NCBI GenBank assembly: GCA_946699065.1
Contig: CAMPDV010002430.1
Coordinates: 1 to 64,000 of the forward strand
Source of the DNA: Loxodes magnus
Lineage: Eukaryota; Ciliophora; Karyorelictea; Loxodida; Loxodidae
Direction of reading: 5' to 3'
DNA: 64,000 nucleotides
The notes beneath the pieces were generated by a model that searched no databases, was not told the origin of the DNA, and saw only the letters and a program-made list of their open reading frames with translations. The position numbers and the translations under genes were made by a program. Below are positions 1 through 64,000 of this stretch, piece by piece; the stretch's first letter is position 1, and every line of letters starts with the position of its first letter.

Positions 1-241
1 ATACTCCTTAAAACTGAAATTCTATGTTCTTTTCTTACTTTACTTCTTCACTTTTTCTAAATACTTAGTACTTCTCAAACCATACTCCTTAAAACTCAAA
101 TTCTATCTTCTTTTCTTACTTTACTTCTTCACTTTTACAAATACTTAGTACTTCTCAAACCATACTCCTTAAAACTGAAATTCTATCTTCTTTTCTTACT
201 TTACTTCTTCACTTTTCTAAATACTTAGTACTTCTCAAAGC

Positions 242-525
242 ATACTCCTTAAAACTGAAATTCTATCTTCTTTTCTTGATTTACTTCTTCACAAAGCATA
301 CTCCTTAAAACTGAAACTCTATCTTCTCAAACCATACTCCTTAAAACTGAAATTCTATCTTCTTTTCTTACTTAAAACTGAAATTCTATCTTCTTTTCTT
401 ACTTTACTTCTTCACTTTTACAAATACTTAGTACTCCTCAATCCATACTCCTTAAAACTGAAATTCTATCTTCTTTTCTTACTTTACTTCTTCACTTTTC
501 TAAATACTTAGTACTCTCTCAAAGC
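242..525 (+). repeat. Degenerate monomers near left edge (deletions and one internal duplication)
   Basis: Four consecutive monomers depart from 80 bp. 242-297 is 56 bp, with 24 bp missing between CTTCTTCAC and AAAGC. 298-333 is 36 bp, with 44 bp missing, joined at a short shared TTCTC. 334-444 is 111 bp, carrying a 31-bp internal duplication that restarts at TAAAACT. 445-525 is 81 bp. The junctions sit at short matches, as expected from slippage or microhomology-mediated repair within the repeat. Further irregular monomers lie at about 1055-1075 (4 bp short) and 1420-1440 (several bases short). Such decay is typical of less homogenised DNA, for example nearer an array edge, but the edge itself is outside the window. 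Confidence 0.9.
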
Positions 526-2969
526 ATACTCCTATAAACTGAATCTCTATGTTCTTTTCTTACTTTACTTCTTCACTTTTCTAAATACTTAGTACTTCTC
601 AAACCATACTCCTTAAAACTCAAATTCTATCTTCTTTTCTTACTTTACTTCTTCACTTTTCTAAATACTTAGTACTTCTCAAAGCATACTCCTTAAAACT
701 GAAACTCTATCTTCTTTTCATACTTTACTTCTTCACTTTTCTAAATACTTATTACTTCTCAAAGCATACTCCTTAAAACTTAAATTCTATCTTCTTTTCT
801 TACTTTACTTCTTCACTTTTTTAAATACTTAGTACTTCTCAAAGCATACTCCTTAAAACTGAAATTCTATGTTCTTTTCTTACTTTACTTCTTCACTTTT
901 CTAAATACTTAGTACTTCTCAAACCATACTCCTTAAAACTGAAATTCTATCTTCTTTTCTTACTTTACTTCTTCACTTTTCTAAATACTTAGTACTTCTC
1001 AAACCATACTCCTTAAAACTGAAATTCTATCTTCTTTTCTTACTTTACTTCTTCACTTTTCAAATACTTAGTTCTCAAAGCATACTCCTTAAAACTGAAA
1101 TTCTATCTTCTTTTCTTACTTTACTTCTTCACTTTTCTAAATACTTAGTACTTCTCAAAGCATACTCCTTAAAACTGAAACTCTATCTTCTTTTCATACT
1201 TTACTTCTTCACTTTTCTAAATACTTATTACTTCTCAAAGCATACTCCTTAAAACTGAAATTCTATGTTCTTTTCTTACTTTACTTCTTCACTTTTCTAA
1301 ATACTTAGTACTTCTCAAAGCATACTCCTTAAAACTGAAATTCTATCTTCTTTTCTTACTTTACTTCTTCACTTTTCTAAATACTTAGTACTTCTCAAAG
1401 CATACTCCTATAAACTGAATCTCTATTTCTTTTTACTTTACTTCTTCACTTTTCTAAATACTTAGTACTTCTCAAACCATACTCCTTAAAACTGAAATTC
1501 TATCTTCTTTTCTTACTTTACTTCTTCACTTTTCTAAATACTTAGTACTTCTCAAAGCATACTCCTTAAAACTGAAACTCTATCTTCTTTTCATACTTTA
1601 CTTCTTCACTTTTCTAAATACTTATTACTTCTCAAAGCATACTCCTTAAAACTGAAATTCTATGTTCTTTTCTTACTTTACTTCTTCACTTTTCTAAATA
1701 CTTATTACTTCTCAAAGCATACTCCTTAAAACTTAAATTCTATCTTCTTTTCTTACTTTACTTCTTCACTTTTCTTAATACTTAGTACTTCTCAAACCAT
1801 ACTCCTTAAAACTGAAATTCTATCTTCTTTTCTTACTTTACTTCTTCACTTTTACAAATACTTAGTACTTCTCAAACCATACTCCTTAAAACTGAAATTC
1901 TATCTTCTTTTCTTACTTTACTTCTTCACTTTTACAAATACTTAGTACTCCTCAATCCATACTCCTTAAAACTGAAATTCTATCTTCTTTTCTTACTTTA
2001 CTTCTTCACTTTTCTTAATACTTAGTACTTCTCAAACCATACTCCTTAAAACTGAAATTCTATGTTCTTTTCTTACTTTACTTCTTCACTTTTCTAAATA
2101 CTTAGTACTTCTCAAAGCATACTCCTTAAAACTGAAATTCTATCTTCTTTTCTTACTTTACTTCTTCACTTTTCTAAATACTTAGTACTCCTCAATCCAT
2201 ACTCCTTAAAACTGAAACTCTATGTTCTTTTCTTACTTTACTTCTTCACTTTTCTAAATACTTAGTACTTCTCAAACCATACTCCTTAAAACTGAAATTC
2301 TATCTTCTTTTCTTACTTTACTTCTTCACTTTTCTAAATACTTAGTACTTCTCAAACCATACTCCTTAAAACTCAAATTCTATCTTCTTTTCTTACTTTA
2401 CTTCTTCACTTTTACAAATACTTAGTACTTCTCAAACCATACTCCTTAAAACTGAAATTCTATCTTCTTTTCTTACTTTACTTCTTCACTTTTCTAAATA
2501 CTTATTACTTCTCAAAGCATACTCCTTAAAACTGAAATTCTATCTTCTTTTCTTACTTTACTTCTTCACTTTTCTAAATACTTAGTACTTCTCAAACCAT
2601 ACTCCTTAAAACTGAAACTCTATGTTCTTTTCTTACTTTACTTCTTCACTTTTCTTAATACTTAGTACTTCTCAAAGCATACTCCTTAAAACTGAAATTC
2701 TATGTTCTTTTCTTACTTTACTTCTTCACTTTTCTAAATACTTAGTACTTCTCAAAGCATACTCCTTAAAACTTAAATTCTATCTTCTTTTCTTACTTTA
2801 CTTCTTCACTTTTCTAAATACTTAGTACTTCTCAAACCATACTCCTTAAAACTGAAATTCTATCTTCTTTTCTTACTTTACTTCTTCACTTTTCTAAATA
2901 CTTAGTACTTCTCAATCCATACTCCTTAAAACTGAAATTCTATCTTCTTTTCTTACTTTACTTCTTCAC

Positions 2970-5049
2970 TTTTACAAATACTTAGTACTTCTCAAACCAT
3001 ACTCCTTAAAACTGAAATTCTATCTTCTTTTCTTACTTTACTTCTTCACTTTTACAAATACTTAGTACTTCTCAAACCATACTCCTTAAAACTGAAACTC
3101 TATCTTCTTTTCTTACTTTACTTCTTCACTTTTCTAAATACTTAGTACTTCTCAAACCATACTCCTTAAAACTCAAATTCTATCTTCTTTTCTTACTTTA
3201 CTTCTTCACTTTTCTAAATACTTAGTACTTCTCAAACCATACTCCTTAAAACTGAAACTCTATCTTCTTTTCATACTTTACTTCTTCACTTTTCTTAATA
3301 CTTAGTACTTCTCAAAGCATACTCCTTAAAACTGAAATTCTATGTTCTTTTCTTACTTTACTTCTTCACTTTTCTAAATACTTAGTACTTCTCAAAGCAT
3401 ACTCCTTAAAACTGAAATTCTATCTTCTTTTCTTACTTTACTTCTTCACTTTTCTAAATACTTAGTACTTCTCAAACCATACTCCTTAAAACTGAAATTC
3501 TATCTTCTTTTCTTACTTTACTTCTTCACTTTTCTAAATACTTAGTACTTCTCAAACCATACTCCTTAAAACTGAAATTCTATCTTCTTTTCTTACTTTA
3601 CTTCTTCACTTTTCTAAATACTTAGTACTTCTCAAACCATACTCCTTAAAACTGAAATTCTATCTTCTTTTCTTACTTTACTTCTTCACTTTTACAAATA
3701 CTTAGTACTTCTCAAACCATACTCCTTAAAACTGAAATTCTATCTTCTTTTCTTACTTTACTTCTTCACTTTTCTTAATACTTAGTACTTCTCAAACCAT
3801 ACTCCTTAAAACTGAAATTCTATCTTCTTTTCTTACTTTACTTCTTCACTTTTCTTAATACTTAGTACTTCTCAAAGCATACTCCTTAAAACTGAAATTC
3901 TATCTTCTTTTCTTACTTTACTTCTTCACTTTTCTAAATACTTAGTACTTCTCAAACCATACTCCTTAAAACTGAAATTCTATCTTCTTTTCTTACTTTA
4001 CTTCTTCACTTTTCTAAATACTTAGTACTTCTCAATCCATACTCCTTAAAACTGAAATTCTATCTTCTTTTCTTACTTTACTTCTTCACTTTTACAAATA
4101 CTTAGTACTTCTCAAACCATACTCCTTAAAACTGAAATTCTATCTTCTTTTCTTACTTTACTTCTTCACTTTTACAAATACTTAGTACTTCTCAAACCAT
4201 ACTCCTTAAAACTGAAATTCTATCTTCTTTTCTTACTTTACTTCTTCACTTTTCTAAATACTTAGTACTTCTCAAACCATACTCCTTAAAACTTAAATTC
4301 TATCTTCTTTTCTTACTTTACTTCTTCACTTTTCTAAATACTTAGTACTTCTCAAAGCATACTCCTATAAACTGAATCTCTATGTTCTTTTCTTACTTTA
4401 CTTCTTCACTTTTCTAAATACTTAGTACTTCTCAAACCATACTCCTTAAAACTCAAATTCTATCTTCTTTTCTTACTTTACTTCTTCACTTTTCTAAATA
4501 CTTAGTACTTCTCAAACCATACTCCTTAAAACTGAAATTCTATCTTCTTTTCTTACTTTACTTCTTCACTTTTACAAATACTTAGTACTTCTCAAACCAT
4601 ACTCCTTAAAACTGAAATTCTATCTTCTTTTCTTACTTTACTTCTTCACTTTTCTTAATACTTAGTACTTCTCAAACCATACTCCTTAAAACTGAAATTC
4701 TATCTTCTTTTCTTACTTTACTTCTTCACTTTTCTTAATACTTAGTACTTCTCAAAGCATACTCCTTAAAACTGAAACTCTATCTTCTTTTCATACTTTA
4801 CTTCTTCACTTTTCTAAATACTTAGTACTTCTCAAACCATACTCCTTAAAACTCAAATTCTATCTTCTTTTCTTACTTTACTTCTTCACTTTTCTAAATA
4901 CTTAGTACTTCTCAAACCATACTCCTTAAAACTGAAACTCTATCTTCTTTTCATACTTTACTTCTTCACTTTTCTTAATACTTAGTACTTCTCAAAGCAT
5001 ACTCCTTAAAACTGAAATTCTATGTTCTTTTCTTACTTTACTTCTTCAC
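2970..5049 (+). repeat. 2080-bp higher-order repeat, copy 1 (26 monomers)
   Basis: This block of 26 monomers is repeated immediately downstream at 5050-7129 with the same order of alleles. Landmarks that recur exactly 2080 bp apart include the C-at-20 monomer (3091 and 5171), CTCAATCCAT (4031 and 6111), ACTCCTATAA (4361 and 6441) and the TTCATAC monomer (4771 and 6851). Homology extends slightly upstream to about 2945 and stops at a 56-58 difference (5051 ACA against 7131 CTA). I checked landmarks, not every base. Confidence 0.88.
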
Positions 5050-7129
5050 TTTTACAAATACTTAGTACTTCTCAAACCATACTCCTTAAAACTGAAATTC
5101 TATCTTCTTTTCTTACTTTACTTCTTCACTTTTACAAATACTTAGTACTTCTCAAACCATACTCCTTAAAACTGAAACTCTATCTTCTTTTCTTACTTTA
5201 CTTCTTCACTTTTCTAAATACTTAGTACTTCTCAAACCATACTCCTTAAAACTCAAATTCTATCTTCTTTTCTTACTTTACTTCTTCACTTTTCTAAATA
5301 CTTAGTACTTCTCAAACCATACTCCTTAAAACTGAAACTCTATCTTCTTTTCATACTTTACTTCTTCACTTTTCTTAATACTTAGTACTTCTCAAAGCAT
5401 ACTCCTTAAAACTGAAATTCTATGTTCTTTTCTTACTTTACTTCTTCACTTTTCTAAATACTTAGTACTTCTCAAAGCATACTCCTTAAAACTGAAATTC
5501 TATCTTCTTTTCTTACTTTACTTCTTCACTTTTCTAAATACTTAGTACTTCTCAAACCATACTCCTTAAAACTGAAATTCTATCTTCTTTTCTTACTTTA
5601 CTTCTTCACTTTTCTAAATACTTAGTACTTCTCAAACCATACTCCTTAAAACTGAAATTCTATCTTCTTTTCTTACTTTACTTCTTCACTTTTCTAAATA
5701 CTTAGTACTTCTCAAACCATACTCCTTAAAACTGAAATTCTATCTTCTTTTCTTACTTTACTTCTTCACTTTTACAAATACTTAGTACTTCTCAAACCAT
5801 ACTCCTTAAAACTGAAATTCTATCTTCTTTTCTTACTTTACTTCTTCACTTTTCTTAATACTTAGTACTTCTCAAACCATACTCCTTAAAACTGAAATTC
5901 TATCTTCTTTTCTTACTTTACTTCTTCACTTTTCTTAATACTTAGTACTTCTCAAAGCATACTCCTTAAAACTGAAATTCTATCTTCTTTTCTTACTTTA
6001 CTTCTTCACTTTTCTAAATACTTAGTACTTCTCAAACCATACTCCTTAAAACTGAAATTCTATCTTCTTTTCTTACTTTACTTCTTCACTTTTCTAAATA
6101 CTTAGTACTTCTCAATCCATACTCCTTAAAACTGAAATTCTATCTTCTTTTCTTACTTTACTTCTTCACTTTTACAAATACTTAGTACTTCTCAAACCAT
6201 ACTCCTTAAAACTGAAATTCTATCTTCTTTTCTTACTTTACTTCTTCACTTTTACAAATACTTAGTACTTCTCAAACCATACTCCTTAAAACTGAAATTC
6301 TATCTTCTTTTCTTACTTTACTTCTTCACTTTTCTAAATACTTAGTACTTCTCAAACCATACTCCTTAAAACTTAAATTCTATCTTCTTTTCTTACTTTA
6401 CTTCTTCACTTTTCTAAATACTTAGTACTTCTCAAAGCATACTCCTATAAACTGAATCTCTATGTTCTTTTCTTACTTTACTTCTTCACTTTTCTAAATA
6501 CTTAGTACTTCTCAAACCATACTCCTTAAAACTCAAATTCTATCTTCTTTTCTTACTTTACTTCTTCACTTTTCTAAATACTTAGTACTTCTCAAACCAT
6601 ACTCCTTAAAACTGAAATTCTATCTTCTTTTCTTACTTTACTTCTTCACTTTTACAAATACTTAGTACTTCTCAAACCATACTCCTTAAAACTGAAATTC
6701 TATCTTCTTTTCTTACTTTACTTCTTCACTTTTCTTAATACTTAGTACTTCTCAAACCATACTCCTTAAAACTGAAATTCTATCTTCTTTTCTTACTTTA
6801 CTTCTTCACTTTTCTTAATACTTAGTACTTCTCAAAGCATACTCCTTAAAACTGAAACTCTATCTTCTTTTCATACTTTACTTCTTCACTTTTCTAAATA
6901 CTTAGTACTTCTCAAACCATACTCCTTAAAACTCAAATTCTATCTTCTTTTCTTACTTTACTTCTTCACTTTTCTAAATACTTAGTACTTCTCAAACCAT
7001 ACTCCTTAAAACTGAAACTCTATCTTCTTTTCATACTTTACTTCTTCACTTTTCTTAATACTTAGTACTTCTCAAAGCATACTCCTTAAAACTGAAATTC
7101 TATGTTCTTTTCTTACTTTACTTCTTCAC
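5050..7129 (+). repeat. 2080-bp higher-order repeat, copy 2 (26 monomers)
   Basis: Direct tandem copy of 2970-5049, offset by exactly 26 monomers, with identical alleles at every landmark compared. The absence of differences across 2 kb implies a recent unequal crossover or replication-based duplication. The order breaks at position 56-58 of the monomer at 7131. Confidence 0.88.
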
Positions 7130-10100
7130 TTTTCTAAATACTTAGTACTTCTCAAAGCATACTCCTTAAAACTGAAATTCTATCTTCTTTTCTTACTTTA
7201 CTTCTTCACTTTTCTAAATACTTAGTACTTCTCAAAGCATACTCCTTAAAACTGAAACTCTATGTTCTTTTCTTACTTTACTTCTTCACTTTTCTAAATA
7301 CTTAGTACTTCTCAAACCATACTCCTTAAAACTGAAATTCTATCTTCTTTTCTTACTTTACTTCTTCACTTTTCTAAATACTTAGTACTTCTCAAACCAT
7401 ACTCCTTAAAACTGAAATTCTATGTTCTTTTCTTACTTTACTTCTTCACTTTTACAAATACTTAGTACTTCTCAAACCATACTCCTTAAAACTGAAATTC
7501 TATCTTCTTTTCTTACTTTACTTCTTCACTTTTCTTAATACTTAGTACTTCTCAAAGCATACTCCTTAAAACTGAAACTCTATCTTCTTTTCTTACTTTA
7601 CTTCTTCACTTTTCTTAATACTTAGTACTTCTCAAAGCATACTCCTTAAAACTGAAATTCTATCTTCTTTTCTTACTTTACTTCTTCACTTTTCTAAATA
7701 CTTAGTACTTCTCAAACCATACTCCTTAAAACTGAAATTCTATCTTCTTTTCTTACTTTACTTCTTCACTTTTCTTAATACTTAGTACTTCTCAAACCAT
7801 ACTCCTTAAAACTGAAACTCTATCTTCTTTTCTTACTTTACTTCTTCACTTTTCTTAATACTTAGTACTTCTCAAAGCATACTCCTTAAAACTGAAATTC
7901 TATCTTCTTTTCTTACTTTACTTCTTCACTTTTACAAATACTTAGTACTTCTCAAAGCATACTCCTTAAAACTGAAATTCTATCTTCTTTTCTTACTTTA
8001 CTTCTTCACTTTTCTAAATACTTAGTACTTCTCAAACCATACTCCTTAAAACTGAAATTCTATCTTCTTTTCTTACTTTACTTCTTCACTTTTACAAATA
8101 CTTAGTACTTCTCAAACCATACTCCTTAAAACTGAAACTTTATCTTCTTTTCTTACTTTACTTCTTCACTTTTCTAAATACTTAGTACTTCTCAAACCAT
8201 ACTCCTTAAAACTGAAATTCTATGTTCTTTTCTTACTTTACTTCTTCACTTTTCTAAATACTTAGTACTTCTCAAAGCATACTCCTTAAAACTGAAATTC
8301 TATCTTCTTTTCTTACTTTACTTCTTCACTTTTCTAAATACTTAGTACTTCTCAAACCATACTCCTTAAAACTGAAATTCTATCTTCTTTTCTTACTTTA
8401 CTTCTTCACTTTTCTAAATACTTAGTACTTCTCAAAGCATACTCCTTAAAACTGAAATTCTATCTTCTTTTCTTACTTTACTTCTTCACTTTTCTAAATA
8501 CTTATTACTTCTCAAAGCATACTCCTTAAAACTGAAATTCTATCTTCTTTTCTTACTTTACTTCTTCACTTTTCTAAATACTTATTACTTCTCAAAGCAT
8601 ACTCCTTAAAACTGAAATTCTATCTTCTTTTCTTACTTTACTTCTTCACTTTTACAAATACTTAGTACTTCTCAAAGCATACTCCTTAAAACTGAAATTC
8701 TATCTTCTTTTCTTACTTTACTTCTTCACTTTTCTTAATACTTAGTACTTCTCAAACCATACTCCTTAAAACTGAAACTCTATCTTCTTTTCTTACTTTA
8801 CTTCTTCACTTTTCTAAATACTTAGTACTTCTCAAAGCATACTCCTTAAAACTGAAATTCTATGTTCTTTTCTTACTTTACTTCTTCACTTTTCTAAATA
8901 CTTAGTACTTCTCAAACCATACTCCTTAAAACTGAAATTCTATCTTCTTTTCTTACTTTACTTCTTCACTTTTCTAAATACTTAGTACTTCTCAAAGCAT
9001 ACTCCTATAAACTGAATCTCTATGTTCTTTTCTTACTTTACTTCTTCACTTTTCTAAATACTTAGTACTTCTCAAACCATACTCCTTAAAACTGAAACTC
9101 TATCTTCTTTTCTTACTTTACTTCTTCACTTTTCTAAATACTTAGTACTTCTCAAAGCATACTCCTTAAAACTGAAATTCTATCTTCTTTTCTTACTTTA
9201 CTTCTTCACTTTTCTAAATACTTAGTACTTCTCAAACCATACTCCTTAAAACTGAAATTCTATCTTCTTTTCTTACTTTACTTCTTCACTTTTCTAAATA
9301 CTTATTACTTCTCAAACCATACTCCTTAAAACTGAAACTCTATCTTCTTTTCATACTTTACTTCTTCACTTTTCTAAATACTTATTACTTCTCAAAGCAT
9401 ACTCCTTAAAACTGAAATTCTATGTTCTTTTCTTACTTTACTTCTTCACTTTTCTAAATACTTAGTACTTCTCAAAGCATACTCCTTAAAACTTAAATTC
9501 TATCTTCTTTTCTTACTTTACTTCTTCACTTTTCTAAATACTTAGTACTTCTCAAACCATACTCCTTAAAACTGAAATTCTATGTTCTTTTCTTACTTTA
9601 CTTCTTCACTTTTCTAAATACTTATTACTTCTCAAAGCATACTCCTTAAAACTGAAACTCTATCTTCTTTTCTTACTTTACTTCTTCACTTTTCTAAATA
9701 CTTAGTACTTCTCAAAGCATACTCCTTAAAACTGAAATTCTATCTTCTTTTCTTACTTTACTTCTTCACTTTTCTAAATACTTAGTACTTCTCAAAGCAT
9801 ACTCCTTAAAACTGAAATTCTATCTTCTTTTCTTACTTTACTTCTTCACTTTTCTTAATACTTATTACTTCTCAAAGCATACTCCTTAAAACTGAAATTC
9901 TATCTTCTTTTCTTACTTTACTTCTTCACTTTTCTAAACACTTAGTACTTCTCAAAGCATACTCCTTAAAACTGAAACTCTATCTTCTTTTCTTACTTTA
10001 CTTCTTCACTTTTCTAAATACTTAGTACTTCTCAAAGCATACTCCTTAAAACTGAAATTCTATGTTCTTTTCATACTTTACTTCTTCACTTTTCTAAATA

Positions 10101-10779
10101 CTTATTACTTCTCAAAGCATACTCCTTAAAACTGAAATTCTATCTTCTTTTCTTACTTTACTTCTTCACTTTTCTAAATACTTAGTACTTCTCAAAGCAT
10201 ACTCCTTAAAACTGAAATTCTATCTTCTTTTCTTACTTTACTTCTTCACTTTTCTAAATACTTAGTACTTCTCAAAGCATACTCCTTAAAACTGAAATTC
10301 TATGTTCTTTTCTTACTTTACTTCTTCACTTTTACAAATACTTAGTACTTCTCAAACCATACTCCTTAAAACTGAAATTCTATCTTCTTTTCTTACTTTA
10401 CTTCTTCACTTTTCTAAATACTTAGTACTTCTCAAACCATACTCCTTAAAACTGAAATTCTATCTTCTTTTCTTACTTTACTTCTTCACTTTTCTAAATA
10501 CTTAGTACTTCTCAAACCATACTCCTTAAAACTGAAATTCTATCTTCTTTTCTTACTTTACTTCTTCACTTTTCTAAATACTTATTACTTCTCAAAGCAT
10601 ACTCCTTAAAACTGAAATTCTATCTTCTTTTCTTACTTTACTTCTTCACTTTTACAAATACTTAGTACTTCTCAAACCATACTCCTTAAAACTGAAATTC
10701 TATCTTCTTTTCTTACTTTACTTCTTCACTTTTCTAAATACTTAGTACTTCTCAAACCATACTCCTTAAAACTTAAATT

Positions 10780-11579
10780 CTATCTTCTTTTCTTACTTTA
10801 CTTCTTCACTTTTCTAAATACTTAGTACTTCTCAAAGCATACTCCTTAAAACTGAAATTCTATCTTCTTTTCTTACTTTACTTCTTCACTTTTCTAAATA
10901 CTTAGTACTTCTCAAACCATACTCCTTAAAACTGAAACTCTATCTTCTTTTCATACTTTACTTCTTCACTTTTCTAAATACTTATTACTTCTCAAAGCAT
11001 ACTCCTTAAAACTGAAATTCTATCTTCTTTTCTTACTTTACTTCTTCACTTTTCTAAATACTTAGTACTTCTCAAAGCATACTCCTTAAAACTGAAACTC
11101 TATCTTCTTTTCTTACTTTACTTCTTCACTTTTCTAAATACTTAGTACTTCTCAAAGCATACTCCTTAAAACTGAAATTCTATCTTCTTTTCTTACTTTA
11201 CTTCTTCACTTTTCTTAATACTTAGTACTTCTCAAAGCATACTCCTTAAAACTGAAATTCTATCTTCTTTTCTTACTTTACTTCTTCACTTTTACAAATA
11301 CTTATTACTTCTCAAAGCATACTCCTTAAAACTGAAATTCTATCTTCTTTTCTTACTTTACTTCTTCACTTTTCTAAATACTTATTACTTCTCAAAGCAT
11401 ACTCCTTAAAACTGAAATTCTATCTTCTTTTCTTACTTTACTTCTTCACTTTTACAAATACTTAGTACTTCTCAAAGCATACTCCTTAAAACTGAAATTC
11501 TATCTTCTTTTCTTACTTTACTTCTTCACTTTTCTTAATACTTAGTACTTCTCAAACCATACTCCTTAAAACTGAAACT
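10780..11579 (+). repeat. 800-bp higher-order repeat, copy 1 (10 monomers)
   Basis: Ten monomers whose allele order recurs 800 bp downstream. Paired landmarks are the C-at-20 monomers at 10931/11731 and 11091/11891, CTTAATA at 11211/12011, and the unusual ACA plus T-at-67 combination at 11291/12091. Homology begins after the T-at-16 monomer at 10771, which is not matched at 11571. Confidence 0.85.
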
Positions 11580-12379
11580 CTATCTTCTTTTCTTACTTTA
11601 CTTCTTCACTTTTCTAAATACTTAGTACTTCTCAAAGCATACTCCTTAAAACTGAAATTCTATCTTCTTTTCTTACTTTACTTCTTCACTTTTCTAAATA
11701 CTTAGTACTTCTCAAACCATACTCCTTAAAACTGAAACTCTATCTTCTTTTCATACTTTACTTCTTCACTTTTCTAAATACTTATTACTTCTCAAAGCAT
11801 ACTCCTTAAAACTGAAATTCTATCTTCTTTTCTTACTTTACTTCTTCACTTTTCTAAATACTTAGTACTTCTCAAAGCATACTCCTTAAAACTGAAACTC
11901 TATCTTCTTTTCTTACTTTACTTCTTCACTTTTCTAAATACTTAGTACTTCTCAAAGCATACTCCTTAAAACTGAAATTCTATCTTCTTTTCTTACTTTA
12001 CTTCTTCACTTTTCTTAATACTTAGTACTTCTCAAAGCATACTCCTTAAAACTGAAATTCTATCTTCTTTTCTTACTTTACTTCTTCACTTTTACAAATA
12101 CTTATTACTTCTCAAAGCATACTCCTTAAAACTGAAATTCTATCTTCTTTTCTTACTTTACTTCTTCACTTTTCTAAATACTTATTACTTCTCAAAGCAT
12201 ACTCCTTAAAACTGAAATTCTATCTTCTTTTCTTACTTTACTTCTTCACTTTTACAAATACTTAGTACTTCTCAAAGCATACTCCTTAAAACTGAAATTC
12301 TATCTTCTTTTCTTACTTTACTTCTTCACTTTTCTTAATACTTAGTACTTCTCAAACCATACTCCTTAAAACTGAAACT
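11580..12379 (+). repeat. 800-bp higher-order repeat, copy 2 (10 monomers)
   Basis: Tandem copy of 10780-11579. The shared order continues for about 150 bp past this end, to roughly 12530, where 11731 (C at 20) and 12531 (T at 20) differ. The duplicated tract is thus about 950 bp overlapping itself with an 800-bp offset. No difference was seen at the landmarks compared. Confidence 0.85.
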
Positions 12380-14350
12380 CTATCTTCTTTTCTTACTTTA
12401 CTTCTTCACTTTTCTAAATACTTAGTACTTCTCAAAGCATACTCCTTAAAACTGAAATTCTATCTTCTTTTCTTACTTTACTTCTTCACTTTTCTAAATA
12501 CTTAGTACTTCTCAAACCATACTCCTTAAAACTGAAATTCTATCTTCTTTTCTTACTTTACTTCTTCACTTTTCTAAATACTTAGTACTTCTCAAAGCAT
12601 ACTCCTTAAAACTTAAATTCTATGTTCTTTTCTTACTTTACTTCTTCACTTTTACAAATACTTAGTACTTCTCAAACCATACTCCTTAAAACTGAAATTC
12701 TATCTTCTTTTCTTACTTTACTTCTTCACTTTTCTAAATACTTAGTACTTCTCAAACCATACTCCTTAAAACTGAAATTCTATCTTCTTTTCTTACTTTA
12801 CTTCTTCACTTTTCTAAATACTTAGTACTTCTCAAACCATACTCCTTAAAACTGAAATTCTATCTTCTTTTCTTACTTTACTTCTTCACTTTTCTAAATA
12901 CTTAGTACTTCTCAAACCATACTCCTTAAAACTGAAATTCTATCTTCTTTTCATACTTTACTTCTTCACTTTTCTAAATACTTAGTACTTCTCAAAGCAT
13001 ACTCCTTAAAACTGAAATTCTATCTTCTTTTCTTACTTTACTTCTTCACTTTTCTAAATACTTAGTACTTCTCAAACCATACTCCTTAAAACTTAAATTC
13101 TATCTTCTTTTCTTACTTTACTTCTTCACTTTTCTAAATACTTAGTACTTCTCAAAGCATACTCCTTAAAACTGAAATTCTATCTTCTTTTCTTACTTTA
13201 CTTCTTCACTTTTCTTAATACTTAGTACTTCTCAAACCATACTCCTTAAAACTGAAACTCTATCTTCTTTTCATACTTTACTTCTTCACTTTTCTAAATA
13301 CTTAGTACTTCTCAAAGCATACTCCTTAAAACTGAAATTCTATCTTCTTTTCTTACTTTACTTCTTCACTTTTCTAAATACTTAGTACTTCTCAAACCAT
13401 ACTCCTTAAAACTGAAATTCTATCTTCTTTTCTTACTTTACTTCTTCACTTTTCTAAATACTTAGTACTTCTCAAAGCATACTCCTTAAAACTGAAATTC
13501 TATCTTCTTTTCTTACTTTACTTCTTCACTTTTCTAAATACTTAGTACTTCTCAAAGCATACTCCTTAAAACTGAAATTCTATCTTCTTTTCTTACTTTA
13601 CTTCTTCACTTTTCTAAATACTTAGTACTTCTCAAAGCATACTCCTTAAAACTGAAATTCTATCTTCTTTTCTTACTTTACTTCTTCACTTTTCTAAATA
13701 CTTAGTACTTCTCAAACCATACTCCTTAAAACTGAAATTCTATCTTCTTTTCTTACTTTACTTCTTCACTTTTCTAAATACTTAGTACTTCTCAAAGCAT
13801 ACTCCTTAAAACTGAAATTCTATCTTCTTTTCTTACTTTACTTCTTCACTTTTCTAAATACTTAGTACTTCTCAAACCATACTCCTTAAAACTGAAACTC
13901 TATCTTCTTTTCTTACTTTACTTCTTCACTTTTCTTAATACTTAGTACTTCTCAAAGCATACTCCTTAAAACTGAAATTCTATCTTCTTTTCTTACTTTA
14001 CTTCTTCACTTTTCTAAATACTTAGTACTTCTCAAAGCATACTCCTTAAAACTGAAATTCTATCTTCTTTTCTTACTTTACTTCTTCACTTTTACAAATA
14101 CTTAGTACTTCTCAAACCATACTCCTTAAAACTGAAATTCTATCTTCTTTTCTTACTTTACTTCTTCACTTTTCTAAATACTTAGTACTTCTCAAACCAT
14201 ACTCCTTAAAACTGAAATTCTATCTTCTTTTCTTACTTTACTTCTTCACTTTTACAAATACTTAGTACTTCTCAAAGCATACTCCTTAAAACTGAAATTC
14301 TATCTTCTTTTCTTACTTTACTTCTTCACTTTTCTTAATACTTAGTACTT

Positions 14351-14930
14351 CTCAAACCATACTCCTTAAAACTGAAACTCTATCTTCTTTTCTTACTTTA
14401 CTTCTTCACTTTTCTAAATACTTAGTACTTCTCAAACCATACTCCTTAAAACTGAAACTCTATCTTCTTTTCTTACTTTACTTCTTCACTTTTCTAAATA
14501 CTTAGTACTTCTCAAAGCATACTCCTTAAAACTGAAACTCTATCTTCTTTTCTTACTTTACTTCTTCACTTTTCTAAATACTTAGTACTTCTCAAACCAT
14601 ACTCCTTAAAACTGAAACTCTATCTTCTTTTCTTACTTTACTTCTTCACTTTTCTAAATACTTAGTACTTCTCAAACCATACTCCTTAAAACTGAAACTC
14701 TATCTTCTTTTCTTACTTTACTTCTTCACTTTTCTAAATACTTAGTACTTCTCAAACCATACTCCTTAAAACTGAAACTCTATCTTCTTTTCTTACTTTA
14801 CTTCTTCACTTTTCTAAATACTTAGTACTTCTCAAAGCATACTCCTTAAAACTGAAACTCTATCTTCTTTTCTTACTTTACTTCTTCACTTTTCTAAATA
14901 CTTAGTACTTCTCAAAGCATACTCCTTAAA
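14351..14930 (+). repeat. Run of seven monomers sharing the C-at-20 allele
   Basis: Monomers with ACTGAAACTC start at 14371, 14451, 14531, 14611, 14691, 14771 and 14851 in succession. Elsewhere in the left arm this allele is scattered among T-at-20 monomers. The run looks like single-monomer amplification or local gene conversion. Confidence 0.8.
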
Positions 14931-16189
14931 ACTGAAATTCTATCTTCTTTTCTTACTTTACTTCTTCACTTTTACAAATACTTAGTACTTCTCAAACCAT
15001 ACTCCTTAAAACTGAAATTCTATCTTCTTTTCTTACTTTACTTCTTCACTTTTCTAAATACTTAGTACTTCTCAAAGCATACTCCTTAAAACTGAAATTC
15101 TATCTTCTTTTCTTACTTTACTTCTTCACTTTTCTAAATACTTAGTACTTCTCAAACCATACTCCTTAAAACTCAAATTCTATCTTCTTTTCTTACTTTA
15201 CTTCTTCACTTTTCTAAATACTTAGTACTTCTCAAAGCATACTCCTTAAAACTGAAATTCTATCTTCTTTTCTTACTTTACTTCTTCACTTTTCTAAATA
15301 CTTAGTACTTCTCAAAGCATACTCCTTAAAACTGAAATTCTATCTTCTTTTCTTACTTTACTTCTTCACTTTTCTAAATACTTAGTACTTCTCAAAGCAT
15401 ACTCCTTAAAACTGAAATTCTATCTTCTTTTCTTACTTTACTTCTTCACTTTTCTAAATACTTAGTACTTCTCAAAGCATACTCCTTAAAACTGAAATTC
15501 TATCTTCTTTTCTTACTTTACTTCTTCACTTTTACAAATACTTAGTACTTCTCAAACCATACTCCTTAAAACTGAAATTCTATCTTCTTTTCTTACTTTA
15601 CTTCTTCACTTTTCTAAATACTTAGTACTTCTCAAAGCATACTCCTTAAAACTGAAATTCTATCTTCTTTTCTTACTTTACTTCTTCACTTTTCTAAATA
15701 CTTAGTACTTCTCAAACCATACTCCTTAAAACTGAAATTCTATCTTCTTTTCTTACTTTACTTCTTCACTTTTCTAAATACTTAGTACTTCTCAAAGCAT
15801 ACTCCTTAAAACTGAAATTCTATCTTCTTTTCTTACTTTACTTCTTCACTTTTCTAAATACTTAGTACTCCTCAATCCATACTCCTTAAAACTGAAATTC
15901 TATCTTCTTTTCTTACTTTACTTCTTCACTTTTCTAAATACTTAGTACTTCTCAAAGCATACTCCTTAAAACTGAAATTCTATCTTCTTTTCTTACTTTA
16001 CTTCTTCACTTTTCTAAATACTTATTACTTCTCAAAGCATACTCCTTAAAACTGAAATTCTATCTTCTTTTCTTACTTTACTTCTTCACTTTTCTAAATA
16101 CTTAGTACTTCTCAAAGCATACTCCTTAAAACTGAAATTCTATCTTCTTTTCTTACTTTACTTCTTCACTTTTCTAAATACTTAGTACT

Positions 16190-16885
16190 TCTCAAAGCAT
16201 ACTCCTTAAAACTGAAATTCTATCTTCTTTTCTTACTTTACTTCTTCACTTTTCTTAATACTTAGTACTTCTCAAACCATACTCCTTAAAACTGAAACTC
16301 TATCTTCTTTTCATACTTTACTTCTTCACTTTTCTTAATACTTAGTACTTCTCAAAGCATACTCCTTAAAACTGAAATTCTATCTTCTTTTCTTACTTTA
16401 CTTCTTCACTTTTCTAAATACTTAGTACTTCTCAAAGCATACTCCTTAAAACTGAAATTCTATCTTCTTTTCTTACTTTACTTCTTCACTTTTCTAAATA
16501 CTTAGTACTTCTCAAACCATACTCCTTAAAACTGAAATTCTATCTTCTTTTCTTACTTTACTTCTTCACTTTTCTAAATACTTAGTACTTCTCAAACCAT
16601 ACTCCTTAAAACTGAAATTCTATCTTCTTTTCTTACTTTACTTCTTCACTTTTCTAAATACTTAGTACTTCTCAAAGCATACTCCTTAAAACTGAAATTC
16701 TATCTTCTTTTCTTACTTTACTTCTTCACTTTTCTTAATACTTAGTACTTCTCAAACCATACTCCTTAAAACTGAAATTCTATCTTCTTTTCTTACTTTA
16801 CTTCTTCACTTTTCTTAATACTTAGTACTTCTCAAAGCATACTCCTTAAAACTGAAACTCTATCTTCTTTTCTTACTTTACTTCT
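16190..16885 (+). repeat. Dispersed duplication, copy 1 (partner 21470-22165)
   Basis: About 0.7 kb with the same allele order as 21470-22165, offset by 5280 bp (66 monomers). Shared features include the CTTAATA monomer followed by a C-at-20/TTCATAC monomer and another CTTAATA monomer (16251-16331 and 21531-21611), and the C-at-20 monomer at 16851 and 22131. The match ends at a 56-58 difference near 16891/22171. Confidence 0.75.
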
Positions 16886-19779
16886 TCACTTTTCTTAATA
16901 CTTAGTACTTCTCAAACCATACTCCTTAAAACTGAAATTCTATCTTCTTTTCTTACTTTACTTCTTCACTTTTCTAAATACTTAGTACTTCTCAAACCAT
17001 ACTCCTTAAAACTGAAATTCTATCTTCTTTTCTTACTTTACTTCTTCACTTTTCTAAATACTTAGTACTTCTCAAAGCATACTCCTTAAAACTGAAATTC
17101 TATCTTCTTTTCTTACTTTACTTCTTCACTTTTCTAAATACTTAGTACTTCTCAAACCATACTCCTTAAAACTCAAATTCTATCTTCTTTTCTTACTTTA
17201 CTTCTTCACTTTTCTAAATACTTAGTACTTCTCAAAGCATACTCCTTAAAACTGAAATTCTATCTTCTTTTCTTACTTTACTTCTTCACTTTTCTAAATA
17301 CTTAGTACTTCTCAAAGCATACTCCTTAAAACTGAAATTCTATCTTCTTTTCTTACTTTACTTCTTCACTTTTCTAAATACTTATTACTTCTCAAACCAT
17401 ACTCCTTAAAACTGAAATTCTATCTTCTTTTCTTACTTTACTTCTTCACTTTTCTAAATACTTAGTACTTCTCAAAGCATACTCCTTAAAACTGAAATTC
17501 TATCTTCTTTTCTTACTTTACTTCTTCACTTTTCTAAATACTTAGTACTTCTCAAACCATACTCCTTAAAACTGAAATTCTATCTTCTTTTCTTACTTTA
17601 CTTCTTCACTTTTCTTAATACTTAGTACTTCTCAAAGCATACTCCTTAAAACTGAAACTCTATCTTCTTTTCTTACTTTACTTCTTCACTTTTACAAATA
17701 CTTAGTACTTCTCAAACCATACTCCTTAAAACTGAAATTCTATCTTCTTTTCTTACTTTACTTCTTCACTTTTCTAAATACTTAGTACTTCTCAAAGCAT
17801 ACTCCTTAAAACTGAAATTCTATCTTCTTTTCTTACTTTACTTCTTCACTTTTCTAAATACTTAGTACTCCTCAATCCATACTCCTTAAAACTGAAATTC
17901 TATCTTCTTTTCTTACTTTACTTCTTCACTTTTCTAAATACTTAGTACTTCTCAAAGCATACTCCTTAAAACTGAAATTCTATCTTCTTTTCTTACTTTA
18001 CTTCTTCACTTTTCTAAATACTTATTACTTCTCAAAGCATACTCCTTAAAACTGAAATTCTATCTTCTTTTCTTACTTTACTTCTTCACTTTTCTAAATA
18101 CTTAGTACTTCTCAAAGCATACTCCTTAAAACTGAAATTCTATCTTCTTTTCTTACTTTACTTCTTCACTTTTCTAAATACTTAGTACTTCTCAAACCAT
18201 ACTCCTTAAAACTGAAATTCTATCTTCTTTTCTTACTTTACTTCTTCACTTTTCTAAATACTTAGTACTTCTCAAACCATACTCCTTAAAACTGAAATTC
18301 TATGTTCTTTTCTTACTTTACTTCTTCACTTTTACAAATACTTAGTACTTCTCAAACCATACTCCTTAAAACTGAAATTCTATCTTCTTTTCTTACTTTA
18401 CTTCTTCACTTTTCTTAATACTTAGTACTTCTCAAACCATACTCCTTAAAACTGAAATTCTATGTTCTTTTCTTACTTTACTTCTTCACTTTTCTTAATA
18501 CTTAGTACTTCTCAAAGCATACTCCTTAAAACTGAAATTCTATCTTCTTTTCTTACTTTACTTCTTCACTTTTCTAAATACTTAGTACTTCTCAAACCAT
18601 ACTCCTTAAAACTGAAATTCTATCTTCTTTTCTTACTTTACTTCTTCACTTTTCTTAATACTTAGTACTTCTCAAACCATACTCCTTAAAACTGAAACTC
18701 TATCTTCTTTTCTTACTTTACTTCTTCACTTTTCTTAATACTTAGTACTTCTCAAAGCATACTCCTTAAAACTGAAATTCTATCTTCTTTTCTTACTTTA
18801 CTTCTTCACTTTTACAAATACTTAGTACTTCTCAAAGCATACTCCTTAAAACTGAAATTCTATCTTCTTTTCTTACTTTACTTCTTCACTTTTCTAAATA
18901 CTTAGTACTTCTCAAACCATACTCCTTAAAACTGAAATTCTATCTTCTTTTCTTACTTTACTTCTTCACTTTTCTAAATACTTAGTACTTCTCAAACCAT
19001 ACTCCTTAAAACTGAAATTCTATCTTCTTTTCTTACTTTACTTCTTCACTTTTACAAATACTTAGTACTTCTCAAACCATACTCCTTAAAACTGAAACTT
19101 TATCTTCTTTTCTTACTTTACTTCTTCACTTTTCTAAATACTTAGTACTTCTCAAACCATACTCCTTAAAACTGAAATTCTATGTTCTTTTCTTACTTTA
19201 CTTCTTCACTTTTCTAAATACTTAGTACTTCTCAAAGCATACTCCTTAAAACTGAAATTCTATCTTCTTTTCTTACTTTACTTCTTCACTTTTCTAAATA
19301 CTTAGTACTTCTCAAACCATACTCCTTAAAACTGAAATTCTATCTTCTTTTCTTACTTTACTTCTTCACTTTTCTAAATACTTAGTACTTCTCAAAGCAT
19401 ACTCCTTAAAACTGAAATTCTATCTTCTTTTCTTACTTTACTTCTTCACTTTTCTAAATACTTATTACTTCTCAAAGCATACTCCTTAAAACTGAAATTC
19501 TATCTTCTTTTCTTACTTTACTTCTTCACTTTTCTTAATACTTAGTACTTCTCAAACCATACTCCTTAAAACTGAAACTCTATCTTCTTTTCATACTTTA
19601 CTTCTTCACTTTTCTAAATACTTAGTACTTCTCAAAGCATACTCCTTAAAACTGAAATTCTATCTTCTTTTCTTACTTTACTTCTTCACTTTTCTAAATA
19701 CTTAGTACTTCTCAAAGCATACTCCTTAAAACTGAAATTCTATCTTCTTTTCTTACTTTACTTCTTCACTTTTCTAAAT

Positions 19780-20740
19780 ACTTAGTACTTCTCAAACCAT
19801 ACTCCTTAAAACTGAAATTCTATCTTCTTTTCTTACTTTACTTCTTCACTTTTCTTAATACTTAGTACTTCTCAAAGCATACTCCTTAAAACTGAAACTC
19901 TATCTTCTTTTCTTACTTTACTTCTTCACTTTTACAAATACTTAGTACTTCTCAAAGCATACTCCTTAAAACTGAAATTCTATCTTCTTTTCTTACTTTA
20001 CTTCTTCACTTTTCTTAATACTTAGTACTTCTCAAAGCATACTCCTTAAAACTCAAATTCTATCTTCTTTTCATACTTTACTTCTTCACTTTTCTAAATA
20101 CTTAGTACTTCTCAAAGCATACTCCTTAAAACTGAAATTCTATCTTCTTTTCTTACTTTACTTCTTCACTTTTACAAATACTTAGTACTTCTCAAACCAT
20201 ACTCCTTAAAACTGAAACTCTATCTTCTTTTCTTACTTTACTTCTTCACTTTTCTAAATACTTATTACTTCTCAAAGCATACTCCTTAAAACTGAAATTC
20301 TATCTTCTTTTCTTACTTTACTTCTTCACTTTTCTAAATACTTAGTACTTCTCAAAGCATACTCCTTAAAACTGAAATTCTATCTTCTTTTCTTACTTTA
20401 CTTCTTCACTTTTCTAAATACTTAGTACTTCTCAAAGCATACTCCTTAAAACTGAAATTCTATCTTCTTTTCTTACTTTACTTCTTCACTTTTCTAAATA
20501 CTTAGTACTTCTCAAAGCATACTCCTTAAAACTGAAATTCTATCTTCTTTTCTTACTTTACTTCTTCACTTTTCTAAATACTTAGTACTTCTCAAAGCAT
20601 ACTCCTTAAAACTGAAATTCTATCTTCTTTTCTTACTTTACTTCTTCACTTTTACAAATACTTAGTACTTCTCAAACCATACTCCTTAAAACTGAAATTC
20701 TATCTTCTTTTCTTACTTTACTTCTTCACTTTTCTAAATA
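19780..20740 (+). repeat. 960-bp duplication, copy 1 (partner 22020-22980)
   Basis: Twelve monomers recur 2240 bp (28 monomers) downstream in the same order: C-at-20 at 19891/22131, ACA at 19931/22171, CTTAATA at 20011/22251, the distinctive ACTCAAATTC plus TTCATAC monomer at 20051/22291, T at 67 at 20261/22501, and ACA at 20651/22891. One difference was seen (19951 AAAGC against 22191 AAACC). Confidence 0.82.
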
Positions 20741-21469
20741 CTTAGTACTTCTCAAAGCATACTCCTTAAAACTGAAATTCTATCTTCTTTTCTTACTTTA
20801 CTTCTTCACTTTTACAAATACTTAGTACTTCTCAAACCATACTCCTTAAAACTGAAATTCTATCTTCTTTTCTTACTTTACTTCTTCACTTTTCTAAATA
20901 CTTAGTACTTCTCAAAGCATACTCCTTAAAACTGAAATTCTATCTTCTTTTCTTACTTTACTTCTTCACTTTTCTAAATACTTAGTACTTCTCAAACCAT
21001 ACTCCTTAAAACTGAAATTCTATCTTCTTTTCTTACTTTACTTCTTCACTTTTCTAAATACTTAGTACTTCTCAAAGCATACTCCTTAAAACTGAAATTC
21101 TATCTTCTTTTCTTACTTTACTTCTTCACTTTTCTAAATACTTATTACTTCTCAAAGCATACTCCTTAAAACTGAAATTCTATCTTCTTTTCTTACTTTA
21201 CTTCTTCACTTTTCTAAATACTTAGTACTTCTCAAAGCATACTCCTTAAAACTGAAATTCTATCTTCTTTTCTTACTTTACTTCTTCACTTTTCTAAATA
21301 CTTATTACTTCTCAAAGCATACTCCTTAAAACTGAAATTCTATCTTCTTTTCTTACTTTACTTCTTCACTTTTCTAAATACTTAGTACTTCTCAAAGCAT
21401 ACTCCTTAAAACTGAAATTCTATCTTCTTTTCTTACTTTACTTCTTCACTTTTCTAAATACTTATTACT

Positions 21470-22165
21470 TCTCAAAGCATACTCCTTAAAACTGAAATTC
21501 TATCTTCTTTTCTTACTTTACTTCTTCACTTTTCTTAATACTTAGTACTTCTCAAACCATACTCCTTAAAACTGAAACTCTATCTTCTTTTCATACTTTA
21601 CTTCTTCACTTTTCTTAATACTTAGTACTTCTCAAAGCATACTCCTTAAAACTGAAATTCTATCTTCTTTTCTTACTTTACTTCTTCACTTTTCTAAATA
21701 CTTAGTACTTCTCAAAGCATACTCCTTAAAACTGAAATTCTATCTTCTTTTCTTACTTTACTTCTTCACTTTTCTAAATACTTAGTACTTCTCAAACCAT
21801 ACTCCTTAAAACTGAAATTCTATCTTCTTTTCTTACTTTACTTCTTCACTTTTCTAAATACTTAGTACTTCTCAAACCATACTCCTTAAAACTGAAATTC
21901 TATCTTCTTTTCTTACTTTACTTCTTCACTTTTCTAAATACTTAGTACTTCTCAAAGCATACTCCTTAAAACTGAAATTCTATCTTCTTTTCTTACTTTA
22001 CTTCTTCACTTTTCTTAATACTTAGTACTTCTCAAACCATACTCCTTAAAACTGAAATTCTATCTTCTTTTCTTACTTTACTTCTTCACTTTTCTTAATA
22101 CTTAGTACTTCTCAAAGCATACTCCTTAAAACTGAAACTCTATCTTCTTTTCTTACTTTACTTCT
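21470..22165 (+). repeat. Dispersed duplication, copy 2 (partner 16190-16885)
   Basis: Partner of 16190-16885 at an offset of 66 monomers. Upstream the match ends at position 67 (16181 G against 21461 T). Its right end abuts and overlaps a different duplication (22020-22980), so this region is a mosaic of two source blocks. Confidence 0.75.
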
Positions 22166-22980
22166 TCACTTTTACAAATACTTAGTACTTCTCAAACCAT
22201 ACTCCTTAAAACTGAAATTCTATCTTCTTTTCTTACTTTACTTCTTCACTTTTCTTAATACTTAGTACTTCTCAAAGCATACTCCTTAAAACTCAAATTC
22301 TATCTTCTTTTCATACTTTACTTCTTCACTTTTCTAAATACTTAGTACTTCTCAAAGCATACTCCTTAAAACTGAAATTCTATCTTCTTTTCTTACTTTA
22401 CTTCTTCACTTTTACAAATACTTAGTACTTCTCAAACCATACTCCTTAAAACTGAAACTCTATCTTCTTTTCTTACTTTACTTCTTCACTTTTCTAAATA
22501 CTTATTACTTCTCAAAGCATACTCCTTAAAACTGAAATTCTATCTTCTTTTCTTACTTTACTTCTTCACTTTTCTAAATACTTAGTACTTCTCAAAGCAT
22601 ACTCCTTAAAACTGAAATTCTATCTTCTTTTCTTACTTTACTTCTTCACTTTTCTAAATACTTAGTACTTCTCAAAGCATACTCCTTAAAACTGAAATTC
22701 TATCTTCTTTTCTTACTTTACTTCTTCACTTTTCTAAATACTTAGTACTTCTCAAAGCATACTCCTTAAAACTGAAATTCTATCTTCTTTTCTTACTTTA
22801 CTTCTTCACTTTTCTAAATACTTAGTACTTCTCAAAGCATACTCCTTAAAACTGAAATTCTATCTTCTTTTCTTACTTTACTTCTTCACTTTTACAAATA
22901 CTTAGTACTTCTCAAACCATACTCCTTAAAACTGAAATTCTATCTTCTTTTCTTACTTTACTTCTTCACTTTTCTAAATA
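22020..22980 (+). repeat. 960-bp duplication, copy 2 (partner 19780-20740)
   Basis: Partner of 19780-20740. It ends where 20741 has G at position 67 and 22981 has T. Its left part also belongs to the 21470-22165 block, which shows successive overlapping duplication events. Confidence 0.82.
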
Positions 22981-25049
22981 CTTATTACTTCTCAAAGCAT
23001 ACTCCTTAAAACTGAAATTCTATCTTCTTTTCTTACTTTACTTCTTCACTTTTCTAAATACTTATTACTTCTCAAAGCATACTCCTTAAAACTGAAACTC
23101 TATGTTCTTTTCTTACTTTACTTCTTCACTTTTCTAAATACTTAGTACTTCTCAAAGCATACTCCTTAAAACTGAAACTCTATCTTCTTTTCATACTTTA
23201 CTTCTTCACTTTTCTAAATACTTATTACTTCTCAAAGCATACTCCTTAAAACTGAAATTCTATCTTCTTTTCTTACTTTACTTCTTCACTTTTTTAAATA
23301 CTTAGTACTTCTCAAAGCATACTCCTTAAAACTGAAATTCTATCTTCTTTTCATACTTTACTTCTTCACTTTTCTAAATACTTAGTACTTCTCAAAGCAT
23401 ACTCCTTAAAACTGAAATTCTATCTTCTTTTCTTACTTTACTTCTTCACTTTTCTAAATACTTAGTACTTCTCAAACCATACTCCTTAAAACTGAAATTC
23501 TATCTTCTTTTCTTACTTTACTTCTTCACTTTTCTAAATACTTAGTACTTCTCAAAGCATACTCCTTAAAACTCAAATTCTATCTTCTTTTCTTACTTTA
23601 CTTCTTCACTTTTCTAAATACTTAGTACTTCTCAAAGCATACTCCTTAAAACTGAAATTCTATCTTCTTTTCTTACTTTACTTCTTCACTTTTCTAAATA
23701 CTTTTTACTTCTCAAAATATACTCCTTAAAACTGAAATTCTATCTTCTTTTCTTACTTTACTTCTTCACTTTTCTAAATACTTATTACTTCTCAAAGCAT
23801 ACTCCTTAAAACTGAAATTCTATCTTCTTTTCTTACTTTACTTCTTCACTTTTCTAAATACTTAGTACTTCTCAAAGCATACTCCTTAAAACTGAAATTC
23901 TATCTTCTTTTCTTACTTTACTTCTTCACTTTTCTAAATACTTTTTACTTCTCAAAGCATACTCCTTAAAACTGAAATTCTATCTTCTTTTCTTACTTTA
24001 CTTCTTCACTTTTACAAATACTTAGTACTTCTCAAACCATACTCCTTAAAACTGAAATTCTATCTTCTTTTCTTACTTTACTTCTTCACTTTTCTAAATA
24101 CTTAGTACTTCTCAAACCATACTCCTTAAAACTGAAATTCTATCTTCTTTTCTTACTTTACTTCTTCACTTTTCTAAATACTTAGTACTTCTCAAACCAT
24201 ACTCCTTAAAACTGAAATTCTATCTTCTTTTCTTACTTTACTTCTTCACTTTTCTTAATACTTAGTACTTCTCAAACCATACTCCTTAAAACTGAAATTC
24301 TATCTTCTTTTCTTACTTTACTTCTTCACTTTTCTTAATACTTAGTACTTCTCAAAGCATACTCCTTAAAACTGAAACTCTATCTTCTTTTCTTACTTTA
24401 CTTCTTCACTTTTACAAATACTTAGTACTTCTCAAACCATACTCCTTAAAACTGAAATTCTATCTTCTTTTCTTACTTTACTTCTTCACTTTTCTAAATA
24501 CTTAGTACTTCTCAAACCATACTCCTTAAAACTGAAATTCTATCTTCTTTTCTTACTTTACTTCTTCACTTTTCTAAATACTTAGTACTTCTCAAACCAT
24601 ACTCCTTAAAACTGAAATTCTATCTTCTTTTCTTACTTTACTTCTTCACTTTTCTAAATACTTAGTACTTCTCAAACCATACTCCTTAAAACTGAAATTC
24701 TATCTTCTTTTCTTACTTTACTTCTTCACTTTTCTAAATACTTAGTACTTCTCAAAGCATACTCCTTAAAACTGAAATTCTATCTTCTTTTCTTACTTTA
24801 CTTCTTCACTTTTCTAAATACTTAGTACTTCTCAAAGCATACTCCTTAAAACTGAAATTCTATCTTCTTTTCTTACTTTACTTCTTCACTTTTCTAAATA
24901 CTTAGTACTTCTCAAAGCATACTCCTTAAAACTGAAATTCTATCTTCTTTTCTTACTTTACTTCTTCACTTTTCTTAATACTTAGTACTTCTCAAACCAT
25001 ACTCCTTAAAACTGAAACTCTATCTTCTTTTCATACTTTACTTCTTCAC

Positions 25050-26490
25050 TTTTCTAAATACTTAGTACTTCTCAAAACCATACTCCTTAAAACTGAAATT
25101 CTATCTTCTTTTCTTACTTTACTTCTTCACTTTTCTAAATACTTAGTACTTCTCAAACCATACTCCTTAAAACTGAAATTCTATCTTCTTTTCTTACTTT
25201 ACTTCTTCACTTTTCTAAATACTTAGTACTTCTCAAAGCATACTCCTTAAAACTGAAATTCTATCTTCTTTTCTTACTTTACTTCTTCACTTTTCTAAAT
25301 ACTTAGTACTTCTCAAACCATACTCCTTAAAACTGAAACTCTATCTTCTTTTCTTACTTTACTTCTTCACTTTTCTTAATACTTAGTACTTCTCAAAGCA
25401 TACTCCTTAAAACTGAAACTCTATTTTCTTTTCATACTTTACTTCTTCACTTTTCTAAATACTTAGTACTTCTCAAAGCATACTCCTTAAAACTGAAATT
25501 CTATCTTCTTTTCTTACTTTACTTCTTCACTTTTCTAAATACTTAGTACTTCTCAAACCATACTCCTTAAAACTGAAATTCTATCTTCTTTTCTTACTTT
25601 ACTTCTTCACTTTTCTAAATACTTAGTACTTCTCAAACCATACTCCTTAAAACTGAAATTCTATCTTCTTTTCTTACTTTACTTCTTCACTTTTACAAAT
25701 ACTTAGTACTTCTCAAAGCATACTCCTTAAAACTGAAATTCTATCTTCTTTTCTTACTTTACTTCTTCACTTTTCTAAATACTTAGTACTTCTCAAAGCA
25801 TACTCCTTAAAACTGAAATTCTATCTTCTTTTCTTACTTTACTTCTTCACTTTTCTAAATACTTAGTACTTCTCAAACCATACTCCTTAAAACTGAAATT
25901 CTATCTTCTTTTCTTACTTTACTTCTTCACTTTTCTAAATACTTAGTACTTCTCAAAGCATACTCCTTAAAACTGAAATTCTATCTTCTTTTCTTACTTT
26001 ACTTCTTCACTTTTCTAAATACTTAGTACTTCTCAAACCATACTCCTTAAAACTCAAATTCTATCTTCTTTTCTTACTTTACTTCTTCACTTTTCTAAAT
26101 ACTTAGTACTTCTCAAAGCATACTCCTTAAAACTGAAATTCTATCTTCTTTTCTTACTTTACTTCTTCACTTTTACAAATACTTAGTACTTCTCAAAGCA
26201 TACTCCTTAAAACTGAAATTCTATCTTCTTTTCTTACTTTACTTCTTCACTTTTACAAATACTTAGTACTTCTCAAACCATACTCCTTAAAACTGAAACT
26301 CTATCTTCTTTTCTTACTTTACTTCTTCACTTTTACAAATACTTTGTACTTCTCAAACCATACTCCTTAAAACTGAAATTCTATCTTCTTTTCTTACTTT
26401 ACTTCTTCACTTTTCTAAATACTTAGTACTTCTCAAAGCATACTCCTATAAACTGAATCTCTATGTTCTTTTCTTACTTTACTTCTTCAC
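25050..26490 (+). repeat. 1.44-kb duplication, copy 1 (partner 27690-29130)
   Basis: About 18 monomers recur 33 monomers (2640 bp) downstream. Markers are ACA monomers, the rare ACTTTGTACT form (26341 and 28980) and the TCCTATAAACTGAATC/TATGTTC monomer (26431 and 29081). This copy has an extra A near 25075. One monomer (about 25411-25440) differs at two sites from its partner, reading TATTTTC and TTCATAC against TATGTTC and TTCTTAC. Confidence 0.8.
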
Positions 26491-27689
26491 TTTTCTAAAT
26501 ACTTAGTACTTCTCAAACCATACTCCTTAAAACTGAAACTCTATCTTCTTTTCTTACTTTACTTCTTCACTTTTCTAAATACTTAGTACTTCTCAAAGCA
26601 TACTCCTTAAAACTGAAATTCTATCTTCTTTTCTTACTTTACTTCTTCACTTTTCTAAATACTTAGTACTTCTCAAAGCATACTCCTTAAAACTGAAATT
26701 CTATCTTCTTTTCTTACTTTACTTCTTCACTTTTCTAAATACTTAGTACTTCTCAAAGCATACTCCTTAAAACTGAAATTCTATCTTCTTTTCTTACTTT
26801 ACTTCTTCACTTTTCTAAATACTTAGTACTTCTCAAACCATACTCCTTAAAACTGAAATTCTATCTTCTTTTCTTACTTTACTTCTTCACTTTTCTAAAT
26901 ACTTAGTACTTCTCAAAGCATACTCCTATAAACTGAATCTCTATGTTCTTTTCTTACTTTACTTCTTCACTTTTCTAAATACTTAGTACTTCTCAAAGCA
27001 TACTCCTTAAAACTGAAATTCTATCTTCTTTTCTTACTTTACTTCTTCACTTTTCTAAATACTTAGTACTTCTCAAAGCATACTCCTTAAAACTGAAATT
27101 CTATCTTCTTTTCTTACTTTACTTCTTCACTTTTCTAAATACTTAGTACTTCTCAAACCATACTCCTTAAAACTGAAATTCTATCTTCTTTTCTTACTTT
27201 ACTTCTTCACTTTTCTAAATACTTAGTACTTCTCAAACCATACTCCTTAAAACTGAAATTCTATCTTCTTTTCTTACTTTACTTCTTCACTTTTCTAAAT
27301 ACTTAGTACTTCTCAAAGCATACTCCTTAAAACTGAAATTCTATCTTCTTTTCTTACTTTACTTCTTCACTTTTCTAAATACTTAGTACTTCTCAAAGCA
27401 TACTCCTTAAAACTGAAATTCTATCTTCTTTTCTTACTTTACTTCTTCACTTTTCTAAATACTTTGTACTTCTCAAACCATACTCCTTAAAACTGAAATT
27501 CTATCTTCTTTTCTTACTTTACTTCTTCACTTTTCTAAATACTTAGTACTTCTCAAAGCATACTCCTTAAAACTGAAACTCTATCTTCTTTTCTTACTTT
27601 ACTTCTTCACTTTTACAAATACTTAGTACTTCTCAAACCATACTCCTTAAAACTGAAATTCTATCTTCTTTTCTTACTTTACTTCTTCA

Positions 27690-29130
27690 CTTTTCTAAAT
27701 ACTTAGTACTTCTCAAACCATACTCCTTAAAACTGAAATTCTATCTTCTTTTCTTACTTTACTTCTTCACTTTTCTAAATACTTAGTACTTCTCAAACCA
27801 TACTCCTTAAAACTGAAATTCTATCTTCTTTTCTTACTTTACTTCTTCACTTTTCTAAATACTTAGTACTTCTCAAAGCATACTCCTTAAAACTGAAATT
27901 CTATCTTCTTTTCTTACTTTACTTCTTCACTTTTCTAAATACTTAGTACTTCTCAAACCATACTCCTTAAAACTGAAACTCTATCTTCTTTTCTTACTTT
28001 ACTTCTTCACTTTTCTTAATACTTAGTACTTCTCAAAGCATACTCCTTAAAACTGAAACTCTATGTTCTTTTCTTACTTTACTTCTTCACTTTTCTAAAT
28101 ACTTAGTACTTCTCAAAGCATACTCCTTAAAACTGAAATTCTATCTTCTTTTCTTACTTTACTTCTTCACTTTTCTAAATACTTAGTACTTCTCAAACCA
28201 TACTCCTTAAAACTGAAATTCTATCTTCTTTTCTTACTTTACTTCTTCACTTTTCTAAATACTTAGTACTTCTCAAACCATACTCCTTAAAACTGAAATT
28301 CTATCTTCTTTTCTTACTTTACTTCTTCACTTTTACAAATACTTAGTACTTCTCAAAGCATACTCCTTAAAACTGAAATTCTATCTTCTTTTCTTACTTT
28401 ACTTCTTCACTTTTCTAAATACTTAGTACTTCTCAAAGCATACTCCTTAAAACTGAAATTCTATCTTCTTTTCTTACTTTACTTCTTCACTTTTCTAAAT
28501 ACTTAGTACTTCTCAAACCATACTCCTTAAAACTGAAATTCTATCTTCTTTTCTTACTTTACTTCTTCACTTTTCTAAATACTTAGTACTTCTCAAAGCA
28601 TACTCCTTAAAACTGAAATTCTATCTTCTTTTCTTACTTTACTTCTTCACTTTTCTAAATACTTAGTACTTCTCAAACCATACTCCTTAAAACTCAAATT
28701 CTATCTTCTTTTCTTACTTTACTTCTTCACTTTTCTAAATACTTAGTACTTCTCAAAGCATACTCCTTAAAACTGAAATTCTATCTTCTTTTCTTACTTT
28801 ACTTCTTCACTTTTACAAATACTTAGTACTTCTCAAAGCATACTCCTTAAAACTGAAATTCTATCTTCTTTTCTTACTTTACTTCTTCACTTTACAAATA
28901 CTTAGTACTTCTCAAACCATACTCCTTAAAACTGAAACTCTATCTTCTTTTCTTACTTTACTTCTTCACTTTTACAAATACTTTGTACTTCTCAAACCAT
29001 ACTCCTTAAAACTGAAATTCTATCTTCTTTTCTTACTTTACTTCTTCACTTTTCTAAATACTTAGTACTTCTCAAAGCATACTCCTATAAACTGAATCTC
29101 TATGTTCTTTTCTTACTTTACTTCTTCACT
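27690..29130 (+). repeat. 1.44-kb duplication, copy 2 (partner 25050-26490)
   Basis: Partner of 25050-26490. A single T is missing near 28890 (CACTTTACAAA), so the offset changes from 2640 to 2639 bp before the shared rare ACTTTGTACT marker at 28980. The match ends at positions 78-79 near 29141. Confidence 0.8.
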
Positions 29131-31400
29131 TTTCTAAATACTTAGTACTTCTCAAAGCATACTCCTTAAAACTGAAATTCTATCTTCTTTTCTTACTTTA
29201 CTTCTTCACTTTTCTAAATACTTAGTACTTCTCAAAGCATACTCCTTAAAACTGAAATTCTATCTTCTTTTCTTACTTTACTTCTTCACTTTTACAAATA
29301 CTTAGTACTTCTCAAAGCATACTCCTTAAAACTGAAATTCTATCTTCTTTTCTTACTTTACTTCTTCACTTTTCTAAATACTTAGTACTTCTCAAACCAT
29401 ACTCCTTAAAACTGAAACTCTATCTTCTTTTCTTACTTTACTTCTTCACTTTTCTAAATACTTAGTACTTCTCAAAGCATACTCCTTAAAACTGAAATTC
29501 TATCTTCTTTTCTTACTTTACTTCTTCACTTTTCTAAATACTTAGTACTTCTCAAAGCATACTCCTTAAAACTGAAATTCTATCTTCTTTTCTTACTTTA
29601 CTTCTTCACTTTTCTAAATACTTAGTACTTCTCAAAGCATACTCCTTAAACTGAAATTCTATCTTCTTTTCTTACTTTACTTCTTCACTTTTACAAATAC
29701 TTAGTACTTCTCAAACCATACTCCTTAAAACTGAAATTCTATCTTCTTTTCTTACTTTACTTCTTCACTTTTACAAATACTTAGTACTTCTCAAACCATA
29801 CTCCTTAAAACTGAAATTCTATCTTCTTTTCTTACTTTACTTCTTCACTTTTCTAAATACTTAGTACTTCTCAAAGCATACTCCTTAAAACTGAAATTCT
29901 ATCTTCTTTTTCTTACTTTACTTCTTCACTTTTCTAAATACTTAGTACTTCTCAAAGCATACTCCTTAAAACTGAAATTCTATCTTCTTTTCTTACTTTA
30001 CTTCTTCACTTTTACAAATACTTAGTACTTCTCAAACCATACTCCTTAAAACTGAAATTCTATCTTCTTTTTCTTACTTTACTTCTTTCACTTTTACAAA
30101 TACTTAGTACTTCTCAAACCATACTCCTTAAAACTGAAATTCTATCTTCTTTTCTTACTTTACTTCTTCACTTTTCTAAATACTTAGTACTTCTCAAAGC
30201 ATACTCCTTAAAACTGAAATTCTATCTTCTTTTCTTACTTTACTTCTTCACTTTTTCTAAATACTTAGTACTTCTCAAACCATACTCCTTAAAACTGAAA
30301 TTCTATCTTCTTTTCTTACTTTACTTCTTCACTTTTCTAAATACTTAGTACTTCTCAAACCATACTCCTTAAAACTGAAATTCTATCTTCTTTTCTTACT
30401 TTACTTCTTCACTTTTCTAAATACTTAGTACTTCTCAAACCATACTCCTTAAAACTGAAATTCTATCTTCTTTTCTTACTTTACTTCTTCACTTTTCTAA
30501 ATACTTAGTACTCCTCAATCCATACTCCTTAAAACTGAAATTCTATCTTCTTTTCTTACTTTACTTCTTCACTTTTCTAAATACTTAGTACTTCTCAAAG
30601 CATACTCCTTAAAACTGAAATTCTATCTTCTTTTCTTACTTTACTTCTTCACTTTTCTAAATACTTAGTACTTCTCAAAGCATACTCCTTAAAACTGAAA
30701 TTCTATCTTCTTTTCTTACTTTACTTCTTCACTTTTCTAAATACTTAGTACTTCTCAAAGCATACTCCTTAAAACTGAAATTCTATCTTCTTTTCTTACT
30801 TTACTTCTTCACTTTTCTAAATACTTAGTACTTCTCAAAGCATACTCCTTAAAACTGAAATTCTATCTTCTTTTCTTACTTTACTTCTTCACTTTTCTAA
30901 ATACTTAGTACTTCTCAAACCATACTCCTTAAAACTCAAATTCTATCTTCTTTTCTACTTTACTTCTTCACTTTTCTAAATACTTAGTACTTCTCAAACC
31001 ATACTCCTTAAAACTGAAATTCTATCTTCTTTTCTTACTTTACTTCTTCACTTTTCTAAATACTTAGTACTTCTCAAAGCATACTCCTTAAAACTGAAAT
31101 TCTATCTTCTTTTCTTACTTTACTTCTTCACTTTTCTAAATACTTAGTACTTCTCAAAGCATACTCCTTAAAACTGAAATTCTATCTTCTTTTCTTACTT
31201 TACTTCTTCACTTTTACAAATACTTAGTACTTCTTCAAACCATACTCCTTAAAACTGAAATTCTATCTTCTTTTCTTACTTTACTTCTTCACTTTTCTAA
31301 ATACTTAGTACTTCTCAAAGCATACTCCTTAAAACTGAAATTCTATCTTCTTTTCTTACTTTACTTCTTCACTTTTCTAATACTTAGTACTTCTCAAACC
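28880..31400 (+). repeat. Indel-rich left-arm segment next to the strand switch
   Basis: About ten single-base length changes occur in 2.5 kb: missing T near 28890, missing A near 29650, extra T near 29910, two extra T near 30070 and 30087, extra T near 30256, missing T near 30955, extra T near 31233 and missing A near 31379. Most lie in runs of A or T. The preceding 24 kb of array has none, apart from one extra A near 25075. The cause may be biological (less homogenised flank) or residual homopolymer error in a long-read consensus. Confidence 0.85.
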
Positions 31401-31576
31401 ATACTCCTTAAAACTTAAATTCTATCTTCTTTTCTTACTTTACTTCTTCACTTTTCTAAATACTTAGTACTTCTCAAAGCATACTCCTTAAAACTGAAAT
31501 TCTATCTTCTTTTCTTACTTTACTTCTTCACTTTTCTAAATACTTAGTACTTCTCAAACCATACTCCTTAAAACTG

Positions 31577-32626
31577 AAATTCTATCTTCTTTTCTTACTT
31601 TACTTCTTCACTTTTCTAAATACTTATTACTTCTCAAAGCATACTCCTTAAAACTGAAATTCTATCTTCTTTTCTTACTTTACTTCTTCACTTTTCTAAA
31701 TACTTAGTACTTCTCAAACCATACTCCTTAAAACTGAAATTCTATCTTCTTTTCTTACTTTACTTCTACACTTTTCTAAATACTTATTACTTCTCAAACC
31801 ATACTCCTTAAAACTGAAATTCTATCTTCTTTTCTTACTTTACTTCTTCACTTTTCTAAATACTTATTACTTCTCAAACCATACTCCTTAAAACTGAAAC
31901 TCTATGTTCTTTTCTTACTTTACTTCTTCACTTTTACAAATACTTATTACTTCTCAAACCATACTCCTTAAAACTGAAATTCTATCTTCTTTTCTTACTT
32001 TACTTCTTCACTTTTCTAAATACTTATTACTTCTCAAACCATACTCCTTAAAACTGAAATTCTATCTTCTTTTCTTACTTTACTTCTTCACTTTTCTAAA
32101 TACTTAGAAAAGTGAAGAAGTAAAGTAAGAAAAGAAGATAGAATTTCAGTTTTAAGGAGTATGGTTTGAGAAGTAATAAGTATTTAGAAAAGTGAAGAAG
32201 TAAAGTAAGAAAAGAAGATAGAATTTCAGTTTTAAGGAGTATGGTTTGAGAAGTAATAAGTATTTGTAAAAGTGAAGAAGTAAAGTAAGAAAAGAACATA
32301 GAGTTTCAGTTTTAAGGAGTATGGTTTGAGAAGTAATAAGTATTTAGAAAAGTGAAGAAGTAAAGTAAGAAAAGAAGATAGAATTTCAGTTTTAAGGAGT
32401 ATGGTTTGAGAAGTAATAAGTATTTAGAAAAGTGTAGAAGTAAAGTAAGAAAAGAAGATAGAATTTCAGTTTTAAGGAGTATGGTTTGAGAAGTAATAAG
32501 TATTTAGAAAAGTGAAGAAGTAAAGTAAGAAAAGAAGATAGAATTTCAGTTTTAAGGAGTATGCTTTGAGAAGTAATAAGTATTTAGAAAAGTGAAGAAG
32601 TAAAGTAAGAAAAGAAGATAGAATTT
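31577..32626. repeat. Near-perfect palindrome at the array strand switch
   Basis: The axis lies between 32101 and 32102, so paired positions sum to 64203. Arms 31708-32099 and 32104-32495 (392 bp each) match base for base. They extend to 31577 and 32626 (523 bp each) with a single mismatch, 31707 G against 32496 A. The 4-base centre is ATAC. Matching alleles inside the arms include unusual ones: the C-at-20/TATGTTC/ACA monomer (31881-31960) and the A-at-48 monomer (TACTTCTACAC near 31761). Beyond the arms several mismatches appear at once. The arms could in principle extrude as a hairpin or cruciform. An assembly join is possible, but a whole-read fold-back would give symmetry far beyond 523 bp. 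Confidence 0.92.
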
Positions 32627-32983
32627 AAGTTTTAAGGAGTATGCTTTGAGAAGTAATAAGTATTTGTAAAAGTGAAGAAGTAAAGTAAGAAAAGAAGATA
32701 GAGTTTCAGTTTTAAGGAGTATGCTTTGAGAAGTACTAAGTATTTAGAAAAGTGAAGAAGTAAGTAAGAAAGAAGATAGAATTTCAGTTTTAAGGAGTAT
32801 GCTTTGAGAAGTACTAAGTATTTAGAAAAGTGTAGAAGTAAAGTAAGAAAAGAAGATAGAATTTGAGTTTTAAGGAGTATGGTTTGAGAAGTAATAAGTA
32901 TTTAGAAAAGTGAAGAAGTAAAGTAAGAAAAGAAGATAGAATTTCAGTTTTAAGGAGTATGCTTTGAGAAGTAATAAGTATTT
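32104..32983 (-). repeat. Right-arm duplication, copy B (partner 34979-35860)
   Basis: This block begins exactly at the palindrome axis spacer and repeats the allele order of 34979-35860, offset by 2875 bp at its start. It includes the TATGTTC/C-at-20/ACA monomer, two A-at-48 monomers and the following C-at-16 (GAATTTGAG) monomer. Two single A deletions near 32761-32772 make it 880 bp against 882 bp. It ends at a 56-58 difference near 32984. Its first ~523 bp also exist in inverted form at 31577-32099, giving three copies of one haplotype. Confidence 0.85.
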
Positions 32984-34978
32984 AGAAAAGTGAAGAAGTA
33001 AAGTAAGAAAAGAAGATAGAGTTTCAGTTTTAAGGAGTATGGTTTGAGAAGTACTAACTATTTAGAAAAGTGAAGAAGTAAAGTAAGAAAAGAAGATAGA
33101 GTTTAAGTTTTAAGGAGTATGGTTTGAGAAGTAATAAGTATTTAGAAAAGTGAAGAAGTAAAGTAAGAAAAGAAGATAGAATTTCAGTTTTAAGGAGTAT
33201 GGTTTGAGAAGTACTAAGTATTTAGAAAAGTGAAGAAGTAAAGTAAGAAAAGAAGATAGAGTTTCAGTTTTAAGGAGTATGGTTTGAGAAGTAATAAGTA
33301 TTTGTAAAAGTGAAGAAGTAAAGTAAGAAAAGAAGATAGAATTTCAGTTTTAAGGAGTATGCTTTGAGAAGTAATAAGTATTTGTAAAAGTGAAGAAGTA
33401 AAGTAAGAAAAGAAGAATAGAGTTTCAGTTTTAAGGAGTATGCTTTGAGAAGTACTAAGTATTTAGAAAAGTGAAGAAGTAAAGTAAGAAAAGAAGATAG
33501 AATTTCAGTTTTAAGGAGTATGGTTTGAGAAGTAATAAGTATTTAGAAAAGTGAAGAAGTAAAGTAAGAAAAGAAGATAGAATTTAAGTTTTAAGGAGTA
33601 TGCTTTGAGAAGTAATAAGTATTTGTAAAAGTGAAGAAGTAAAGTAAGAAAAGAAGATAGAATTTCAGTTTTAAGGAGTATGGTTTGAGAAGTAATAAGT
33701 ATTTAGAAAAGTGAAGAAGTAAAGTAAGAAAAGAAGATAGAATTTCAGTTTTAAGGAGTATGCTTTGAGAAGTAATAAGTATTTGTAAAAGTGAAGAAGT
33801 AAAGTAAGAAAAGAAGACAGAGTTTCAGTTTTAAGGAGTATGCTTTGAGAAGTACTAAGTATTTGTAAAGTGAAGAAGTAAAGTAAGAAAAGAAGATAGA
33901 GTTTCAGTTTTAAGGAGTATGCTTTGAGAAGTACTAAGTATTTAGAAAAGTGTAGAAGTAAAGTAAGAAAAGAAGATAGAATTTGAGTTTTAAGGAGTAT
34001 GGTTTGAGAAGTAATAAGTATTTAGAAAAGTGAAGAAGTAAAGTAAGAAAAGAAGATAGAATTTCAGTTTTAAGGAGTATGCTTTGAGAAGTAATAAGTA
34101 TTTAGAAAAGTGAAGAAGTAAAGTAAGAAAAGAAGATAGAATTTCAGTTTTAAGGAGTATGCTTTGAGAAGTAATAAGTATTTAGAAAAGTGAAGAAGTA
34201 AAGTAAGAAAAGAAGATAGAATTTAAGTTTTAAGGAGTATGCTTTGAGAAGTAATAAGTATTTGTAAAAGTGAAGAAGTAAGTAAGAAAGAAGATAGAGT
34301 TTCAGTTTTAAGGAGTATGCTTTGAGAAGTACTAAGTATTTAGAAAAGTGAAGAAGTAAAGTAAGAAAAGAAGATAGAATTTCAGTTTTAAGGAGTATGG
34401 TTTGAGAAGTAATAAGTATTTAGAAAAGTGAAGAAGTAAAGTAAGAAAAGAACATAGAGTTTCAGTTTTAAGGAGTATGGTTTGAGAAGTAATAAGTATT
34501 TAGAAAAGTGAAGAAGTAAAGTAAGAAAAGAAGATAGAATTTCAGTTTTAAGGAGTATGGTTTGAGAAGTAATAAGTATTTAGAAAAGTGAAGAAGTAAA
34601 GTAAGAAAAGAAGATAGAATTTCAGTTTTAAGGAGTATGGTTTGAGAAGTAATAAGTATTTGTAAAAGTGAAGAAGTAAAGTAAGAAAGAACATAGAGTT
34701 TCAGTTTTAAGGAGTATGCTTTGAGAAGTAATAAGTATTTGTAAAAGTGAAGAAGTAAAGTAAGAAAAGAACATAGAGTTTCAGTTTTAAGGAGTATGGT
34801 TTGAGAAGTAATAAGTATTTAGAAAAGTGAAGAAGTAAAGTAAGAAAAGAACATAGAGTTTCAGTTTTAAGGAGTATGGTTTGAGAAGTAATAAGTATTT
34901 AGAAAAGTGAAGAAGTAAAGTAAGAAAAGAAGATAGAGTTTCAATTTTAAGGAGTATGCTTTGAGAAGTACTAAGTAT

Positions 34979-35860
34979 TTAGAAAAGTGAAGAAGTAAAG
35001 TAAGAAAAGAAGATAGAATTTCAGTTTTAAGGAGTATGGTTTGAGAAGTAATAAGTATTTAGAAAAGTGAAGAAGTAAAGTAAGAAAAGAAGATAGAATT
35101 TCAGTTTTAAGGAGTATGGTTTGAGAAGTAATAAGTATTTGTAAAAGTGAAGAAGTAAAGTAAGAAAAGAACATAGAGTTTCAGTTTTAAGGAGTATGGT
35201 TTGAGAAGTAATAAGTATTTAGAAAAGTGAAGAAGTAAAGTAAGAAAAGAAGATAGAATTTCAGTTTTAAGGAGTATGGTTTGAGAAGTAATAAGTATTT
35301 AGAAAAGTGTAGAAGTAAAGTAAGAAAAGAAGATAGAATTTCAGTTTTAAGGAGTATGGTTTGAGAAGTAATAAGTATTTAGAAAAGTGAAGAAGTAAAG
35401 TAAGAAAAGAAGATAGAATTTCAGTTTTAAGGAGTATGCTTTGAGAAGTAATAAGTATTTAGAAAAGTGAAGAAGTAAAGTAAGAAAAGAAGATAGAATT
35501 TAAGTTTTAAGGAGTATGCTTTGAGAAGTAATAAGTATTTGTAAAAGTGAAGAAGTAAAGTAAGAAAAGAAGATAGAGTTTCAGTTTTAAGGAGTATGCT
35601 TTGAGAAGTACTAAGTATTTAGAAAAGTGAAGAAGTAAAGTAAGAAAAGAAGATAGAATTTCAGTTTTAAGGAGTATGCTTTGAGAAGTACTAAGTATTT
35701 AGAAAAGTGTAGAAGTAAAGTAAGAAAAGAAGATAGAATTTGAGTTTTAAGGAGTATGGTTTGAGAAGTAATAAGTATTTAGAAAAGTGAAGAAGTAAAG
35801 TAAGAAAAGAAGATAGAATTTCAGTTTTAAGGAGTATGCTTTGAGAAGTAATAAGTATTT
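34979..35860 (-). repeat. Right-arm duplication, copy C (partner 32104-32983)
   Basis: Full-length copy of the block found at the hinge. Here it is embedded in ordinary right-arm sequence, without a palindrome. Upstream it continues with a normal TATTT, where the hinge has TACTT. It therefore shows what the uninverted haplotype looks like and supports a right-arm origin for the hinge. The same opening three monomers recur again near 40659-40860. Confidence 0.85.
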
Positions 35861-38800
35861 GTAAAAGTGAAGAAGTAAAGTAAGAAAAGAACATAGAGTT
35901 TCAGTTTTAAGGAGTATGGTTTGAGAAGTAATAAGTATTTAGAAAAGTGAAGAAGTAAAGTAAGAAAAGAACATAGAGTTTCAGTTTTAAGGAGTATGGT
36001 TTGAGAAGTACTAAGTATTTGTAAAAGTGAAGAAGTAAAGTAAGAAAAGAAGATAGAATTTCAGTTTTAAGGAGTATGCTTTGAGAAGTAATAAGTATTT
36101 AGAAAAGTGAAGAAGTAAAGTAAGAAAAGAAGATAGAATTTCAGTTTTAAGGAGTATGCTTTGAGAAGTAATAAGTATTTAGAAAGTGAAGAAGTAAAGT
36201 AAGAAAAGAAGATAGAATTTCAGTTTTAAGGAGTATGCTTTGAGAAGTAATAAGTATTTGTAAAAGTGAAGAAGTAAAGTAAGAAAAGAAGATAGAGTTT
36301 CAGTTTTAAGGAGTATGCTTTGAGAAGTACTAAGTATTTAGAAAAGTGAAGAAGTAAAGTAAGAAAAGAAGATAGAATTTCAGTTTTAAGGAGTATGGTT
36401 TGAGAAGTACTAAGTATTTAGAAAAGTGTAGAAGTAAAGTAAGAAAAGAAGATAGAATTTCAGTTTTAAGGAGTATGGTTTGAGAAGTACTAAGTATTTA
36501 GAAAAGTGAAGAAGTAAAGTAAGAAAAGAAGATAGAATTTCAGTTTTAAGGAGTATGGTTTGAGAAGTAATAAGTATTTAGAAAAGTGAAGAAGTAAAGT
36601 AAGAAAAGAAGATAGAATTTCAGTTTTAAGGAGTATGCTTTGAGAAGTAATAAGTATTTAGAAAAGTGAAGAAGTAAAGTAAGAAAAGAAGATAGAGTTT
36701 CAGTTTTAAGGAGTATGCTTTGAGAAGTACTAAGTATTTAGAAAAGTGTAGAAGTAAAGTAAGAAAAGAAGATAGAATTTCAGTTTTAAGGAGTATGCTT
36801 TGAGAAGTACTAAGTATTTAGAAAAGTGAAGAAGTAAAGTAAGAAAAGAAGATAGAATTTCAGTTTTAAGGAGTATGCTTTGAGAAGTAATAAGTATTTA
36901 GAAAAGTGAAGAAGTAAAGTAAGAAAAGAAGATAGAATTTAAGTTTTAAGGAGTATGCTTTGAGAAGTAATAAGTATTTAGAAAAGTGAAGAAGTAAAGT
37001 AAGAAAGAAGATAGAGTTTCAGTTTTAAGGAGTATGCTTTGAGAAGTACTAAGTATTTAGAAAAGTGAAGAAGTAAAGTAAGAAAAGAAGATAGAATTTA
37101 AGTTTTAAGGAGTATGCTTTGAGAAGTACTAAGTATTTAGAAAAGTGTAGAAGTAAAGTAAGAAAAGAAGATAGAATTTGAGTTTTAAGGAGTATGGTTT
37201 GAGAAGTAATAAGTATTTAGAAAAGTGAAGAAGTAAAGTAAGAAAAGAAGATAGAATTTCAGTTTTAAGGAGTATGCTTTGAGAAGTAATAAGTATTTGT
37301 AAAAGTGAAGAAGTAAAGTAAGAAAAGAAGATAGAGTTTCAGTTTTAAGGAGTATGCTTTGAGAAGTACTAAGTATTTAGAAAAGTGAAGAAGTAAAGTA
37401 AGAAAAGAAGATAGAATTTAAGTTTTAAGGAGTATGCTTTGAGAAGTACTAAGTATTTGTAAAAGTGAAGAAGTAAAGTAAGAAAAGAAGATAGAATTTC
37501 AGTTTTTAAGGAGTATGCTTTGAGAAGTACTAAGTATTTGTAAAAGTGAAGAAGTAAAGTAAGAAAAGAAGATAGAATTTCAGTTTTAAGGAGTATGCTT
37601 TGAGAAGTAATAAGTATTTAGAAAAGTGAAGAAGTAAAGTAAGAAAAGAAGATAGAATTTCAGTTTTAAGGAGTATGGTTTGAGAAGTACTAAGTATTTA
37701 GAAAAGTGTAGAAGTAAAGTAAGAAAAGAAGATAGAATTTCAGTTTTAAGGAGTATGCTTTGAGAAGTACTAAGTATTTAGAAAAGTGAAGAAGTAAAGT
37801 AAGAAAAGAAGATAGAATTTCAGTTTTAAGGAGTATGCTTTGAGAAGTAATAAGTATTTAGAAAAGTGAAGAAGTAAAGTAAGAAAAGAAGATAGAATTT
37901 CAGTTTTAAGGAGTATGGTTTGAGAAGTAATAAGTATTTAGAAAAGTGAAGAAGTAAAGTAAGAAAAGAAGATAGAATTTCAGTTTTAAGGAGTATGCTT
38001 TGAGAAGTACTAAGTATTTGTAAAAGTGAAGAAGTAAAGTAAGAAAAGAAGATAGAATTTCAGTTTTAAGGAGTATGCTTTGAGAAGTACTAAGTATTTG
38101 TAAAAGTGAAGAAGTAAAGTAAGAAAAGAAGATAGAATTTCAGTTTTAAGGAGTATGCTTTGAGAAGTAATAAGTATTTAGAAAAGTGAAGAAGTAAAGT
38201 AAGAAAAGAAGATAGAATTTAAGTTTTAAGGAGTATGCTTTGAGAAGTAATAAGTATTTGTAAAAGTGAAGAAGTAAAGTAAGAAAAGAAGATAGAGTTT
38301 CAGTTTTAAGGAGTATGCTTTGAGAAGTACTAAGTATTTAGAAAAGTGAAGAAGTAAAGTAAGAAAAGAAGATAGAATTTAAGTTTTAAGGAGTATGCTT
38401 TGAGAAGTACTAAGTATTTGTAAAAGTGAAGAAGTAAAGTAAGAAAAGAAGATAGAATTTCAGTTTTAAGGAGTATGCTTTGAGAAGTACTAAGTATTTG
38501 TAAAAGTGAAGAAGTAAAGTAAGAAAAGAAGATAGAATTTCAGTTTTAAGGAGTATGGTTTGAGAAGTACTAAGTATTTGTAAAAGTGAAGAAGTAAAGT
38601 AAGAAAAGAAGATAGAATTTCAGTTTTAAGGAGTATGGTTTGAGAAGTAATAAGTATTTGTAAAAGTGAAGAAGTAAAGTAAGAAAAGAAGATAGAATTT
38701 CAGTTTTAAGGAGTATGGTTTGAGAAGTACTAAGTATTTAGAAAAGTGTAGAAGTAAAGTAAGAAAAGAAGATAGAATTTCAGTTTTAAGGAGTATGCTT

Positions 38801-38949
38801 TGAGAAGTACTAAGTATTTCAGAAAAGTGAAGAAGTAAAGTAAGAAAAGAAGATAGAATTTCAGTTTTAAGGAGTATGCTTTGAGAAGTAATAAGTATTT
38901 AGAAAAGTGAAGAAGTAAAGTAAGAAAAGAAGATAGAATTTCAGTTTTA

Positions 38950-39350
38950 AGGAGTATGGTTTGAGAAGTAATAAGTATTTAGAAAAGTGAAGAAGTAAAG
39001 TAAGAAAAGAAGATAGAGTTTCAGTTTTAAGGAGTATGCTTTATAAGTACTAAGTATTTAGAAAAGTGAAGAAGTAAAGTAAGAAAAGAAGATAGAATTT
39101 CAGTTTTAAGGAGTATGGTTTGAGAAGTACTAAGTATTTAGAAAAGTGTAGAAGTAAAGTAAGAAAAGAAGATAGAATTTCAGTTTTAAGGAGTATGGTT
39201 TGAGAAGTAATAAGTATTTAGAAAAGTGAAGAAGTAAAGTAAGAAAAGAAGATAGAATTTCAGTTTTAAGGAGTATGCTTTGAGAAGTAATAAGTATTTA
39301 GAAAAGTGAAGAAGTAAAGTAAGAAAAGAAGATAGAGTTTCAGTTTTAAG
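38950..39350 (-). repeat. Long-range duplication, copy 1 (partner 58395-58790)
   Basis: Defined by a rare shared defect, CTTTATAAG in place of CTTTGAGAAG, at 39040 and 58481. It is followed in both by the same run of monomers: AAACC/G-at-67, then A-at-48, then T-at-67, and so on. The offset is 19,441 bp. The match ends where one copy has AAAGC and the other AAACC (about 39355/58797). Confidence 0.72.
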
Positions 39351-42300
39351 GAGTATGCTTTGAGAAGTACTAAGTATTTAGAAAAGTGAAGAAGTAAAGT
39401 AAGAAAAGAAGATAGAGTTTCAGTTTTAAGGAGTATGCTTTGAGAAGTACTAAGTATTTGTAAAAGTTAAGAAGTAAAGTAAGAAAAGAAGATAGAATTT
39501 CAGTTTTAAGGAGTATGCTTTGAGAAGTACTAAGTATTTGTAAAAGTGAAGAAGTAAAGTAAGAAAAGAAGATAGAATTTAAGTTTTAAGGAGTATGCTT
39601 TGAGAAGTACTAAGTATTTGTAAAAGTGAAGAAGTAAAGTAAGAAAAGAAGATAGAATTTCAGTTTTAAGGAGTATGCTTTGAGAAGTAATAAGTATTTG
39701 TAAAAGTGAAGAAGTAAAGTAAGAAAAGAAGATAGAATTTCAGTTTTAAGGAGTATGCTTTGAGAAGTACTAAGTATTTAGAAAAGTGAAGAAGTAAAGT
39801 AAGAAAAGAAGATAGAATTTAAGTTTTAAGGAGTATGCTTTGAGAAGTACTAAGTATTTGTAAAAGTGAAGAAGTAAAGTAAGAAAAGAAGATAGAATTT
39901 AAGTTTTAAGGAGTATGCTTTGAGAAGTACTAAGTATTTGTAAAAGTGAAGAAGTAAAGTAAGAAAAGAAGATAGAATTTAAGTTTTAAGGAGTATGCTT
40001 TGAGAAGTAATAAGTATTTGTAAAAGTGAAGAAGTAAAGTAAGAAAAGAAGATAGAGTTTCAGTTTTAAGGAGTATGCTTTGAGAAGTACTAAGTATTTA
40101 GAAAAGTGAAGAAGTAAAGTAAGAAAAGAAGATAGAATTTCAGTTTTAAGGAGTATGGTTTGAGAAGTACTAAGTATTTAGAAAAGTGTAGAAGTAAAGT
40201 AAGAAAAGAAGATAGAATTTGAGTTTTAAGGAGTATGGTTTGAGAAGTAATAAGTATTTAGAAAAGTGAAGAAGTAAAGTAAGAAAAGAAGATAGAATTT
40301 CAGTTTTAAGGAGTATGCTTTGAGAAGTAATAAGTATTTAGAAAAGTGAAGAAGTAAAGTAAGAAAAGAAGATAGAGTTTCAGTTTTAAGGAGTATGGTT
40401 TGAGAAGTACTAAGTATTTGTAAAAGTGAAGAAGTAAAGTAAGAAAAGAAGATAGAATTTCAGTTTTAAGGAGTATGGTTTGAGAAGTAATAAGTATTTA
40501 GAAAAGTGAAGAAGTAAAGTAAGAAAAGAACATAGAATTTAAGTTTTAAGGAGTATGGTTTGAGAAGTAATAAGTATTTGTAAAAGTGAAGAAGTAAAGT
40601 AAGAAAAGAAGATAGAGTTTCAGTTTTAAGGAGTATGCTTTGAGAAGTACTAAGTATTTAGAAAAGTGAAGAAGTAAAGTAAGAAAAGAAGATAGAATTT
40701 CAGTTTTAAGGAGTATGGTTTGAGAAGTAATAAGTATTTAGAAAAGTGAAGAAGTAAAGTAAGAAAAGAAGATAGAATTTCAGTTTTAAGGAGTATGGTT
40801 TGAGAAGTAATAAGTATTTGTAAAAGTGAAGAAGTAAAGTAAGAAAAGAACATAGAGTTTCAGTTTTAAGGAGTATGCTTTGAGAAGTAATAAGTATTTG
40901 TAAAAGTGAAGAAGTAAAGTAAGAAAAGAAGATAGAGTTTCAGTTTTAAGGAGTATGGTTTGAGAAGTAATAAGTATTTAGAAAAGTGAAGAAGTAAAGT
41001 AAGAAAAGAAGATAGAATTTCAGTTTTAAGGAGTATGGTTTGAGAAGTAATAAGTATTTAGAAAAGTGAAGAAGTAAAGTAAGAAAAGAAGATAGAATTT
41101 CAGTTTTAAGGAGTATGGTTTGAGAAGTAATAAGTATTTAGAAAAGTGAAGAAGTAAAGTAAGAAAAGAAGATAGAATTTCAGTTTTAAGGAGTATGGTT
41201 TGAGAAGTAATAAGTATTTAGAAAAGTGAAGAAGTAAAGTAAGAAAAGAACATAGAGTTTCAGTTTTAAGGAGTATGCTTTGAGAAGTAATAAGTATTTG
41301 TAAAAGTGAAGAAGTAAAGTAAGAAAAGAAGATAGAATTTCAGTTTTAAGGAGTATGGTTTGAGAAGTAATAAGTATTTAGAAAAGTGAAGAAGTAAAGT
41401 AAGAAAAGAAGATAGAATTTCAGTTTTAAGGAGTATGGTTTGAGAAGTAATAAGTATTAGTAAAAGTGAAGAAGTAAAGTAAGAAAAGAACATAGAGTTT
41501 CAGTTTTAAGGAGTATGGTTTGAGAAGTAATAAGTATTTAGAAAAGTGAAGAAGTAAAGTAAGAAAAGAACATAGAGTTTCAGTTTTAAGGAGTATGCTT
41601 TGAGAAGTAATAAGTATTTGTAAAAGTGAAGAAGTAAAGTAAGAAAAGAACATAGAGTTTCAGTTTTAAGGAGTATGGTTTGAGAAGTAATAAGTATTTA
41701 GAAAAGTGAAGAAGTAAAGTAAGAAAAGAAGATAGAATTTCAGTTTTAAGGAGTATGCTTTGAGAAGTAATAAGTATTTAGAAAAGTGAAGAAGTAAAGT
41801 AAGAAAAGAAGATAGAATTTCAGTTTTAAGGAGTATGCTTTGAGAAGTACTAAGTATTTAGAAAAGTGAAGAAGTAAAGTAAGAAAAGAAGATAGAATTT
41901 AAGTTTTAAGGAGTATGCTTTGAGAAGTACTAAGTATTTAGAAAAGTGAAGAAGTAAAGTAAGAAAAGAAGATAGAATTTCAGTTTTAAGGAGTATGCTT
42001 TGAGAAGTAATAAGTATTTAGAAAAGTGAAGAAGTAAAGTAAGAAAAGAAGATAGAATTTCAGTTTTAAGGAGTATGCTTTGAGAAGTAATAAGTATTTG
42101 TAAAAGTGAAGAAGTAAAGTAAGAAAAGAAGATAGAGTTTCAGTTTTAAGGAGTATGCTTTGAGAAGTAATAAGTATTTAGAAAAGTGAAGAAGTAAAGT
42201 AAGAAAAGAACATAGAGTTTCAGTTTTAAGGAGTATGGTTTGAGAAGTACTAAGTATTTAGAAAAGTGAAGAAGTAAAGTAAGAAAAGAAGATAGAATTT

Positions 42301-43734
42301 AAGTTTTAAGGAGTATGCTTTGAGAAGTACTAAGTATTTAGAAAAGTGAAGAAGTAAAGTAAGAAAAGAAGATAGAATTTAAGTTTTAAGGAGTATGGTT
42401 TGAGAAGTAATAAGTATTTAGAAAAGTGAAGAAGTAAAGTAAGAAAAGAAGATAGAGTTTCAGTTTTAAGGAGTATGGTTTGAGAAGTACTAAGTATTTG
42501 TAAAAGTGAAGAAGTAAAGTAAGAAAAGAAGATAGAGTTTCAGTTTTAAGGAGTATGGTTTGAGAAGTAATAAGTATTTAGAAAAGTGAAGAAGTAAAGT
42601 AAGAAAAGAAGATAGAATTTCAGTTTTAAGGAGTATGGTTTGAGAAGTAATAAGTATTTGTAAAAGTGAAGAAGTAAAGTAAGAAAAGAAGATAGAATTT
42701 CAGTTTTAAGGAGTATGCTTTGAGAAGTACTAAGTATTTAGAAAAGTGAAGAAGTAAAGTAAGAAAAGAAGATAGAATTTCAGTTTTAAGGAGTATGCTT
42801 TGAGAAGTAATAAGTATTTGTAAAAGTGAAGAAGTAAAGTAAGAAAAGAAGATAGAATTTCAGTTTTAAGGAGTATGGTTTGAGAAGTACTAAGTATTTG
42901 TAAAAGTGAAGAAGTAAAGTAAGAAAAGAACATAAAGTTTCAGTTTTAAGGAGTATGGTTTGAGAAGTACTAAGTATTTGTAAAAGTGAAGAAGTAAAGT
43001 AAGAAAAGAAGATAGAGTTTCAGTTTTAAGGAGTATGGTTTGAGAAGTACTAAGTATTAAGAAAAGTGAAGAAGTAAAGTAAGAAAAGAAGATAGAATTT
43101 CAGTTTTAAGGAGTATGGTTTGAGAAGTAATAAGTATTTAGAAAAGTGAAGAAGTAAAGTAAGAAAAGAAGATAGAATTTCAGTTTTAAGGAGTATGCTT
43201 TGAGAAGTACTAAGTATTTAGAAAAGTGAAGAAGTAAAGTAAGAAAAGAAGATAGAATTTCAGTTTTAAGGAGTATGCTTTGAGAAGTAATAAGTATTTG
43301 TAAAAGTGAAGAAGTAAAGTAAGAAAAGAAGATAGAATTTCAGTTTTAAGGAGTATGGTTTGAGAAGTACTAAGTATTTAGAAAAGTGAAGAAGTAAAGT
43401 AAGAAAAGAACATAGAGATTCAGTTTATAGGAGTATGCTTTGAGAAGTACTAAGTATTTAGAAAAGTGAAGAAGTAAAGTAAGAAAAGAACATAGAGTTT
43501 CAGTTTTAAGGAGTATGGTTTGAGAAGTAATAAGTATTTGTAAAAGTGAAGAAGTAAAGTAAGAAAAGAAGATAGAGTTTCAGTTTTAAGGAGTATGGTT
43601 TGAGAAGTACTAAGTATTTAGAAAAGTGAAGAAGTAAAGTAAGAAAAGAAGATAGAATTTCAGTTTTAAGGAGTATGGATTGAGGAGTACTAAGTATTTG
43701 TAAAAGTGAAGAAGTAAAGTAAGAAAAGAAGATA

Positions 43735-46065
43735 GAGTAACAGTTTTAAGGAGTATGGTTTGAGAAGTAATAAGTATTTGTAAAAGTGAAGAAGTAAAGT
43801 AAGAAAAGAAGATAGAATTTAAGTTTTAAGGAGTATGCTTTGAGAAGTACTAAGTATTTGTAAAAGTGAAGAAGTAAAGTAAGAAAAGAAGATAGAATTT
43901 CAGTTTTAAGGAGTATGCTTTGAGAAGTAATAAGTATTTAGAAAAGTGAAGAAGTAAAGTAAGAAAAGAAGATAGAGTTTCAGTTTTAAGGAGTATGGTT
44001 TGAGAAGTACTAAGTATTTGTAAAAGTGAAGAAGTAAAGTAAGAAAAGAAGATAGAGTAACAGTTTTAAGGAGTATGGTTTGAGAAGTAATAAGTATTTG
44101 TAAAAGTGAAGAAGTAAAGTAAGAAAAGAAGATAGAATTTCAGTTTTAAGGAGTATGGATTGAGGAGTACTAAGTATTTGTAAAAGTGAAGAAGTAAAGT
44201 AAGAAAAGAAGATAGAATTTAAGTTTTAAGGAGTATGGTTTGAGAAGTACTAAGTATTTGTAAAAGTGAAGAAGTAAAGTAAGAAAAGAAGATAGAGTAA
44301 CAGTTTTAAGGAGTATGGTTTGAGAAGTACTAAGTATTTAGAAAAGTGAAGAAGTAAAGTAAGAAAAGAAGATAGAATTTAAGTTTTAAGGAGTATGGTT
44401 TGAGAAGTACTAAGTATTTGTAAAAGTGAAGAAGTAAAGTAAGAAAAGAAGATAGAATTTCAGTTTTAAGGAGTATGGATTGAGGAGTACTAAGTATTTG
44501 TAAAAGTGAAGAAGTAAAGTAAGAAAAGAAGATAGAATTTCAGTTTTAAGGAGTATGGTTTGAGAAGTACTAAGTATTTAGAAAAGTGAAGAAGTAAAGT
44601 AAGAAAAGAACATAGAGTTTCAGTTTTAAGGAGTATGGTTTGAGAAGTACTAAGTATTTGTAAAAGTGAAGAAGTAAAGTAAGAAAAGAAGATAGAGTTT
44701 CAGTTTTAAGGAGTATGGTTTGAGAAGTACTAAGTATTTAGAAAAGTGAAGAAGTAAAGTAAGAAAAGAAGATAGAATTTCAGTTTTAAGGAGTATGGTT
44801 TGAGAAGTAATAAGTATTTGTAAAAGTGAAGAAGTAAAGTAAGAAAAGAAGATAGAATTTCAGTTTTAAGGAGTATGCTTTGAGAAGTAATAAGTATTTA
44901 GAAAAGTGAAGAAGTAAAGTAAGAAAAGAAGATAGAATTTAAGTTTTAAGGAGTATGGTTTGAGAAGTAATAAGTATTTGTAAAAGTGAAGAAGTAAAGT
45001 AAGAAAAGAACATAGAGTTTCAGTTTTAAGGAGTATGGTTTGAGAAGTACTAAGTATTTGTAAAAGTGAAGAAGTAAAGTAAGAAAGAAGATAGAGTAAC
45101 AGTTTTAAGGAGTATGGTTTGAGAAGTAATAAGTATTTGTAAAAGTGAAGAAGTAAAGTAAGAAAAGAAGATAGAATTTAAGTTTTAAGGAGTATGCTTT
45201 GAGAAGTACTAAGTATTTGTAAAAGTGAAGAAGTAAAGTAAGAAAAGAAGATAGAGTTTCAGTTTTAAGGAGTATGCTTTGAGAAGTAATAAGTATTTAG
45301 AAAAGTGAAGAAGTAAAGTAAGAAAAGAACATAGAGTTTCAGTTTTAAGGAGTATGGTTTGAGAAGTACTAAGTATTTAGAAAAGTGAAGAAGTAAAGTA
45401 AGAAAAGAAGATAGAGTTTCAGTTTTAAGGAGTATGGTTTGAGAAGTAATAAGTATTTAGAAAAGTGAAGAAGTAAAGTAAGAAAAGAAGATAGAATTTC
45501 AGTTTTAAGGAGTATGCTTTGAGAAGTACTAAGTATTTAGAAAAGTGAAGAAGTAAAGTAAGAAAAGAAGATAGAGTTTAAGTTTTAAGGAGTATGCTTT
45601 GAGAAGTAATAAGTATTTGTAAAAGTGAAGAAGTAAAGTAAGAAAAGAAGATAGAATTTAAGTTTTAAGGAGTATGCTTTGAGAAGTACTAAGTATTTAG
45701 AAAAGTGAAGAAGTAAAGTAAGAAAAGAACATAGAGATTCAGTTTATAGGAGTATGCTTTGAGAAGTACTAAGTATTTAGAAAAGTGAAGAAGTAAAGTA
45801 AGAAAAGAACATAGAGTTTCAGTTTTAAGGAGTATGGTTTGAGAAGTAATAAGTATTTAGTAAAAGTGAAGAAGTAAAGTAAGAAAAGAAGATAGAGTTT
45901 CAGTTTTAAGGAGTATGTTTGAGAAGTACTAAGTATTTAGAAAAGTGAAGAAGTAAAGTAAGAAAAGAAGATAGAATTTCAGTTTTAAGGAGTATGGATT
46001 GAGGAGTACTAAGTATTTAGTAAAAGTGAAGAAGTAAAGTAAGAAAAGAAGATAGAGTAACAGTT
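43735..46065 (-). repeat. Cluster of GAGTAAC-type monomers
   Basis: A private variant reading GATAGAGTAACAG on the plus strand (usual form GATAGAATTTCAG or GATAGAGTTTCAG) occurs near 43736, 44056, 44296, 45094 and 46056, and I saw it nowhere else. In the same stretch lie four copies of the GGATTGAGGAG form (near 43677, 44157, 44477 and 45997), the inverse of the left-arm CTCCTCAATCC allele, and two GATTCAGTTTATAGG monomers (near 43417 and 45735). Confidence 0.8.
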
Positions 46066-48750
46066 TTAAGGAGTATTGTTTGAGAAGTAATAAGTATTTA
46101 GTAAAAGTGAAGAAGTAAAGTAAGAAAAGAAGATAGAGTTTCAGTTTTAAGGAGTATGGTTTGAGAAGTACTAAGTATTTAGAAAAGTGAAGAAGTAAAG
46201 TAAGAAAAGAAGATAGAATTTAAGTTTTAAGGAGTATGCTTTGAGAAGTACTAAGTATTTGTAAAAGTGAAGAAGTAAAGTAAGAAAAGAAGATAGAATT
46301 TCAGTTTTAAGGAGTATGCTTTGAGAAGTAATAAGTATTTAGAAAAGTGAAGAAGTAAAGTAAGAAAAGAAGATAGAATTTCAGTTTATAGGAGTATGCT
46401 TTGAGAAGTAATAAGTATTTGTAAAAGTGAAGAAGTAAAGTAAGAAAAGAACATAGAATTTAAGTTTTAAGGAGTATGCTTTGAGAAGTACTAAGTATTT
46501 GTAAAGTGTAGAAGTAAAGTAAGAAAAGAAGATAGAATTTGAGTTTTAAGGAGTATGGTTTGAGAAGTAATAAGTATTAAGAAAAGTGAAGAAGTAAAGT
46601 AAGAAAAGAAGATAGAATTTCAGTTTTAAGGAGTATGCTTTGAGAAGTAATAAGTATTTAGAAAAGTGAAGAAGTAAAGTAAGAAAAGAAGATAGAATTT
46701 AAGTTTTAAGGAGTATGCTTTGAGAAGTAATAAGTATTTAGTAAAAGTGAAGAAGTAAAGTAAGAAAAGAAGATAGAGTTTCAGTTTTAAGGAGTATGCT
46801 TTGAGAAGTACTAAGTATTTAGTAAAAGTGAAGAAGTAAAGTAAGAAAAGAAGATAGAATTTCAGTTTTAAGGAGTATGCTTTGAGAAGTACTAAGTATT
46901 TAGAAAAGTGTAGAAGTAAAGTAAGAAAAGAAGATAGAATTGAGTTTATAGGAGTATGGTTTGAGAAGTAATAAGTATTTAGAAAAGTGAAGAAGTAAAG
47001 TAAGAAAAGAACATAGAGTTTCAGTTTTAAGGAGTATGCTTTGAGAAGTAATAAGTATTTGTAGAAAAGTGAAGAAGTAAAGTAAGAAAAGAAGATAGAA
47101 TTTCAGTTTTAAGGAGTATGCTTTGAGAAGTAATAAGTATTTAGAAAAGTGAAGAAGTAAAGTAAGAAAAGAAGATAGAATTTAAGTTTTAAGGAGTATG
47201 CTTTGAGAAGTACTAAGTATTTGAAAAGTGAAGAAGTAAAGTAAGAAAAGAACATAGAATTTCAGTTTTAAGGAGTATGGTTTGAGAAGTAATAAGTATT
47301 TAGAAAAGTGAAGAAGTAAAGTAAGAAAAGAAGATAGAATTTCAGTTTTAAGGAGTATGCTTTGAGAAGTAATAAGTATTTGTAAAAGTGAAGAAGTAAA
47401 GTAAGAAAAGAAGATAGAGTTTAAGTTTTAAGGAGTATGGTTTGAGAAGTACTAAGTATTTGTAAAAGTGTAGAAGTAAAGTAAGAAAAGAAGATAGAAT
47501 TTGAGTTTTAAGGAGTATGGTTTGAGAAGTAATAAGTATTTAGAAAAGTGAAGAAGTAAAGTAAGAAAAGAAGATAGAATTTCAGTTTTAAGGAGTATGC
47601 TTTGAGAAGTAATAAGTATTTAGAAAAGTGAAGAAGTAAAGTAAGAAAAGAAGATAGAGTTTCAGTTTTAAGGAGTATGGTTTGAGAAGTACTAAGTATT
47701 TAGAAAAGTGAAGAAGTAAAGTAAGAAAAGAAGATAGAATTTAAGTTTTAAGGAGTATGCTTTGAGAAGTACTAAGTATTTGTAAAAGTGAAGAAGTAAA
47801 GTAAGAAAAGAAGATAGAATTTCAGTTTTAAGGAGTATGCTTTGAGAAGTACTAAGTATTTGTAAAAGTGAAGAAGTAAAGTAAGAAAAGAAGATAGAAT
47901 TTCAGTTTTAAGGAGTATGGTTTGAGAAGTAATAAGTATTTAGAAAAGTGAAGAAGTAAAGTAAGAAAAGAAGATAGAATTTCAGTTTTAAGGAGTATGG
48001 TTTGAGAAGTAATAAGTATTTGTAAAAGTGAAGAAGTAAAGTAAGAAAAGAAGATAGAATTTCAGTTTTAAGGAGTATGCTTTGAGAAGTACTAAGTATT
48101 TAGAAAAGTGAAGAAGTAAAGTAAGAAAAGAAGATAGAATTTCAGTTTTAGGAGTATGCTTTGAGAAGTAATAAGTATTTGTAAAAGTGAAGAAGTAAAG
48201 TAAGAAAAGAAGATAGAGTTTCAGTTTTAAGGAGTATGCTTTGAGAAGTACTAAGTATTTAGTAAAAGTGAAGAAGTAAAGTAAGAAAAGAAGATAGAAT
48301 TTAAGTTTTAAGGAGTATGCTTTGAGAAGTACTAAGTATTTAGTAAAAGTGAAGAAGTAAAGTAAGAAAAGAAGATAGAATTTCAGTTTTAAGGAGTATG
48401 CTTTGAGAAGTACTAAGTATTTGTAAAAGTGAAGAAGTAAAGTAAGAAAAGAAGATAGAATTTCAGTTTTAAGGAGTATGGTTTGAGAAGTAATAAGTAT
48501 TTAGAAAAGTGAAGAAGTAAAGTAAGAAAAGAAGATAGAATTTCAGTTTTAAGGAGTATGGTTTGAGAAGTACTAAGTATTTGAAAAGTGAAGAAGTAAA
48601 GTAAGAAAAGAAGATAGAATTTCAGTTTTAAGGAGTATGCTTTGAGAAGTACTAAGTATTTGTAAAAGTGAAGAAGTAAAGTAAGAAAAGAAGATAGAAT
48701 TTAAGTTTTAAGGAGTATGGTTTGAGAAGTAATAAGTATTTAGTAAAAGT
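45855..48750 (-). repeat. Cluster of lengthened TTTAGTAAAAG monomers
   Basis: In this stretch several monomers read TATTTAGTAAAAGTG, one base longer than the common TATTTAGAAAAG and TATTTGTAAAAG forms. They occur near 45857, 46019, 46099, 46739, 46828, 48260, 48343 and 48740. Related length variants sit close by (TTTGTAGAAAAG near 47058, TTTGAAAAG near 47220 and 48582). The form looks like a hybrid of the two usual alleles, spread locally. Confidence 0.8.
47468..47950 (-). repeat. Recurring multi-monomer module, 47.5-kb copy
   Basis: Starting at an A-at-48 monomer (GTGTAGAAG), the plus strand runs GAATTTGAG, AATTTCAG, AGTTTCAG, AATTTAAG, AATTTCAG with a fixed pattern of GGTTT/GCTTT, ACTAAG/AATAAG and AGAAAAG/GTAAAAG alleles. 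The same run of about six monomers recurs at 55310-55790 (offset about 7842 bp) and, slightly shortened, at 53871-54220. Looser versions begin at 51071, 58588 and 59867. Confidence 0.7.
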
Positions 48751-51509
48751 GAAGAAGTAAAGTAAGAAAAGAAGATAGAATTTCAGTTTTAAGGAGTATG
48801 CTTTGAGAAGTACTAAGTATTTGTAAAAGTGAAGAAGTAAAGTAAGAAAAGAAGATAGAATTTCAGTTTTAAGGAGTATGCTTTGAGAAGTACTAAGTAT
48901 TTGTAAAAGTGAAGAAGTAAAGTAAGAAAAGAAGATAGAATTTCAGTTTTAAGGAGTATGCTTTGAGAAGTACTAAGTATTTAGAAAAGTGAAGAAGTAA
49001 AGTAAGAAAAGAAGATAGAATTTCAGTTTTAAGGAGTATGCTTTGATAAGTACTAAGTATTTGTAAAAGTGAAGAAGTAAAGTAAGAAAAGAAGATAGAA
49101 TTTCAGTTTTAAGGAGTATGCTTTGAGAAGTAATAAGTATTTAGAAAAGTGAAGAAGTAAAGTATGAAAAGAAGATAGAATTTCAGTTTTAAGGAGTATG
49201 GTTTGAGAAGTAATAAGTATTTGTAAAAGTGAAGAAGTAAAGTATGAAAAGAAGATAGAATTTAAGTTTTAAGGAGTATGGTTTGAGAAGTAATAAGTAT
49301 TTAGAAAAGTGAAGAAGTAAAGTAAGAAAAGAAGATAGAGTTTTCAGTTTTGAAGGAGTATGGTTTGAGAAGTACAAAGTATTTAGAAAAGTGAAGAAGT
49401 AAAGTAAGAAAAGAAGATAGAATTTCAGTTTTAAGGAGTATGGTTTGAGAAGTAATAAGTATTTAGAAAAGTGAAGAAGTAAAGTAAGAAAAGAAGGTAG
49501 AGTTTCAGTTTTAAGGAGTATGGTTTGAGAAGTACAAAGTATTTAGAAAAGTGAAGAAGTAAAGTAAGAAAAGAAGATAGAATTTAAGTTTTAAGGAGTA
49601 TGGTTTGAGAAGTAATAAGTATTTAGAAAAGTGAAGAAGTAAAGTAAGAAAAGAAGATAGAATTTCAGTTTTAAGGAGTATGCTTTGAGAAGTACTAAGT
49701 ATTTGTAAAAGTGAAGAAGTAAAGTAAGAAAAGAAGATAGAATTTCAGTTTTAAGGAGTATGCTTTGAGAAGTACTAAGTATTTGTAAAAGTGAAGAAGT
49801 AAAGTAAGAAAAGAAGATAGAATTTCAGTTTTAAGGAGTATGCTTTGAGAAGTACTAAGTATTTGTAAAAGTGAAGAAGTAAAGTAAGAAAAGAAGATAG
49901 AATTTCAGTTTTAAGGAGTATGGTTTGAGAAGTAATAAGTATTTAGAAAAGTGAAGAAGTAAAGTAAGAAAAGAAGATAGAATTTCAGTTTTAAGGAGTA
50001 TGGTTTGAGAAGTAATAAGTATTTAGAAAAGTGAAGAAGTAAAGTAAGAAAAGAAGATAGAATTTCAGTTTTAAGGAGTATGCTTTGAGAAGTACTAAGT
50101 ATTTGTAAAAGTGAAGAAGTAAAGTAAGAAAAGAAGATAGAATTTCAGTTTTAAGGAGTATGCTTTGAGAAGTACTAAGTATTTGTAAAAGTGAAGAAGT
50201 AAAGTAAGAAAAGAAGATAGAATTTCAGTTTTAAGGAGTATGCTTTGAGAAGTAATAAGTATTTAGAAAAGTGAAGAAGTAAAGTAAGAAAAGAAGATAG
50301 AATTTAAGTTTTAAGGAGTATGCTTTGAGAAGTAATAAGTATTTAGAAAAGTGAAGAAGTAAAGTAAGAAAAGAAGATAGAATTTAAGTTTTAAGGAGTA
50401 TGCTTTGAGAAGTACTAAGTATTTGTAAAAGTGAAGAAGTAAAGTAAGAAAAGAAGATAGAATTTCAGTTTTAAGGAGTATGGTTTGAGAAGTAATAAGT
50501 ATTTAGAAAAGTGAAGAAGTAAAGTAAGAAAAGAAGATAGAGTTTCAGTTTTAAGGAGTATGGTTTGAGAAGTACTAAGTATTTAGAAAAGTGAAGAAGT
50601 AAAGTAAGAAAAGAAGATAGAGTTTCAGTTTTAAGGAGTATGCTTTGAGAAGTAATAAGTATTTAGAAAAGTGAAGAAGTAAAGTAAGAAAAGAAGATAG
50701 AATTTCAGTTTTAAGGAGTATGCTTTGAGAAGTACTAAGTATTTAGAAAAGTGAAGAAGTAAAGTAAGAAAAGAAGATAGAGTTTCAGTTTTAAGGAGTA
50801 TGCTTTGAGAAGTACTAAGTATTTAGAAAAGTGAAGAAGTAAAGTAAGAAAAGAAGATAGAATTTAAGTTTTAAGGAGTATGCTTTGAGAAGTACTAAGT
50901 ATTTGTAAAAGTGAAAAAGTAAAGTAAGAAAAGAAGATAGAGTTTCAGTTTTAAGGAGTATGCTTTGAGAAGTACTAAGTATTTAGAAAAGTGAAGAAGT
51001 AAAGTAAGAAAAGAAGATAGAATTTCAGTTTTAAGGAGTATGGTTTGAGAAGTACTAAGTATTTAGAAAAGTGTAGAAGTAAAGTAAGAAAAGAAGATAG
51101 AATTTCAGTTTTAAGGAGTATGGTTTGAGAAGTAATAAGTATTTAGAAAAGTGAAGAAGTAAAGTAAGAAAAGAAGATAGAATTTCAGTTTAAGGAGTAT
51201 GCTTTGAGAAGTAATAAGTATTTAGAAAAGTGAAGAAGTAAAGTAAGAAAAGAAGATAGAGTTTCAGTTTTAAGGAGTATGGTTTGAGAAGTATTAAGTA
51301 TTTAGAAAAGTGAAGAAGTAAAGTAAGAAAAGAAGATAGAATTTAAGTTTTAAGGAGTATGCTTTGAGAAGTACTAAAGTATTTGTAAAAGTGAAGAAGT
51401 AAAGTAAGAAAAGAAGATAGAATTTCAGTTTTAAGGAGTATGCTTTGAGAAGTAATAAGTATTTAGAAAAGTGAAGAAGTAAAGTAAGAAAAGAAGATAG
51501 AGTTTCAGT

Positions 51510-52080
51510 TTTAAGGAGTATGCTTTGAGAAGTAATAAGTATTTAGAAAAGTGAAGAAGTAAAGTAAGAAAAGAAGATAGAATTTCAGTTTTAAGGAGTA
51601 TGCTTTGAGAAGTAATAAGTATTTAGAAAAGTGAAGAAGTAAAGTAAGAAAAGAAGATAGAGTTTCAGTTTTAAGGAGTATGGTTTGAGAAGTATTAAGT
51701 ATTTAGAAAAGTGAAGAAGTAAAGTAAGAAAAGAAGATAGAATTTCAGTTTTAAGGAGTATGGTTTGAGAAGTACTAAGTATTTAGAAAAGTGAAGAAGT
51801 AAAGTAAGAAAAGAAGATAGAATTTCAGTTTTAAGGAGTATGCTTTGAGAAGTACTAAGTATTTAGAAAAGTGAAGAAGTAAAGTAAGAAAAGAAGATAG
51901 AATTTCAGTTTTAAGGAGTATGCTTTGAGAAGTAATAAGTATTTAGAAAATTGAAGAAGTAAAGTAAGAAAAGAAGATAGAATTTAAGTTTTAAGGAGTA
52001 TATTTTGAGAAGTAATAAGTATTTAGAAAAGTGAAGAAGTAAAGTAAGAAAAGAAGATAGAATTTCAGTTTTAAGGAGTA
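51510..52080 (-). repeat. Dispersed duplication, copy 1 (partner 61666-62236)
   Basis: About 570 bp recur 10,156 bp downstream. Rare shared markers are GTATTAAGT (51692 and 61848), AAAATTGAAG (51947 and 62103) and TATATTTTGAG (about 51999 and 62155). The match ends where this copy has AAACC and the partner AAAGC (near 52081). Confidence 0.8.
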
Positions 52081-53870
52081 TGGTTTGAGAAGTACTAAGT
52101 ATTTAGAAAAGTGAAGAAGTAAAGTAAGAAAAGAAGATAGAATTTCAGTTTTAAGGAGTATGGTTTGAGAAGTAATAAGTATTTAGAAAAGTGAAGAAGT
52201 AAAGTAAGAAAAGAAGATAGAGTTTCAGTTTTAAGGAGTATGCTTTGAGAAGTACTAAGTATTTAGAAAAGTGAAGAAGTAAAGTAAGAAAAGAAGACAG
52301 AGTTTCAGTTTTAAGGAGTATGCTTTGAGAAGTAATAAGTATTTGTAAAAGTGAAGAAGTAAAGTAAGAAAAGAAGATAGAGTTTCAGTTTTTAAGGAGT
52401 ATGCTTTGAGAAGTACTAAGTATTTGTAAAAGTGAGAAGTAAAGTAAGAAAAGAAGATAGAATTTCAGTTTTAAGGAGTATGCTTTGAGAAGTACTAAGT
52501 ATTTGTAAAAGTGAAGAAGTAAAGTAAGAAAAGAAGATAGAATTTAAGTTTTAAGGAGTATGCTTTGAGAAGTAATAAGTATTTAGAAAAGTGAAGAAGT
52601 AAAGTAAGAAAAGAAGATAGAATTTCAGTTTTAAGGGAGTATGCTTTGAGAAGTAATAAGTATTTAGAAAAGTGAAGAAGTAAAGTAAGAAAAGAAGATA
52701 GAATTTTAAGTTTTAAGGAGTATGCTTTGAGAAGTAATAAGTATTTGTAAAAGTGAAGAAGTAAAGTAAGAAAAGAAGATAGAATTTCAGTTTTAAGGAG
52801 TATGGTTTGAGAAGTAATAAGTATTTAGAAAAGTGAAGAAGTAAAGTAAGAAAAGAAGATAGAGTTTCAGTTTTAAGGAGTATGGTTTGAGAAGTAATAA
52901 GTATTTGTAAAGTGAAGAAGTAAAGTAAGAAAAGAACATAGAATTTAAGTTTTAAGGAGTATGCTTTGAGAAGTACTAAGTATTTGTAAAAGTGAAGAAG
53001 TAAAGTAAGAAAAGAAGATAGAATTTCAGTTTTAAGGAGTATGCTTTGAGAAGTACTAAGTATTTGTAAAGTGAAGAAGTAAAGTAAGAAAAGAAGATAG
53101 AATTTCAGTTTTAAGGAGTATGCTTTGAGAAGTAATAAGTATTTAGAAAAGTGAAGAAGTAAAGTAAGAAAAGAAGATAGAGTTTCAGTTTTAAGGAGTA
53201 TGGTTTGAGAAGTACTAAGTATTTAGAAAAGTGAAGAAGTAAAGTAAGAAAAGAAGATAGAATTTCAGTTTTAAGGAGTATGGTTTGAGAAGTAATAAGT
53301 ATTTGTAAAAGTGAAGAAGTAAAGTAAGAAAAGAAGATAGAGTTTCAGTTTTAAGGAGTATGCTTTGAGAAGTACTAAGTATTTAGAAAAGTGAAGAAGT
53401 AAAGTAAGAAAAGAAGATAGAATTTCAGTTTTAAGGAGTATGCTTTGAGAAGTAATAAGTATTTAGAAAAGTGAAGAAGTAAAGTAAGAAAAGAAGATAG
53501 AATTTCAGTTTTAAGAGTATGCTTTGAGAAGTAATAAGTATTTGTAAAAGTGAAGAAGTAAAGTAAGAAAAGAAGATAGAATTTCAGTTTTAAGGAGTAT
53601 GCTTTGAGAAGTAATAAGTATTTAGAAAAGTGAAGAAGTAAAGTAAGAAAAGAAGATAGAATTTAAGTTTTAAGGAGTATGCTTTGAGAAGTAATAAGTA
53701 TTTGTAAAAGTGAAGAAGTAAAGTAAGAAAAGAAGATAGAGTTTCAGTTTTAAGGAGTATGCTTTGAGAAGTACTAAGTATTTAGAAAAGTGAAGAAGTA
53801 AAGTAAGAAAAGAAGATAGAATTTCAGTTTTAAGGAGTATGCTTTGAGAAGTACTAAGTATTTAGAAAAG

Positions 53871-54220
53871 GTGTAGAAGTAAAGTAAGAAAAGAAGATAG
53901 AATTTGAGTTTTAAGGAGTATGGTTTGAGAAGTAATAAGTATTTAGAAAAGTGAAGAAGTAAAGTAAGAAAAGAAGATAGAATTTCAGTTTTAAGGAGTA
54001 TGCTTTGAGAAGTAATAAGTATTTAGAAAAGTGAAGAAGTAAAGTAAGAAAAGAAGATAGAGTTTCAGTTTTAAGGAGTATGGTTTGAGAAGTACTAAGT
54101 ATTTAGAAAAGTGAAGAAGTAAAGTAAGAAAAGAAGATAGAATTTAAGTTTTAAGGAGTATGCTTTGAGAAGTACTAAGTATTTGTAAAAGTGAAGAAGT
54201 AAAGTAAGAAAAGAAGATAG
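53871..54220 (-). repeat. Recurring multi-monomer module, 53.9-kb copy
   Basis: Shares the opening five monomers of the 47.5-kb module, starting at the A-at-48 monomer, here preceded by an extra G (AAAAGGTGTAG). The order is lost near 54233, where a G is missing (TTAAGAGTATG). Confidence 0.65.
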
Positions 54221-55309
54221 AATTTCAGTTTTAAGAGTATGCTTTGAGAAGTAATAAGTATTTAGAAAAGTGAAGAAGTAAAGTAAGAAAAGAAGATAGA
54301 ATTTCAGTTTTAAGGAGTATGCTTTGAGAAGTAATAAGTATTTAGAAAAGTGAAGAAGTAAAGTAAGAAAAGAAGATAGAATTTCAGTTTTAAGGAGTAT
54401 GCTTTGAGAAGTAATAAGTATTTGTAAAAGTGAAGAAGTAAAGTAAGAAAAGAAGATAGAGTTTCAGTTTTAAGGAGTATGCTTTGAGAAGTACTAAGTA
54501 TTTAGAAAAGTGTAGAAGTAAAGTAAGAAAAGAAGATAGAATTTCAGTTTTAAGGAGTATGGTTTGAGAAGTACTAAGTATTTAGAAAAGTGAAGAAGTA
54601 AAGTAAGAAAAGAAGATAGAATTTCAGTTTTAAGGAGTATGGTTTGAGAAGTAATAAGTATTTAGAAAAGTGTAGAAGTAAAGTAAGAAAAGAAGATAGA
54701 ATTTCAGTTTTAAGGAGTATGGTTTGAGAAGTACTAAGTATTTAGAAAAGTGTAGAAGTAAAGTAAGAAAAGAAGATAGAATTTCAGTTTTAAGGAGTAT
54801 GGTTTGAGAAGTACTAAGTATTTAGAAAAGTGAAGAAGTAAAGTAAGAAAAGAAGATAGAATTTCAGTTTTAAGGAGTATGGTTTGAGAAGTACTAAGTA
54901 TTTAGAAAAGTGTAGAAGTAAAGTAAGAAAAGAAGATAGAATTTCAGTTTTAAGGAGTATGGTTTGAGAAGTACTAAGTATTTAGAAAAGTGAAGAAGTA
55001 AAGTAAGAAAAGAAGATAGAGTTTCAGTTTTAAGGAGTATGGTTTGAGAAGTAATAAGTATTTAGAAAAGTGAAGAAGTAAAGTAAGAAAAGAAGATAGA
55101 ATTTCAGTTTTAAGGAGTATGCTTTGAGAAGTAATAAGTATTTGTAAAAGTGAAGAAGTAAAGTAAGAAAAGAAGACAGAGTTTCAGTTTTAAGGAGTAT
55201 GCTTTGAGAAGTACTAAGTATTTAGAAAAGTGAAGAAGTAAAGTAAGAAAAGAAGATAGAATTTCAGTTTTAAGGAGTATGGTTTGAGAAGTACTAAGTA
55301 TTTAGAAAA

Positions 55310-55790
55310 GTGTAGAAGTAAAGTAAGAAAAGAAGATAGAATTTGAGTTTTAAGGAGTATGGTTTGAGAAGTAATAAGTATTTAGAAAAGTGAAGAAGTA
55401 AAGTAAGAAAAGAAGATAGAATTTCAGTTTTAAGGAGTATGCTTTGAGAAGTAATAAGTATTTAGAAAAGTGAAGAAGTAAAGTAAGAAAAGAAGATAGA
55501 GTTTCAGTTTTAAGGAGTATGGTTTGAGAAGTACTAAGTATTTAGAAAAGTGAAGAAGTAAAGTAAGAAAAGAAGATAGAATTTAAGTTTTAAGGAGTAT
55601 GCTTTGAGAAGTACTAAGTATTTGTAAAAGTGAAGAAGTAAAGTAAGAAAAGAAGATAGAATTTCAGTTTTAAGGAGTATGCTTTGAGAAGTACTAAGTA
55701 TTTGTAAAAGTGAAGAAGTAAAGTAAGAAAAGAAGATAGAATTTCAGTTTTAAGGAGTATGGTTTGAGAAGTAATAAGTATTTAGAAAAG
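55310..55790 (-). repeat. Recurring multi-monomer module, 55.3-kb copy
   Basis: Matches 47468-47950 monomer by monomer. Its second half is then repeated in tandem with a 320-bp offset: 55501 and 55821 both start AGTTTCAG/AAACC/G-at-67 followed by AATTTAAG. The second 320-bp copy carries one private change (TGAAGTAGTA near 55951). Confidence 0.72.
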
Positions 55791-58394
55791 TGAAGAAGTA
55801 AAGTAAGAAAAGAAGATAGAGTTTCAGTTTTAAGGAGTATGGTTTGAGAAGTACTAAGTATTTAGAAAAGTGAAGAAGTAAAGTAAGAAAAGAAGATAGA
55901 ATTTAAGTTTTAAGGAGTATGCTTTGAGAAGTACTAAGTATTTGTAAAAGTGAAGTAGTAAAGTAAGAAAAGAAGATAGAATTTCAGTTTTAAGGAGTAT
56001 GCTTTGAGAAGTACTAAGTATTTGTAAAAGTGAAGAAGTAAAGTAAGAAAAGAAGATAGAATTTCAGTTTTAAGGAGTATGGTTTGAGAAGTAATAAGTA
56101 TTTAGAAAAGTGAAGAAGTAAAGTAAGAAAAGAAGATAGAATTTCAGTTTTAAGGAGTATGGTTTGAGAAGTAATAAGTATTTGTAAAAGTGAAGAAGTA
56201 AAGTAAGAAAAGAAGATAGAATTTCAGTTTTAAGGAGTATGCTTTGAGAAGTACTAAGTATTTGTAAAAGTGAAGAAGTAAAGTAAGAAAAGAAGATAGA
56301 ATTTCAGTTTTAAGGAGTATGCTTTGAGAAGTAATAAGTATTTGTAAAAGTGAAGAAGTAAAGTAAGAAAAGAAGATAGAGTTTCAGTTTTAAGGAGTAT
56401 GCTTTGAGAAGTACTAAGTATTTGTAAAAGTGAAGAAGTAAAGTAAGAAAAGAAGATAGAATTTAAGTTTTAAGGAGTATGCTTTGAGAAGTACTAAGTA
56501 TTTGTAAAAGTGAAGAAGTAAAGTAAGAAAAGAAGATAGAATTTCAGTTTTAAGGAGTATGCTTTGAGAAGTACTAAGTATTTGTAAAAGTGAAGAAGTA
56601 AAGTAAGAAAAGAAGATAGAATTTCAGTTTTAAGGAGTATGGTTTGAGAAGTAATAAGTATTTAGAAAAGTGAAGAAGTAAAGTAAGAAAAGAAGATAGA
56701 ATTTCAGTTTTAAGGAGTATGGTTTGAGAAGTAATAAGTATTTGTAAAAGTGAAGAAGTAAAGTAAGAAAAGAAGATAGAATTTCAGTTTTAAGGAGTAT
56801 GCTTTGAGAAGTACTAAGTATTTGTAAAAGTGAAGAAGTAAAGTAAGAAAAGAAGATAGAATTTAAGTTTTAAGGAGTATGCTTTGAGAAGTACTAAGTA
56901 TTTGTAAAAGTGAAGAAGTAAAGTAAGAAAAGAAGATAGAATTTCAGTTTTAAGGAGTATGCTTTGAGAAGTAATAAGTATTTGTAAAAGTGAAGAAGTA
57001 AAGTAAGAAAAGAAGATAGAGTTTCAGTTTTAAGGAGTATGCTTTGAGAAGTACTAAGTATTTAGAAAAGTGAAGAAGTAAAGTAAGAAAAGAAGATAGA
57101 ATTTAAGTTTTAAGGAGTATGGTTTGAGAAGTAATAAGTATTTGTAAAAGTGAAGAAGTAAAGTAAGAAAAGAAGATAGAATTTCAGTTTTAAGGAGTAT
57201 GCTTTGAGAAGTACTAAGTATTTGTAAAAGTGAAGAAGTAAAGTAAGAAAAGAAGATAGAATTTCAGTTTTAAGGAGTATGCTTTGAGAAGTAATAAGTA
57301 TTTAGAAAAGTGAAGAAGTAAAGTAAGAAAAGAAGATAGAATTTCAGTTTTAAGGAGTATGCTTTGAGAAGTAATAAGTATTTAGAAAAGTGAAGAAGTA
57401 AAGTAAGAAAAGAAGATAGAATTTAAGTTTTAAGGAGTATGCTTTGAGAAGTACTAAGTATTTAGAAAAGTGAAGAAGTAAAGTAAGAAAAGAAGATAGA
57501 ATTTCAGTTTTAAGGAGTATGCTTTGAGAAGTACTAAGTATTTGTAAAAGTGAAGAAGTAAAGTAAGAAAAGAAGATAGAATTTCAGTTTTAAGGAGTAT
57601 GCTTTGAGAAGTAATAAGTATTTAGAAAAGTGAAGAAGTAAAGTAAGAAAAGAAGATAGAATTTAAGTTTTAAGGAGTATGCTTTGAGAAGTAATAAGTA
57701 TTTGTAAAAGTGAAGAAGTAAAGTAAGAAAAGAAGATAGAGTTTCAGTTTTAAGGAGTATGCTTTGAGAAGTACTAAGTATTTAGAAAAGTGAAGAAGTA
57801 AAGTAAGAAAAGAAGATAGAATTTAAGTTTTAAGGAGTATGCTTTGAGAAGTACTAAGTATTTGTAAAAGTGAAGAAGTAAAGTAAGAAAAGAAGATAGA
57901 ATTTCAGTTTTAAGGAGTATGCTTTGAGAAGTAATAAGTATTTGTAAAAGTGAAGAAGTAAAGTAAGAAAAGAAGATAGAATTTCAGTTTTAAGGAGTAT
58001 GCTTTGAGAAGTAATAAGTATTTGTAAAGTGAAGAAGTAAAGTAAGAAAAGAAGATAGAATTTCAGTTTTAAGGAGTATGGTTTGAGAAGTAATAAGTAT
58101 TTGTAAAAGTGAAGAAGTAAAGTAAGAAAAGAAGATAGAATTTCAGTTTTAAGGAGTATGCTTTGAGAAGTACTAAGTATTTGTAAAAGTGAAGAAGTAA
58201 AGTAAGAAAAGAAGATAGAATTTCAGTTTTAAGGAGTATGCTTTGAGAAGTAATAAGTATTTAGAAAAGTGAAGAAGTAAAGTAAGAAAAGAAGATAGAA
58301 TTTCAGTTTTAAGGAGTATGCTTTGAGAAGTAATAAGTATTAAGAAAAGTGAAGAAGTAAAGTAAGAAAAGAAGATAGAATTTCAGTTTTAAGG

Positions 58395-58790
58395 AGTATG
58401 CTTTGAGAAGTAATAAGTATTTAGAAAAGTGAAGAAGTAAAGTAAGAAAAGAAGATAGAGTTTCAGTTTTAAGGAGTATGCTTTATAAGTACTAAGTATT
58501 TAGAAAAGTGAAGAAGTAAAGTAAGAAAAGAAGATAGAATTTCAGTTTTAAGGAGTATGGTTTGAGAAGTACTAAGTATTTAGAAAAGTGTAGAAGTAAA
58601 GTAAGAAAAGAAGATAGAATTTCAGTTTTAAGGAGTATGGTTTGAGAAGTAATAAGTATTTAGAAAAGTGAAGAAGTAAAGTAAGAAAAGAAGATAGAAT
58701 TTCAGTTTTAAGGAGTATGCTTTGAGAAGTAATAAGTATTTAGAAAAGTGAAGAAGTAAAGTAAGAAAAGAAGATAGAGTTTCAGTTTTA
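58395..58790 (-). repeat. Long-range duplication, copy 2 (partner 38950-39350)
   Basis: Partner of 38950-39350, carrying the same CTTTATAAG defect at 58481. Because that change combines a base loss with a substitution, independent origin is unlikely. This implies exchange across about 19 kb of array or a common ancestral block. Confidence 0.72.
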
Positions 58791-61604
58791 AGGAGTATGG
58801 TTTGAGAAGTACTAAGTATTTAGAAAAGTGAAGAAGTAAAGTAAGAAAAGAAGATAGAATTTAAGTTTTAAGGAGTATGCTTTGAGAAGTACTAAGTATT
58901 TGTAAAAGTGAAGAAGTAAAGTAAGAAAAGAAGATAGAATTTCAGTTTTAAGGAGTATGCTTTGAGAAGTACTAAGTATTTGTAAAAGTGAAGAAGTAAA
59001 GTAAGAAAAGAAGATAGAATTTCAGTTTTAAGGAGTATGCTTTGAGAAGTAATAAGTATTTAGAAAAGTGAAGAAGTAAAGTAAGAAAAGAAGATAGAAT
59101 TTCAGTTTTAAGGAGTATGCTTTGAGAAGTAATAAGTATTTAGAAAAGTGAAGAAGTAAAGTAAGAAAGAAGATAGAATTTCAGTTTTAAGGAGTATGCT
59201 TTGAGAAGTAATAAGTATTTAGAAAAGTGAAGAAGTAAAGTAAGAAAAGAAGATAGAATTTAAGTTTTAAGGAGTATGCTTTGAGAAGTAATAAGTATTT
59301 GTAAAAGTGAAGAAGTAAAGTAAGAAAAGAAGATAGAGTTTCAGTTTTAAGGAGTATGCTTTGAGAAGTACTAAGTATTTAGAAAAGTGAAGAAGTAAAG
59401 TAAGAAAAGAAGATAGAATTTCAGTTTTAAGGAGTATGCTTTGAGAAGTAATAAGTATTTAGAAAATTGAAGAAGTAAAGTAAGAAAAGAAGATAGAATT
59501 TCAGTTTTAAGGAGTATGCTTTGAGAAGTAATAAGTATTTGTAAAAGTGAAGAAGTAAAGTAAGAAAAGAAGATAGAGTTTCAGTTTTAAGGAGTATGCT
59601 TTGAGAAGTACTAAGTATTTAGAAAAGTGAAGAAGTAAAGTAAGAAAAGAAGATAGAATTTAAGTTTTAAGGAGTATGCTTTGAGAAGTACTAAGTATTT
59701 GTAAAAGTGAAGAAGTAAAGTAAGAAAAGAAGATAGAGTTTCAGTTTTAAGGAGTATGCTTTGAGAAGTACTAAGTATTTAGAAAAGTGAAGAAGTAAAG
59801 TAAGAAAAGAAGATAGAATTTCAGTTTTAAGGAGTATGGTTTGAGAAGTACTAAGTATTTAGAAAAGTGTAGAAGTAAAGTAAGAAAAGAAGATAGAATT
59901 TCAGTTTTAAGGAGTATGGTTTGAGAAGTAATAAGTATTTAGAAAAGTGAAGAAGTAAAGTAAGAAAAGAAGATAGAATTTCAGTTTTAAGGAGTATGCT
60001 TTGAGAAGTAATAAGTATTTAGAAAAGTGAAGAAGTAAAGTAAGAAAAGAAGATAGAGTTTCAGTTTTAAGGAGTATGGTTTGAGAAGTATTAAGTATTT
60101 AGAAAAGTGAAGAAGTAAAATATGAAAAGAAGATAGAATTTAAGTTTTAAGGAGTATGCTTTGAGAAGTACTAAGTATTTGTAAAAGTGAAGAAGTAAAG
60201 TAAGAAAAGAAGATAGAATTTCAGTTTTAAGGAGTATGCTTTGAGAAGTAATAAGTATTTAGAAAAGTGAAGAAGTAAAGTAAGAAAAGAAGATAGAGTT
60301 TCAGTTTTAAGGAGTATGCTTTGAGAAGTAATAAGTATTTAGAAAAGTGAAGAAGTAAAGTAAGAAAAGAAGATAGAATTTCAGTTTTAAGGAGTATGCT
60401 TTGAGAAGTACTAAGTATTTAGAAAAGTGAAGAAGTAAAGTAAGAAAAGAAGATAGAATTTCAGTTTTAAGGAGTATGCTTTGAGAAGTAATAAGTATTT
60501 GTAAAAGTGAAGAAGTAAAGTAAGAAAAGAAGATAGAATTTCAGTTTTAAGGAGTATGCTTTGAGAAGTAATAAGTATTTGTAAAAGTGAAGAAGTAAAG
60601 TAAGAAAAGAAGATAGAGTTTCAGTTTTAAGGAGTATGCTTTGAGAAGTACTAAGTATTTAGAAAAGTGAAGAAGTAAAGTAAGAAAAGAAGATAGAATT
60701 TCAGTTTTAAGGAGTATGCTTTGAGAAGTAATAAGTATTTAGAAAATTGAAGAAGTAAAGTAAGAAAAGAAGATAGAATTTAAGTTTTAAGGAGTATATT
60801 TTGAGAAGTAATAAGTATTTAGAAAAGTGAAGAAGTAAAGTAAGAAAAGAAGATAGAATTTCAGTTTTAAGGAGTATGCTTTGAGAAGTAATAAGTATTT
60901 AGAAAAGTGAAGAAGTAAAGTAAGAAAAGAAGATAGAATTTCAGTTTTAAGGAGTATGCTTTGAGAAGTAATAAGTATTTAGAAAAGTGAAGAAGTAAAG
61001 TAAGAAAAGAAGATAGAATTTAAGTTTTAAGGAGTATGCTTTGAGAAGTACTAAGTATTTGTAAAAGTGAAGAAGTAAAGTAAGAAAAGAAGATAGAATT
61101 TCAGTTTTAAGGAGTATGGTTTGAGAAGTAATAAGTATTTAGAAAAGTGAAGAAGTAAAGTAAGAAAAGAAGATAGAGTTTCAGTTTTAAGGAGTATGGT
61201 TTGAGAAGTACTAAGTATTTAGAAAAGTGAAGAAGTAAAGTAAGAAAAGAAGATAGAGTTTCAGTTTTAAGGAGTATGGTTTGAGAAGTAATAAGTATTT
61301 AGAAAAGTGAAGAAGTAAAGTAAGAAAAGAAGATAGAATTTCAGTTTTAAGGAGTATGCTTTGAGAAGTAATAAGTATTTAGAAAAGTGAAGAAGTAAAG
61401 TAAGAAAAGAAGATAGAATTTCAGTTTTAAGGAGTATGCTTTGAGAAGTACTAAGTATTTAGAAAAGTGAAGAAGTAAAGTAAGAAAAGAAGATAGAATT
61501 TCAGTTTTAAGGAGTATGCTTTGAGAAGTAATAAGTATTTAGAAAAGTGAAGAAGTAAAGTAAGAAAAGAAGATAGAATTTAAGTTTTAAGGAGTATATT
61601 TTGA

Positions 61605-62244
61605 GAAGTAATAAGTATTTAGAAAAGTGAAGAAGTAAAGTAAGAAAAGAAGATAGAATTTCAGTTTTAAGGAGTATGCTTTGAGAAGTAATAAGTATTT
61701 AGAAAAGTGAAGAAGTAAAGTAAGAAAAGAAGATAGAATTTCAGTTTTAAGGAGTATGCTTTGAGAAGTAATAAGTATTTAGAAAAGTGAAGAAGTAAAG
61801 TAAGAAAAGAAGATAGAGTTTCAGTTTTAAGGAGTATGGTTTGAGAAGTATTAAGTATTTAGAAAAGTGAAGAAGTAAAGTAAGAAAAGAAGATAGAATT
61901 TCAGTTTTAAGGAGTATGGTTTGAGAAGTACTAAGTATTTAGAAAAGTGAAGAAGTAAAGTAAGAAAAGAAGATAGAATTTCAGTTTTAAGGAGTATGCT
62001 TTGAGAAGTACTAAGTATTTAGAAAAGTGAAGAAGTAAAGTAAGAAAAGAAGATAGAATTTCAGTTTTAAGGAGTATGCTTTGAGAAGTAATAAGTATTT
62101 AGAAAATTGAAGAAGTAAAGTAAGAAAAGAAGATAGAATTTAAGTTTTAAGGAGTATATTTTGAGAAGTAATAAGTATTTAGAAAAGTGAAGAAGTAAAG
62201 TAAGAAAAGAAGATAGAATTTCAGTTTTAAGGAGTATGCTTTGA
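61605..62244 (-). repeat. 640-bp higher-order repeat, copy 1 (8 monomers)
   Basis: Eight monomers repeated immediately downstream. GTATTAAGT at 61847/62487 and AGAAAATTGA at 62101/62741 are exactly 640 bp apart, as are the TATATTTTGAG monomers near 62155/62795. The block contains most of the haplotype also found at 51510-52080. Confidence 0.88.
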
Positions 62245-63020
62245 GAAGTAATAAGTATTTAGAAAAGTGAAGAAGTAAAGTAAGAAAAGAAGATAGAATT
62301 TCAGTTTTAAGGAGTATGCTTTGAGAAGTAATAAGTATTTAGAAAAGTGAAGAAGTAAAGTAAGAAAAGAAGATAGAATTTCAGTTTTAAGGAGTATGCT
62401 TTGAGAAGTAATAAGTATTTAGAAAAGTGAAGAAGTAAAGTAAGAAAAGAAGATAGAGTTTCAGTTTTAAGGAGTATGGTTTGAGAAGTATTAAGTATTT
62501 AGAAAAGTGAAGAAGTAAAGTAAGAAAAGAAGATAGAATTTCAGTTTTAAGGAGTATGGTTTGAGAAGTACTAAGTATTTAGAAAAGTGAAGAAGTAAAG
62601 TAAGAAAAGAAGATAGAATTTCAGTTTTAAGGAGTATGCTTTGAGAAGTACTAAGTATTTAGAAAAGTGAAGAAGTAAAGTAAGAAAAGAAGATAGAATT
62701 TCAGTTTTAAGGAGTATGCTTTGAGAAGTAATAAGTATTTAGAAAATTGAAGAAGTAAAGTAAGAAAAGAAGATAGAATTTAAGTTTTAAGGAGTATATT
62801 TTGAGAAGTAATAAGTATTTAGAAAAGTGAAGAAGTAAAGTAAGAAAAGAAGATAGAATTTCAGTTTTAAGGAGTATGCTTTGAGAAGTAATAAGTATTT
62901 AGAAAAGTGAAGAAGTAAAGTAAGAAAAGAAGATAGAATTTCAGTTTTAAGGAGTATGCTTTGAGAAGTAATAAGTATTTAGAAAAGTGAAGAAGTAAAG
63001 TAAGAAAAGAAGATAGAATT
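62245..63020 (-). repeat. 640-bp higher-order repeat, copy 2 (8 monomers plus overlap)
   Basis: Tandem copy of 61605-62244, followed by about 136 bp of continued homology. It breaks where the monomer near 63021 reads AATTTAAG and its counterpart near 62381 reads AATTTCAG. No internal differences were noticed, so it appears very recent. Related TATATTTTGAG monomers continue to the window edge (63597, 63997). Confidence 0.85.
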
Positions 63021-64000
63021 TAAGTTTTAAGGAGTATGCTTTGAGAAGTACTAAGTATTTGTAAAAGTGAAGAAGTAAAGTAAGAAAAGAAGATAGAATT
63101 TCAGTTTTAAGGAGTATGGTTTGAGAAGTAATAAGTATTTAGAAAAGTGAAGAAGTAAAGTAAGAAAAGAAGAAAGAGTTTCAGTTTTAAGGAGTATGGT
63201 TTGAGAAGTACTAAGTATTTAGAAAAGTGAAGAAGTAAAGTAAGAAAAGAAGATAGAGTTTCAGTTTTAAGGAGTATGCTTTGAGAAGTAATAAGTATTT
63301 AGAAAAGTGAAGAAGTAAAGTAAGAAAAGAAGATAGAATTTCAGTTTTAAGGAGTATGCTTTGAGAAGTAATAAGTATTTAGAAAAGTGAAGAAGTAAAG
63401 TAAGAAAAGAACATAGAGTTTCAGTTTTAAGGAGTATGCTTTGAGAAGTAATAAGTATTTGTAAAAGTGAAGAAGTAAAGTAAGAAAAGAAGATAGAATT
63501 TCAGTTTTAAGGAGTATGGTTTGAGGAGTACTAAGTATTTAGAAAAGTGAAGAAGTAAAGTAAGAAAAGAAGATAGAGTTTCAGTTTTAAGGAGTATATT
63601 TTGAGAAGTACTAAGTATTTGTAAAAGTGAAGAAGTAAAGTAAGAAAAGAAGATAGAATTTCAGTTTTAAGGAGTATGGTTTGAGAAGTAATAAGTATTT
63701 GTAAAAGTGAAGAAGTAAAGTAAGAAAAGAAGATAGAGTTTCAGTTTTAAGGAGTATGCTTTGAGAAGTAATAAGTATTTGTAAAAGTGAAGAAGTAAAG
63801 TAAGAAAAGAAGATAGAATTTGAGTTTTAAGGAGTATGCTTTGAGAAGTACTAAGTATTTGTAAAAGTGAAGAAGTAAAGTAAGAAAAGAAGATAGAATT
63901 TCAGTTTTAAGGAGTATGCTTTGAGAAGTAATAAGTATTTAGAAAATTGAAGAAGTAAAGTAAGAAAAGAAGATAGAATTTCAGTTTTAAGGAGTATATT

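Follow-up and report, generated by a model that had tools for sequence, protein, structure and literature searches.

A strand switch in a satellite array of Loxodes magnus: anatomy of the palindrome and a recurrent candidate snap-back site at its axis

The 64,000-nt stretch of Loxodes magnus DNA analysed here (the window) belongs to contig C2430, which ends at position 69,672, and is filled over its whole length by an 80-bp satellite as identified by TRF. The same analysis follows the array on the + strand up to position 32107 and as its reverse complement from position 32097, with the flip of orientation at 32101/32102. This organization raises the question of how a satellite array came to change strand in its interior, and whether the change was made in the chromosome or in the assembly. 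The first-pass annotation had placed the flip at the same point and described arms of 392 bp without mismatch, extended to 523 bp with one mismatch; both TRF and ungapped pairing of the arms agree with that description. Counted from 32101/32102, mismatches occur at distances of 2, 395, 526, 543, 555 and onwards. The first three therefore define a 4-nt centre (ATAC, 32100–32103), perfect arms of 392 bp each (31708–32099 and 32104–32495) and longer arms whose sole mismatch is at 31707 (Table 1).

Gapped alignment of the arms outside the 523 bp reveals an immediate divergence of ~3.5% that persists outward from 31576. This value is near the usual difference between the left and right arrays, whose monomers differ by a mean of 3.29 per 80 positions (188,069 pairs). 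The 523-bp symmetry is beyond chance array similarity. Blocks of five monomers with at most one difference were found in 4 of 184,605 left-right pairs, and all four match the junction block to its mirror or to a second segment of the right array, named copy C. The longest inverted exact matches measure 394 bp (copy C) and 392 bp (mirror), while the next of the 1,081 cross-arm matches of at least 150 bp reaches 319 bp.

Table 1. Features of the satellite array and of the strand-switch palindrome in the window.
Feature	Position	Strand	Remark
Left array, 80-bp satellite, C/T-rich strand on +	1..31576	+	G at unit position 50 in ~90% of copies
In-register changeover from left-type to right-type haplotype (probable)	31577..31707	+	Mirror identity ends at 31576
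Palindrome left arm, right-type alleles	31577..32099	+	523 bp, one mismatch; perfect from 31708
Axis CTAA-ATAC-TTAG, putative snap-back priming site	32096..32107	+	4-bp stem, 4-nt loop native to monomer
Palindrome right arm	32104..32626	-	Mirror pairing with left arm
Copy C, same haplotype, uninverted	34979..35638	-	Exact repeat of 32104-32763
Right array, C/T-rich strand on -	32627..64000	-	T at unit position 50 in ~55% of copies

Other irregularities are found within the arrays. The strongest register break seen in the left array is at window positions 240–443, where the unit spacings are 56, 36 and 111 bp. The longest direct exact repeat, 2109 bp at an offset of 2080, is at window position 2945; another, of 959 bp with an offset of 800, is at 10779, and further long ones are present in positions 61600–69672 of the contig, partly past the window. 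Such long direct repeats within each arm are of the kind left by recent unequal exchange or by assembly stitching. Within the window, Rfam gave no match at the gathering score and no tRNA was found. The unit, used as query in a DNA similarity search, returned no hit, probably because very common words are skipped in such a search.

The left half of the palindrome had been described as carrying alleles typical of the right arm, and the typing of individual sites bears this out (counts for the right arm run to the contig end at 69,672, past the window). ACTTCTACAC, which contains the A-at-48 allele reported to be the only one in the left arm, is found in 0 of 393 cases in 1–31577 and once within 31577–32101, against 24 of 454 in the right arm. 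Base-level comparison also shows that T at 67 with AAACC (CTTATTACTTCTCAAACC) is not common on the left, as was first noticed: among units typed at its sites, it is carried by 2 of 375 in the left array, by 101 of 431 in the right one and by 4 of 6 within 31577–32101. The log-likelihoods of the four monomers in 31737–32056 sum to +8.4 in favour of the right array, the left mean being −1.28 per monomer, and the monomer at 31577 scores +1.4, that at 31657 −1.4. T at 31627 is an allele of ~10% on the left. The loss of mirror identity at 31576, the rarity of T at 31627 in the left array and the monomer scores give good grounds for placing the left/right boundary near 31577–31707, off the symmetry axis, as the first-pass annotation had proposed. 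The mismatch itself, G at 31707, is present in 90% of the left array and 43% of the right array; being common to both, it fixes no boundary alone, and may be a boundary mark or a point change. Both arms of the palindrome carry right-type alleles with one mismatch in 523 bp, as expected of fold-back priming, in which both arms start out identical and stem from one side of the junction.

The axis CTAA-ATAC-TTAG is the only inverted repeat with a stem of at least 4 and a loop of 3–10 nt in the G50 monomer (loops of 0–20 nt were scanned). It pre-exists in the parent sequence, being natural in copy C as well as in the G50 monomer. Copy C, rightly recognized before as the same haplotype uninverted, is identical over 660 bp to the right side of the junction, and over 880 bp (to 32983) the two differ by two single-A indels and nothing else. 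On the C/T strand, 31708–32101 equals copy C and the identity persists through CTAAATACTTAG to 32107. Past CTAAATACTTAG copy C continues with TACTTC, whereas the window junction turns back into AAAAGTG; the C/T strand of copy C has an unbroken CTAAATACTTAGTAC, the normal continuation of the array.

This anatomy argues strongly for a snap-back at the micro-hairpin CTAA-ATAC-TTAG, and equally strongly for right-type DNA as its source. The C/T-rich strand of a right-type array would have had its 3′ terminus at CTAAATACTTAG, TTAG would have paired with CTAA over the loop ATAC, and a polymerase would have copied the strand back on itself, a copying that is read from the sequence and whose enzyme and place we infer. 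The product would most likely have entered the data as one palindromic molecule, either folded back in the library or derived from a broken end closed by a hairpin. An assembler tolerating 96% identity could then have joined one arm, in register, to another satellite read near 31577–31707, a plausible stitch because the accepted identity is close to the divergence between array copies. The 523-bp symmetry would be what stitching left of a longer palindrome. We favour this account, a snap-back molecule stitched to a different array of the same satellite, as the probable origin of the locus; that the join to the left array in particular is an assembly stitch is held with moderate confidence.

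The assembly searched for similar junctions (705,730,643 bases, 7,843 contigs) is very probably the published L. magnus macronuclear assembly, which is reported to comprise 706 Mbp, including 231 Mbp of low-complexity tandem repeats, and to derive from CCS reads assembled by Falcon at a minimum identity of 96 and polished by Racon with reads of mapping quality of at least 20 (PMC11441545). The COX1 of the searched assembly has its nearest PDB counterparts in chains of 7w5z and 8b6h, which are from Tetrahymena. Its authors state that the size gap between their two nuclear assemblies likely reflects tandem-repeat misassembly (PMC11441545). Scans with exact-anchor patterns in four head-to-head and two tail-to-tail phases, complemented by a search for the exact 29-mer of the junction, identified 48 strand switches in related satellites, with patterns that reach centres of up to 25–30 bases. 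Thirteen head-to-head switches, and two further ones from the 29-mer search, are directly after the shared core; four are at another phase, and the scans at two other phases gave 0 and 0, counts that are weak outside C2430-like arrays as anchor frequency depends on the array (ACTCCTTAAAACT is found 0.31 times per unit in C584 and 0 times in C4193). Tail-to-tail switches number 25 in the micro-hairpin segment and four in another segment. In total, 40 of the 48 centres (13 + 2 + 25) lie between the shared core and TACTTCTCAA, at about unit positions 36–51, and eight elsewhere; since phases and anchors were unequally searchable, this excess is to be read as clustering and provides no measured rate. 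The segment from the core to TACTTCTCAA is the one that holds the micro-hairpins. The core itself (TTCTTTTCTTACTTTACTTCTTCACTTTTCTA), ~32 bp long and near-constant, is common to different satellite units that differ in their inter-core sequence; it is found in the window and at loci L007, L031, L034, L037 and L039, whose apparent periods are 162–484 bp. As these loci were found by patterns inside the core, other families could be missed.

Many different axes are found among the 48 junctions, 30 of which have a central loop no longer than 4 nt. The exact 29-mer axis of C2430 is present in four contigs amid different flanking satellite variants, so the junction has recurred. What is new here is the precise position of the fold-back, CTAA-ATAC-TTAG, and the finding that it recurs in four contigs. 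Two of the 48 junctions, those of C584 and C1637, came from searching C2430's own axis, and their loops are of 4 nt. A second recurrent fold-back site in the same segment is the tail-to-tail centre GTA-ATAAG-TAC, or its complement, common to C709, C3656, C3933, C4169 and C4594. Contig C2500 (68,330 bp) has tail-to-tail switches at 8714 and 59590, both 8.7 kb inward from an end of the contig, which implies a further head-to-head switch between them that is absent from the scan lists.

The junctions are unevenly placed in their contigs. The nearer contig end is 7.6–24.3 kb away in 41 of 44 junctions (median of the 44, 14.0 kb) and in 45 of the 48 overall, the remaining four being 13.1–15.9 kb from an end. 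The three exceptions, more than 25 kb from the nearer end, are C2430, C584 and C2103. None of the 44 is closer than 7.5 kb, a cut-off picked post hoc, relative to 14.4 expected under uniform placement. The junction lies at 0.41–1.0 of the half-length in the 30 contig entries up to 60 kb and is spread over 0.09–0.92 in the 14 contigs above 60 kb, so that the end-distance signal comes mainly from the short contigs.

Comparison of the arms over 1.4 kb at 19 loci found them near-identical at 14, with differences that are mostly indels; these loci look like single palindromic molecules. In the same comparison the arms of C2430 diverge after 525 bp, those of C584 and C3811 have ~1% substitutions and many gap bases, and those of C5337 and C5934 are ~4% divergent, starting right at the axis. 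Substitutions in C584 amount to 7, 14, 17, 20 and 38 per kb with rising distance from the axis. For C584, C5337 and C5934 an older, real event is conceivable. The entire 14-kb short arm of C4193 is palindromic. In C1637 the palindrome reaches the end of the contig, interrupted by ~3.2 kb of arms that are 3–7% different with a net 80-bp shift; this contig looks like an in-register replacement inside a single palindromic molecule, a mosaic like that proposed for C2430.

Taken together, the recurrence of near-identical palindromes, the placement of the junctions relative to contig ends and the 96% overlaps make a stitch between two reads a simpler explanation of the in-register haplotype change near 31577 than a second template switch in the cell. 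Falcon appends read overhangs. Speaking against the stitch, the nearer contig end is 32.1 kb from the C2430 junction and the other 37.6 kb, so that the contig extends well past it in both directions; the wide spread of junctions in the longer contigs and the old-looking arms of C584, C5337 and C5934 are further points against it. True palindromes break assemblies near their axis as well. The long near-identical arms that a palindromic read would give, ending about a read length from the axis, are seen in the group, whereas in C2430 identity stops at 523 bp.

The same extension on both sides suits a true chromosomal fold-back, in which a resected break in the right array would have snapped back at CTAA/TTAG, ~525 bp would have been copied and the junction inherited, the new end recombining in register with another array in a second step (a two-step template switch). 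The anatomy of the sequence would be the same, and inverted duplications formed via fold-back at short inverted repeats are reported in yeast (PMC10622511, PMC11724301). This origin is possible but doubtful when set against the near-identical palindromes at most of the junctions examined, the position of 45 of the 48 junctions within a limited distance of a contig end and the tolerance of the assembler for 4% mismatch. The earlier proposal that right-arm DNA was copied back on itself is supported; a chromosomal event is not established in view of 48 similar junctions and 96%-identity overlaps.

An old head-to-head junction whose 525 bp next to the axis were homogenised by gene conversion between the arms, with right alleles written over left ones, is improbable. 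Such conversion could account for the abrupt end of identity at 31576, for the diverged arms of C5337 and C5934, and for the climb of substitutions away from the axis of C584, which is what conversion near the axis would give. Against it stand the position of the axis, which coincides with a recurrent micro-hairpin prone to snap-back, and the independent existence of the right haplotype in copy C.

That the palindromes record the sequencer reading through hairpin-closed ends, natural to satellite-ended DNA molecules, is very improbable. The short central loops at 30 of 48 junctions, the median distance to the nearer contig end, the inverted COX1 pairs of two mitochondrial contigs and the report of the assembly authors that they did not find Loxodes telomeres (PMC11441545) would all suit this explanation; the axis sequence differs among contigs, the C2430 junction is internal, and fold-backs made in the library are simpler. 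A more specific form of the idea, in which hairpin-closed satellite ends arising by snap-back at micro-inverted repeats of the unit act as telomere substitutes, palindromic contigs are read-throughs of these ends and junctions like that of C2430 are ends copied or fused into arrays, has only the slightest probability.

Three other candidates were dismissed: an ordinary inversion of an array segment as sole cause, which fails to predict 523-bp identity beside the axis; a mirror duplication of the whole arm, as gapped arms past the first kb differ by 14–38 substitutions per kb up to 31 kb, and left-arm 400-bp blocks beyond the first one have no near-identical partner (5–18 edits when shifted by about −0.4 to +0.8 kb); and a whole-genome-amplification chimera, unlikely because 6mA was reportedly called from the PacBio reads (PMC11441545).

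Inverted pairs were also observed in mitochondrial contigs. COX1 is present as an inverted pair around the middle of C5505 (25,467 bp; L041) and of C5958 (24,585 bp; L042), with 9,534 and 9,520 bp, respectively, between the inner COX1 ends. C5505 has an AT-rich asymmetric centre of roughly 230 bp between GC-rich inverted repeats, and the outer 167 bases of its 801-bp centre match exactly. The layout of these contigs resembles a mitochondrial dimer joined head to head or a linear mtDNA with hairpin ends. They were discarded as proof of random fold-back, since the nearly equal spacing and the asymmetric centre of C5505 suggest a specific structure.

A recurrent, exactly located micro-hairpin gives tests of how satellite arrays reverse a defined place to look. 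Strand switches in a repeat-rich assembly built on 96% overlaps should be called inversions only once individual reads prove them, and raw reads could reveal whether satellite-ended Loxodes molecules are hairpin-closed. Among the matches listed for literature mentioning both Loxodes and satellite there is no title on Loxodes satellite DNA.

In another ciliate system, a short inverted repeat reportedly gives rise to a large programmed rDNA palindrome; the likeness lies in a ciliate making a large palindrome from a short inverted repeat, the difference in programmed rDNA there and a satellite here. The satellite of Tribolium madens is described as having macro-dyad symmetries with thousands of conserved inversion sites, confirmed on raw HiFi reads (PMC13081366). 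Satellite arrays switch strand in both species and extend over tens of kb, whereas the Loxodes axes vary and are known from the assembly alone; a conserved inversion site of the Tribolium type was not found, the exact 29-mer axis being in 4 contigs only and with different flanks. Palindromic long reads are a known artefact, reported for 0.5% of the reads in a non-amplified PacBio control (PMC6218980). Those due to amplification or to missed SMRTbell adapters share with the present junctions as a group inverted arms of read length and damage to assemblies; unlike adapter-derived reads, C2430 turns at a micro-inverted repeat native to the satellite, with a loop of 4 nt, and at no adapter. Fold-back priming at short inverted repeats is reported to generate inverted duplications in yeast, together with secondary repeat-mediated rearrangements (PMC10622511, PMC11724301). 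Although the site in C2430 is part of a repeated satellite unit, has a stem of just 4 bp and is only a candidate for fold-back in a cell, it has in common with the yeast events an axis at a short inverted repeat whose spacer is small, the copying back of one strand and a second junction elsewhere.
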